Origin: Procambarus clarkii
Lineage: Eukaryota > Arthropoda > Malacostraca > Decapoda > Cambaridae
Direction: 5' to 3'
Length of the DNA: 64,000 nucleotides
Assembly: GCF_040958095.1 (NCBI RefSeq)
Contig: NC_091220.1
Coordinates: 20,225,667-20,289,666, forward strand
Under the pieces are notes generated by a model. It was given only the letters and a program-made list of their open reading frames with translations. It was not told where the DNA came from and did not search any database. Below, piece after piece: positions 1 through 64,000 of this stretch (positions within the stretch are counted from its first letter, which is position 1; every line of letters begins with the position of its first letter). The position numbers and the translations under genes are program-made.

Positions 1-752
1 GAAGTTAACTTCGGTAGAAATTAAGAAAAAAACTGGAGAAAACTAGAATAGTTGATGGGGTTAGGAGAACTATGGAAGATTACCCTTACACACAGTTGGA
101 GGGATTGTAAACAATGAACACCGAGGCAGGCGCCATAAAACACAAATGTGAAGTAAGAAATGGAACAAAAATCAATTATGTGCCCGCGGGAAACGAAACA
201 TTCACGTGAGAGCAGATACCACATTTCTGAGAGTGTGAAGAAGCAGACGGCGGGCAGCAGAGACGTGTGTCACAGGCAGAACCAGACAAGTGAATGAGCA
301 GTCTGGCTGGCTGGCTGGTGGAGACCCTGGTGGGCTGGAGAGCCATCTGGTGGCGGTCAGGTGCATCACGGGGGGGGGGGGTTAACTGGCGACAATAATT
401 GCCTTGTTTTCCCTCAAGGTTACTAATTTACTTCGAGTTGCTGGTTTGGTGCGCTTATACTTTCAATTCATTTATTTTGGTTCGAGTTTGGGTTTGTCCC
501 CTTAGCTTGCTTTACCTTGCGTTATTTTACGTTATTTTGCGTTGATTCTGGTAGTCGAGGTCCCCGAAGCCCGGTTTCTAACCACTCCTGCCTAAATATA
601 TATACTCTTATGGGTTTCACCATTATAAATCTTTTTTAACAAAATCTTTGTCTCCTCAATTGATTTGCAAAAAAATAAAGAAATATTACTCTTTATTAAC
701 CCACCGAGAATGTAAATTATTAATAATAATAATAATTTTGATTTATAAAACA
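1..752. repeat. Dispersed block C, copy 1
   Basis: A sequence block of about 700 bp that recurs at 10,180-10,946 and, shortened, at 25,310-25,868, all in the same orientation. Recognisable parts are a GC-rich stretch with a CACGTG E-box (near 203), a run of CTGG units near 305-320, a poly-G tract near 370 and an AT-rich end. I see no coding capacity. It may be the edge of a segmental duplication or the non-coding part of a transposable element. The family is not recognised. Confidence 0.75.
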
Positions 753-2030
753 GTGATCTTCATGCACTCCGACTTAAGAGTGACCTTCGTCCCCACACAA
801 GGGACAGACAGTACTGGAGCATGGGAGGGCACCATGCCCAAACCTCCAGCACTTATTACAGAGCCGAGGAGAGGGAATGTACTCCTGAACGGAGCACCTG
901 GCACCAGCATGAATGATAGAGGGTGGAAGGGTTCGACCATCAAAGGTAATCTTCACAACCCGAAGGAGCTGACGGCGACGACCACAAGGGGGACGAGTAA
1001 ACGTGTCCACCTGGAGGACAGAATGGCCCTGGGCTTCAAAGATATGCCGAATATCTTCGTGGCAGTCCTGTAGATTCCTAACACCGGTTGCAACATGAGA
1101 TGGAAGGAGAACAGTGTCAACACCGGCATTTAAACGAGCGTTCTTGGAGACCCGAACAGGGGTTTCGCCAAGGCAGGATAAGGTAACCAATTGGGTGGCT
1201 GCGTCCTGAGAAGGAGCAGCAACGACACGTGTACCGAGACGGGTGAGGTTGAAGGTAACAGAGGCATCTTCTGCATCAACAAGGTGCCTATGGAGGTAGA
1301 ATTCGTCAGGTGGTGTAGAATCCAGAAGATCAAAATATTCGTCCCACGAAGCGGGACCAAACAAGGCTTGGTACTCATTAGTACGGGAAGGGGTCGTGTG
1401 AGTGCCGTGCCGTTGACAGCGTTGAGAAACCCCAGAGAGGGGATAAATGGTGCAGTAGTCATAATGAGAGACGTAACCGTGCGAGGGGACGAGGTGGTCA
1501 CCACTGGTGGCTTTTGGCTCGACCCAACCACAGAGGGAGGGTGGGTCAAAGGAGGAGCAAGGTCGGGGCCCAATGCAGCAGGGGCTAGGTCGGGCACCAG
1601 AGTTCTACAGTGGGAGAGTATGCCTCCTCAAACACCCGGGCGTCAAAATAAAAAGGCCGAAAGAATAATCAAAACAGACAAAAGATCGGCGAGAAATGAC
1701 AATTAGAAAGAAGAGGGGGGAGAAAAACGAAACATAAGGAAAAGGTACTGTCGTCTGGCAGAATTTGAGAGGACGGCAGCAGGAGAATAAGGCCACAGGA
1801 CAGAGGACTGTCCCATGGAGCATCACACCCCGGCAGCAGTTACCAGGAAACTTCATCCAGAAAGCAGAAGGGAAAGGAAAAGGGGGGGGGGGGATGGACT
1901 GCAGGGATAAGAAACAATTGGGGGGGGGGAACCATCTAGCAAAATTAGTAAAGAAGGCTGCAGAACACAAGGCTCTAAGAAGACTTGTGGAACATGTTCT
2001 TCGGCTCACATTAGGCACGGTGGTTTGACT
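753..2030 (-). mobile_element. LINE ORF1 (gag-like) fragment with CCHC knuckle, copy 1
   Basis: On the minus strand a reading frame from about 1,364 to 774 gives a basic nucleic-acid-binding protein ending in zinc knuckles: CNKCWRFGHGALPC (CX2CX4HX4C), then the start of a second, CPLCGDEGHS. This is the ORF1 layout of arthropod I/Jockey-type non-LTR elements. The stretch 1,365-2,030 matches 12,990-13,880 and is probably the proline-rich ORF1 start plus 5' UTR. No ORF2 follows, so the copy is truncated. Related fragments lie at 3,540-4,262 and 12,990-13,880 on the same strand. Confidence 0.75.
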
Positions 2031-2044
2031 ACACTGACAAATTT

Positions 2045-2475
2045 CCAGTTCATTGCCTGAATCGTGGAAGGGGGTATGGTTGCTCTGGTTTCGAGTTTTA
2101 GGTGGTGGCTCTTGATACTCTGAGCCCTCCTCACCATTAACGTCGTAGGAGTGTCAAACATGCTAGTTTCTTCCCCCATTCGAGGATTCTAGTTTTTTGC
2201 CTCGGTATTGGTTATTGGGTTAGTGTCTTGAAGCGATGATTTTATTTTGTCCCAGAGGGTGGTTTCTTAGTTTGCAGCCGTATCCATTTTTGGCCTAAAA
2301 TCAGATGGCTGGGTTCAAAGAGGCCCTTTAGTTATAGCTTGGTTGGCCGAGGTCGCTTCATTTATCCATTTGCAACATTTTCGGTTATTTGCGTGCCACA
2401 GTGTGCTCTGGGTGATGCTGTCCGTCGGGTGTGTCTTCCCTCGTTCCACGGCCAGGTTGTTCAAAAGTTGGCCGC
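2045..2475 (+). repeat. Dispersed repeat, inverted partner of 16,830-17,270
   Basis: This roughly 430-bp stretch reads as the reverse complement of 16,830-17,270, with small differences throughout. Neither copy has a credible coding frame. It is a dispersed repeat of unrecognised family. The two copies form a long inverted repeat about 14 kb apart. Confidence 0.7.
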
Positions 2476-2529
2476 ATCATTGTTATGTCAGTGTTATGGG
2501 CTCATAGACAAGACCCCCACTTTAGTGTT

Positions 2530-3530
2530 ATGAGAGAGAGTAACCTTCAGCATCACTGGAACACACAGCCTGGCCAAATATCAATGTTCTAGGGGAGTGA
2601 AAGGCAAGCAAAAAAATATTCCAATTTACTGGCATTAATATAAATCCACATAACATTAAAATATAACATTATTAACTCACACACAATTACTTTATCCAGC
2701 TTAACTGAGCATGATCATACAAAACGGTCTGGAAACTGCATCAATTAGTACTAGCTAACACCAAGCTCTAATCCTTGCACAACGGAACACTAGCGCCTAT
2801 ATGCTGCTAATACCAATACAGGATGGTGGCGTCTCAACGTATGAGGAAACAATATTACATACAGCACACTGGCATTACTTAAGTTCCTCAGAATATCACC
2901 TCACAAAGACAAAATCGCCTACCACCTGGTATACATGATGCACAACAGTGGAAATGATCCATGGTAATACATACTGTTACATGACAATTTAGCAGTCACA
3001 ATACATAAACAAGGTCACAAATCTCTGACCGAGAACGCCATAGATGCGCTCGCCTGGAAGGTCAGGGAGTAATGACTGCCCTGAGCCAAGCTGGCCGGGA
3101 GCGACACTGTATCCAACTCTTGAGTTATCCGACTCCACTCTTTCAAATCTCGCTAGCTCATTTACAGACATAACGCAATCATGAACTAATTTAATATATA
3201 ACAAAGTAAAGATTATAAGACAACTTTACATAATACATAAATTCTCTAATGTATTTAATTCTTATTATCAGGGTATAAAAATATGCACACAGAATTCGTA
3301 TTGGTACGACATAGTAACACTGGCGCGAGTCGGTACATCAAAGGGAGGGAGATAGGGAGGATTCAAGACGTCGGCCAACCGCTAATACATATGTATACAA
3401 GAATACAAAATAAAGCAGATATATGCAACATGTGTATCAAAAGCTTGTCTAGGTGGAATAGATTTCACAGTGCCATAATCTCAGTAAATGTCATAACTAG
3501 ATGACAGTGCAAGGAACAATGAAATGGAAA
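2530..3530. other. Intergenic, no recognised feature
   Basis: AT-rich sequence with only short, unsupported open frames on either strand. I see no repeat partner in the window and no gene signal. Confidence 0.5.
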
Positions 3531-3539
3531 TTACACTGT

Positions 3540-4262
3540 ACTCGTGCGATTAATACATCTAAAACCTAAATGGATACAGGAACTGGAGAAGGTAGGATGG
3601 GCCTCACCGCAGTTGAGGCACCGAGCCTGGAGAGAAGTGTACTCCGGCTTAAAGCGACCTTCGCCCCCACACGAAAGACACAGATAGTCCCGGAGCAGCG
3701 GAGGGCACCATGCCCAAACCTCCTGCACTTGTTACAAAGCCTAGGAGAAGGAATGTACTCCTGGACAGAGCACCTGGCACCAGCAAGAATGACAGAGGGT
3801 GGAAGGGTCCTACCATCAAAGGTAATCTTCACAACCCGGAGGGGTTGACGACGACGACCACGAGGGGGACGAGTACACGTATCCACCTGGAGGACAGAAT
3901 GGCCTTGGGCATCAAGGATATGCCGAATATCATCGTGGCAGTCCTGCAGATTCCGAACACCCGTCGCAACATGGGGCAGGAGGAGAAGAGTGCCAACACT
4001 GGCATTCAACCGAGCGTTCTTTGAGACCCGAACAGGGGTCTCGCCAAGGCAGGATAAGGCAGCCAAGCGGGAAGCTGCATCCTGAGGAGCTGCAGCAACG
4101 ACACGTGTACCGAGACGAGTGGGGATTGAAGGTAACAGACGCATCCACGGAATCAACGAGATGCCGATGGAGGGAGAAATCATCAGGAGGCGCAGAATCA
4201 AGAGGGAGGAGATCAAAGTATTTGGCCCACGAAGCGGGACTAAACAAGGCCTCAAGGCAACT
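3540..4262 (-). mobile_element. LINE ORF1 fragment with CCHC knuckles, copy 2
   Basis: The minus strand encodes the same ORF1 protein as 753-1,364 and is closely similar over its whole length (for example SCLGETPVRVSKNARLNA in both). It reaches further toward the C terminus. After CNKCRRFGHGALRC, another frame gives CLSCGGEGRF and CLNCGEAHPTFSSSC, so three knuckles typical of I/Jockey-type ORF1 can be seen. The reading frame shifts between knuckles, so this is a dead fragment. No ORF2 is attached. Confidence 0.75.
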
Positions 4263-4377
4263 ACAGGCTAGACTGAGGAGGATGTATAGTCAAAATACCA
4301 GTTTCAGTAATTAATCTAGGTATTACCCATTTAACGGAAACGGTTAACATTTTGGATATTAAAATTAATTTTTTTTT

Positions 4378-4910
4378 TACTGTGTAAAATACATTAAAAT
4401 CTAGCCATAAATATCATTAGGGACTAAACATGTTTATTGCTCGGTATGGTCACTTGCCCAGTTGTGGGACCCGACTGACAGGCGAGTGTTAGGGGTGACA
4501 ATGGCGAGGCACCAGTAATGGCGAGGGATTCAAAGGCAGGAATGAATTTAGGGACATACAAGAATAGCTGTAAAGCAGATGCGATGGTGATGTGTGACCA
4601 ACAGCTAATAATTAACGATGACGTCACTGAAGGTGACATCGGCTATTGTGTAAAAAAAAAGGCGTGGTGGTGATAAGACAGTAAACACTGGTGATATTTT
4701 GTTAATAGTGTAAGAGATGGTGACAGGTAGCACTAAGTGCTGTTACCACACGCTTATCCCTAGGCTAATCCTATCGACTTGCTAACACTTTCCTAAATAT
4801 AGTTACAATACACTAATATGGATGCAATAGAACTAACCCAGACCTATGGAAGAAAGAAGTATCACAATTTGGAGTTCCCTGCAGGAGTTTGAATATTTGA
4901 CAGAATACAA
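4378..4910 (+). repeat. Segmental-duplication block A, copy 1
   Basis: Matches 15,397-15,840 nearly end to end and 11,358-11,610 over its core. The core (4,421-4,660) carries a perfect TGACGTCA palindrome at 4,619-4,626. The outer part ends in a stretch matching 15,720-15,840. It is non-coding. With block B and the RING gene it defines the duplicated unit. Confidence 0.8.
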
Positions 4911-4914
4911 CATC

Positions 4915-5045
4915 TATGTTGATGTGTCACGACAGACTGTTTACGTCACAGTGGGTTAATAACTGTGGTGGCTTGGGTCGCCAGGGTTCCCATCTGGTGG
5001 CGAGCTAGTAATGCTAACTCCCATTTGGACCTAAACAACGCTCTT
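4915..5045 (+). repeat. Segmental-duplication block B, copy 1
   Basis: Matches 19,228-19,370. It holds the 13-mer CCATCTGGTGGCG at 4,990-5,002, also present in both complete block C copies, the shortened one and the other block B. Here block B follows block A directly. In the other unit a 3.4-kb segment with a gene separates the two blocks. Confidence 0.75.
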
Positions 5046-5140
5046 GTTCATAATTTTTTGTGACTAAACGTTGTCCAGTTACTTTTTTTTATATGATTTT
5101 CCGTTGGTACTGTTGTGCTCACGAATTTCACTTCGCTGTG

Positions 5141-5146
5141 TTTATT
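5141..5146 (-). terminator. Candidate polyadenylation signal of left RING gene
   Basis: AATAAA on the minus strand, about 220 nt after the TAA at 5,368-5,370. It is the first such hexamer I noticed downstream of the stop. Use of this site is inferred only. Confidence 0.3.
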
Positions 5147-5367
5147 GGGGAGATCAGACTGGCTTTGGTCTTACAGGTGTTTGATCTTTAGAACCTAGTG
5201 TGGTAGCAAAGGTGCTATGGAGGATGGCTCGGAGCCTCTTAAAGAAGCTTACCAGAAAAAATACTCAATTACTGCCTAACAATTCCACAACATTTTAACA
5301 ATATAGTCAACCGACTGAAAAACTAAAAATACAGAAAAATAGTTAAAGTTGCGTGGCTGAAGAGTAA

Positions 5368-7759
5368 TTATAGCTCACACTTTAACAGCGCTTCAGAACT
5401 TTTCGATAATTTTCTGAACATTAGCACCATACTGGAGGCAGAGCCTTCCAGGTCGACGGGGGCCACCGCAGAGCCTTCCAGGTCGACGGGGGCCACCGCA
5501 GAGCCTTCCAGGTCGACGGGGGCCACCGCAGAGCCTTCCAGGTCGACGGGGGCCACCGCAGAGCCTTCCAGGTCGACGGGGGCCACCGCAGAGCCTTCCA
5601 GGTCGACGGGGGCCACCGCAGAGCCTTCCAGGTCGACGGGGGCCACCGCAGAGCCTTCCAGGTCGACGGGGGCCACCGCAGAGCCTTCCAGGTCGACGGG
5701 GGCCACCGCAGAGCCTTCCAGGTCGACGGGGGCCACCGCAGAGCCTTCCAGGTCGACGGGGGCCACCGCAGAGCCTTCCAGGTCGACGGGGGCCACCGCA
5801 GAGCCTTCCAGGTCGACGGGGGCCACCGCAGAGCCTTCCAGGTCGACGGGGGCCACCGCAGAGCCTTCCAGGTCGACGGGGGCCACCGCAGAGCCTTCCA
5901 GGTCGACGGGGGCCACCGCAGAGCCTTCCAGGTCGACGGGGGCCACCGCAGAGCCTTCCAGGTCGACGGGGGCCACCGCAGAGCCTTCCAGGTCGACGGG
6001 GGCCACCGCAGAGCCTTCCAGGTCGACGGGGGCCACCGCAGAGCCTTCCAGGTCGACGGGGGCCACCGCAGAGCCTTCCAGGTCGACGGGGGCCACCGCA
6101 GAGCCTTCCAGGTCGACGGGGGCCACCGCAGAGCCTTCCAGGTCGACGGGGGCCACCGCAGAGCCTTCCAGGTCGACGGGGGCCACCGCAGAGCCTTCCA
6201 GGTCGACGGGGGCCACCGCGGCGTTCTTCTCTGAGGTCATTTTCATGGAAGCCCTCATCATCTCCAGCATCTGTCAATACCAATGTCGAGTAGTGCAAAG
6301 TTATGCTTATCGGCAATGCAATATAAATACCTAATATCTGGAAAATCAACAAGGTAAACCAAGATATAAATTGGTATTTACCTGTTAAAATTTAACCCTT
6401 AAACTGCACACCACATCATATGATGTGTGGGAGTACCACGCAAGATTTATAAGTTCCGCGGCTACACGGGGTTAACAGCAGCTTCCTCATGGCTCTTGTA
6501 AACAATGCCATTTAAAAAAAATCGTTGGCAAAACTTCACACTTATCTAGAACCTTTCCCCTCCCCCCCCCCCCCCCCCCCCCCTCCCCCCCGAAATAAAA
6601 AAAATTGTCACTACCGACCCTCCCCAGAACCTTGCCTCAACAGTTGCCTAACTGTTTTTAACGTTAGGTGAAGGCAATAGAAAATAGACACTAGACTACT
6701 TGTCCCCTCTTGTGATTCAAACTGAATTTCATACTGGGAGTCTAGAACGGAACCTAACTATACTACTAACTTCATTACCCCTTAAAGATTTTAAACAGAC
6801 TTTTCAACTATCCTATATATTGGCAACAAATAATTGAATTAATAGAATTTGAAAACTTGACAAATTTAATATTTATCCATCACTTAAGGTCCTCCTGAAG
6901 TACGGGGTACCAGAGTGATGGCAGACATTACAATTTTAAATAAGTACCGAATCTTACCGATATGCTATAAGCCTAACACTTTATAAAGAAAACTTTAGTA
7001 AGGACGGCGTTAGCAGTCCTCGCCTCAGTGAGGCGGGTCAGCCCCAGGACTGATAAGCAACATACCTTAAGTGCGGTGGGGCGAGTGTAACACTTTGGGA
7101 GTAGTACCTTGCACTGCCTCTCCCAATTGTCTAGCTTCCTACGACATACATCAACGTCGTTGATCACGTATACCTCTTGTGCAGCTTCTACCGCGTTGAG
7201 GCGCACCAACAACTCTTCTAGCTGCCGCTTTATTTCCTGGCCTACTGTTGCCAAGTCTGCCACACTCGCAAGTTCCAGCTCCAGCAGTCTGATCGCCGCG
7301 TTGTTCTCTTCCAACTGACTGGGGAGTCCGTCCTTAAGATCGTCGTGTTTATTCTTAGAGATCCTCAGCTGTACCCGATGGTCGTCCAAATATGAACAGA
7401 ATCGGTCACAACGATATATGAGCCTGTTCAATCTGACCTTGGGCGGCTCTATCAGCGACGGTAAGTTAATGCCGAGTTTTATTGAGTAGTCTTGAGGTTT
7501 AATAGAGTCTGGTGCCACTGACGTCGGCCTAAAACCTTTGTGTTTCCTGATAAAGGCCTCCGTTCTGCATTTAACTGGCAATTGAGCATCAGCTAAGACA
7601 CTGCCCTCAACACGACATCTCTGGCAAATGAACAGACCCTTCTGTACAGAATCTTTAGCACACTGTGAGCAGATTGTATGGCCACAAGGCAGATTACGCG
7701 GCCTCCGTAGAAGTTCATCGAATTTGTTTTTACAAATTGCGCAATTCTCAGGCATGTCG
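5368..7759 (-). CDS. RING-finger/coiled-coil protein with decapeptide-repeat tail (left paralogue)
   Basis: Two coding exons are visible: 7,759-7,066 (694 nt) and 6,270-5,368 (903 nt with stop), joined by a 795-bp GT-AG phase-0 intron. Counting from the ATG at 7,753-7,755, residues 5-47 form a C3HC4 RING (C5, C8, C24, H26, C29, C32, C44, C47). No B-box follows. Residues of about 95-205 are Leu/Glu/Arg-rich and look like a coiled coil. The second exon encodes about 13 variable residues, then 26 copies of AVAPVDLEGS, then a short tail. RING proteins of this kind usually act as E3 ubiquitin ligases, and RING plus coiled coil resembles TRIM proteins, but no substrate can be inferred. An acceptor lies just 5' of the ATG (TTGGACAG, then CGAC), so an upstream exon may supply the true start. 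The paralogue is at 20,651-24,297. The gene assignment rests on the same exon pair, phase and acceptor in both copies. Confidence 0.75.
5441..6220 (-). repeat. Coding minisatellite, 30 bp x 26
   Basis: Twenty-six head-to-tail 30-bp units (plus-strand unit begins gagccttccaggtcgacggg). They are identical in every base except the final base of the last unit. The period is a multiple of three, so the gene frame reads AVAPVDLEGS throughout. A second minus frame is also open (GGPRRPGRLC), as expected for a stop-free unit. Such uniformity means very recent expansion, homogenisation or an assembly effect. Confidence 0.95.
6556..6591 (+). repeat. Poly-C tract in RING-gene intron
   Basis: A nearly pure C run of about 36 bases with two T interruptions, inside the 795-bp intron. 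On the transcribed strand it is poly-G. Confidence 0.9.
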
Positions 7760-8340
7760 CTGTCCAATGGAAAATAAATTGGTTAGTTACTTCCCTAAAG
7801 CACCAGTATCAATAACATAATATCTCAGTATTGCTCTTATTCAGATCCAGGTCAGAAAAAAAAGATTTACTGAACTTGGACCAAAACCCTCAAGGCGTGA
7901 AACATTGTTATGAGGACTTTAACAAAGACCCAAATGGCTGGGGTAATATGTGACAGGTTGTACCACTGGATACCAGAATTAGGCTTCTTACAATGTTTAC
8001 AAAAACATTTTAAAGTAATTATAAGGAGTCATGGTGGGGAAAATATATACCACCATCAGTGGTGTTGGATAGTCAAAAGGCGCCAAGCATCACCGAGAAT
8101 ATCAATACGAGAAAGGAACAAGGCGAGCTATATTAAAAGGCATCAGATTCCCCAGGAGGCTAGAGTGAAATGACCTTAAGGGACATTAGAAAAGCAAAAC
8201 ATGCTTTAGTCTCTAAAGTCTGAACATTTCACAAGGAGGTGCATGGCTAAGAATAGAACACAGTTCGGACAATAAGGAGCAAAGCTGCGTTAAAGGACAT
8301 AATAAAGGTCACAAAGGTCATCGAGATGAGATATATATAC
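7760..8340. repeat. 5' flank of left RING exon, duplicated at 24,298-24,890
   Basis: Upstream sequence of the RING exon, either an intron or a promoter. For the first 220 bp or so it is about 95% identical to the right copy by eye. I could not pick out an upstream coding exon. The far part (8,040-8,330) carries a dispersed decapod-type repeat present in both copies. Confidence 0.7.
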
Positions 8341-8562
8341 AAGAGTTGTTACATTCTTGTACAGCCACTAGTACGCTTAGCGTTTCGGGCAGGTCCCTGG
8401 AATACGATCCCCGCCGCGAAGAATCGTTGTTACAACCAAGTACACATTTTACTGTCGAGTTAAACAGAGGCTACAGTTGAGGATTTGCACCCAGTAAATC
8501 CTCCCCGGCCAGGATACGAACCCATGACAAAGCGCTCACGGAACGCCGTTCCGCGTTATTAA
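8341..8562 (-). mobile_element. tRNA-derived SINE, family 1
   Basis: Reads on the minus strand as a tRNA-like head with a B-box-like GGGTTCGTATCC, a body, and a 3' module containing CCCGAAACGCTAAGCGTACT and ending ACAAGAATGTAA. Related copies: 9,832-10,170 (-), 25,060-25,305 (-) and 27,838-28,070 (+). Confidence 0.7.
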
Positions 8563-8849
8563 GGTCATTAAGTGACCTTTATTATTTTTCCACCGCCTAT
8601 TACAGCAACGAGTGCCAAAGGAAAAAGTTACCTTTAAGAAGGCAGAGTTTGTTACCTGTCACGTCATGCTTATGATCCTGCCAATGGTCGTGGACTGAGG
8701 AATGAATGATTGAGAAGAAATCTGAATTAGGACATGCAGTTTTAGGAAACTGGGAAAAGCGTGGATTGCTTCCTTAGTGGCCATATCCGAACGTTCGTTT
8801 AAGGTAATGCCAATGCGATTGGAAACCCAGCATTGTAATTAAGAAATGA

Positions 8850-9010
8850 AGGTATGAAGCCGGGAAGGCTGTGTAGCACCAAATGTGTGGAATAGCCCTA
8901 AATATCACTAAGGATGCTAATATAAGAACAGAAACGCATAAGCCGAACAATATCGAAAGTACCCCATTCACCAAGAATTCTATCGAGGGACAAGTAACCG
9001 CAAATTACTT
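8850..9010 (+). repeat. Dispersed repeat sharing GGGAAGGCT.TGTAGCACCA
   Basis: About 150 bp related to segments at 14,040, 14,490-14,570, 14,945-15,125 and 19,441-19,490, and more distantly to 8,040-8,170 and 24,640-24,740. It is non-coding, and the family is not recognised. Confidence 0.6.
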
Positions 9011-9420
9011 GAAGCAAGACAAGAATTCAAAACGGGAATTTTCTCAAATATAAATTATAATACATTAGCATATTGTGTATATATAGGCATAGGTTGGGTG
9101 TTGAGGTTCTGTTGGCGATTATTTGTAGTACGTGGTCGAAGCATTTACAGCGTTGTGGTTCGAATTCTCTAGTGAAGCACTTGTTCCGTAAATGTTCGAA
9201 CACCAGTTGGGAGTCGTGTGTAAACCGTTTTTCATTCATAAACAGGGGGTTTGGCGGGTGCATGGAATCACTTTTGGGTCTTAGGAGGACAGGCTGCACT
9301 GGAGGTGTGGGACTACTACGAGAAAGTGGGGAGAGATTATAGGAGATAACCGAAGATCAAGTTTGGTCAGAGCCCAATCTTCCATCCCTATCAAGACTCA
9401 GGGAGAGAGGGGGGGAATGG
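9011..9420. other. Intergenic, unassigned
   Basis: Short overlapping open frames on both strands and no convincing protein. The base composition resembles transposon-derived DNA. No partner was found within the window. Confidence 0.4.
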
Positions 9421-9424
9421 GTCC

Positions 9425-9650
9425 CTAATTGCCGGCCGCAGGAGCCTGGTTGGTTTTAGTCCCACAACGTAACTTTAGCCTGAAACGCACAAGAAGAAAG
9501 TTACCCGCCCAAACGCGCCACCTATTTATATTCACATCTAACCTACGCTTGAAACAATCTAGTGATCCACCGACTACCACGTTATCCAGTACTCTGTTCC
9601 ACATATAAACAACAGTTTCCAAAAAAGTTTTTACCCAGATTTTTAACCAA
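9425..9650 (-). mobile_element. LINE ORF2 C-terminal remnant
   Basis: The minus strand reads VVYMWNRVLDNVVVGGSLDCF followed by KRRLDVN. This is the tail commonly seen at the C-terminal end of arthropod LINE reverse-transcriptase proteins (W-N-x-L-P-x-x-V-V, then S-x-x-x-F-K-x-x-L-D). Only the end is present. Confidence 0.55.
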
Positions 9651-9831
9651 ATCTAAACTTATCGCCATCTCCATTTTACAAGTCAACTTGCCATAGCGCC
9701 GTCATACTATTCTACCATCAACTGCTGTACACAAGCTGTATTGAAAGTACATTAAGTTACTATACTGAAGTTGTCGCCGTAGTAACGATCGTTACACCCA
9801 TGAGCCTAATTTTTTTTATGAAACATACAAA

Positions 9832-10170
9832 AGTTCTTACATTCTTGTACAGCCACTAGCACGCATAGCGTTTCGGGCAAGTCCTTAATCCAATGTTTCC
9901 CGGAATACGACCCGCTAAATCGTTTAACAACCAGGTACTCAATTTTTACTGTAGGTAAACACAGGCTACGTTAATTCACGTTCAAGTATGTTTATTGAGA
10001 CAAGAAATGCATCTCAAAGGGATAGAGTAGCTTAGGCTATTTCTACCTCCCCTTCCCTAGCTACGCTAATGATTGACGCCCAGTAAATCCTCCCCGGCCA
10101 GGATATGAACCCAGGACAAAGGGTTCGCGAACCACCAGGCGAGTGTCTTACCAACTACAAATGTATCACT
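9832..10170 (-). mobile_element. tRNA-derived SINE family 1 with nested insertion
   Basis: Same element and same position relative to block C as 25,060-25,305, so the two are duplicates. This copy has about 95 extra bases (roughly 9,977-10,072, running from TTCACGTTCAAG to TACGCTAATG) that the other lacks. That points to a secondary insertion after or around the duplication. Confidence 0.65.
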
Positions 10171-10179
10171 CATTAACTG

Positions 10180-10946
10180 GCCTCGTAGTGGGACGCGAAC
10201 TTGGGTAGAAATTAAAGGAAAAACTGGGAGAAAACTAGAATAGTTGATGGGGTTAGGAGAACTATGGAAGATTACCCTTACACGCAGTTGGAGGGATTGT
10301 AAACAATGAACACCGAGGCAGGCGACATAAAACAAATGTGAAGAAAGAAATGGAACAAAAATCAATTATGTGCCCGCGGGAAACGAAACATTCACGTGAG
10401 AGCAGATACCACATTTCTGAGAGTGTGAAGAAGCAGACGGCGGGCAGCAGAGACGTGTGTCACAGGCAGAACCAGACAAGTGAATGAGCAGTCTGGCTGG
10501 CTGGCTGGTGGAGACCCTGGTGGGCTGGAGAGCCATCTGGTGGCGGTCAGGTGCATCACGGGGGGGGGGGGGGGGTTAACTGGCGACAATAATTGCCTTG
10601 TTTTCCCTCAAGGTTACTAATTTCCTTCAAGAGTTGCTGGTTTGGTGCGCTTATACTTTCTACTCATTTATTTTGGAAGGTTTTATCCCCTTACCTTGCG
10701 TTGATTCCGGGGGTCAAGGTCCCCTAGGCCCGGTCTCTGACCAGGCCTCCTCGATAAGCCTGGCTCCCTGTATGCTCGAGTGGGTTTTACCATTATTATA
10801 ATTATTTTTATAACATAAAACTTTGTCTTCTCAATTGATTTGTCAAGACTTGCAAAAAATAAAAAAATATTACTCTTTTTTTTTAACCCACCAAGAATGT
10901 AAATAATATGATAAAAACAATAACAATTTTGATTTATAAAACATAG
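10180..10946. repeat. Dispersed block C, copy 2
   Basis: Near-identical to 1-752 over the E-box region, CTGG run, CCATCTGGTGGCG (10,533-10,545) and poly-G tract. It drifts in the AT-rich part. No coding frame is supported. Confidence 0.8.
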
Positions 10947-11044
10947 ATTGATATGATAGAGAACTCATAGGTGAACAATATACCATATATAAAATCTCTA
11001 ATACGAAGAGTATGGCTTCCCTAAGTCTGTGAGGCTCTCTTACC

Positions 11045-11350
11045 TCACAGACAACTAGCTCTCTTGCTCATCCATTCCTTTCTCCACCAGACACATTTTG
11101 TGCAATACAAAGGTGTCATTATTGTATGGCGTCCTCCCGAGCTATGAACATGTTGTAACAATCATCTACAACATAACATTGTCAGCCCAAATGATGTTGA
11201 CTTCAAGACATGACATGAATTTGTTTGTCACTACCACACGAATATGTGTTAAAAACAATTACTTGTATGGGGCAAGTTAACTAAATACAGTAACTATGGT
11301 GCTAAATACAACCCCATATTCAATCCTAGTAAATGTGCTGTCGTTGATTT
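11045..11350 (+). mobile_element. Retroelement reverse-transcriptase remnant, duplicated at 25,869-26,170
   Basis: Matches the start of 25,869-26,430. The distal part reads YGAKYNPIFNPSKCA, like the F-N-P-x-K-C segment after the catalytic motifs of reverse transcriptases. It is short and decayed. The element class is not determined. Confidence 0.4.
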
Positions 11351-11357
11351 TAACTCG

Positions 11358-11610
11358 GGACTAAACATGTTTATTGCTCGGTATGGTCACTTGTCCAGTT
11401 GTGGGACCCGCCTGACAGGTGATTGTTAGGGGTGACAATGGCGAGGCACCAGTGATGGCGAGGGATTCAAAGGCAGGAATGAATTTAAGGACATACAAGA
11501 ACAGCTGTAAAGCAGATGCGATGGTGATGTGTGACCAACAGCTGATAATTAACGATGACGTCACTGAAGGTGACATCGGCTATGGTGAAAAAAGGCGTGG
11601 TGGTGATAAG
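11358..11610 (+). repeat. Block A core, extra copy
   Basis: About 250 bp nearly identical to 4,421-4,660 and 15,440-15,670. It includes the perfect TGACGTCA at 11,556-11,563. It lies directly after the block C/RT-remnant segment and lacks the outer part of block A. Confidence 0.85.
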
Positions 11611-11639
11611 TAAAGGCTGGTGATATTGTGTTAACATAA

Positions 11640-12480
11640 TGAATTAGTCATTGATTGTTGATCGTCCGAGGGACGAGGTGTTAACGTAAGAATTTAATTA
11701 AGGAGGGTTGCTGGAGTTACCAGTAACGCCATTAGTCATTGTAATGTCATTGTAGACTACTGGTTTGATTGCATTTACAACTGCTATTGCAGGGGAGGGC
11801 TGCAAGGAGCATAAAGTAACTGATAGGTGGTTACAGGAGACTCGTCTCCTAACCTATCTTGTTGTTGCATTAATAATTATAAACTTAGTATGTTTTAGTT
11901 GATTTCATCCTCTGTGAACACCGAGTACTGTTCAGGTTAGTTCATTTATCCTGCACAACGTGATTGCAGGAAGGATCCTGTTACTCCTGGCTGGTGTCCA
12001 GCTGTCGTAAAGGTGTCATAGGAAGGATTTCGAGTAACGTTAGTTATATTTTTGTTGTTGTAGTTAGTAGTTTGTTGAATAAACTATGTAAAGTTGAACA
12101 CTGTCTTTTCGTACACTCCCACACTATTAATGATTTACATGTGTTCTGCCACGTTACTTGAAATTATTATTGCTAATAATCTGAGACTGCTTCTTAAACT
12201 TCGAGCTGAATTCATAGCACCACACAACAAACAAATATGTTGTGAGAACTCATGACCTACTTGTTAGATTCGCTCCAGCGATGTGCAAAAGTCGACGGCC
12301 TAGTGAAAGGGATTTCAAACTTTTGAGGTCTCGGCGTTTGCTCGATCCCAGTAATTTTTATGGTCTCTAGAGTGGAGTATTGAGTTGCTTACTACACTTA
12401 GCATGTTAGCCAAGCAGTTCCTTCCTCAAAAAGCCCATCTAGACTTTCAGTTTAAAGTTAATAGATGTACTAAAAAAAGA
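11640..12480. other. Intergenic, nothing recognised
   Basis: AT-rich sequence with scattered short frames. I see no gene, no repeat partner in the window and no RNA gene. Confidence 0.5.
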
Positions 12481-12484
12481 GAAC

Positions 12485-12778
12485 ATGATGAAAAATTTCA
12501 CAACTTGGGAAAGCTAAATTGAGAAGGGGAGAGGTGGTGATAGCGTTCCAAGAACCACATCAGACAGACATTGACTACACGCTTAAAGAGCTTGCAGACG
12601 CAACTCATGAGAGAAATGGGGCAGAAGTCTTCAGGGGATGACCCCCTAGAGAACCAGGTTTCCTAGTAGGAAGAACCACGGCCTCAAGCCAGTCCTCCGG
12701 GATTGACAACGACTCCCAGACACGGCTATAAACACTCAGTAAATACTGGAACGTGCAGAGAGGGAGATGGCAAAGCAT
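12485..12778 (-). mobile_element. LINE ORF2 reverse-transcriptase fragment
   Basis: The minus strand reads IPEDWLEAVVLPTRKPGSLG and then, after a frame change, SCVCKLFKRVVNVCLMWFLE. These match the RT segments W-L-x-A-x-V-x-P-I-x-K-P-G and S-C-x-C-K-x-x-E-R-x-V-N-x-R-L-x-x-x-L-E of I/Jockey-type LINEs. It lies just downstream of ORF1 material (12,990-13,880) with a SINE between, so both probably come from one collapsed element. Confidence 0.75.
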
Positions 12779-12784
12779 CTCAAT

Positions 12785-12985
12785 GAATCACACAGATCAC
12801 ACTAACGTGATGCATCAAATGAACAAATCCACAAGGACCGTGACGAGGATTCGAACCTGCGTCCGGGTGCATCCCAGACACTGCCTTAATCGACTGAGCT
12901 ACGACAGGGTAAAAGGGTTGAAACCGAAGTTCTACTGAACTTACTGGATCCCGTAGCCTCTCCGAGGCACAACCCAGGCTTTTAC
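12785..12985 (-). mobile_element. tRNA-derived SINE (GTAGCTCAGTCGATTAAGGC type)
   Basis: The minus strand has an A-box-like TAGCTCAGTCGATTAAGG and a B-box GGTTCGAATCC about 40 nt apart, then an unrelated tail ending in CACGTTAGTGTGATC. It lacks a full tRNA cloverleaf end and is followed by the same tail as other copies (23,090-23,230; 27,008-27,060; 30,262-30,470), so it is a SINE and not a tRNA gene. It sits between LINE ORF1 and ORF2 pieces. Confidence 0.8.
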
Positions 12986-12989
12986 ACAA

Positions 12990-13880
12990 CCATTTTAGAT
13001 CAAAGTATTTGGTCCACGAAGCGGGACCAAACAAAGCTTGATACGCATCAGTACGGGGAGGAATCGAGCAAGTGCAGCTGTGGCGCGGATAGCATCGAGA
13101 ACTCCCAGAGAGGGGTTAAAAGGTACAGTAGTCACAACGAGACTGAGCCGTGCTAGGGGACGAGGTGGTCACCACTGGGGGGCTTATGGCTCGACCCAAC
13201 CACAGAGGGAGGGAGGGGAGCCAAGGGGAGTAGTCAGGAGGGTCAAAGGAGGAGCAAGGTCGGGGCCCAATGCAGCGGGAGCTACAGGGCCTGGTCTTCC
13301 AATACAGGCCGACTCTCGGGCTTGTGGTCGCCCACCCCACGAGCCTGAGAGTACAAGAAGAACGATCACAAAGACGAGAAGTAACACTCATTCTCTAATG
13401 TGCCCGCACACCCACCATGGAGCCACAATTAGAGGCAGGACACCCAACAGGAAGCTATCGCCGATCATGCCGGGGCCCCCCAGGGGTGCGTTAATACGCC
13501 CCACAATCGCCACCTTAAGAACCGTCTGTCCGTCGAGATCGGGTTCAATGACGAAAGAGGGATTGATAATAAAAAGTTCCCCTCGCTCGGGACGTCGGGT
13601 ACTACAGTTCTAAAGGTGCAAGAGTATGCCTCAAACACCCGGGCGTCAAAACAAAAGGACAAAATAATCCTCAAAATAGGCACAAGGTCAGCGGGAAATG
13701 ACAACGAGAAAGGAGAAGAGGGGGGGGGGGGAAGAGAAAAACTAAAACGATAAAGGAAAAGGTGTCCAGCAGAGTTAGAGAGGAAAGCAGCAGGAGCACA
13801 AGGGTACAAAAGGACAGAGGTCTTAAGGAGCATCACACTCCGGCAGCCGTCCACCAAGCCCCTCACGGCAACAACGAGCT
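12990..13880 (-). mobile_element. LINE ORF1 start and 5' UTR, copy 3
   Basis: Matches 1,335-1,850 and the start of the ORF1 frame in copies 1 and 2, including the segment encoding FGPASW. It contains the proline-rich ORF1 N-terminal region and GC-rich 5' sequence. The knuckle region is absent. Confidence 0.7.
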
Positions 13881-14029
13881 GGACAGGGAGGGGGTTTACC
13901 TTATACGTAGAGGCAGCTTATTTTATTTGAGGAATGCTCGGCTGTTTCCTCTACATTTATCATGGAACAAATTTGTGTCAAAGACCTCTTTCTGTGACAA
14001 TTTGGCTGTGTAACAATCAGCAAGTAATT

Positions 14030-15130
14030 ATAGTAATTATCAAAAGGCACCAAGCTGGGAAGGCTATGTAGCACCATTGTAATAAACCAATTTTTTTTTT
14101 TAACAAATAATGCACCTGTGAGAAAAATCCTGTCAGCTGTAAAAAATTGATGGTTGTATAAATAAAAAATATAATGAAAGAAATATTACTGGTTTTATTT
14201 TTATCCTATCTTTTTGTACTATACAGTATATTCAAAGAAGTGAAAAATTGAGAATTCACAATTTAATGAATGATTCAAAAGAAATAACTTGCATATCAAC
14301 ATGAGATCTTTATGATCCATGGTTAACATGATTTAATAAGGATAATATTGGTAATAATACAAACTATAATTTAAAATCATTATTACCGATATTTTTGAAT
14401 TAAAAAGATTAGGTACACACAATGTGCTGTTACCCTATTCTATATGAAAGATTACACAGCGTAGATAAAAAAAAACTAGGTACAAGTAAGTAATTATCAA
14501 AAGAAGGCACCAAACCGGGAAGGCTATGTAGCACCATCAAATACGCAAAATAATCAGAGGGGAAACTAGGTACAAGTTCATCTAATACTCCCATCTCGTA
14601 GGATGGTTAGGCATACATGGAATCAAGGGAGAAAATAGCCTCAATACATAAAACAAATCAACTGACTAAACACGATTTTCACAAGAGGTAAGCACTGAAT
14701 TATGAAAATATAATATAAACTATTATCAGTTTCTACAAGACTACTCAATGTATTTCTTAACAAGCTTAGGTATACACAACAATGTACTGCTTCCCTATTC
14801 TGTATGAAGGACCATATAGTCGATCATAAACCAGCTACACGATCATCCAACATCCCCACCTCACAGGACGGCCAGGCATACATGGAATAAGGAGAGAACA
14901 AGAAATGTAAGGCTGATCTATTTGCCCCCACTAGCAAGGGAGTAATTACCAATAGAAGGCACCAAACCGGGAAGGCTATGTAACACCATCAAATGTGCAG
15001 AATAATCAGAGGGCGCTAAATATTACCAAGGATGCCAATACGAGAACAAACGCACAAGGCGAACGATATCAAAAGTATCCGAGTCGCCAAGAATACTATC
15101 GAGGGACAAGCGACCGCGGGGGATGGTCGG
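14030..15130. repeat. Cluster of dispersed repeats
   Basis: Three copies of the GGGAAGGCTATGTAGCACC element (14,040; 14,490-14,570; 14,945-15,125) separated by two related stretches (14,425-14,660 and 14,760-14,900, both with CCCTATTCT.TATGAAG and GGCATACATGGAAT). This is an internal tandem duplication of about 430 bp. No gene is seen. Confidence 0.65.
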
Positions 15131-15396
15131 AAAGCAAGACACGCTCGTTCCGGAAGTCTACGGTTGGTTTGGGAAGAGGATGGTTGGGAAGAACTCTACC
15201 ATCCACTCAGGGCGGCCCCTCACGGACGACCCCCTCCAGCGGGGTGGTCCGATGACTCGCAAGGACCCTACATGGTGCCCTTTTGCACGTACAACACCCA
15301 AAGAGGGCCAGGAGAGGGGACAAAGGCAACCCTCACCGGTCCCAGGGGGTGTACGTGAGCCCCTCACCATGCCAAGGCTACACCACGGAGCGGTTT
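15131..15396. other. Unassigned GC-rich stretch
   Basis: Open in three plus frames and one minus frame with low-complexity translations. I found no recognisable protein, and it is probably repeat-derived. Confidence 0.4.
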
Positions 15397-15840
15397 ATTG
15401 TGTAAAATACATATTAAAATCTAGCCATAAATGTCATTAGGAACTTAAAATATTTATTGCTGGGTATGGTCACTTGCCCGGTTGTGGGACCCGCCTGACA
15501 GGCGAGTGTTAGGGGGCGACAATGGCGAGGGATTCAAAGGCAGGAATGAATTTAAGGACATACAAGAACAGCTGTAAAGCAGATGCGATGGTGATGTGTG
15601 ACCAACAGCTGATAATTAACGATGACGTCACTGAAGGTGACATCGGCTATGGTGAAAAAAAGGCGTGGTGGTGATAAAACAGTTAAGGCTGATGATAGTG
15701 TTAATAATAGTGATAGAGAAGATTACACTAAATAGTTACATTACACTAATATGGATGCAATGGAACCAACCCAGACCAAGAAAGAAAAAGTATTACAATT
15801 TGGAATTTCCTGCAGGAGTTTTAATATGTCTGACAATACC
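15397..15840 (+). repeat. Segmental-duplication block A, copy in right unit
   Basis: Matches 4,378-4,910, with TGACGTCA at 15,623-15,630. In the left unit the next sequence is block B. Here a 3.4-kb segment with a gene intervenes. Confidence 0.8.
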
Positions 15841-15946
15841 TAACAGCTGTAAACAAAGGAGAGATGTTGAAAGCCTTCCTTTGAGCTGTGCTACATAAGC
15901 GTATATAAATTACATTGCAGGCCTATACAATGTACTAAATCACCGT

Positions 15947-15952
15947 TTTATT
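15947..15952 (-). terminator. Candidate polyadenylation signal of the 16,097-19,166 gene
   Basis: AATAAA on the minus strand, about 145 nt after the TAG at 16,097-16,099. The distance suits a short 3' UTR. Confidence 0.4.
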
Positions 15953-16096
15953 TTATACAAATCCACTCGCTACGTCATTCCATTGTGTAAACTGGAATAA
16001 AACTATTACATTTGCGAGTCCCAACAAAATTGAATTACAAATAAAAGGATGAAGCATTGTGGTGACATTGCTGGTAAGTAGGATAGCAGTGTAGAC

Positions 16097-16750
16097 CTAA
16101 AATGGCAGCACAATACCACGGTCGAGCACCAACACCTCTGGGAGATCAGTGGCCCGAGCAGCCGTCTTCAACACATCCGGACCTCCCACCGCCCCATCAA
16201 TTACATTCGCTGAAGATGTGTCAGGCATCGGGCAGTTATTAAGCGAGATCCCGAACTGCAACCAGTTTCCAGTGTCCGGCCGCACCCATGCGTACACAAC
16301 CCAATCCATGGGTGGCTTCCCATGCTGCCCTTCCACGGCGGGTCGTGGATCATGTGTGTCATCATTAGGCAACCTGTCGTATTCCCCAACTACCACATAC
16401 TCTCCGTGTTCTTCAGTCCCTCCAGCTTGATGAACCTCACCAGTATGAAGCGATATGAACCGTTTGCCCAGTGCAGTGTCAGGACTGGTGCATATTTCGA
16501 CCTCTTCCATTGCAGCTCTGTCACGTCCAGTGAATTGACACGCCATGGTGGAGGAGTGGTCCAGCAACTGCGCAATGTCTCTGTCCTGAATACAATATTA
16601 AATTAGTAAGAAAAGAATTTTTTTTGTGTGTTTAATGTTGTTAGAAGCCCCTTTCCCTGGCGTGTCACTTAAGGATAGCAGCAAAGATTAACCTGTTAAG
16701 TAATCTCGCCAGACCGTCATTACTTCCTAACTACCGAGAGCCAAGATCAG

Positions 16751-16795
<45 letters not shown>

Positions 16796-19166
16796 CACTA
16801 AGACTTGGAAAGCCTGGGAAGTAGAGATCTTTCCCAAAACGAGGGAAAAGACGCCCGACTGACAGCCTCACCCAGAGCACCTTGTGGCACGCAAATAACA
16901 GAAAACTTTAAAATGGATAAATGAAGCACCCTCGGCCAACCAAACTATCTAAAGGGCCTCTTTGAACCCAGTCACCCTATTTTGGGCCAAAAATGAAAGA
17001 TACGGCGGCAAACTAAGAAGCCCTCTGGGACAAGTGAAAAATGGCTTCTGGACACTAACCCAATAACCAATACCGAGGCAAAAACTAAAATCTTCGACCG
17101 AATGGGGGAAGAAAAACACCTGCACGTTTGACACTTCGTCCACGTTAATGGTGAGGAGGGCTCAGAGGATCAAGAACCACCAGAGTCCAGCCCCTTCAAC
17201 CTTAAACCCCAGCAACCTCTCCCCCCCCCCCCCAACATTCCAGACAATGAACTGGAAAGTTGACAGCGAGTCAAACAACCAAGCCTGAAGTGAGCCGATC
17301 ATCATGCAAAACCACGTGAACCATACTGCGAGCCCGACAGACCGCCCAAAGGACCTGAGCCAATTCGAGTTTGCAAAACCTCGAGTCTGGAAATGAAGAG
17401 GAAGGCAGCGTCACACGATTAAATTCTGAAAACCTCAAAAAAGTGCCAACCCCCACCAACAGTCCGGGGAGGACAGTACAAGCCAACCCCCACCAACAGT
17501 CCGGGGAGGACAGTACAAGTCAACCCCCACCAACAGTCCGGGGAGGACAGTACAAGCCAGCCCCCACCAACAGTCCGGGGAGGACAGTACAAGTCAGCCC
17601 CCACCAACAGTCCGGGGAGGACAGTACAAGTCAGCCCCCACCAACAGTCCGGGGAGGACAGTACAAGCCAGCCCCCACCAACAGTCCGGGGAGGACAGTA
17701 CAAGCCAGCCCCCACCAACAGTCCGGGGAGGACAGTACAAGCCAGCCCCCACCAACAGTCCGGGGAGGACAGTACAAGCCAGCCCCCACCAACAGTCCGG
17801 GGAGGACAGTACAAGCCAGCCCCCACCAACAGTCCGGGGAGGACAGTACAAGCCAGCCCCCACCAACAGTCCGGGGAGGACAGTACAAGCCAGCCCCCAC
17901 CAACAGTCCGGGGAGGACAGTACAAGCCAGCCCCCACCAACAGTCCGGGGAGGACAGTACAAGCCAGCCCCCACCAACAGTCCGGGGAGGACAGTACAAG
18001 CCAGCCCCCACCAACAGTCCGGGGAGGACAGTACAAGCCAGCCCCCACCAACAGTCCGGGGAGGACAGTACAAGCCAACCCCCACCAACAGTCCGGGGAG
18101 GACAGTACAAGTCAGCCCCCACCAACAGTCCGGGGAGGACAGTACAAGTCAGCCCCCACCAACAGTCCGGGGAGGACAGTACAAGTCAACCCCCACCAAC
18201 AGTCCGGGGAGGACAGTACAAGTCAGCCCCCACCAACAGTCCGGGGAGGACAGTACAAGTCAGCCCCCACCAACAGTCCGGGGAGGACAGTACAAGCCAG
18301 CCCCCACCAACAGTCCGGGGAGGACAGTACAAGTCAGCCCCCACCAACAGTCCGGGGAGGACAGTACAAGTCAGCCCCCACCAACAGTCCGGGGAGGACA
18401 GTACAAGTCAACCCCCACCAACAGTCCGGGGAGGACAGTACAAGTCAGCCCCCACCAACAGTCCGGGGAGGACAGTACAAGTCAGCCCCCACCAACAGTC
18501 CGGGGAGGACAGTACAAGCCAGCCCCCACCAACAGTCCGGGGAGGACAGTACAAGTCAGCCCCCACCAACAGTCCGGGGAGGACAGTACAAGCCAGCCCC
18601 CACCAACAGTCCGGGGAGGACAGTACAAGTCAACCCCCACCAATAATAATTCCAGGGAATCTAAACCAAACTTGCCAAAACTGAGACCACGTGCGGATGC
18701 TGCCCAAAACGCCACATTGCACAAGTGAAGACCAATATTAACCAAACCCAGTGAGCGGGATCTTGGCTCCCGGCAGATCCGGGTAGCCTCAGACCTGGTG
18801 TGATTCCCCAAGATACTGTAATCACTGTTCAAGCTTGAACGCATCCCATAAAACATTCCATCTTGCTCGAGATAGAATGTATAATACAAGTTACCTTGAA
18901 TGTAGCAGGAAAAGCGGTCAGAGGCTGCTTCTCGAATGCATGAAGATACATTTTTCCTCCTCGTGATGTTATCCTTGCCGAGTAAAACCCGCCATGAAAT
19001 TCCTTGACAGAGAAGACCCGGCCAGCCACCACCAAGCTCTGGAGAGGCCGGCTGATATTACGAAGATGTTCGATCTGTGGATAATCGGCTGCATTATTAC
19101 CCGAGAACATTGTGAAGTCATTTGCAGACGGCATCAAGCCAATTATCATCAAGACAAGGATAGTAC
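16097..19166 (-). CDS. Unrecognised, probably secreted protein (at least two exons)
   Basis: Two exons fit together: 19,166-18,895 (acceptor TTTTAG, donor AAG/GTAACT) and 16,585-16,097 (acceptor TATTCAG, stop TAG). The intron is phase 0 and spans 2.3 kb. The first shown exon starts with two bases of a split codon, then TILVLMIIGLMPSA, a hydrophobic run like the core of a signal peptide. The true start should therefore lie in an exon further upstream that I could not find. The visible protein is 90 + 162 residues. Landmarks are FTMFSGNNAADYPQ, GGFYSARITSRGGKMYLHAF, PMDWVVYAWVRP and the C terminus VLDRGIVLPF. It has few cysteines and no motif I can name. Long open frames with matching splice phases, and non-repetitive composition, argue for a real host gene. 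The left duplicated unit lacks it. Confidence 0.6.
16754..16799 (+). repeat. (TA)n microsatellite
   Basis: About 22 TA dinucleotides in the intron of the 16,097-19,166 gene. Confidence 0.95.
16830..17270 (-). repeat. Dispersed repeat, inverted partner of 2,045-2,475
   Basis: Reverse-complement match to 2,045-2,475. It is intronic, and leads into a poly-C tract (17,221-17,234) and the 37-bp minisatellite. Confidence 0.7.
17447..18643 (+). repeat. Minisatellite, 37 bp x about 32, with higher-order structure
   Basis: Units of 37 bp (core caacagtccggggaggacag) that differ almost only at two sites, C/T and A/G, in the spacer before the CCCCC run. The left-central part is about a dozen identical units. 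The right part (from about 18,100) repeats a six-unit pattern of variants twice, giving a 222-bp higher-order repeat. The period is not a multiple of three. The long open frames across it on both strands are by-products of a stop-free unit. It lies in an intron. Confidence 0.95.
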
Positions 19167-19227
19167 CTAAAACACGTGTGGTTATGTCATTCCTGAATTA
19201 TCCTTTAACCGCAATTTGTCCTGTGTA

Positions 19228-19370
19228 TTGTCAACATCATTAGGTTGATGTGTCAACAATGTTGGCGTCACAGAGGGTTAAAGACTTGGGTGGCTAGGGT
19301 CGCCAGGGCTCCCATCTGGTGGCGGGCTAGTGGTGCTAACTTCAATTTGGACCTAAACGCTCTTTATTTT
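19228..19370 (+). repeat. Segmental-duplication block B, copy in right unit
   Basis: Matches 4,915-5,045, with CCATCTGGTGGCG at 19,312-19,324. Confidence 0.75.
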
Positions 19371-20495
19371 GTATTTTTACATGCAAGCATGCAATTAAAT
19401 AGAATAAAACAGACAAAACTAAACATAGCAAACTACAAGTAAGTAATTATCAAAAGAAGGCACCAATCCGGGAAGGCTATGTAGCAAATTGCAAATACAC
19501 CGGCCTGAAGGGCCGACAACAACAAACCAATAAGCACATCGCATGACAGACCATACAACAACAACAACAACATACAACCTAAAGCTCAAAACAAAAGTAC
19601 AATGTAAAATGCTCAAACCCCAACCCAATAACGTAATTACAGGAATAGGACAAGGCAAAACAAGGCGTCGGCCTCGTTAATGACAAACTAAGAGGCACTA
19701 GCACAGAAGATCAAGAAAATACATGAAATACATTACATGCAACGAAAAACAAAAAATTAAATACATAAACATGGATAAAAAACAACAACAATACATAATT
19801 TGAACAAAAACGGGCAAGGACAAGCAAGCAGCCATAGGGGCACTTAACATCACACAAACAAACGCACAGATGGTACATCAACACACCTCCCAGAAATTTT
19901 TCTCTCGGGAACCTCACATTGAACTCCTTATAGTGCAACCACCCCACAGCGTCGTCTTTATCCACCGGGGAAACTCTTAGCATCCGGAACCTCTGAAACA
20001 GACCCACAAACTGGGGACCCATATGGTATCACATCCGCGCCCCCACACTAAGGGAAGCCTCGCAGCACGACATGCCGCCGCATTCTCAGACAACGGAAAC
20101 TGGGCAGTCTGACGCCAGTGACCCGGTGGCATCCACAGACGCCGGCAACAGATCCCCCGAGACTCCTCCACAGATCCGCATGGGAGACGGAGTGGCAGAG
20201 GACAACACCACATGGGCACATGCGGCAACGTTCACACAACCAGACACCGACATGGTTCCCCTTCCAGCGAGCATCCTTCAATTTCACCACCAGGCCACGG
20301 CCTGCACCAGTATCCTCACCATCTATCCAGGTGAAGCCAGCACCCACCCCCCCTACTGCAGAGCCCCCCCCCCCCTGCTGGAGAAAAAACAGAAGGCACG
20401 TTAGAACCACAGGCACCGCCATCAGCAGGGACATGGACCTCCGCCACCACCAACTGCGTAGACCGCGACACATCCGGAACCACTCCATCGATACC
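19371..20495. other. Unassigned, repeat-rich
   Basis: Starts with a copy of the GGGAAGGCTATGTAGC repeat (19,441-19,490). The part 19,900-20,490 is GC-rich and open in several frames on both strands, as in decayed LINE ORF1 or 5' UTR DNA, but I cannot match it to a family. The homology to the left RING unit resumes near 20,495. Confidence 0.4.
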
Positions 20496-20650
20496 CGAGG
20501 CTCAGGGAGCCTCTTAAAGAAGCTCTACCAGAGAAAATAAACAAGACTCACTTATTGCCCAACAATTCCACAATATTTACACAATTTACCAGCAAAGTCA
20601 ACGGTGACAGTGAACAAATAAGAAAATTGTGAAATTTGCGAGACTGAATA

Positions 20651-23600
20651 TTAATTATAACTCACACTAAATGTTAACAGCGCTCCAAATATATCATCAG
20701 CAATTGGCTGAACTTTAGACACACTGCTGGAGGCGGAGTCTTCCTGGTTGACGGGGGATACTGTAGTCTCTTCCTGGTTGACTGGGGATACTGTAGTCTC
20801 TTCCTGGTTGACGGGGGCTACTGGAGTGTCTTCCTGGTTGACGGGGGATACTGTAGTCTCTTCCTGGTTGACCGGGGCTACTGGAGTGTCTTCCTGGTTG
20901 ACGGGGGCTACTGTAGTCTCTTCCTGGTTGACGGGGGCTACTGTAGTCTCTTCCTGGTTGACGGGGGCTACTGCGGCCTGCTTATCAGAGGTTGCCTTCA
21001 GGGAAGCCTTCGCATTCTCCAGCCTCTGTCAATACCAATGTCGAGTAGTGCAAAGTTATGCATATCGGCAATGCAATATAAATACCTAATATCTGGAAAA
21101 TCCACAAGGTAAACTTGGATATAAATTGGTAATAACCAATCACGATTTAAACTTGCATGTTAGGGAAAACTTTTTTGATAGGCCTAGTAAACATTTCGGG
21201 AAACGTGCTTTGCTTCTACTCTACTGTTTAAAATCACAAGTAATTCATTGTAATTCTAGTCAAAACTGGGAACATTTCACCCCCCCCCCTCCTTCCCAGA
21301 GTTGGTGGTCAGGAGAAGGGGCCTAGGGTGTGAGAACTGGTAGTGAACATAGTACATCCTGGACTGGGTCCAGGCACCGTAACTGGCGCCTGAAGCCCAC
21401 AAGGGGATAGCTTCGTGCTTTAAGATTCTATTAGTGCTCACAGAACCGAGAACCCGCAGAATTCTAAAAAAAAATCCAACATGGGACAAGAATTGCTACA
21501 CAAGGGGTAAAAACCGAACTGAAGTACCAAGGCCAAATTGTTAACGGTTATCCCATTGGTAGAGGAAAGGGAGACTGATGAAGGGAAGACTTTACACCGC
21601 GGGAAACGGACGGACGGAGAGAGGGAGGGAGGGAAGGAAGGTGCCTAGACGACTGAGGTGCTGAAAGTATTTATCACCATGGGGACAGTACTATGGGACA
21701 AATATCCCAGATGGTATAATGGCAAAATATAAATTATGCACACACGAGGAAACAAGTGTGTGACGAACGGTATCGTCTCAAGATGGAACTGTCCGCTTTT
21801 ATTCTGTCAATTTAGGTGGCTATCTAGGGGTCTAGGCGCCCGCCCCGGGGTAGTGACGATGGACAGCCTGCTGCAGGAACGAGGACTAATACTTCCCTAG
21901 ACTTCATTTCGGCAGATAATCTGCTTGAAGCAGTCAAAGCGACGTCCACCAGGATCTTGCCCCACATCCCCAAGGCTGCCAGTCACCAAGCAGCAGCCAA
22001 ACTCACCAGTCTGCTGACAAAGGTCAACAATGCTCCCAGAACCACTGGATCATGGCACGATCTCCTATTTGGGAATGCATGCCTAGCATTACCGCCCAGG
22101 AGAGAAGTTATTAGCAACCTCAGTAATCAGGGCTCTTGATGAATTCCCCAGAGCAGACAACCTGGTCCGCCTCCCCCCTCGTGCCAAGAACTCCAGCCGA
22201 AGGTCGACCAATAATAACTCGCCTGAGAACCACAAAATGAGAGCACAGATCACCAGGAAAAAAAAGAGGGCAATACCACAGGTGCCATCAGAATCATGAC
22301 CAGCGATGACACTATTGCCCCCCCAGGAACGCCACGACAGCACAGGCTCTACTAGACAAAACACCCACCCAGAGCCCCCGACAGCAGCAGGGATCCCCAG
22401 GAAAACAATACCGGCATGGAACCCTTGACTGTTCGAGAATCTGAGGTGTACAAAGCAGCCATGTCTTTCCCAACAGGTTCAGCAGGGGGCTTTACAGGCC
22501 TAAGACCCCAGCACATCAAATAAATGCTGAACCCGGTGCTTAGAGATGCTGCAAAGGACCTTCTAGTGGAACTTACCAGATTCTCCAATATGTGTTTGGC
22601 AGGCGACATCCCTAAGGACATCAGGCCTGTCTTATGGAGCAGCACTCTGCTCTAAAGAAGAATAGGGGAATCGGGCCCATTGCCGTTGGCAACACCCTCC
22701 GACGCCTCGTAGCTAAAGCTGCAGTGAGAGCTATCAGCCAGAAAGCAGCCACCTTGCTGAAACCTCATCAACTCGGGATCCCCCTAGGCTGTGAAGCTGC
22801 AGCACATGCAGCACGGGCTTGCATTGCTGATCTCACCAGAAGGCACTAGTAAAGTTTGACTTTAAAAAAGGCCTTCAATCAAGTCAGAAGAGACGCTGTC
22901 CTCAGGGCTGTACACAACCAGTTCCATCCCCTTTACCCATTCATCCGATCGTGCTACACTATAAATTTATATTTTATAAAATAAGATGGGCAATAGAAAA
23001 TGGGAAACACGCCAAACCATTTGTACCTCCATGGATTCAAACCCAGGATTTCAGATTGCGAGTCCAGAACGATACTGTACACACACAAATCCCAATAGCG
23101 TGATATATCAAATTAATAAATACACAATGGCCGTGACGAGGGGTAAGGCTGTCTAATAAGGCGAGTGTTTGATCATCCAAGATGTAAGTTCGAACCCTTA
23201 TCACGGCCTTGTGGATTTATTCTTCGGAACTAACTGTACTACCAACAAATACCCCTCAAGAATTTAAACCATGACTAATAAAGTCTAACCTTTATATTGG
23301 CAATACTATAACTGAATTTATAGATTTCGAAAACTTAAAACTATAGAATATTGATCCATCACTCAAGGTCTATGAAGCACAGGGATCCAGAGTGATGGAA
23401 GACATGAAAATTAAAACTACCGAATCTTAGATATTCTAAAAGCATAGCAATTTATAAAGAAAACTTCAGCAAGGACCGCGTTAGCAGTCCTTACTTCAGC
23501 ACTATAACTGAAGTTATAATATGTATAGTGTGTACAGTATGTAATTACTGAAGTAAGTACTTCAGTAAGGACCGCGTTAGTAGCGGTCTGATAAGCAACA

Positions 23601-24297
23601 TACCTTAAGTGACATTAAGACAGTGCGGCCGTTCCTGAATAGTTCCTTGCCCTTCGCCGCCCATTGCTCTAAACGCACATTACATTTATCAATGTCCTTT
23701 ATGATCACGTATACCTCTTGTGCAGCGTTTAGCGTGTCGAGGCGCACCATCAACTCTTGTAGCTGCCGCCTTGTTTCCTGGCCTACTCTTGCCAAGTTTG
23801 TCCCTCTTTTAATCTCTTGCTCCAGCAGTCTCATCGCCGCGTTGTTCTGTTCCAACAGGCTAGAGAGTCCCTCCTCAAGTCGGTAGTGTTTAATCCCCCA
23901 GTGCCTCAGCAGGGACCGGTACTCTCCCAAACTTGTGACTAGTTTGTCACAACGTTCTGTTAACTCGTTCAATCTGAGCTTTTGCTGCTCCACCTGCAAC
24001 CGTAAACTTTCGCCGACTTTAATTGAATTGTCTTGCGGTTCAACAGATTCTGGTGCCACCGACGTCGGCCTAATATCAGTTTGTTTCGTGATAATGGCCT
24101 CCGCACTGTTAACTGGCAACTGAGCATCAGCTGCGACACTGCGCTCAGGATGACAGCTTGGGCAAAAGAACAGACCCTTCAGTAGAATAGCTCTAGCACA
24201 TTGTGAGCAGATTGTATGGCCACAAGGCAGATTTCGCGGCCTCCGTAGAGGTTCATCGAATTTGTTTTTACAAATTGCGCAATTCTCAGGCTTGTCG
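20651..24297 (-). CDS. RING-finger/coiled-coil protein with decapeptide-repeat tail (right paralogue)
   Basis: Exon 24,297-23,604 (694 nt, exactly the length of its partner) encodes a C3HC4 RING (CAIC...CGHTICSQC...CPSC), a linker and a Leu/Glu/Gln-rich coiled coil, ending at LK with donor GTATGT. Exon 21,025-20,651 (acceptor TTGACAG, phase 0) starts RLENAKASLKATSDKQA, then eight decapeptides of the type TVAPVNQEET, then SKVQPIADDIFGALL and stop. Amino-acid identity to the left paralogue is about 58% overall by eye, but the RING is almost unchanged. The left copy's ATG is AAG here, so this exon is internal and the start lies in an unidentified upstream exon. The 2.6-kb intron has grown by insertions (21,880-22,970; 23,000-23,230). 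A strong GTGAGT donor just before the stop (20,660-20,665) could instead splice on. A role as E3 ligase is family knowledge. A role in immunity is inference. Confidence 0.7.
20738..20977 (-). repeat. Coding minisatellite, 30 bp x 8
   Basis: Eight 30-bp units in the RING gene frame reading (V/T)(A/S)PVNQE(E/D)T(T/P). Unlike the left copy the units differ from one another (GATACTGTAGTC, GCTACTGGAGTG and others), so this array looks older. Confidence 0.95.
21880..22970 (+). mobile_element. Reverse-transcriptase fragment in RING-gene intron
   Basis: Plus-strand pieces read GPIAVGNTLRRLVAKAAV, LLKPHQLGIPLGCEAAAHAA and LVKFDFKK. These are the RT segment R-P-I-A-V-G-N-T-x-R-R, the Q-L-G-V segment and the beginning of the catalytic block. 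An upstream piece reads MPHIPKAASHQAAAKLTSLL. This looks like a broken non-LTR element antisense to the host gene. The clade is not settled. Confidence 0.65.
23000..23230. mobile_element. tRNA-like SINE pieces, head to head
   Basis: At 23,030-23,085 there is a B-box-like element in reverse (GGATTCAAACCCAGGA), related to 51,030-51,195. At 23,090-23,230 a SINE tail and head in opposite orientations meet around the CCGTGACGAGG motif, with GTTCGAACCC as B box. Confidence 0.6.
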
Positions 24298-24890
24298 CTG
24301 TCCAATGGAAAATAAATTGGTTAGTTACTTCCCTAAAGCATCAGTATCAATAACAGAATATCTCAGTATTGCTCTTATTCAGATCCAGGTCAGAAAAAAA
24401 ATGATTTACTGAACTTTGACCAAAACCCTCAAGTCGTGAAACATTGTTATGGAGGACTTTAACAAAGGCCCAAGTGGCTGGGGTAATATATGACAGATTG
24501 TACCACTGGATACCAGAATTAGGCTTCTCTAAAATGTTTAAACACTACTGAAATTCACCAGGATGAGTAAGTTTTTGTAAACATGGTAAGAAGTAATAAG
24601 GAGTCGTGCTGGGGAGAATATGTACCACCATCAGTGTTGCTGGATAGTCAAAAGGCGCCAAGCATCACCGAGAATATCAATACGAGAACAAAGGAACAAG
24701 GTGAGCAATATTAAAGGCATCAGATTCACCCAGGAGGCTAGAGAAGTGACCTTAAGGGACATTAGAGCATGTTTTGTTTTTCTGAAGTCTGGACATTTCA
24801 CAAGGAGGTGCATGGCTAGAAATGGAACAGTGCAGTTCGGAAAATAAGGAGCAAAGCTGCGATAAAGGACATAATAAAGGCCACAAATAA
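24298..24890. repeat. 5' flank of right RING exon
   Basis: Counterpart of 7,760-8,340. It is about 95% identical by eye over the part next to the exon. No upstream coding exon was identified. Confidence 0.7.
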
Positions 24891-24929
24891 AGATTATTAA
24901 GCGACCTTTATTATTATTAAAGATTTCCC

Positions 24930-25022
24930 GGTTGCAATTCTTTTACCCTATCGTAGCTCAGTCGATTAAGGCAGCGTCTGGGATCCTCTCTGACGTAGGT
25001 TCGAATCCTCGTCACGGCCTTT
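24930..25022 (+). mobile_element. tRNA-derived SINE head
   Basis: A-box TAGCTCAGTCGATTAAGG and B-box GGTTCGAATCC as in the 12,785-12,985 SINE, here on the plus strand and followed by CTCGTCACGGCC. Confidence 0.75.
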
Positions 25023-25059
25023 AATGACACGAATGAGCCACAAAAGGCCACCGGAATGT

Positions 25060-25305
25060 TTATTTTTATACAAAAGTTTACATTCTTGTACAGCCACTAG
25101 CACGCATAGCTTTTTGGGCAAGTCCTTATTCCAATGTTCCCCGGAATACTACCCGCTAAATCGTTTAACAACCAGGTACCCATTTTACTGTTGGGTAAAC
25201 AGAAGCTACAGTTAATAGACGCCCAGTAAATCCTCCCCGGCCAGGATATGAACCCAGGACAAAGGGCTCGCGAACCACCACTCTAGTGTCTTACCAACTA
25301 CAAAT
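25060..25305 (-). mobile_element. tRNA-derived SINE, family 1
   Basis: The same element as 9,832-10,170 without its nested insertion. It is likewise followed by block C. Confidence 0.7.
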
Positions 25306-25309
25306 GTAT

Positions 25310-25868
25310 CACTCATTAACTGGCCTCGTAGTGGGACGCGAACTTGGGTAGAAATTAAAGGAAAAACTGGGAGAAAACTAGAATAGTTGATGGGGTCAGG
25401 AGAACTATGGAAGATTAACCTTACACACAGTTGGAGGGATTGTAAACAATGAACACCGAGGCAGGCGACATAAAACAAATGTGAAGAAAGAAATGGAACA
25501 AAAATCAAAATTATGTGCCCGCGGGAAACGAAACATTCACGTGAGAGCAGATACCACATTTCTGAGTGTGTGAAGAAGCAGACGGCGGGCAGCAGAGACG
25601 TGTGTCACAGGCAGAACCAGACAAGTGAATGAGCAGTCTGGCTGGCTGGCTGGTGGAGACCCTGGTGGGCTGGAGAGCCATCTGGTGGCGGTCAGGTGCA
25701 TCACGGGGGGGGGGGGGGGTTAACTGGCGACAATAATTGCCTTGTTTTCCCTCAAGGTTACTAGTTTAATTCAAGAGTTGCTGGTTTGGTACTTTTTTGG
25801 GGTTCGGTTTTGGGCTTATCCCTTTACCTTGCTTTACCTTGCGTTATTTTGCGTTGATTCCGGCGTTA
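25310..25868. repeat. Dispersed block C, copy 3 (shortened)
   Basis: Matches 10,180-10,700, with CCATCTGGTGGCG at 25,678-25,690. It jumps directly to the RT-remnant segment, so about 300 bp present in copy 2 are missing. Confidence 0.8.
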
Positions 25869-26430
25869 CAACTAGCTCTCTTGCTCATCCATTCCTTTCT
25901 CCACCAGACACATTTTGTGCAGTACAAAGATGTCATTATTGTATGGCGTCCTCCCGAGCTATAAACATGTTGTAACAATCATCTACAACATAACATTGTC
26001 AGCCCAAATGATGTTGACTTCAAGACATGACATGAATTTATCTATCACTAGCACAAGGATATGTGTTAAATAAAATACTTGTATGGGACAAGTTAACTAA
26101 ATACAGTAACTATGGTGCTAAATACAACCCCATATTCAATCCTGGTAAATGTGCCATCGTTACTTTTAACTCGCTGGACACATTTAATCCAAATCCCAAA
26201 CTAAAATCATCTAGGCAGAGAGATTTCAGAAAAATATTTCTGGAAAATTCTTGGGAATATTATACCCTCAAAAGGCCCACTTGTAAATTTTTCTGATACC
26301 TGGTCGAAAGTAAAGTTATTTAAGGACATCAAAGTTTGTATAGATGTGTTCTATGGGAACTACAAAATGTTGGTAACCTAAATTGTGAATGAAGCCATAA
26401 TTGTGAATACATCATAGTTATTTATAAAGT
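25869..26430 (+). mobile_element. Reverse-transcriptase remnant
   Basis: Continues past the match with 11,045-11,350. It reads YGAKYNPIFNPGKCAIVTFN, then pieces resembling the end of an RT domain (SDTWSKVKLFKDIKV, DVFYGNYKMLV). It is heavily decayed. The class is not determined. Confidence 0.45.
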
Positions 26431-26481
26431 ATTTCAGTAGCCTATCATCCCACCCACTGGAACCTAGCTCCTACCTGACCT

Positions 26482-26743
26482 GGGGCCAGATTCACGAAAG
26501 GACTTACGCAAACACTTAAGAACGTGTACATCTTTCCTCAATCATAGACGGCTTTGGTTACATTTATTAAAAAGTTTACAAGCATGAAAACTTGCCATTC
26601 AACTGTTTTTATTGTTGTAAACAGCATCCTAGTGTTTCGGAGCTCATTAACTGTTTAATAATTGTAAACGAAGCCGCCAAAGATTGAGAAAAGATGTACA
26701 GGTTCGTAAGTGCTTGCGTAAGTTCTTTCGTGAATCTGACCCC
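26482..26743. mobile_element. MITE with long terminal inverted repeats
   Basis: 262 bp bounded by GGGGCCAGATTCACGAAAG and CTTTCGTGAATCTGACCCC, with inverted similarity extending about 80 bp inward (ACATCTTT near both ends, AGCCG/CGGCT). There is no coding capacity. It is a non-autonomous DNA transposon of unassigned superfamily. No clear target-site duplication is seen. Confidence 0.85.
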
Positions 26744-26756
26744 TGATCTCCACGCC

Positions 26757-26970
26757 TACACTTATTTATTTATTTATTTATTTATTTATATATATACAAG
26801 AAGGTACATTGGGTTTGTGAGAATACATTGGATAGTACAGTATTTACATTCTTGTAAAGCCACTAGTACGCGCAGCGTTTCGGGCAGGTCCTTAATCTAG
26901 CAGATAATTTTAAGTAGAAGAACACTTGAAGACTACATTCACAAACGAATGATATAAATCCTGGTTTAAA
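26757..26970 (-). mobile_element. SINE, family 2
   Basis: The minus strand carries AGATTAAGGACCTGCCCGAA, GCGCGTACTAGTGGCTT and ACAAGAATGTAA, then a (TAAA)n tail at 26,762-26,790. Related copies: 28,085-28,338 (+) and 29,775-29,960 (-). Confidence 0.65.
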
Positions 26971-26999
26971 TCCCTAAACATGCTAAACAAAACCTCACT

Positions 27000-27185
27000 C
27001 CACACTACACACAGAAATCACAATTGCGTGATGCATCAAATGAACAAATCTTAATGTAGTCACGTTTATTAATGTAGAGGGGGGGGGGGGGAGTTAGTAG
27101 TTAGTAACAATTGATTGATTGACAGTCGAGAGGCGTGCCGAAAGAGCAGAGCTCAACCCCTGCAAGCACAACTAGGTAAATACAC
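27000..27185. mobile_element. SINE tail and LINE 3' tail remnants
   Basis: 27,008-27,060 matches the tail of the 12,785-12,985 SINE (GTGATGCATCAAATGAACAA). 27,105-27,180 (TTGACAGTCGAGAGGCG and GCTCAACCCCTGCAAGCAC) resembles the 3' end of a decapod LINE, an assignment from general familiarity only. Confidence 0.5.
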
Positions 27186-27189
27186 ACAC

Positions 27190-27835
27190 ACACTTTACTA
27201 GGTGAGTACTAAGGAATGAACAAACGTAATTATTTCTTGTTTGACACTGCCTAAAACAGATGTTTTCATGAAATTCTTTAAAATAATTTACGTGACGGTC
27301 ACAATAGCGTCACTTTTACTACATAACAATGAGAAGAAACGGAAGCTGGCAGTATTATGTCACTCTCCTCCTCCCTGTGACCAAACACCCAGACACAATA
27401 CAGAAAATGAAGTCATAAATTACCGCGTAAAGAGCGGAGGGAGAAGAGAACCCAATACCTTTACAGGCATTCTCCTCCCCTTCTACCCTATATACCCCTT
27501 AACACGACCCCCTTAATGTCACCCCCTCACAACCCCTCCTCCTCCTCCCTTTCCCCTTCCATCAGCTTCCTCATCACCCTCATCCGCCTCAGTGAACCCC
27601 CCTTTTCTTTCTTTCAATCCCTTCATATGAATTCTCCACCCCTTCCTCCCGGCATTGTGATTGCGAAGTTTATTTGTTTGTTGAAAAGGGGATTCAGAGT
27701 GAGCGTTAGTGACTTTGCTGTATAACAGGAAATGGTCTTTTCTCAACGAATGAACCACTTGTTAAAATTACATTTTGCTCACGTTTATAGATTCATTAAA
27801 TTTTATTTGTAATATTTCAAGACGTAACATATGTT
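27190..27835. other. Intergenic, no supported gene
   Basis: Contains frames of 70-90 codons on both strands (27,241-27,758) with low-complexity CCT/TCC sequence. No domain and no splice pattern are seen. Confidence 0.45.
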
Positions 27836-27837
27836 CC

Positions 27838-28070
27838 GCGAGCGCTATGTCATGGGTTCGTATCCTGGCCGGGGAGGATTTACTGGGCGCAATTCCTTAA
27901 CTGTAGCCTCTGTTTAACGCAACAGTAAAATGTGTACTTGGATGAAAAAACGATTCTTCGCGGCAGGGGATCGTATTCCAGGGACCATAGGATTAAGGAC
28001 TTGCCCGAAACGCTATGCGTACTAGTGGCTCTACAAGAATGTAACAACTCTTGTATATATCTCAAAAAAA
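27838..28070 (+). mobile_element. tRNA-derived SINE, family 1, full orientation example
   Basis: Head with GGGTTCGTATCCTGGCCGG, body with CTGTAGCCTCTGTTTAACGC, 3' module with TTGCCCGAAACGCTATGCGT and ACAAGAATGTAACAACTC, and a TATA-rich end. It is the clearest plus-strand copy of the family. Confidence 0.75.
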
Positions 28071-28084
28071 AAAATATATATGTT

Positions 28085-28338
28085 TAATAAAAAAGTCGGT
28101 GAAGTGAGTAGATACTACTAACCCTCTCTCATCTCATTTTTTCCCTTGCAATGTACTTATCATTTTATAAATTATAATTTTATAAATTCTGCTAGAATTT
28201 ACCTACTAACATTTATTTTGTTAGATTAAGGACCTGCCCGAAACGCTGCGCGTACTAGCGGCTTTACAAGAATGTAAATACCATGCTATGTATCCTCACA
28301 AACCTAATGTATCTTCTTGTATATAAATAAATAAATAG
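28085..28338 (+). mobile_element. SINE, family 2
   Basis: A different head from family 1, but the same 3' module (CCCGAAACGCTGCGCGTACT, then ACAAGAATGTAA) and a (TAAA)n tail at 28,325-28,338. Confidence 0.7.
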
Positions 28339-28391
28339 GGAAGCGGGTGAGTATTGGGGGTAGATATTGTGAGGCGAGTGGATAAGAAAGC

Positions 28392-28625
28392 GAGTGTGTT
28401 GTGAGGCGAGTAAGTCTAGTGATGAGTAAGGGTAGTAAGTGTGTTGTGAGGCGAGCAGGTCTAGTGATGAGTAAGGGTAGTAAGTGTGTTGTGAGGCGAC
28501 CAGGTCTAGTGATGAGTAAGGGTAGTAAGCGTGTTGTGAGGCGAGCAGGTCTAGTGATGAGTAAGGGTAGTAAAGTGTGTTGTGAGGCGAGCAGGTCTAG
28601 TGATGAGTAAGGGTAGTAAGCATGT
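28392..28625 (+). repeat. Minisatellite, 45 bp x about 5
   Basis: Five units spaced 45 bp apart (core GTTGTGAGGCGAGCAGGTCT) with single-base differences. Intergenic. Confidence 0.95.
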
Positions 28626-28629
28626 GATG

Positions 28630-29770
28630 TGAACAGGGTAAGGAAGCCAACTGGTGGTGGTTGGAGGAGCGTCCGCCATTTGTAATATATGTAAACACCA
28701 ATACATTTCATGGGTCGCTTACTTCGCTAAATCCACCTCATCTTCGACCCACCTCCCCTCCCATCTCGCCTCCTCTTCTGCTGAAAAAAAGGTGGAGATC
28801 GATTTGAAACTGATTTCATGGTTGGTGTGTTATTGCTTCGGCCCCTCCCTGCCTTAACCCGTGTCCTGCTGGGCAGTCTTCTCTGGTCTTATGCTGTCTG
28901 AGACAGTATTAGACTAGAGAGGACTTTTGGACTGTCAGTCTCTAGCCAATTATATTATTTTCTGTATTCCCCTTGCCTCGATTAGTGTTCACCTGTTCTT
29001 ATATCTGCATCTAATGTATATCGAGTTATCTTAGCCCCGAGTCACGTTAATTAATTATTTCTGATCAGAGGGAAAAGGACAGGCCGTTTGGGGCTTTAAT
29101 TAATTTGGAACATGTAGCCTCGTTCATTTTTAGATGTACAATTAATTTTCGATATACAGATTTCATTTTTGTACCAATGTGTTCGCAATAGAATGATCTA
29201 TAAGAACATATGTATATGTCACCAAAGCACGAGTTAAATCACACAAAAAGCTAAAGAACTACATCGATTACTAACCGTGAGCTCCAAACAGCGACGAAAT
29301 GTTTCTATTCTTTTCAGGATTGTCAACTCCACACTTGTCCTACAGCGTTAAATTTGGTATCACTGTGATGGCAATTAAATTCCCTACCCGGACATATGCA
29401 TATAAATGTAGAATCATGATCGCGGCCCACACCAAGAGTGTGTGAAGTGGGCGATTACACTCACCGTGTCAACAATACAAGTCTTTCCACTAAGTTACAA
29501 TACAATGCCGTTCTCCCAAATAGGCCATGTGCCTATTAGAGAAAACGAAAGTTTAATGGCAAACATTTTCATTCTATCCCCAAGTCGATCGAATAAGAAT
29601 TGGATTTTATACAAATATTTTTTAATCGCGCGTAAATTTAACACGCTACAGCAACTAGTGGTCAAAATAACGGTATTTACGCGTCGTTTATTTACGACCC
29701 AGGTGCGCTAAAGTGGTTTTAATAAACACGCTGTTAAACTGTACCGAGCACACCCAATGTGCACATAATT
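28630..29770. other. Intergenic, nothing recognised
   Basis: No long frames and no repeat partner found. A GC-rich patch near 28,645-28,680 could be an old CpG-containing fragment, but there is no adjacent gene. Confidence 0.45.
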
Positions 29771-29774
29771 AGCT

Positions 29775-29960
29775 ATGCTGATGCTAGCATACAATTTACA
29801 ATCTTGTAACATAGCATGGCATTTACAATCTTGTAAAGCCACAAGTACGTGCAGAGTTTCGGGCAGGTCCTTAATCTAACAAATAATTTTAAGTAGGTAA
29901 ATTCTAGCAGAATTAATACTGATAACAGATACATTGCAAGAAAAAATGAGATGAGAGAGA
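29775..29960 (-). mobile_element. SINE, family 2 (degraded)
   Basis: Minus-strand copy of the 3' module (TAAGGACCTGCCCGAAACTC, GCACGTACTTGTGGCTTTAC) with a short local repeat of its end. Confidence 0.6.
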
Positions 29961-30261
29961 TTAGTAAGTATATTGAAGCACATTGGTATATCAAAGCTCT
30001 GATTTATTACATTGATAGCTTGATTGGTAATTTAAACAAAGATTAATAGGCACCAATAATATTTATTAGGAAAACAAATTTACAGATACAGTAGCATAAA
30101 TGTATAATAGGAATCAATAAGACATAACAGGCCATAAAAAATGTGTGTGAAACACAAACAGGGAAGAACAAACTACTTAAACAGGGAGACAAATTATCAG
30201 GAGTAAAGCTTACCAAAGGGCTTGTTCACACACAACAATGTGCTATGGTGAAAAGTGTACA

Positions 30262-30470
30262 AAAGAATCACATTAACATGATGTATTAAAGAGAAAATCA
30301 GTAGGAGCCTTGAGGAGAATTCCAACCAGCACGCTGGGTACTTCTAACCACAAACCCTAAACCATGATATGCTACAAATGTAATGTAACCTAGATTCCAC
30401 TGAATCCTCTAGGGTTCTTGAGGCATCTTCTGATCCCAAATCAGGGTTTTTACACATTACCTGCATACAC
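30262..30470 (-). mobile_element. Old copy of the GTAGCTCAGTCGATTAAGGC-type SINE
   Basis: Follows the same order as 12,785-12,985 (CACATTAACATGATG tail, remnants of the tRNA-like head, then a CTGAATCCTCTAGGG...TTTTTACACA end) with many substitutions. It is an older insertion. Confidence 0.5.
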
Positions 30471-30756
30471 TCTTGACTGGTATTGAAGTTCTATCCCCAA
30501 AGCTTCTTTTCAAAGCCAGTTAGACAGGAAAGCTGCCAAATAATTTCTTGTGATTTTGCAAGCAATAATCTTAGTTATCCATTGGGACACTTAAAAAATA
30601 TCTAATTATTTAAATTGAATACATTGTGACAAGTCTGCTTTCAGAGATGAAACACAAGCACATTGAATGAAAAGCAGTTCATTAAGTCCCAATAAACCAT
30701 ACTAATATTTACATTCAGTATGCAGACGAGGAATCACAATAACGTGGCTGAAATAT

Positions 30757-30918
30757 GTTGACCAAACCACACACTAGAAAGTGAAGGAACGACGACGTTT
30801 CGGTCCGTTCTAGACCATTCTCAAGTCGATTGTAATTTGAGAATCGACTTGAGAATGAGTCCAGGACGGACCGAAACGTCGTCGTCCCTTCACTTTCTAG
30901 TGTGTGGTTTGGTCAACA
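30757..30918. repeat. Long perfect-style hairpin (foldback)
   Basis: Two arms of about 74 bp (30,757-30,830 and 30,845-30,918) are reverse complements with few mismatches and a loop of about 14 bp. The arm carries ACGACGACGTTTCGGTCC. A single arm of the same family lies in a NOP14 intron at 55,372-55,440. Confidence 0.9.
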
Positions 30919-31059
30919 ATAAATTCAATATTGCACCAACAGTTGGTGACTACTGGCAGAATTCCACCACTCACAAAAATAAGATTAAGTAGCTTTTTCT
31001 GGAAAATATAGTTTCTTAATACTAAATTATAATAATTTTTGGCTTAATAATGCAACCTG

Positions 31060-31406
31060 TCCTCTTAAAAATAACGTCGCTTTTGGCCGTTTGCCCATAT
31101 GGCCGAATATGGACGTAATTTGAAAATGAAAATAAATTGAAAATAAATTTGGGATTTTTTTTCTCAACTACAGTAAGTTAAGGGTCCTCTGATAGGTTAG
31201 GTGGGCAGGAAATTCTCATAAAGTTTCAAAACGTTATGAAAAACGTTAATTGAAAGTTCCTCTTCTAAGCTGTCCAAGGAGGGCCGGACGACTCCAACAG
31301 AAAACGGAACAGTACGTCACTTTTGTGAGTCGATTTCATTTCAAATTACGTCCAAATTTGGCCATAGTGCGCATACGAGCCAAAAGTGACGTTATTTTTA
31401 AGAGGA
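31060..31406. mobile_element. MITE with long terminal inverted repeats
   Basis: About 347 bp. The ends read TCCTCTTAAAAATAACGTC and its reverse complement, with inverted similarity of about 70 bp (GGACGTAATTTGAAA in both arms). There is no coding capacity. Superfamily unassigned. Confidence 0.85.
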
Positions 31407-33400
31407 TGAGTTGAATAATGGCCATGTTGAGCATATTCACATTGCTTTCAATACACATTTTATAATTGGCACAAATTGGAAATAAAGTACTTTACAATCT
31501 ATTGCCAAATTTAAGTTATACAATGGTTCTTCTTGAGTAGTAAAATTCCTTTTACTCTTCCTGAGCTACCTTATGTAAAACTTCAGATTGGCTAATGCTA
31601 CAAAATGTATGCACAATAAATTTAAGTATAGTACAGTGCAACTTTGCTCAAATGGACTATTTCATGACAGACAGTCAGTTTTAGCATAAAATATGTTATA
31701 GTTGTAGATCAGAAGTATAGTAATTATGATCATCACTATGTCTCAAACAACTGAATACATTTTTGCAGACAATTTTTATACCAAGATCAAATCAAAACCA
31801 TGGGTAAAAATAAATATTAATAAAAGCAGTATTGAATCTACGTTTTAATACCTTATTCCTGATGTGACTATTTGACCAAACAAAATCCTCTATGGCTATT
31901 GCTTAAATGTTTTCTACTATTGTAGCGGAGTTCCCAACAAGATTGTAGATCGGGTCATATCCAGTACATCTAGAGATCTATAATAGCAGGGGCCATTCGA
32001 ACAGAGCCACATTGAAGCTACAATATGCAAGAATAATTAAAAATACTGTACTGTATATAACTTCATTTGCATGAACTGCAATGTATAATTTACAGATGGC
32101 TTTTGATCAGTGTGAAAGATACCTTCCTTGAAAACATCATGTAGAGTGAGATTAACTTAAAATGGGAAAAAAATGAGATATATTCCAGAAGACTCCAAAA
32201 CGTTAATTTCTTTCCCACTACTTTTGCAATAAAACTAATGCTTGAACATCATTATTGTATGTTCTTCATGCATTTCAGCCTAAAGTACAGAATATATTGA
32301 AATACAAAATGCACAATGACGCAAAACCCAAGCCATGCAGCTCTGAATTTGCACAGATCATAGGCTGACTGTACAGTCTCCATGAGCTACTTATAAACAG
32401 CCACAGTTAATGCTAAATTCTGTAATCAACAAGATAAATTACTTTTGACACTTGATTTAACTAGACTCAAATATATTTACGAAGAGAGCTTAGGCACTAT
32501 ATAATATTTGTTAATTACCTATACAAGCAGACTAGTATGCATGCATGCATACACATTTTATATAATACACACTATATACTGCATTATATTTATTTAATTT
32601 ATTTGAAGGACTTATATCAGTTTTCATAAAGCAGGAAATTGTGTATATTGTAAAGACATGCAAAGTATTTATATTATGTGTTTATTAAATCCCAATAACA
32701 GCTAAAATGAAAGGAAATTTTTAAAAATATGCACTCATTAATTACTGTATGTCAAAATGTTCACTGGGTCAAAAAGAAGTAAAAAAATATTAAGCACCAG
32801 AACTTTATTAAACAGGAATTCAAAGACAATTACATGAAGGTTGTATTCCACAATGAATGATAGTTTTTTATCCAATTCAATTGTTTAACATAAATCAATC
32901 AGCACCTCCAGTACCAAAAGTGGCTTTATTTAGAATTACAGTAAATTCATAATAAGGTTTCAACCTAGCCTGATTTTTATGCCATTACTCTTCATGCAAT
33001 TAAGCACAATGATCATGCAAAACAATTGTATTTTCTCAAGTATAACACTAAAGCGTTGGTGGATAATACAAGATTTATTATGAACATTTATTTGCACTGT
33101 TGCCTCACACAAGTATACAATTCATCAGTTTAATAAACACTACAATTTTCCATTTCTCTCTCTCTCTCTGCACTGAACAAATTGATCAGACTACTATGTT
33201 AAAGCCCACACTATAATCAACCCTTATTTCAAAAGACTACAACATGATTGGTACACAAGTTATTTTCATCCTAATTTGCATGATGGTTAAATGCATGGCA
33301 TTTAACCATCAGATGTTTGAGTATACAGAATGCATATTACAATCTCACTGCTACAAAACATCTAAACCTCATCACTCATAACATCTACATCTATTTACTC
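31407..33400. other. Intergenic, AT-rich, nothing recognised
   Basis: No frame above about 65 codons. A short (CT)n run lies at 33,154-33,169 and a GCAT run near 32,540. No gene, RNA or further repeat is supported. Confidence 0.5.
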
Positions 33401-33419
33401 AAAACATATACAACTCATA

Positions 33420-33900
33420 TGCATTGGTTGTATGGTGTCCATAGCTTAAAGAAGCACATACAAAAAACTGGAAAAGGTGCAGACACACAACTAAATGGTT
33501 CCCAGAACTGAAAAACAAGGGCTATGAGGAGAGGTTAGAGGCATTATATATGCCAAAGCTAGGAGATAGAATAAAAAAGAGAGATAACATGATCACTACA
33601 TACAAAATAGTAATGGAAATTGACAAAATTGATAAAGAAGAATTTTTGAGACCTGGAACTTCAAGAACAAGAGGTCATAGATTTAAGCTGACTAAACAAA
33701 GCTGCCAACTAAATATTAGAAAATTCACTTTCACAAACATAGTGTTAGAGGGTTGAAACAAGTTAAGTGAGAAGGTGGTGGAGGCCAAAACCATCAGTAG
33801 TGTCAAAGTGTTATATGACAAGAGTGCTGGGAAGACGGGACACCACGAGCATAGCCCTCGTCCTGTAATTACACTTGGGTAATTACAGTACAGTACTCGC
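33420..33900 (+). mobile_element. LINE ORF2 C-terminal fragment
   Basis: The plus strand reads GYEERLEALYMPKLGDR, KRDNMITTYKIVMEID and TRGHRFKLTKQSC, then KLSEKVVEAKTISSVKVL. This is the familiar Y-E-x-R-L...L-x-x-R-R-x-R-x-D-M-I...Y-K-I...R-G-H-x-x-K-L order at the C terminus of animal LINE reverse transcriptases, ending near CCTGTAATTACACTTGGGTA. Confidence 0.75.
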
Positions 33901-36900
33901 ATATAAAAATATTTTCAAATTCGTGTTTAAATATCAGTAATGTAAGAGTTAAATTTGCCATGGCAAGGAAGTTTGTGCAGACTGATTCATAAATGTGATC
34001 AAAGCCATGCACAACATGAGTTCAAATACCATCAGTGAGCAAAAGTGGCTCAGTAAGCATTCCTATAAAGCAATTAATCACAAAATTACTTGGCTCTTTA
34101 GACAAAACTCATTATTCTTTTTACTTGGAACATCACAACTCCATCTTAAGAAAGGTTGATTAATTAAGAGAGCGCTACTCCTAGCAAAAGATAAAGCGCA
34201 GAATTTCACTAGCTTCTATAATTTTATAATCTCATTATATCTATATACACTATGTATAATTATATGTTAAAATATATTTATTAAAGAAGTCAACACTATT
34301 TACATGTCACACTACAGTAAATTATCCCAAAACAAAATATTAAACTAGACCTCCTGTTATTTTAGAAAATCCTACACAATCCTTAGCTATTATCTCCAGC
34401 ATAATAAGTTTGCCACAAAAAATACAAATACAGTATATTAAACTTTCTCTTATATATCTTACAAATTAATCATCCCTTTTGATTCCAAAATAATGCTCAC
34501 TGAATAAAACTAATATCACAAGAGCTTTTTTCTTAGTTACATCTTGGATGTATCTGATAAGAAAAAGACCAACTTTTAGACAACACAATATTTACCAGAT
34601 TGAAGATTCAAATAGTCAACTACTCTCATCAACTCAACACTGCACTGCACAACACATTTACCATGCAGCATAGTGCCAAAATTGCTTACGACAAAAACAA
34701 TTAAGAGTTTGATATGTATTATTAAAGCTGTGTCGAATAACTACAGACATATATAGTAAGCTATGTAATAAAGGTGCTATTAAACTCCTATTTTTTTTGT
34801 ACTGTACTACAAAAACTAAATATTCTCAGGTACAAAACTAGGCATGCTCACAAGGCATATAAGGTGATTCATATTTACACGAGTCTTCAATCATTCCTCG
34901 TAGGAAAGTTCTTTCGCAGTCAAGCAAGCTTTTCATCAATGTCTACCAAATATCACTTCGTTCCCAATTAAATTAAAATAATTTCTACCTCATTCTTTCA
35001 TATGTATTATACAAAATGAAAAGCTGTAATTTGAATCAGAATAAATTTCCAACTTTGTGACAAAGACTAGCTAAATTTTAATGAAAAATGTGAATGCATC
35101 ACTAGATAAGCCCAAAGACATGCTGTCTATGACAGAAGAGAGAAAAAGACTAGTTGAATTTCATCTTTGAAGGATGCATACCATCTTGGAAGCATTGAAA
35201 ATGGAACTGGGACATGTAATGACAGATCATCCCAATTTTAACTTGGTATGTTTTGACGTAACTAAACAAGAGCTATTCACAGATCAGCTAAGGATATGAA
35301 TTGGTCTAATGAGTATTGGGATATAATGATTATGGGGTGCTATAATGACTATAAAGTGTTTTAATGAGCAAAAGGAATATAATGAATACATTGTATAGTA
35401 TAATGATACGAGGGAATATTCATAACTGTACATGGAATATAACGAGCATATGGAGTTTAAACTTGTGTTTAGCATATGGAGTTTAGACATGCTGCTGTGT
35501 GGGAGGTGGAAGAGTTATGGTGTCGAGGGCACGATAATGAAAATGAACACAGTACAGTATAGTATTATATATGGTATGGCTCAAAAGACATGCACATTAT
35601 AAAATATAGGTATAGAATATATTTAATGATTTGCAACAAACAAAATGGTTGCATCTAATGCTAAACATACCAGGGTATTGGTTGCAATCAAGTCTAGTGA
35701 TTGGATCTTGGTATGAGGGGCATGTGTAAATATGAAAATGCTATGCTTGATCATCTTCAAAATATAATTCAATGTCACCTCCCACGCTTTTCAAAACGGC
35801 TATAAATTCTGCAACCAGGAAGTTGCACAGCCCAATAATTGGGATATTCCCTGCACAACCATAAATGTCTTTTGAAAGTATAGCACTTATACACCAAGGT
35901 ATTCTCCAAAAATCTCACTTTAGAGAACGAATAAATTAATCTAGTCAAAACTGTAAGGTATTCCTTTTGGGAACAGCTTAGTTTTTCAAAAGGGACACCT
36001 TTTGGTATCCCCAAAAGGTATCCATTTTAGGGATAACTAACAAAAAACAATCGTTAAGAAGTTTACCTTTATCATCTGGCATTTTTCTTAAAAAGATTTA
36101 GATGATATATTTCTTAAGAGTAAATATCTTCTCGAGTATTTCCCGTAATCCAAATGCTTAATGGAACTACAGTACCTTGTTGATAGATTGATCACAAGCA
36201 CTTGAGTGCACCCCGCCAAACACACACCGAAACTACGATGTTGGTACAACGTTCGAACAAGTTTTAACCACCTCCTAACCAGTTATAATAACCAATATAG
36301 CAAGTTGTCACAACGTTCTAATACGTCATACACATGTTAAGCGAAGATGTAACAACTTTATTACAAGTTGCAACAAGCGGAAAATAGAGACAGTTTCGTT
36401 TTGTGTTTCCAGGGACTGACCCTGCCCAACCAAGATCAAAACAGTGTTGTGTTCAGTATTACATAATAATCTATTTAGAAATATGCATTATTTTACTTTA
36501 GACAAGGAGCCCCCTAGTTCACATCAGTTAGTTGGGTAGATGAAAGCTAAACCATAGCTTCTATGATGCAAACTCTCGTATATTTCAAGCTTATCGCAAT
36601 AAGATACTTATTTTTTAAATACAGTATAATAAAATGAGCATTCAATTAGCACCCATGTTGAACCTGTTCTCATTAATTTATAATAGAGATTCTTCAAATA
36701 GAACATTATGCATCACGTAAAAGAACTTCTCAAATATTTACAGGGAAAAGTCCTATGAGCAACAGCTACACAAGTCCTTCTAGATTTGTTCACACTTCAC
36801 AATGAGCTATAATGTACAATACAGGCAAACCATGCTTAACGAATGCTTACATTACGAATACTTTAAAATTATCCAATTAACCTAACAAAAAATATTTTCT

Positions 36901-37300
36901 GTAATAACATACAAAATTAATCACTTTTTGTTACATTTAATGCATTCTTGTAAATCATTATTGAGCTCTAGCGCAAATAGCTCCCTACTTTCTTTACATT
37001 CATCCACATGCTAAATTGTTAATATAGTTTATTCCACACATACTACTGCTGCTGCTGCTGCTACCTAACTGAACATACAAGTTTTCATCTGCTCTTGAAC
37101 ACTATCAGTGTCCTTGCTGAGCATCCTCACATACTCTTAGTTTTGTCACCTCTCGGGTAGGAATTTCTTTCATTCTTCCATCACTGATACAGCCCATGGA
37201 TTAAGGCTTTATAAAAATGTTTATGGCATATTACATGTGTCAAATGATGCAGAACATTTTAGACTAAACTGATAAGAATATACAGCTTAGGCAGATGTAA
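33901..37300. other. Intergenic, AT-rich, nothing recognised
   Basis: Only short frames on both strands. A (TGC)6 microsatellite sits at about 37,044-37,062. No conserved exon could be found. Confidence 0.5.
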
Positions 37301-37309
37301 ATCATTATT

Positions 37310-37700
37310 GTCATTGACAACACAAATCCTGTTTAGAAGGAAGTGACACAGACAACATTACATATATGCCGGGATACACTGTGGATAGAATGCAAGAATG
37401 ACTTCACTAGTTTTTGTGATTCACTTAATATTATCCATCAGAAGATTGTCAAACTTGCCAGAAATGATGGATTCAATGAAATGGTTCAGAATGATGTAGT
37501 GCAAGTATAAGACGCATGGTAAAGATCTAACAAATTAGGAATCGGTTAAAAACAAAACACATTTCAATGGAAAAGAATGATGCTTGTGATAAAGTTTCCA
37601 AGACCTTAAAGCAACTCTTAATATACAAGACTTGGCTGAAGCTAGCAAACATATCAAGACATCACTAGCCATCTGTGTTGAAAAAGTAACCAATAACAAA
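37310..37700 (+). mobile_element. Tigger/pogo transposase 3' remnant
   Basis: Plus-strand frames give KEVTQTTLHICRDTLWIECK, NDFTSFCDSLNIIHQKIVKL and ARNDGFNEMVQNDVVQV, then in another frame LKATLNIQDLAEASKHI. This is the C-terminal region of Tigger-type (Tc1/mariner-related) transposases: W-x-x-V-T-x-x-T-L, then I-V-x-L-A-R-x-x-G-F, then the terminal helical segment. It is decayed, and the DDE core is not seen. Confidence 0.6.
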
Positions 37701-39280
37701 ATTGTATTAATACAATATTAATGCCAGTCCTCTTCACAACCTGTTTTTTAATGTGTCGTAAGTACAGTAATTTGCCGGTTTATTAGAAAAATATTACTTG
37801 CGACTTAAAATGTATCATGCGTGCGGCTTTGATCCTCCAACTGGGTTGGGAGGATGGTGTGTGTGGAGTGGAAGGATGCAGGGATGGGAGGGAGAACATA
37901 TGGGAGGAGAGCTGGAGGTGGGGTAGGTAGTGCTTTACTCGCTCCAAAAATTGCAAATGACGGAACTCAACATGCGCACTTTATTTATGCATTGAAATAT
38001 TTACAGTTACAGTGTGTTTTGAAGCAAATTTAATTTGTAAATGATACATTCTTGTAAAGTTGCAATAAAACTTGAACTGACTTTGGAATGTAGGAGAGAT
38101 GTGGCTTAATTGTCATGTGTATATCATGCAATGACAATATGAATTCACATGGGATCTGGGATAAAAATGTGATCACTATGCGGCCACCTCTGGGGCTGTC
38201 TATGTGCCTAGGTTCTGGTGGAAAGGAGGACAAGCAGTTGGATTTAGCTGAATTACAATTTACATTCTAGTTCTTGCCACTCCTTTGTTCATATATATAA
38301 ATTTAAATAAACATATGTCTGATGTTCTATTACCATATTATGTATCATAATATGTGTTTCTGGTGTACAAAAAGTTGTTCAATATTGGAAAATTTTAGGT
38401 GTGGAACATATCTCAGCTTTAACCATAGTAGTTAATGATAAAATGACTTGTCCAATGAATATATAATCACTGAACCCTTTTTGAGGCATGCCTCTCATCC
38501 GTTAAGCAAGGTTCCCTGTATTAACAAATAACCTCATTAGTAAAACAACTAATATGGGCAGGAAATATACTGCTTGAAGTCATATAAGTCACTGATTTAA
38601 TTTGTATTATATACAACAGGATCACGGCAACAATGCTTGCCCTAAACACATCCATTAGTAAACACGCTCATTTCAACCACTGTTTCAACAGTAGCAAACA
38701 TTATAAACAACTCACTATAAGGAGCAGCACTTGATAACATGTATATTTCAGCCTTTATCCCACCAACAACAGTTTTGTACCCGAGCAACTCAACACAAAT
38801 ATTTTGACAAAACAGCAACTACCAGTTTTGTCTTGAATGACGGGTACAACCATTACTAACACCATACGTCACAGGATACATGCCATTTGTGCCGTGTGAG
38901 AAAGAAAAACATTTTTGCAGTCATTTTCATCTCTGAGATTTTTTGAGCTGTTATTTAGTATTTTGATTACACATTGCATATTGATAAAATGATAGAAACA
39001 TGTGAAAAAAACATAGGTGGGAGGCCATCCCTCCCTTAAATCTGTTCAGCAACTTTTAACTTGATTATTTATACTGTACACTCACTCTCAAATGATCAGA
39101 GGTGTATTTTTGTAAACAAAATACACACACACAAAGAATATTATGTAGCAAGAGGCAAAACTTAATTATGAGCATTTAACTTATAAAGCTAATTTACCAT
39201 GACACCCTTGATCTGTTATTTATGATCTCGGTAAGTTAAGGATTAAGACTTTTACTTATTAAAAAAATTATCAACATACT
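37701..39280. other. Intergenic, nothing recognised
   Basis: AT-rich with a few poly-A/T tracts. It contains no supported exon before the 3' end of HDAC11. Confidence 0.5.
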
Positions 39281-39290
39281 CTACTATACT

Positions 39291-39296
39291 TTTATT
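39291..39296 (-). terminator. HDAC11 polyadenylation signal
   Basis: AATAAA on the minus strand, 91 nt beyond the HDAC11 stop codon. It implies a short 3' UTR. Confidence 0.6.
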
Positions 39297-39386
39297 TCAC
39301 AAGAAATAAAAGTGAATTAGAGCTACTCTACATACATACCAATGGTAAAGTGTACTGAGAGTAGTGTCCAACCTGGAGTTTACTTG

Positions 39387-42300
39387 CTAATGAGATGACA
39401 TATCAATTAGTGACTTTTTAGTAAGGTTGGCTATTGAGTCTGCAATGACAGCTGCTGTTACACGCTGGTAGCCTCCGCTGGTTAACATGACAATTGGGAT
39501 GCTTCGCTGTCGGACCTTCTGAAACACTATCTCATCTCGTTCAATTATACCCTGGAAATGAATAATATTTCTGTGATTATATCACCCATTTCCCAAAGAG
39601 AAAATTTGATTTAATATGTTTTAAGTCTTTACAGTACCTAATGTTACAATATTTGCAGTATTATTATTGCAGTTACTCGTATAACTGAAAACTACATAAC
39701 GGAACACAAACTTAGCTAAGTTTGGGGAAAGATTATTCTTTGTCATAAAGCACTGGTGATAGAAATAATTCTGTGAAACAAGTATCATGTACATGCAAAT
39801 ATAAATTATGATTTTGAGGATATCTTAAGAAAAACAAGTAAACTTAATAAAGTATATACACCGTGACTGGTATTTAAATAAAAGGTAAGAAAAAAAAATA
39901 AAAAATAAATAGAGCTTTGAGTGTAATGAAATTCCCCTTTTCTTGGGCAGCTCCCTTATTATTTATAAATATAACCAACTCTCATTATAGTGTTTTTCTG
40001 CTGTACTGTCAACACTTTGTACCCCTCAACTAGGCTAATTTTAATGGCTCAAGACAAACATCACTTTGTACCCCTCAACCACACTAATGTTAATGACTCA
40101 AGGCAAACACCACTTTGTACCCCTCAACCACACTAATGTTAATGACTCAAGGCAAACACCACTTTGTACCCCTCAACCACACTAATGTTAATGACTCAAG
40201 GCAAACACCACTTTGTACCCCTCAACCACACTAATGTTAATGACTCAAGACAAACAGCACTTTGTACCCCTCAACCACACAAATGTTAATGGCTCAAGAC
40301 AAACAGCACTTTGTACCCCTCAACCACACTAATGTTAATGGCTCAAGACAAACAGCACTTTGTACCCCTCAACCACACTAATGTTAATGACTCAAGACAA
40401 ACAGCACTTTGTACCCCTCAACCACACTAATGTTAATGACTCAAGGCAAACACCACTTTGTACCCCTCAACCACACTAATGTTAATGGCTCAAGACAAAC
40501 AGCACTTTGTACCCCTCAACCACACTAATGTTAATGGCTCAAGACAAACAGCACTTTGTACCCCTCAACCACACTAATGTTAATGGCTCAAGACAAACAG
40601 CACTTTGTACCCCTCAACCACACTAATGTTAATGGCTCAAGACAAACAGCACTTTGCTACTTTCAAATAGCACAATGCATTTAGTTTTGGAGTAATGGTG
40701 AGGATTTTGACAATATGACTCTTGGTATTACTAATCAAGATGCATTTATTCAATGACTAATTTTGCTGTAGTTTTGTTTATGAGGAGCACACATTGAGCT
40801 CCTCTGATGAAAGTCATTATTGAAAATAATTAACTAACAAAGGATAAAATATACATTCCTTAGACTGGGCAAAATGCCTTCATGATGTTAGTGAAACTAA
40901 AACATGGCAAATCATGAATGGAGAATAACAATACATACATCTTTCGAGTTAATTATACAAATATATAATACAGTAAGCTCCCAGTTTTTGTATGATGGAT
41001 TTCAGCAGAGACCACTTCTTTGCAGAATTTTGTGTTTATTTCTTGGTTGAACTTTGTCAACTCTCTGATTTACATGTCAATGTGATTAGTCAGTATTAAT
41101 AACACAGGTTTTTTCTTCGCTTTATAAGTGACTTTAAATGCATAAACACTGGGTACATTAGCCCAGAAAGAAATTTGTCAGAATTAAATGAAAAAAAAAA
41201 AAAAAATTGTCAAAAAACTTTAAATTTTCTATAAAGTTCCACATTTGTAAATGTGTTAATAAATATTCTTTGGCCTGGAATGCATCCTATTGTTCCCACA
41301 AGATCCTTGACAAAATATTATGCAATTCGGTTTTGCATTGAAGTGTCTCATAAAATGCATCCTTATATAGAACCAGAAGTCCTATATATGTTGTATCTTC
41401 AACTGTATGGAAAGAAAAAAAATTAGATTCACATACCTGTTTGGAAACGGACAGAAGACCTAAACTGTCACCTGCCATGATGTCAGTTCCAGCATTATAT
41501 ATCACCACTTGAGGATTGAACTCATTCAGGGCCCCCTCCACATGTCTGTAAAGTTATTATATTAACAACTTTTGAAGTAACACATTGACATCACTCTATG
41601 CAACTGTTTATAACAACTTTTGAAGTAACACATTGACATCACTCTATGCAACTGTTTATTAACAACTTTTGAAGTAACACATTGACATCACTCTATGCAA
41701 CTGTTTATTAACAACTTTTGAAGTAACACATTGACATCACTCTATGCAACTGTTTATTAACAACTTTTGAAGTAACACATTGACATCACTCTATGCAACT
41801 GTTTATTAACAACTTTTGAAGTAACACATTGACATCACTCTATGCAACTGTTTATTAACAACTTTTGAAGTAACACATTGACATCACTCTATGCAACTGT
41901 TGCTTGCACCAAGATACATAATTACTTGCCAGGTGTGAAAAGTAGCAAGTAAGGCCTCATCGACTAAGTGCAAATGGAAAAATGTAAGAGAAGAAACAAG
42001 AAAAGCCTAAGTTACAAGAATAAGAAAATAGAAGGCAGTACAATATAATTATGACATCTCATATATAGTACACAATTTTCAGCATTCATTCCTGTTATAC
42101 AACTTATATATATATGTACTCTATCATTCGATCCTTACAATCGCCTTTGATTTTCTATCAATTCTTTCACTTATTAATATACACTACTTTATTTTAGTGA
42201 TTCCTGCCATATTTATCCTTAGTAGATACATTATATTCCACTTCCATAAAGCCCAATATAATGCTAGAATCTGCCTAAACATATATCCCACTATATTCTG

Positions 42301-43492
42301 GGTATCAGAGAAACCTGTGTTAATGCACAGCAAACATGTTAAACTCAAGCTCTTGCACATCTATGAACACATACATACATGTACACCAAATCTATATATT
42401 GTACATGCTATATATAGATCTAATCTATATATCTAAATACAGATTATATATAATCTATATATAGCACATCTATAGTATATGTAGTACATGCAATGCATAA
42501 CATATTACACATCTATGATCATGTACATTATTTGCACGGAATATACACGTAATATTTTGTGTTTATATTTATGAAATATTCAGATTTTGAACAGAACATA
42601 AAAACCACACTGCTAAAGAATTTATCTTTTCCATACAGTACTTTCTTCTACAGTACTTGCTAATCACTTCTTACCAAATTTGAACATTATAATTCGGTGT
42701 ACGATGAACCAACAAACTTACGTGTTAACTCTTTCAAGATATTCCTCATCTTCAGTGTACGCAAAAAGTTCCACTTTGCGGCTAATTGCTTTTTTTGCAA
42801 ATGTGTCATTAGGATATATATATTTATTATATATATCAAGGATATAAATATCCTTCCGTCCCATGAAGTCTCGCTCGTGTCCATTGCCCTGTTGACAAGA
42901 AGTGATAAGGTGCGATATTTATTTTTATCCAAAGCCATTTATAGAAAATAACATAATATAGTACTGGCATATCCGGTAAAAATAATGATGCAGTATATTC
43001 AACGGTAAATTAGATTAAACTCAACATAAGTGATACAACCTAACTGAAATGCCTGTGCCTGTCATTGCATAACAAACCTACACTAGCTTTTGCGATTCAA
43101 GCATTAGATTTTGCATGGAGATAAACCAATCTAATGTAAACAGATCTGGTTATTGAGACAATGAAAATCTACCCTAGGACGGTCATGGCAGCCATCTTAC
43201 AAATCAGTGTAGCCGCCAGGCAAAAAGTACTTTGTGGAATTGATCAAGTTGGAAGAGAAGGGAGGTCTATGTTGGACTGCAAAGTTCAAGGTGATTTATA
43301 GTGATGAATATAGTATTCAGAAGCCACACAATAAATTGCATAAAACAAGTGTCTACAGCATACACAGGGTACAACAAAATCATGAATATTACCCCTTAGT
43401 CAAAATGGATTAATAATGTTTCATGGGATACACGCATCAGTACTGCCTCCCCACCTCACATGCCTCACCTTCCCCAGTCACAGCCACACACA

Positions 43493-43590
<98 letters not shown>

Positions 43591-46500
43591 GAAACTGAGT
43601 GTCCAACAAACAAAAATCCAGTCTTAAACAAGGGCCCTATATACGTAGAGTTCATCTTTACATGTTCGTATTACCTGATGAGCATCCAGATCAATAATCA
43701 TAACTCTCTCAATGTTGGGATAGTGGTTGAGAATGAAGTGCACAGTGAGGGTAATATCAGCATATGCACAGAATCCACCACCCTTATTCCCCCAGCAGTG
43801 GTGAAATCCACCTCCAACATTGATTGACCAGCCTCGCTCAATAGCCAGTTTTCCAGCCAAAACACTGCCTCCAGTTTGGTATCTGAAAAATTAAACAAAC
43901 AAAAATTAAGAGAAATTGTTCATATTTTATTTCAGTGATGACCCACTTAAATTAATTGTTCCTTACAACAGAAAAGTAGGTTTTAAGAGCTGCATAATTT
44001 ATAAATTATGGCAATACAAATTCTACTACAGTACTACTACCGAGAGCCCAACCATTTAGACTGGACAGAAGAGGGATGGTCTCGCTTTGTGGAGGTTGGT
44101 GTTCAATCCTCAACTGCTCTAATGGGTGGGCACCAATTCCTTTCCTTCATCCTATCCTAAATCCTTATCCTGATGTTCCTTCCAAGAGCTATATAATTGT
44201 AATGGCTTAGTGATTTCTCTTGATATTTACTTTTACTACTATTGAAAAAGCAATAAAATTAAGAATCGTACTGGTATACAAGATGTATTGTGCTATAAAT
44301 GGCTGTATGAAGAATGAATAAACTTTTTTTATACATTCAGAATGAAGTTTTTATACATTCAGCAAGCAAGTTGTCTCCTGCTTGCATTTAATGTCCATAA
44401 AGCAAACAAAATTAAATAAATGAATAGATTATTTTAAATCAATTCAATTTTTACTTTCTGAGCTTGCTCATTTTTACCCCGAGTTATCACTTGCCAAAGC
44501 CTTTACCCCGAGATTGTTTACTCTAGTTTGTTGTACGAAACATAACCTCTGTATAAGGTATATCCTGGAGCCACCGGGTATAACACCAAGTCCCTAGCTA
44601 TCATTATACTCGCCCTCCCCTCGTTTATGCCCAGGCAAGGAACTGCTAACCGGTTATCCCGGAACTACCAAACAAACAAAACACTGAACACCTGCGACAT
44701 GTGCAATCATGGGGACCTAACGGAGGGCCACCCAAGTAATACAAGTGGTCCTACAGCCCCACCAGGCAAATAAGGATGAGTAGTAAGACGCTTGTGTCCT
44801 TACACAAAGACATTAGTGGAATCTTACTTAAGGGAGCAGCTGATCAACAAAGGGGCATAAGCTGAACAATAAACAAAAGGGGCATAAGCTGAACAATAAA
44901 CAAAGGGGGGGGGCATAAGCTGAACAATGAACAAAGGGGCATAAATACATGATCAAGTTTAGTAAGCACAGTATAAAGAGAAAACTGTTTTTAACTTACC
45001 CTGTTATGAATGTGATAATTCAAGTTGTCATCCTCGACATTTGTGCAAGTAATGAGATTGGAAAATTCCTGTGCATTCATTAAACATTTACACTACCAAG
45101 ACCCATATTTGTTTACATTTAATATAAACTTGCAAAATGACTAAACCAACCTGAATGGTTTCAGTACTCTCTTTTGCAGAACCAAATTGGGTAGAAGTGC
45201 AACTGGAGCGACCTCAGTAATTTTAGCCACATTGATACTCCACTGGAAAAGAGAAATGATACTTTTATTATGATTGCTTAAAGCTAACCTGAAAATAAAT
45301 TAGAAAATTATGAGACACAATATTAAACTGTTTATTGATATTCAAGTAACAAACTGTTCTTGGTTATGATAAATAGTCATATGGAAGCAAGTTTGTATGT
45401 TTCATAAGTTAATGTAAATTAATTAACAATCCAAATGATATGTACTCTCATTTTAATGAAATAATAGAGACCAAACCTCTTCCGACCTATCCCAAATTAT
45501 ATCGCATTATGTGTAACGAATCAATACCTGCATTTATTACTATTTTTTGTAATTATATATTAAACCATGGCAACTGTCAATCGATGGAATTCTTAGCCTA
45601 CCAGAGACCATGAACCAGAACCTGGCTCCCTCAGAGAGCCACGAGGAGCAATGGCCCACAGACTTCCCTCCCCATGTAGATGGAAGCAGTATACATCTGC
45701 CAGATCAGGCACTCCAGAAAGGTAGGAATCCCCCCCAAAAAAACTACAGCTACTCATCTTGAGACTTCTTGGATCAGTTTACCTTGAGACTTCTTAGATA
45801 AGATGCAGAGTGAACCAGCCGAAGATCAGCTTCTGAAGCTTCATTAGGGGTAACTAGGTTTAAGCCTTTCAACAGCTGCTTCTTCTTTAAATGCTGAAAT
45901 AAGATAGGTGCTCTCAGTTTGTTACAGTTATACTACAGCAACTATTATTACATACATGTACACATCTCTAGCTGAAATGGCGACTCATAACCTAAGATAT
46001 AGAAAAACAAACACGTTCCCATCAATAAAAGTATAAAGATTCTCCTGCCAGCTCAACCCAACCCCCCCATTTTTCATCATTTAAGCTTTATTTGGCATAA
46101 TATAGTGGTTACAAATTGAGGATTACAAAACATGATCACAGGTTGAGAATGTCCTCAGATGATGTGTAGGAACAGAGGATACACAACCTGTTATTACTCC
46201 ACTGCTCTCGTGTGTGGACGTGAGTGTTCATAAGTGTATTTGTAGCAAGAAGAAATTTATTTATGACATTATCCAATTATAAATTTTATAATAATTTTTT
46301 TTTTAATTTCCATTAGTTTCTGTTTTGATAACCTCTTTTGAGTTTACCCCAACCATCAACCACTATAGTATTAGTGAAAAAAAAAACTGAATGTAATGAA
46401 ATGCCATTTTCTGGGTGAGCCCTGGAGGCTCCCTGAAGCTATCAGAACTGATATGTGCTACATTAGTTTGGGGTCATCAGTCACCGGAGTTCTTATACCT

Positions 46501-48283
46501 ACCAGGAACTACAAGCCAGAACAAGGGCCCCTCAGAGAGGCACAGGGAGGAATGGCCTAAGAGCACTTGACATTTAAAGTACTGTACAGTATTTCATAAT
46601 TGCCATCGAAGGATGGCAATTATGGGTCCTGGGGAAGGACCCAGAAAGGTAGGCAAATCAAAACAGACCACTGTCTGGTTAACCTGTGCAATCTACATCC
46701 CAAAAGATCAAAATAACCCCTAGAAAGAAACCAAACAAGCAACCCTTCATGCAACTAGCACTTCCGCTCGCTAGCGGCAAGGGGAAGCCGGCAGCCCACC
46801 ACTATAGTTCTTGAATGATGAAAAACCACCAACCAGAGGGAGGGAGGAAGGGTGTCAGGGAGGGTGTCTCACCCAGTAAATGGCGTTTCATTACATTCAA
46901 CGCTGATTTTCTGTGGGGAGCCCCACGTCGGCTCCCTGAAGCTAACTACCCAAAGATAAATAAAAAGAGGGACTTAACCGGGAGGAGGCAGCACCGCAGG
47001 TCTCAAGACAAAGAGACAGATGGCCACGACAGGCACCCCAAAGCCACATAAGGCTGGGAAGGAACTGGAATGTTCACTAGATATCTGGTGGCCAGGACCC
47101 TGTTAGACCTCCAAAACCCCGCACCTGATTGTATACCCAAGACATGCTGCCAAAATTCGCTGCAAGAGCAGCATGATTCTGAACGTCATGGGCACGAGGG
47201 TAGTTGCCTAGTTTATGTAGTCAGTCACTTCCTTGACAATAGGAAAGTCACACCTCACAAGTGTTAATGTTTAGATGAAGGCCAGAGGTCAGTTCATGTC
47301 AGGTGACCTTGCTCTCTACTTAGCTAATAATTGCCTGCCAGTTGCCACCTGTTGGCTTGCCTGACTTTTCACAAACATTTGTAAGAGGCAAAAGTATATA
47401 TATATATACAGTATTGTACAGTATACCTCTGAGATTGGAAAAATAAGTAACTCAGAAATACAGTATTCCTTAGAAATTACAGTACCTTGATTACATTGCC
47501 CCATTTGCATGCATCAAATGGATGAAGTCTCTCCATGCCAAGCAGATGAATATTATATTCCTCTCGATAAATAATTGGGATGCAGTCTCCTCCAACTTCA
47601 ATGTATAGTCTGCTCTCAGCAGCCCTAAAACATTATACAGTATTAGGTATAGTATTGCACATAGCAAGTCACTAAAGAAAAAAATTACATGACTGGTACA
47701 AAATTTCCATATACTGTACTGTACTTACTGGACTGTACTGTAATTATGGGAAGAAATAACTTCCATGATACTATATTGTATAATAATATAAATTTAAATC
47801 AGATCAAGAAAGTAAAACAGTAGAATAAAACACAGTACAGTACTAGAACACTCTGCCATGTAGTATCAGTAAAGTTAATACTTTACTTAGTCTTGATTAG
47901 ATAATAGATATACAAATGACAATAATTGGGTGTAAATCAAGTCTGCCTCACATGGGTCAGTAGAACTAATGCAGTGTTACCAGTATCACAGCACTAAGAT
48001 GATTTAGATTAAATTTAAGAAATTATGAATTAGAAATGAGATATACAGTATCAAACAATATTGCACCATACATTGTAAGCTGATGTTTTGTAAATGGGGT
48101 TTCACAAACCATCCTCAGGATTGGTGCAAAAGATACAGAGCAAACAAAATACTGTATAATAAAAATTATATTTTATATATCACTGTTGCTAGTACAAGTA
48201 ATAGCGTCTGAAAGAACCATTACTTACAGCTCCCTTGGCATGGCAGCATTTTCCACTGTTTCTTCTGGACTAACAGATGCCAT
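39387..48283 (-). CDS. HDAC11: Histone deacetylase 11 (class IV)
   Basis: Eight coding exons join without frame error: 48,283-48,228; 47,624-47,486; 45,893-45,783; 45,242-45,151; 43,882-43,675; 42,888-42,722; 41,545-41,437; 39,551-39,387. The product is 348 residues (human 347), offset by 18 from human in the catalytic core. Zinc and catalytic residues are all present: H160-H161 (GGGFHHC), D199 and H201 (DLDAHQ), D279 (YNAGTD) and Y322 (TSGGY). The first coding exon has only 5 nt before the ATG (ACAATGG, good Kozak) after an acceptor, so a non-coding first exon lies upstream. HDAC11 is a zinc-dependent deacetylase that in mammals mainly removes long fatty-acyl groups from lysine. That activity is family knowledge, not shown here. 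Introns contain two 49-bp minisatellites and a long TG repeat. It is head to head with NOP14. Confidence 0.97.
40013..40657 (+). repeat. Minisatellite, 49 bp x about 13, HDAC11 intron
   Basis: Units begin CACTTTGTACCCCTCAACCA and repeat every 49 bp with a few recurrent variants (GGCTCAAGACAAACAGC versus GACTCAAGGCAAACACC). It lies in the last intron (39,552-41,436). Confidence 0.95.
41561..41900 (+). repeat. Minisatellite, 49 bp x 7, next to an HDAC11 splice acceptor
   Basis: Seven nearly identical 49-bp units (core TTTTGAAGTAACACATTGAC). The array starts 15 bp from the acceptor of the exon at 41,545-41,437, so the branch point of that intron probably lies inside the array. Confidence 0.95.
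43484..43586 (+). repeat. (CA)n microsatellite, about 100 bp
   Basis: About 50 CA units with one interruption (TA at 43,499). It is (TG)n in the HDAC11 transcript, about 88 nt downstream of a 5' splice site. Confidence 0.97.
44035..44240 (+). mobile_element. SINE ending CTATATAATTGTAATGGCTT
   Basis: About 200 bp with GGGCACCAATTCCTTTCCTT, CCCTAAATCCTTATCCTGA-like sequence and a conserved end. It is recognised by general similarity to an abundant decapod SINE. There is no partner in the window to confirm it. Confidence 0.5.
44846..44950 (+). repeat. Tandem repeat, 25 bp x 4
   Basis: Units AACAAAGGGGCATAAGCTGA plus AACAAT, with a G-run expansion in one unit. It lies in an HDAC11 intron. Confidence 0.85.
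45575..47260. repeat. Dispersed repeat blocks inside HDAC11 intron
   Basis: At least three pieces share GGCTCCCTGAAGCTA or its flanks: 45,575-45,735, 46,380-46,660 and 46,885-47,260. Another is at 63,170-63,235 in NOP14. The exon 45,893-45,783 sits beside the first piece. The pieces are non-coding and of unrecognised family. They account for most of the 1.6-kb intron 45,894-47,485. Confidence 0.6.
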
Positions 48284-48287
48284 TGTA

Positions 48288-49955
48288 CCTGCAATAATAT
48301 AACAATTAACACATGCCACATAAACATCTTTGAAGTAGGACTCTACACTACACATACTACTTTGAAGTATGAGCTATGTTTAGCCCAGCCATTTAGGTTA
48401 GGGTAAAGCAGTCGTTACTGGACATATGAAATTTATATGACATCACTACGTGGATTAATTTTATTATACATACATGTACTATCAAGTGTATTGCAAAATG
48501 TATGGTATGAATTGAGAGAGATGATAGCCTGACACCTGTATCCAAGCTGCAAAACATCACCCAAATGCAAGGGAATTTTAACAGTTTAACCATGTATATT
48601 ATGGTCTATTTAGCAACTCCCATTTCCATACTTCCGCAACACTCTTAGAATAGCATACTGTACCTGGTTACCAGACGTTCAGCCCTGTAAGTGTCCGGAG
48701 ACTAGCATCCGAGGGTGTTGGACACTAGCACCAGGAACCTCAATGTTTGGTGGCTTATTTCTTGGAAACCCACACTGTTAATATCTGCCATTATTGGAAA
48801 TGGTAGCACGGGTGTGTGTCAGCATATTTTAGTGACATTTTAATACCGTTAGAAGACCTCCCCACAACCCCTCCCCACCCCAACCCTGTTCTCACTGCCA
48901 TGCATCTGGAGGCTCCTGATAAGACACTCCATGTTCAGAGACTCATGTCTTAGAAACCAATGACTGATAATGTCTGGCATTAATATGCAAAGTAGCATGG
49001 TGTTTTTGTATTCATTGGTGGCATTTTTCCAATTGATTTGGAGATGCTTTATTTTGGTGTTTAGAAAGGGCAATTTCAATAAGAGTGTTTAAATTTTTTT
49101 TTATTCATAATGCACCTTTTGAGGTGTCTACCTCATGTTATCCTGCAGTTTAAAGATCATAGTCTGTATGAATATTTACCTGAAAGCAGGGAAAATTAAT
49201 CTAATAACATTTGAATTGTTCACATAAAAAAAAATATTCCAATGCATTATAATATGCATTGAACATGGAAAAATTAGTTTTATAATATTTATTCTATAGT
49301 TTTTATTAAATTCCTTTAATGTTTCAATATCAATACTTTTTGGATTATACTCATAGAGTTTATAGCATTTTGTGCACTGTACAATCAATATTTTTTTTTT
49401 TAGTGCCTATATCCAGTAATCAGTGACAGCTCGATAATGAAAAACTTTACACCGAGTTCCTATGCTATTTGTTTTCTATACATACAAATACAGTACAGTA
49501 TATAAATAATGTCTAAGAGTCTCGTACTGGCTCTTAAAGCTAAATTCTGTAAATAGTTAATATTAAAACAAAACAAAACTATCTAGCCTAAATTGCTACA
49601 CAAAAGAAGAAATAATTTACACACAATGACTATACGTATATTAAAACAGTAACAAATAAGATAATACAAGTGCATTTCATTTCAGGTAAAGAACCGAAAT
49701 ATTTTACATGCGTTTAATGCTAATTCAAATTGCAGCAATAATTCTGACAAATGAAATAAATGACACTAGTGAATCAATGAACACAGTTAAATTGGCATGT
49801 GCAACAGCCGTAGTGACATCCACTACCGCTGACAACCCCCAATTTAACCAATTTCAACTGCTCCAATTAGTGCCATTAGGAAAATGAAACAGAAAGCTGC
49901 CTGCCGTACACGGAACCACGAGAGCACAAGTTCTCATCAATAGTGTGAGTGAGTG
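48288..49955. other. HDAC11 upstream region
   Basis: Leads upstream from the HDAC11 start exon. It must contain, or lead to, the non-coding first exon implied by the acceptor at 48,289-48,290, but I cannot place that exon. No other feature is recognised. Confidence 0.5.
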
Positions 49956-49957
49956 GG

Positions 49958-50320
49958 GAGGGCCAGGGTGTAAGGTGTTGCTGAGGCAGGGCTAGGGTGT
50001 TGCCGAGGCTTGGCTAGGGTGTTGCTGAGGCGAGGCTAGGGTGTTGCCGAGGCTTGGCTAGGGTGTTGCTGAGGCGAGGCTAGGGTGTTGCTGAGGCGGG
50101 GCTAGGGTGTTGCTGAGGCTGGGCTAGGGTGTTGCCGAGGCTGGGCTAGGGTGTTGCCGAGGCGGAGCTAGGGTGTTGCTGAGGCTGGGCTAGGGTATTG
50201 CTGAGGCTGGGCTAGGGTGTTGCCGAGGTGGAGCTAGGGTGTTGCTGAGGCTGGGCTAGGGGTGTTGCTGAAGCTGGGCTAGGGTGTTGCTGAGGCTGGA
50301 CTAGGGTGTTGCCGAGGCCC
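49958..50320 (+). repeat. G-rich minisatellite, 21 bp x about 17
   Basis: Units of the type GGGCTAGGGTGTTGCTGAGGC with C/T and G/A variants. It lies between the divergent HDAC11 and NOP14 genes. The G-runs are all on the plus strand. Confidence 0.95.
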
Positions 50321-50639
50321 ACCACACACACACACAACACTCCCCACAACACTTTGACAACAACACTACACCCAACACTCGTGGTTACAATAACCCTTCC
50401 TCCTCTCCCTCCCTCTCTCTCTCTCTCCCCCTTCAATCTCCCCCATCTCCTGCATTATACAAATTGGAATATTGAATAATATTAAGGCAAATTTTAGTTG
50501 ATATTTCTTCTGAAGCAGATAAGTTAAGTCGTCTTAAATATATTTATTTTGGCGAGCTCGGGTGTTTTCACCGTGAGTGATGGTAAACAAACAGGCGTGA
50601 GGCGTGGAGGTGGTGAGAGGCCACAGTTCTAATTTTAAT

Positions 50640-50975
50640 AATCGTGTTCTAAATCATAATTGTGTCGAGGGACAGGCATGTTGTTGTTGTTTTAGATTCA
50701 GCTACTCAGAATAAGATAGTTCCCATAGTAGCACGGGCTATGGTGAGCCCGTAGTGGACTTACCTGGCACAGGAGCGGGGCAAGTAGCACGGGCTATGGT
50801 GAGCCCGTAGTGGACTTACCTGGCACAGGAGCGGGGCTTTGGGAGGACAGGCATGTTGTTTTTGTTGTTATAGATTCAGCTACTCTGAACAAGTTCCAAG
50901 TAGCACGGGCTATGGTGAGCCCATAACTTACCTGGCATAGAAGCGAGGCAAGAAGCACGGGCTATGGTTAGCCTT
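50640..50975 (+). repeat. Repeated AGTAGCACGGGCTATGGTGA element
   Basis: Four copies (starting near 50,727, 50,782, 50,899 and 50,951), two in direct 55-bp tandem. The larger unit with GGACAGGCATGTTGTT and AGATTCAGCTACTC is duplicated too. It is just upstream of NOP14. Confidence 0.85.
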
Positions 50976-51029
50976 GTGGACGGGAGATGTCTCCCAGAAG
51001 GACAGGCAGCCAGGGTGTATTTATATATC

Positions 51030-51195
51030 AACGTTCTTCACCCCACTCCCCCGAGGTCGAATTACTGACCCACAGGGCATTAGGTGTCAGGATATGCTCC
51101 CCAACCATTTCTGTTCCGTCCGGGATTCGAACCCAGAATTCTTAATTGTGAGTCGAGAACGAACGGACCCTCCAGCAGTCCCACATAGGTCCTGC
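51030..51195 (-). mobile_element. tRNA-like SINE head
   Basis: The minus strand has GGGTTCGAATCCCGGACGG as B box, preceded by a tRNA-like arm (CTCGACTCACAATTAAGAAT). It is related to 23,030-23,085. No intact tRNA fold is expected. Confidence 0.55.
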
Positions 51196-51485
51196 ACAAG
51201 GTTGTACTTCCTGCAAGCCACATATAAACATCTGTGACCAATCTGGCGCGATCTCAGAATCCCAGGTGTTTCTTTGGATGCCTCCAGCTTCGTCTGGATT
51301 AACAGACAGAATTCTTAAAGAATGGTGCCCAACCACTTGAATGGTAAGGGATTGAAGGTCGACCTGCATGAAGGGAGACCATCGCTCTACAGTCCAACCC
51401 AAGTAATTGGGCAGGGACCTTGCTATAAGTCTAACATGTATATGTACAATGGCTGCCTGTCCCCTGACAGTGAATTATTATTATA

Positions 51486-51600
51486 ATTGTTCAGTCACCT
51501 AGTGCATAATATTGACCACCTATCAGATTGTAATCCTTTCTCTTGTTCAGCAACCTAGTGCATAATATTGACCACCTATCAGATTGTAATCCTTTCTCAT
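51486..51600 (+). repeat. 57-bp tandem duplication upstream of NOP14
   Basis: Two adjacent copies running from TTGTTCAG through CACCTATCAGATTGTAATCC to CTTTCTC, with one or two differences. It ends about 110 bp before the NOP14 start codon. Confidence 0.9.
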
Positions 51601-51712
51601 AAAATTTTTCACTGGACTGGATTCCATTAAAATGAGAATCTGCTTTACTAAGTAGTGTTTTTCACTTGTGTTTTGGCACTTATTTTCAGGGTCTGTATAC
51701 AATTTTTCCAAG

Positions 51713-54700
51713 ATGGGCAAAAAGGGTAAGTTTAAGCCCAAAAATACACAAGACAGAAGGCAGTTAGAAGGCAAACAGGAGAAAAAACTTAATCCTTTTG
51801 AAGTCCATATTAACCGAGTGAAGCATGACATTGTCGGTCGTAAAAGCAAAGATGATCGTGGTCTACCTGGAGTTGCCAGAGCAAAAGCAGTGAAAAAGGT
51901 ACTATTACATTCTTTTGTGTATTCTGTATAGTACTGCAGTTAGGTTTATCTATTCAGCCTTCCTACATCTTCTGTTAATTAATTCTCAAAAAGGTGCATT
52001 TTTAAATTTTATATCACCGCATGCATCCATTATGTATTAAGTGAGCTGAATGTTGTAAGTGATCAAGTTAGTTCCTGGACATTTTAAGAAGGTACAGAAA
52101 GTTTATTTTCTCATTATGATAGTTTTTCTTTCTGATGTGACAATGTTAATAAATATTATATATTTATGAAAATCTAGCATTCAGAATAGCTTCATAAACA
52201 CACAGTTGTACCCACAGTAACTTTAAACAATCTTCATTCACAGATATCAACAAAGCATTCAAATAATCAACACATGTCCATACAGTAAAATTATGTTATA
52301 GTAGAAAGGCATTATTTATATATTTCAGATTTGGTCAATTGTTTATTCCAATTATACATAAATTTCACACACTTTTCAAATATATTTTACCTTCCTCATG
52401 ACCCCATCAGTTTATATATTGAAAACAACGGTATACTGCTACATTAATACAAAACCAGCAACTCTAATTATAGTATTAACGCTCACATCTGTAATTCCTT
52501 CTTCACTGGTTAACATTCTCTGATGTATATTTTAAAATTTTAATTGAGTTTTCCCACTAGTCTTCTTGTTAAACTTTCTGCTTCTTACCAAAATTGCTTT
52601 GTGCGTTCTGTAAAGTTTTGATTAAATCTTTGACAAGCTTGTCATTCACTCTGATTTTTCTCCTCACCACCTTTTCACATTTCTTACTCCCTTTCTTATC
52701 CTTCTTGCCTCCTTCAATTTTCATTCTCAAAATGCACTTGTTTTTCTAGTTATCAACTGCTCCTGCCTTTTCCTCATCCCACCAAGCACTTCCTCTCATT
52801 ATTCTACCAGTGTATCATAACCAAAATATTAATATTACAGAGAGAAAAAACTCTGTTACAAGAGTATAAATTACGCAACAAGAGCAATGTATTTATTGAT
52901 AGACGGATTGGTGAAAATGACTCGAGAATGGACCCAGAAAAGAAGATTGCTCTTCGACTTGCTGTTGAAAAGAAAAAACAATTTAGCAAGGTAATATATA
53001 CGTTTCTTAATGGCATAAAATATACAACACTTACCAATAGCATGCAAGTCAAATGCTGCAAATCAAAAGATAATACAGGTATATTTATTCAACAGAAATC
53101 ACTCTTCAACTTGAATGATAATGAAGAACTGACACATGGTGGCTTCTCTCTGAATGATTCCAACCTTAATGACAAAATGGGCATCAGTGACGAAGATGAT
53201 GATGATGAGATGCTTGATGGTAAGGCATTATTATATGTACTGGACATAGTTGTCACATCTGATTTGAATACATGTACTGTCTGGTATGAACAGTAGACTG
53301 GTATAAGCATCTGTGAAACGTTAAAAAAATTCACAAGTAATAGGCTTTTCCATTATACCATATTTGTAAAACATATATTGTTACACTATTGTCTTGTACA
53401 TGCAGTATTTTGTGTTAAACTTCAATCAATTGAGTTTTGGTTTCAAAATGTCATATACTGAGGTAGAGAAATGCAAGTCAGAAGAATATGAGACATTCTT
53501 GAAACTTGTACACAAGTTTCCAGGAGCAATTCACTAGAATAGTGTATACAGTGCAGTACCTGTAAAATAATAAGAAATGAGTGACTGATTAAAGACAACA
53601 ATGTGTTAGGTAATTTGATGGAAGTACTCATTAATTAAATATATCCATGTGGGTGCAGATGCAGATGAAAATAACTTAAAATTATTAGTGAAGATAATAT
53701 GCACATGATAGATGATGATAGATGCACGCTATGGGAGAATTATTTTATTATAAATATTGTACCAGTAATACAGAATAATAAGACATATTTTTAATGTAAA
53801 AATTACCTAGAGTTCTGCAGGATAGGAAAACTTTCCGGCTTTTGTATAGGAAAACAAAATTTGATAGTATAAATGTGGATTTATATTTAAGGTCTACATT
53901 CATACAGCTTGAGAATTATTAGTTTTAAAATGTTTAATCTTTGTCTTCTCCACAAAGCCCAGTTTGTCAAAGAGAAACATTTTGGTGGTGGTGGATTTCT
54001 GAGCAAAAGAGAGGGCCAGGAAGTAGATGACAAGGATGGCAAACCAAAGAGCAGGAAGGACTGGATTGATGAAATCATAGCTGAATCGAAAAAAAAGAAG
54101 GCCGAATCTAAGAAAGAGAAAGAGGAGCAATATGAAGCTGTGAACAAATTGGATGCAGAGCTTCAGTCATTTATGACGATGATGGCAAGTCATACACTCA
54201 CTGATGAAGATAAAGACAAGGTAAGTCTCACAGCTCGTGCATATTACTAGAGGCAACAAAGTTTTGTGTAAACTGTATGATTATAAGTGTTCTTATCTTA
54301 AACTAAATGTTTTGTCTAATTCTGTATTCTTTAATGGTAAAGACAAATAGGTTGGTAACAGGCTTAGTGTTCATTGCAGCCAGGTAGATGGTAAAAACTT
54401 GAGTATCGTAGGCTTTCTGGCCATCAGTGATTATAACTTTCATGCTCATGTTGATTATTTTATAAACTACATTTAACAGCGCTACAGTACTTAAAGAAAA
54501 TAATGCAACCACTGATGTTTCTCAATAGATATTACGATATACTACTGTATACTGTATTTTTGGTAGAAATTTTAATAAAATATGTTATCAGTTTCATTTA
54601 TACAATAATTGACTATATAAGGCCATATTATAAATAATGTAGATACAGTAGCTGAAATTTCATTGAAGTATTTATTATCAGGCCAAGAAAACTTGTGAGT

Positions 54701-57700
54701 TCAGAGACTATGATACCATAGTTAAAGAGCTTGGATTTGACCGCAGTGGTAAAGCTAAGGCAGTAGAGAAACTCAAGACTCCTCAAGAGTTAGTGAAGGA
54801 AGAACGTGAACGCCTTCTAGCGCTGGAAACAGATAGGGTGCGGCGGATGAGAGGAGAGAAGAACAAAGGAAATGTTGGACTCAAGAGTGCAGATGACCTT
54901 GATGATGGGTGAGCTAATGGATGTTCTGGGGGAATAATTTCCATATTTGTATATCTGTATTGTTATGCCTTTTCCCACGTGTACTGTATATTACTGAGAA
55001 AGTAAGCCAAACTTAATAAGAAATCATCAAATCTGGCTGATTGAAGTCAATATGATAATTTATATTTTTGTTTTCAGGTTTGCCATTGATAAGGACGACA
55101 GATTTCATGTTAGCTACAGAGATGGCGAGATGATTGCAGCAACAGTTGAAGCTGACGATCTAGAGGAAGAAGATGAGGATCAAGATGAAAATAATAATAG
55201 TGCAGGTAATCTCTTTCTCTTGCGCTCTTCTAAACTTATGGGGTTGTAGTGTTTATAAGTATATGAGATGAATAATAATTAATCTTGTACATTTTTTCTT
55301 TTATAGAAGCCAAGTTGCAACTGGCTTTTATGGAAACATGAGTTGATAGTAAATTTACTTTTTCTTTCTTGATGACCAAACCACACACCAGAAAATGGAG
55401 AAACGACGACGTTTCGGTCCTTCCTGGACTATTATGAAGTCGTGTCTTTTCGTTCTTAGCTTTATTTCTCTTAATTCTTATATAATACAACCTTCAAAAT
55501 TTAGACTCATCTGTTCTAAATTAAGATGAATTCCAGATATCGAGGATTTTACCGTTTCGGTGGAGAGCAACTTTTCTACTCTTAAAAAATATGATATACT
55601 GTACCTGTATAAAAACAAAAATTTGTAAAATTTCTTGTAAAGAGACTAATGAGAGGTCTAGAAATCACAGAATGTGGTTTGTTTATTTCAGAAGAAGAAG
55701 AAGAAGAAGAAGAGGAGGAGGAGGAAGTGGAAGAGGAGGAAGAAGGGAAGAAGGTGGAACAGGAAAATGACAAAAAGAACAGGGTTCACCAGGAAAAGGA
55801 CAATAAAAATAATGACAAAAAGGATGAAGATGACAAAAGCACAGATGATGAGAGTGACAAATATTCTGATATCCTTGAAGACAGTGAGAGTGACGAGGAT
55901 ACAGACCTACCCAAAGAAAAGGAAGTGAAAAAAGTTAGCATTCAGAAAACAGCAATGATGGAAGCTGCTAAAAAGGAAATACCCTATACATTTGAAGGTA
56001 AGATATTAAGTAATTTATATTTCTCAAAGTTCCCCACAAGCAATTTATATTGGCCTGGTAATATAAATAGCTTCAATGTTCAAATTAATAAATGATACTG
56101 GTAAACCACATAAATGTTTACTTACCGGTATTTTTCTTGTTTTGTTCTAATTATAATTCATCTTTAAAGCTCATTGTTAATTTTAGCCAGTTTGTTCATA
56201 CGTGTATACATTATCATTTCTCCATATCCGTCTTTCATGGGGCAGGGTGATATCACAATGGAAAAAATGTGAACTGGCTTTGTAATGCAAAAATATTAAA
56301 AACACTAAATCATACAGATGTGGTTAATTATTTCTTCTTTTACAGTGCCCCAGGATTATGATTCATTTTGGGCTTTACTTGAAAATCATTCACCAAAGGA
56401 AGTAAGCCTTATCTTGGAGCGAATGATATCATGCAACCATCCAAGTTTAGGAGGCACTAACAAGGAAAAATGTGATGATATTTATGCCTATATTCTGCAG
56501 GCAAGTGGTTATTATCTACCTTAATGTCTTCATTTATTAGGGCAAGTTTTGATATTGTGATTATGAATCACTGCCCTGCACTGTTGTTTAGAAGTTATTG
56601 TAATGTGAACTTTTCTGCACACTATCTTAGGGAATGGAAAACTGGTACGAGTATTTAGTATTGATTTAATATATTTTATACTAACAGTGGACTGAAAAAT
56701 GTTGACTTTGGTGGTTTCAAGAATGCATCCTTATTTTTCTTATGTAAAGTTGAATTCATCCTAAATAAATTCTTACAAAAAAATTTAGTTGATCTTTTTT
56801 TATTGTTTCTAATCTTATTTTATACTTATACAGACTCTACACGTTTTATCGGACCCAGAAGGAGAGTCTCCGATCCCCAACGTTTCACCAATGATCTATG
56901 TTGATTCTTTTATTCAGCATCTCTTCACAATCACTCAAGTGTCACCTGCGAACTCTGCAAAGGCTCTGTTACAGGTTTGAAATATTAATACCGAGGAATA
57001 GTTTTACAGTACAGTGTTTGGACCACTTTTGTTATTTATAGAAAAATGCTTTTATAATCAGCACAATCTATTTAAGCAAACCAATAAGAGTGTTATAAAA
57101 CAGTCGGCAGTTCTGTGAAGACACTGTAATCTGTGGCTATATTATATTTATATTAGCCTAATTTAAATAGCAATGACCAGCTGCAATATTGATTGAACTG
57201 CATTTAATGTAATAGGCAACTAAATTAGATATATACCTTACAGATGTTTTTAAAAACAACCAAGTCTAATTTAAGTGAAGAACATGTGATATTATGAGAG
57301 AATATGAGCTACAATACAGTATTAGCAGCTGTATATAGCCTGATTTACTGTCTTACAAGAGCCAGCTGCTTTATAGGCAATCCTCTTTTGCTTTAACCAA
57401 TGTACTGTGCATGCCATGATATCATGAGATAAAATATCATGATAAGATATCATGACATGCTGGTGCACACACCAGCATGTCGTGTGTGGTAGTACTGTAT
57501 ATTGTAAGATTCAAAACTTTCACATATACATGAGGATCACATCCTGTTCCTCAGGACTCCAGTAAACAGACACCATCTTAAAAATACATACCACCCTCCT
57601 GACTGTGAGAGGCTCAGTATTGCCAGAGCAGTCAAGGCTGGCACATGCAGCTGGAGCTCACAGCACAGCTATACAAGTCAGGGCTGCAGCACCACTTAAT

Positions 57701-60700
57701 AATGATGAATAAAATAAGTAACTGCAATTAATTTGCTCTGATATTGTCATAGATGATCCTGCCTGTAATAAAAATTATCTACAAGGTTAAGACATCAGTG
57801 AACACAATGATAGTTAACAGTAAGGGGAAGACATTCACTGCACACAGCTGAGGTGTCATGAATCTATGCATGAGGTAATGTAACCTCAAGTTACTGTAGA
57901 AAATAAACTTGTGGAAAATTATTCATATTCATGATTTAGTGACAGGAATCTGATAATAATAGCAGTCTGTAGTAATAATAGCGATGTGCGTAGTGTATTT
58001 CTGGGTATTTTGCACCATCAGGTAACGTCTGCTGGAGTCAGCTGGTCTTAACGTGTAGCTACGTATTGTGCTAAGATTTCATTACCACACACACCAGAAT
58101 TGCTTAGTGGTTCGTTAGGATTTATACAAATATAGTTATGTATATATAACATGTGTGTGTGTGTGTGTATATAGTGTATAATATGGCAAAAATACAGTTT
58201 TACTGATCAACGAATATAACGTACGTGTCACTAGATATGAGCACCATGTTTTTGAGCATGGCGATGTTCCAAACATTTAAATATATATATATAAATTCCT
58301 CATATTACACAGTATTGAATCATGTAAAAAATATATGTGCGGCAGACCTCAGCACGCGTTATTCTTGAGCTTTATCGTGCCCTTGTTAGGTACCATTATG
58401 ATTATGTAGTTCAGTTCTAGACATAACTTCACTTGAATGTGTACAGAGAGGAATGACAAATTGATCATATGAATTAGAAACCTTCCTTATGAAGAGAGAT
58501 TAAATGATGCTTAATTTATATTCTCTAGAAAGGCAAAGAGTAAAAGATGATACAATTTAACTATACATATGGATGAAAGGGAATATTAATATGTTGCTAA
58601 ATAATATGTAAACACAAGATACTAGTTATAAATTGAATACGTTCAGAATCAGAAAAGTCCTGGGTATATATTAGTTTGGAAATGCTTTATTGATTTATGG
58701 AACAAAATACCAGGTAAGATAATAAACATGGATTGTTTTAAGCAAATATTTGATATATACAGAATATGAATTTGTTTGGTTGGGTATAAATAGAATCTGC
58801 TTTGTATGGGTCAATAAGCCTTCTGCAGTTATCTTTATTCTTATGGCACCCTGCAAAATTCCATCAAATAGAATGAGATCAGTTCCCAAGTGGATATACC
58901 ATGGTATAACACCAAGCACAGGTTAATTAAACTAAATTCTGAAAAGGTGTCAGGAAAACTGGTGCAGAGCAAAGCCTAAACAGGTTTATAAAATAATAAT
59001 AATTTATTTAAATATTAGATGGGTATGATTACAGTGTTTCCATTGTACATATGTAGAGTCTGTCTATAGTTTTTATAAAAGCTCTCACTGGTTCAATAAA
59101 GCTTGTGACAACTGCAAAGATAGTGAATTTACGGACATAAATCATTCACTTAAAACATGGGTCCACTGTACAGGAAATAGAAATAACCCAGGATGAATCA
59201 ACTGTCCACGTAACTTTTAGGAGAGGCCCTTCTCTGAATGGGGAGATTTACTGATGGGGAAGGTAAGATGTGTAAGTAAAAAAGGTGATAGGACTCCCCA
59301 GGTGCCACAGCAAGTACAGTACAACAAATTTATTTTATTTTAGGTCATTGAAGAGAAGTATGAAGATTGTGCACACTCCAAATTTAAGAGATATCCCATG
59401 GCCAACACAGTGAGTATATTTCCAATTCATCTTTGGTTAATAAATTACAAATAAATGTAATAATTTGATTTAGAAATATAAACATACCATACAGGGTACA
59501 CTAGTCAGTTGTATTGGTCTTCCAGTAGCATTTCCCAACATATTCTCTTAATTTTCTTCATCTTGGAACAGTGTATTTGCTGAATGTTATGGCCTAAAGC
59601 ATTTTTACCTATCCTCACTTGCAACTATGAATACAGTGATATCTTACTTGAAAGGACAATTAGGTTCCTGGACCTTCCATTGTAAAGAGACATAAGCTAT
59701 ATTTTGTCATGGTGTAGTTTTATTAACAAAAATAATAAAATACGTATTTTAATTTATTATGTGTAATTTGATATAAAGTGACTTGAAAATATTAATTTTT
59801 AGTACAAATAGTAATAAATTTGTTTACATTTATTGATAATGCAAATCCTGTATTTTCCTAACTTTTCTCTCCCTCCGCCAGTACACTACGCTAACCTTTC
59901 TCTCCCTCCGCCAGTACACTACGCTAACCTTTCTCTCCCTCCGCCAGTACACTACGCTAACCTTTCTCTCCCTCCGCCAGTACACTACGCTAACCTTTCT
60001 CGCCCTCCGCCAGTACACTACGCTAACCTTTCTCTCCCTCCACCAGTATACTACTCCAACCTTTCTCTCCCTCCGCCAGTACACTACGCTAACCTTTCTC
60101 TCCCTCCACCAGTATACTACTCCAACCTTTCTCTCCCTCCGCCAGTACACTACGCTAACCTTTCTCTCCCTCCACCAGTATACTACTCCAACCTTTCTCT
60201 CCCTCCGCCAGTACACTACGCTAACCTTGCTCTCCCTCCGCCAGTACACTACTCCAACCTTTCTCTCCCTCCGCCAGTACATTACTACAACCTTTCTCTC
60301 CCTCCACCAGTACACTACTCCAACCTTTCCTCTTTATCTCATTCTAGTCCTCCTTTCACTAGCCATTGTTCATTATTCTGAAATCCCTGATCTTATTAAA
60401 TAATGCTTCTTGAAAATTAAGAAATGATGATGATTCAGTCCAGGATGTGGGTTGGATATCAACTCCGATATCCAACTGATATGTGGGTTGGATATCACCT
60501 CTTCAGCTATGTTATTGTGACTCATCTGCATGCTTCTTGAATTCATTATACATTACTTCTTGAACTTTTTAAAGACTCCTTGTACTCATTACTGCGTATG
60601 CCTTTATCATTATCGGAAATGTATTCATTACGGCACACTGCAGTTGTTACACCTCTTATAATCATTACACCATGTTTTCCATATTGGGATATATGCTGGC

Positions 60701-63700
60701 TTAAGTATATTACACTTAAAACAAAGTTCCTTAATCAAAATATTTTTTTATTTAAAAAGCAACCAGAATGTTTTCCATCTCATGGTCAGCTTATTCAAAA
60801 GTAATGAAGTACTGTATATACAGTATACTTATAATTATACTTGTACAGTATACTCATAATTAAAATTAACAAATATAACATTTACAAATTTTATAGTACT
60901 GTACTAGTAAATACATATTATCTTTTAATATAAGTATTTTTCTTTCAGTTTGTGTTCCTGAAAATTGCTGGACTTCTTTTCCCATCTTCAGATTTTATTC
61001 ATGTAATAATGACTCCTGTGGTGATATTCCTGACTCACCTGCTGGGTCGAGCCAAGATTGTCACAAAGAGAGATGTTACTGCAGCACTGTTTTCAGCACA
61101 TCTTTTGTTTGAGGTGAGCTTACTCCACATCTTGCTTCAGTACTATACTTTTCTACATTGTATTCTGTTTGCAACTCCTTTTAGTCATTCTTCAATAGTT
61201 TTTATTTGTCTATAATTATACATGTCTTTCTCTTAACTGCTTACTCCTTATGAAACTTGTATGTCTCATCAAGCAATATTGGTCTCATCCACTTGGTAAG
61301 TGCAGTTGGCTAACAGGTCCTGGGTTCAATTCCTGCAGCAGTACAAAGATGTTTGGGTAATATTTCCTCTTACCTGATGCATCTGTTCACCTAGCGGTAA
61401 AAAGATACCTGGGAAAGATCAGTAGTTAGGTTTATTGAGGTCCCCCTAGGCTAACAGGCCTCATGTCCCTAGTTACAGAAAACTGAAAACATACTACAGT
61501 ACATCGTGCTCTGGTTTTTTGCTCTTTTCAACAAAACCTCATCCATAAGTCTTCGATTCTCTGGCTTCTCGATTACCTGCCATTCACAATCTAACCTGGT
61601 AATTTTCTCTTTAATAATTTTTTACCATTAATATAAGGTAAACAAAAAAATGAATGATTTCAGACTGATCTTAAAGGTTTACACATACTGTAGTTCCTTA
61701 AAACTTGTGTTAAAATTTGAGCGGTACTATTATGAGTCTTACATGTAACCCCTAAAGACTACAACTGCTATAAAAATATACCATTGGCCTAGTGGTATAC
61801 ACATTTTCAGTAGATTCGTGCAGTTTCATGGAATGCATTATTTGGGAATTGGCAGAGTTATGGTTACTAATATTTCAGATAAGTAGATAAATAGAAATGG
61901 CAGTTGCCCATACAACTAATGTATTGTATAGTCCAGTCTAGTGTTAAGGCAGTGGAAGACAAATGTAACCATATCCAGTGTGCATTTAGACTCCAACATG
62001 TGCACATCTATAAGCATTGGTTCATTCTATGGCCATGCCTTTTTGTTACTACTGTGCACCAACATAAACGTGAAGTTCACACTACATCACTAAATTTGCA
62101 GACGACATAAAGAGCTATGGTAAAGTGGAAAGCAAAAACATTACTGAGGGTCTGCAACACTATTAAATAAAATACACAAATGGTCAGAGTTTATTCCCAC
62201 CTTCTTATCTTGAGATGATTTCGGGGCTTAGCTTACCTATAGGTCCCAGGTACCTATTTACTGCTGATGAACAGGGGCATCCGGGTGAAAGAAACTGCCC
62301 ATATGTCTTCGCCTCTGTCGGGGATAAAACCTGGAACCTTAGGCTTATGAATCCCGAGCGCTGTCCACTCAGCCGTGAGGCCCCCATGGTGTAGAATATA
62401 GCACTAAAATCCTAATTCTAGACACAACTTCAACCCATTCATGCCTCCTAACCATGAAAGTAATTTGAATATCGCAGTATTTTAATTACCTGCAGCAAAA
62501 GATCCGAGACTGCAGGCATTTGCAATTTTCTATTCTTTTATAAATTGATACAATTTCTTAACACTTGCAAATATTTTTTAACTTGAGTGACATAGTCACT
62601 AAACATAGTGAACAACACTAAACTTATCACATAATGACAAAAATTCTAAATTAAAAAAAATTATATATACGTACATTTGTATTTAATGTGTTTGCACATT
62701 CTATAATCGTACAGGTATTTCTGTATTTGTTTTGAAACACGTTTACAATAATTTTTTATTTTTTTCAGTACATAAGCCTTTCTAAAAGGTTTATACCAGA
62801 GCTGGCAAACCTATTAAATGGTCTTCTCTTCACTGCAATTGGAGGTCAAGATAAAATACATCTTCCGCTGAATCCTCCATTTAGACCTGTTGGAGCAGCC
62901 GCTTCCCTTCTCTATTTGGAAAATGCTGCAACAAAGTGAGCTTTCTCTTTGGAACAAAAAGCAGTCCATTTATATTTAGTGTAATAAATGCACTGTTTCA
63001 CCTGTTGACTACCATCACATTTAAAGGAGGGTTATATCATAAGACATTATTTTATTGTCTTAGCAAGTACAACAAAATGGGCACATTGTAGCATGCAAAC
63101 AATTACACATAAATAAAGGCCATTAGCTGAGGTAAACTATATTCTCATTATCTTGGCCATTATACCATTTTCTTTGGGGAGTCCCGTCGGCTCCCTGAAG
63201 CTATCTAAACTGATATAGTGCTCATCTGCTTACTCCAGAACTGGCTTTATAATGGAATCTTTCAGATTTAAAAACTGCTCTTATGTTTACTGTCCTCCCT
63301 CTCAGTATCTTGTATGTTGTGATCACATCTCTTCTAGTGTCATTAAACTGAGCACTCTTAACCTCTTAACCTGGCTTCATAGGGTAGCTCCATTATCAGT
63401 CTTTAGCACTTCTTGTTGGAACCAAATCCAAATATTGGTTTAGTTAAAAAAGTAAGCCTGCACATAGTGAAGATATTGAGAATAATACCTGTAATATCCT
63501 TTATATGTGAGGGTCATTTTTAATTTAGTGCAGTGTTTTAAGGAGTTACCAGATATATGTATGGGAAAAGGATGCTTCCATACAGGACCGACTTTATTTT
63601 ACTGCTACATTATTTGTTTTATTGCAGGTGTAAAGAATCTAAACTAACATTGTCCAGTATTAACAAAGAGGAGGAGGAGCTGACTGATGACTTTAAAGTT

Positions 63701-63960
63701 AATATCGTGTGCAAAACAATGAAGCTTCTTAACCAGTTATGTAAATGCTGGTCACAAAATCCTTCAATACGTGCCATTATGGCACCTACAACCAAACTTT
63801 TGCAGTCCCTTTCCCTAAAGAATTATCCTTGTTGGGTAAACGAGGCTTCAGAGGAATTATCAAGAACAATTGGATCCTTGCCAGTCCAGGGATGTGCACT
63901 TGTTAGGGAAGAAAGCAAACCTGTATCTATCAAGATGTATGAACCAGCTATTGAAAACAT
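51713..63960 (+). CDS. NOP14: Nucleolar protein 14 (SSU processome), 3' end outside window
   Basis: Thirteen exons read through in frame: 51,713-51,898; 52,841-52,990; 53,096-53,219; 53,958-54,220; 54,682-54,908; 55,078-55,205; 55,692-55,997; 56,346-56,500; 56,834-56,974; 59,344-59,409; 60,949-61,113; 62,769-62,935; 63,628-63,960. They give 803 residues plus two bases (human NOP14 is 857). Family landmarks are NPFEVHINR (27-35), GLPGVARAKA (50-59), NDNEELTHGG (119-128), HFGGGG (161-166), KPKSRKDWIDEII, SADDLDDGF, an acidic low-complexity stretch (about 345-440), IPYTFE, CNHPSL, KIAGLLFPSSDF and SKRFIPEL. NOP14 acts in the nucleolus with NOC4 and EMG1 in 40S subunit assembly. The start (AAGATGG) has a good Kozak context and follows an acceptor at 51,688-51,689, so a non-coding exon lies upstream. 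One intron uses a GC donor (56,501). The C-terminal exon(s) are missing because the window ends. Confidence 0.97.
55372..55440 (+). repeat. Single arm of the GACGACGTTTCGGTCC foldback family
   Basis: About 70 bp matching one arm of the hairpin at 30,757-30,918, located in a NOP14 intron (55,206-55,691). Confidence 0.8.
57420..57490. repeat. Palindrome cluster in NOP14 intron
   Basis: Several ATATCATGA/TCATGATAT palindromes, then a hairpin with a 12-bp stem (GACATGCTGGTG and its complement CACCAGCATGTC). Non-coding. Confidence 0.75.
58380..58860 (+). mobile_element. LINE 3'-region remnant in NOP14 intron
   Basis: Decayed plus-strand sequence with the order AGAAACCTTCCTTATGAAGA, CTAGAAAGGCAAAGAGT, TTTATGGAACAAAATACCAG, GATTGTTTTAAGCAAAT, GGGTCAATAAGCCTTCTGCA. 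This matches the layout of an RT C-terminal end (K-L-P-x-x-V, then C-F-K). It is assigned by pattern only, and no frame is intact. Confidence 0.55.
59865..60330 (+). repeat. Minisatellite, 33 bp x about 14, NOP14 intron
   Basis: Units CCTTTCTCTCCCTCCGCCAG followed by TACACTACGCTAA, with CACCAGTATACTACTCC variants alternating in the centre. The period is a multiple of three and gives a spurious open frame. It lies in the intron 59,410-60,948, so it is not coding. Confidence 0.95.
61270..61480 (+). mobile_element. tRNA-derived SINE
   Basis: tRNA-like head with GGTCCTGGGTTCAATTCCTG, then ATGTTTGGGTAATATTTCCT, CCTGATGCATCTGTTCACCT, AGCGGTAAAAAGATACCTGG. The body matches the minus-strand copy at 62,205-62,390 in its GTTCA...AGTAAATAGGTACCTGGG part. 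Confidence 0.7.
61890..62200 (+). mobile_element. LINE reverse-transcriptase remnant with FADD motif
   Basis: The plus strand reads SLNLQTT in one frame and KFADDIKSYGKVESKNITEG in another. FADD is the catalytic Y/F-x-D-D box and the following residues suit a LINE RT. It is truncated on both sides and lies in an NOP14 intron. Confidence 0.55.
62205..62390 (-). mobile_element. tRNA-derived SINE
   Basis: The minus strand starts GGCCTCACGGCTGAGTGGAC, tRNA-Ser/Leu-like, with GGTTCCAGGTTTTATCCCCG as B-box region, then CCCTGTTCATCAGCAGTAAA and TAGGTACCTGGGACC. Confidence 0.7.
63170..63235 (+). repeat. Fragment of the GGCTCCCTGAAGCTA dispersed repeat
   Basis: Matches the edges of 46,420-46,470 and 46,910-46,945 (HDAC11 intron). 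Here it is in the NOP14 intron 62,936-63,627. Confidence 0.65.
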
Positions 63961-64000
63961 GTAAGTCAAGAAATTATTAGCATTTCATTTTATATCCCAA

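Follow-up and report, generated by a model that had tools for sequence, protein, structure and literature searches.

RING/helical genes of Procambarus clarkii: a small duplicated branch with a multiplied 30-bp tail segment in a large family

Introduction

The TRIM (RBCC) ligases, and in particular the vertebrate group 2 such as TRIM5, begin with an N-terminal C3HC4 RING that is followed by a helical region and a variable C-terminal part, and group 2 includes duplicated, fast-changing members. The finTRIM proteins carry B-box and B30.2 domains. In RNF4, several short hydrophobic-acidic motifs are placed before the RING. The finTRIM genes of teleost fish are described as a large TRIM subset to which duplication and positive selection have brought diversity (PMC2657112), and group 2 TRIMs are stated to be absent from invertebrates (PMC2533329). 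Restriction of white spot syndrome virus has been reported for the RING protein PcTrim of Procambarus clarkii (PMC10165819).

Here, we describe two genes in a stretch of 64,000 nucleotides of the P. clarkii genome (the window), which together with a third copy 3.9 kb to its left on the same contig (C71) make up a small branch, arisen by duplication, of a large family of RING/helical genes. Their proteins resemble group 2 TRIMs in the order RING, helical region and variable C-terminal part, and the branch is likewise duplicated and fast-changing, but no B-box was found, no known C-terminal domain was found in the right tail, and the tail consists of a short motif in tandem. The finTRIM set is also large, duplicated and positively selected; however, it consists of fish TRIM proteins whose B-box and B30.2 domains were not found in the crayfish family, and the likeness is one of description.

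Results

Gene structure and splicing

The two minus-strand genes had been proposed in an initial annotation to share one architecture, with a 694-nt RING exon (exon A), a phase-0 intron and a repeat exon (exon B), and both the coordinates and the frames were confirmed (Table 1). Exon A is preceded by AG, followed by AAG/GT and free of stops in all 39 family rows compared, which come from 36 distinct places, and none of the 39 is open in any other frame. Exon B has a CAG acceptor in phase 0 in the six copies examined from the C71 cluster and from contig C10. The exon A acceptor of the C71 copies differs in phase from the CAG/GAT acceptor of the large family. Near the exon A start the left and third copies have ATG and the right copy AAG; because large-family copies carry K or N at this place, the ATG looks gained, and the idea that the right AAG is a lost start codon was dropped. 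Neither a start codon of the right gene nor the expected upstream coding exon was found.

Table 1. Features of the two genes in the window (slash, exon end).
Feature	Positions	Strand	Description or basis
Left upstream flank	7760..8315	-	93.5% identity with 24298-24887 (507/542 aligned bases)
Left exon A, RING and helical region	7066..7759	-	694 nt, 231 open codons, AG before, AAG/GTATGT after, Pfam RING
Left RING from the first zinc ligand to the last (codons 6-48)	7615..7743	-	eight C3HC4 ligands
Left intron, phase 0	6271..7065	-	795 nt
Left exon B, 300 codons and stop	5368..6270	-	903 nt; homologous exons on C71 (third copy) and C10 (three copies)
Left array, 26 identical 30-bp units AVAPVDLEGS	5440..6219	-	unit count
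Left C-terminus, frameshifted against the other five exon B copies	5368..5439	-	comparison of six copies
Right upstream flank	24298..24887	-	partner of 7760-8315
Right exon A, RING and helical region	23604..24297	-	694 nt, 231 open codons, donor AAG/GTATGT, Pfam RING
Right RING from the first zinc ligand to the last	24153..24281	-	Pfam and alignment
Right intron, phase 0	21026..23603	-	2578 nt
Right exon B, 124 codons and stop, end DDIFGALLTFSVSYN	20651..21025	-	375 nt
Right array, 8 variant 30-bp units, TVAPVNQEET-like	20735..20974	-	unit count

A stronger-looking acceptor, TTTTCCAG, lies 67 nt upstream of exon B and, if used, would give a hydrophobic tail and leave the repeat unjoined to the RING exon. 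The last 77 nt of the left intron, which hold TTTTCCAG and the final 67 intron nucleotides, are 98.7% identical to the right copy, against 77% in the preceding 48 nt. In the right copy, however, the frame from this acceptor stops short of the repeat, and in copy L010 it ends within 12 codons, whereas the repeat frame is open with the same ending in five of six copies. The upstream acceptor was therefore rejected for exon B, and we regard a repeat exon separate from the RING exon as extremely improbable.

The RING and the helical region

Both zf-RING_UBOX and zf-C3HC4 score above the Pfam cut-off in the two window genes, and zf-C3HC4 does so in all seven exon A proteins scanned; the eight C3HC4 zinc ligands are the same in every one of 15 copies aligned. 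The predicted C3HC4 RING was thus borne out. Its annotation as lacking a following B-box also held, since Pfam listed none in any of the seven proteins (E up to 1 or up to 0.1), and for this reason membership of the TRIM family was rejected and the family is not filed as TRIM. The best single-stretch PDB match of the RING was the TRIM32 RING (5fey, E 4.5e-7), and RNF4 came first in the search by way of a two-RING construct (two stretches of 19 bits each).

Three long helices are predicted in the exon A protein (pLDDT mostly 65–76) in a weak model built from 15 sequences (pLDDT 61.5), which was used in place of a two-sequence model that was too poor (pLDDT 48.8). No PDB fold matched the 15-sequence model with E below 0.001, the best value being 0.094. 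The heptad excess of five copies was equalled by 13, 20, 67, 1 and 0 of 1000 shuffles. Of the RING plus coiled coil first described, the RING and a predicted helical region behind it stand, and the latter is probably a coiled coil.

The repeat tail

As annotated, the tail exon consists of 30-bp units, which are identical in the left gene and fall into several variants in the right. The third C71 copy has 2 units, against a single one in each of three C10 relatives; the 30-bp segment has been multiplied to 2, 8 and 26 units in the C71 branch. The left array is open in all six frames, so its open frame proves nothing by itself and it is the relatives that establish the frame: the presence of exon B in the third copy and the C10 relatives, with 2 units and one, indicates that the frame is real and that the repeat arose in the window branch. 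A short motif, roughly PVxLxDS, occurs once in the last exon of each C10 relative, and the units of the right gene carry Q at the motif position that is L in other copies. After its array the left gene is frameshifted and lacks the C-terminal end common to the other five copies.

Exon B is present in 19 of 19 rows of the C35 type (18 distinct places) and was found in none of the 14 rows from the rest of the large family (12 distinct places), for which 1.5 to 5.3 kb downstream was covered. The start of exon B and its acceptor are themselves repeated in another subfamily, with a period of 119 bp and 2–6 copies in 17 of 19 rows, so that change by duplication in the tail may have happened repeatedly. 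A scan for known C-terminal domains (SPRY, NHL, MATH, filamin) covered the right exon B and gave a single Pfam row, below its cut-off (E 0.6).

The left tail loosely has a motif of the kind found in RNF4-type SUMO-targeted ligases, 26 times and at the C-terminal end, whereas the hydrophobic residue is absent from the right copy. In its strict form the SUMO-interaction pattern matched once, in the third copy, and in a loosened form 26 times in the left copy, once each elsewhere in L010 and L011, and not at all in the right copy and L012, although patterns this short match easily by chance.

Size and distribution of the family

A 34-nt family pattern was matched exactly at 272 sites of the 4.03-Gb genome and its reversed control at none, and 148 of the 150 best-scoring copies were free of stops. 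The annotated pair is thus duplicated as proposed, but belongs to a family far larger than two genes. Four of 2308 contigs carry 98 of the 150 best-scoring matches, and six of 17 C35-type loci are 99.7–99.9% identical to copy L033 over 3.7 kb. Such clustering and near-identity would suit an amplified or selfish gene (for example an ampliconic or meiotic-drive element), with the fast branch reflecting intragenomic conflict instead of pathogen defence. This is very unlikely in our judgement, as exons retain their splice signals and the large-family pairs tested are under purifying selection (see below).

No relatives were confirmed in viral contigs in a search for close relatives only. No description of the family was found in the literature, which is weak evidence that it is unpublished given partial journal coverage. 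PcTrim is apparently present in the genome, as judged by an 18-mer primer match on contig C57, which is not among the contigs of the 150 best-scoring family matches. It was set aside as a family member because, judged by eye, it seems to differ in both its RING-like stretch and its exon layout.

Substitution rates and uneven divergence

The C71 trio (left, right and third copies) gave an omega of 1.89 (p = 0.0013), with 2.82 for right against third (p = 0.00075), 1.86 for left against right (p = 0.016) and p = 0.084 for left against third; omega was significantly above 1 in only 2 of 20 pairs, and the right copy against the large-family copy L033 gave 0.43. The large family is under purifying selection, with 0.47 for a trio (p = 0.0005) and 0.39–0.57 for ten pairs (p < 0.05 in seven). 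By the trio value, the protein of the C71 branch changes faster than neutral. Variable sites of the trio are concentrated in predicted helices 1 and 3 (71 of 98 sites, against 50 of 133 elsewhere; Fisher p = 1.6e-7), with helix limits taken from the weak structure model. The tail is accordingly not the sole variable part: it does have variable length and stand where TRIM proteins carry their recognition domain, as had been noted, but helices 1 and 3 vary too.

The C10 pairs had omega of 1.15 and 1.08, so constraint may have relaxed across the whole C10/C71 side, and within the RING of the trio (first 50 codons) purifying selection was not detected (omega 2.18, p = 0.19). Together with the left frameshift, the right copy without a start codon found, the perfectly homogeneous left array open in six frames and a degenerate family copy with stops on contig C7, these values speak for a reading in which the C71 duplicates, unlike the functional family they come from, are in decay and drift under relaxed constraint, and the repeat is an ordinary minisatellite in an old exon. 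Drift, however, predicts omega near 1 and not the value of the trio. Simulations with an equal number of random changes produced a stop in 2981–2994 of 3000 runs, whereas the three C71 exons have none, keep all eight zinc ligands and have intact splice signals. We consider decay unlikely, while giving it some weight.

Divergence between the copies is uneven. Left and right are 93.5% identical upstream, 81.7–90.4% in the intron and 82.8% beyond exon B, and within the RING exon their identity falls from 96–98% to about 78%. Right and third are 90.6% identical upstream, 94.5 and 95.3% in the intron, 86.1% on the 3' side and 85.7% in exon A, and have some stretches in common while differing strongly in others. 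The uneven noncoding divergence makes mosaic exchange likely, and part of the divergence among the window-branch copies is, from these sequence comparisons, likely mosaic. The excess change itself could then stem from gene conversion or unequal exchange with unsampled large-family members, and not from selection on the gene, which the drop within the RING exon, the 82% to 94% span of the noncoding parts and the patchwork of right and third copies would favour. Imports from copies under purifying selection should nevertheless differ most at third codon positions, and here the third position has the fewest differences in all three trio pairs (39/38/22 for right against third, as opposed to 22/18/32 for L033 against L016); moreover, pairwise omega is independent of the tree. 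Exchange as the source of the excess thus appears improbable.

Discussion

The reading we prefer, to which we give an even chance, is that these are RING ligases whose helices and repeated tail track a fast-changing partner, perhaps a pathogen. By its domain, the RING would recruit an E2 enzyme and the protein would probably be a ubiquitin ligase; the helical region behind it may serve self-association and partner binding. Multiplication of the motif could make a multivalent site out of a single weak one. The zinc ligands are retained, while change in the remainder of exon A exceeds the neutral rate and is densest in predicted helices 1 and 3; the simplest cause of such change would be conflict with a changing partner, for example a parasite, viral or otherwise. 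Either window gene, or both, may at the same time be dead or dying, as the left frameshift, the start codon not found for the right gene and the differing exon A acceptor phase suggest. A bolder version, which we think unlikely, is that the family, with its hundreds of RING ligases, would be for an invertebrate what the restriction-factor TRIMs are for vertebrates, its target recognition tuned by selection on the helices and tandem copying of the motif, so that one gene has a multivalent tail of 26 sites, possibly SUMO-binding, and its sister genes have 8 or 2.

With their 26, 8 and 2 units, the C71 genes make, along with their one-unit relatives, a natural series for relating motif number to binding strength. 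If transcripts confirm the genes, the RING-ligase family of P. clarkii would number at least in the hundreds, with one branch that changes faster than neutral; no animal family of this kind is known to us. With the same confirmation, the crayfish genes would offer an independent candidate without a B-box for a role similar to that of the group 2 TRIMs.

Gene architecture and frame of the tail exon

The initial annotation had proposed two RING genes of common architecture, and this was borne out: in both the left and the right gene, exon A measures 694 nt, comprises 231 open codons in a single frame and ends in the donor AAG|GTATGT, and exon B, the tail exon with its 30-bp units, is joined in phase 0. 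The RING scored above Pfam cut-offs. The array of the left gene consists of 26 identical units and that of the right gene of 8 units in several variants. All six frames run open through the left repeat, whose openness is therefore no evidence for coding, and by sequence comparison the reading frame of the repeat exon is established by relatives instead. A third copy, 3.9 kb to the left of the window, has an exon B with two units, and three copies on contig C10 (L010, L011 and L012) have the same exon B with a single unit each. In all six exon B copies the intron ends in CAG and the join is in phase 0, with stops in both remaining frames; five of the six share a similar terminal peptide in which SY or NY precedes the final residue. 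The left gene runs out of the common frame after its array, with loss of the shared C-terminal peptide.

Since the three C10 copies have one unit and exon B has a common frame and end, a tail of one unit is most likely the ancestral state, the unit having multiplied within the C71 branch (the left, right and third copies, hereafter the trio). The left units (AVAPVDLEGS) differ from those of the right gene (TVAPVNQEET), and the third copy begins its array with a unit of the right type, suggesting that the two types expanded separately. An ATG is present in the left and third copies, and the right gene is without one at the matching place. The C71 copies differ from the large family, comprising many genomic exon A copies, in the acceptor phase of exon A.

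Coordinates of the family copies on contig C71 and of other features in the window
Feature	Position	Strand	Remarks
Left gene, exon A	window 7066-7759	-	RING and helical region
Left gene, exon B	window 5368-6270	-	tail exon
Right gene, exon A	window 23604-24297	-	RING and helical region
Right gene, exon B	window 20651-21025	-	tail exon
Third copy	C71:20221094-20221795		outside the window
Nop14-like gene, several exons	window 52655-63964	+	three stretches match Pfam PF04147 above cut-off
Two related open frames, cysteine/histidine cluster	window 774-1604 and 3566-4267	-	resemble non-LTR retrotransposon gag by eye; Pfam search at E 0.01 negative
37-bp minisatellite, 32.4 copies	window 17445-18643		between the two RING genes; all three plus-strand frames open
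Repeats, 88% identical	window 24929-25021 and 12833-12926	opposite strands	tRNA-derived SINE-like by eye

Distribution of the family in the genome

The genome (4.03 Gb, 2308 contigs), in which the window occupies C71:20225667-20289666, was searched by similarity and by pattern. Of 1374 first-look candidates from the protein search, the top 150 were scored, a sample biased toward intact copies; 150/150 matched and 148/150 were stop-free. Contigs C14, C35, C37 and C38 carried 98 of these 150. A 34-nt pattern from large-family copies had 272 exact genome matches (129 + 143), which are sequence matches and not a count of verified intact genes, and its reversed control had none (0 + 0). Contig C15 had many of the pattern matches listed. 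Exon A was stop-free, with AG before and AAG|GT after, in 39/39 rows, drawn from 36 distinct places and comprising 29 different exon sequences, and 0/39 were open in any other frame. One degenerate exon A copy, L013 (C7:17546000-17555999), has in-frame stops and has lost the start of the RING.

Exon B was present in all 19 rows (18 places) of the subfamily named for contig C35 and was not found in 14 other large-family rows (12 places) in the 1.5-5.3 kb examined downstream. The start of the C35-type exon B and its acceptor are tandemly repeated with a period of 119 bp (2-6 copies in 17 rows, one copy in two), and in loci of this type such as L052 the repeats lie about 300-1200 nt after exon A. 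Every additional copy adds an alternative acceptor, and copy number varies among near-identical genes. Identity to the large-family locus L033 over 3.7 kb is 99.7-99.9% at six of 17 C35-type loci and lower at the others. Stops are met in L052 when reading on from any 119-bp copy but the last, and one base missing at the exon B acceptor of L046 breaks the phase.

Divergence and selection in exon A

Between left and right, exon A identity is 77.9% at the DNA level and 56.5% at the protein level; the noncoding surroundings are 93.5% (upstream flank, 507/542), 81.7-90.4% (intron) and 82.8% (3' side) identical. Over the final 77 nt of the intron (6271-6347 vs 21026-21102) identity is 98.7%, beside 77% for the preceding 48 nt and about 71% for the following exon part. 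Right and third copies are 85.7% identical in exon A, 90.6% upstream, 94.5 and 95.3% in the intron and 86.1% on the 3' side. Given this mosaic identity pattern, exchange between copies is likely, and a share of the trio's divergence may have been imported from other copies.

Among the 20 pairs in the full set, omega by codon likelihood was 1.86 for left vs right (p = 0.017; dN/dS by simple count 1.43, bootstrap range 0.99-2.14), 2.82 for right vs third (p = 0.00075) and 1.50 for left vs third (p = 0.084). C71 copies vs L010 gave 1.26-1.54, not significant, and the C10 pairs were not different from 1 (1.15 for L011 and L012, 1.08 for L010 and L011). Ten large-family pairs ranged from 0.39 to 0.57, with p < 0.05 in seven, and against L033 the values were 0.43 (right) and 0.50 (L010). 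Tested as three genes, the trio had an omega of 1.89 (p = 0.0013), with branch values of 4.04, 1.44 and 1.95 that did not differ significantly (p = 0.26), and a large-family trio 0.47 (p = 0.0005). The first 50 codons of the trio gave 2.18 (p = 0.19) and later codons 1.85 (p = 0.004); purifying selection on RING codons was not seen within the trio. A split of left vs right at codon 34 (0.27 before, p = 0.22; 2.21 after) was picked post hoc and carries no weight here. Differences at the first, second and third codon positions numbered 39/38/22 for right vs third and 22/18/32 for L033 vs L016, both of the large family. Under simulated random change a stop arose in 2981-2994 of 3000 runs.

Variable sites in the trio and in nine large-family rows, respectively, were 16/50 and 14/50 in the RING, 15/38 and 21/38 in the linker, 37/51 and 16/51 in helix 1, 19/45 and 6/45 in the loop and helix 2, and 34/47 and 20/47 in helix 3. 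Helices 1 and 3 of the trio were more variable than the rest (Fisher p = 1.6e-7), with helix limits taken from a weak predicted structure (mean pLDDT 61.5); this exon A model had no significant structural match.

Relation to known RING proteins

The resemblance to TRIM ligases first noted for these genes holds in part: TRIMs have a variable recognition end after the RING ligase module, as we infer for the window genes, but the latter have no B-box among the listed Pfam families, as already remarked in the annotation, and the family is therefore not filed as TRIM. TRIM-like proteins without part of the signature exist, according to a passage of PMC3503706, so descent from a TRIM through loss of the B-box is possible. 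A PDB search with the right exon A placed the TRIM32 RING first among single-stretch matches (E 4.5e-7) and RNF4 first overall only through a two-RING construct; beyond the RING, nothing matched at E 0.1 or better. For PcTrim of Procambarus clarkii, one 18-mer primer matched the genome once (0.12 expected by chance), with a RING-like stretch, by eye, about 2 kb beyond on the same strand; the three other PcTrim primers had no match in the 5.8 kb examined. The single match fits an origin of the genome in this crayfish or a close relative but does not prove it.

The family, with its repeat-tailed, fast-changing branch, is real and large. We infer a ligase role and a role in conflict.
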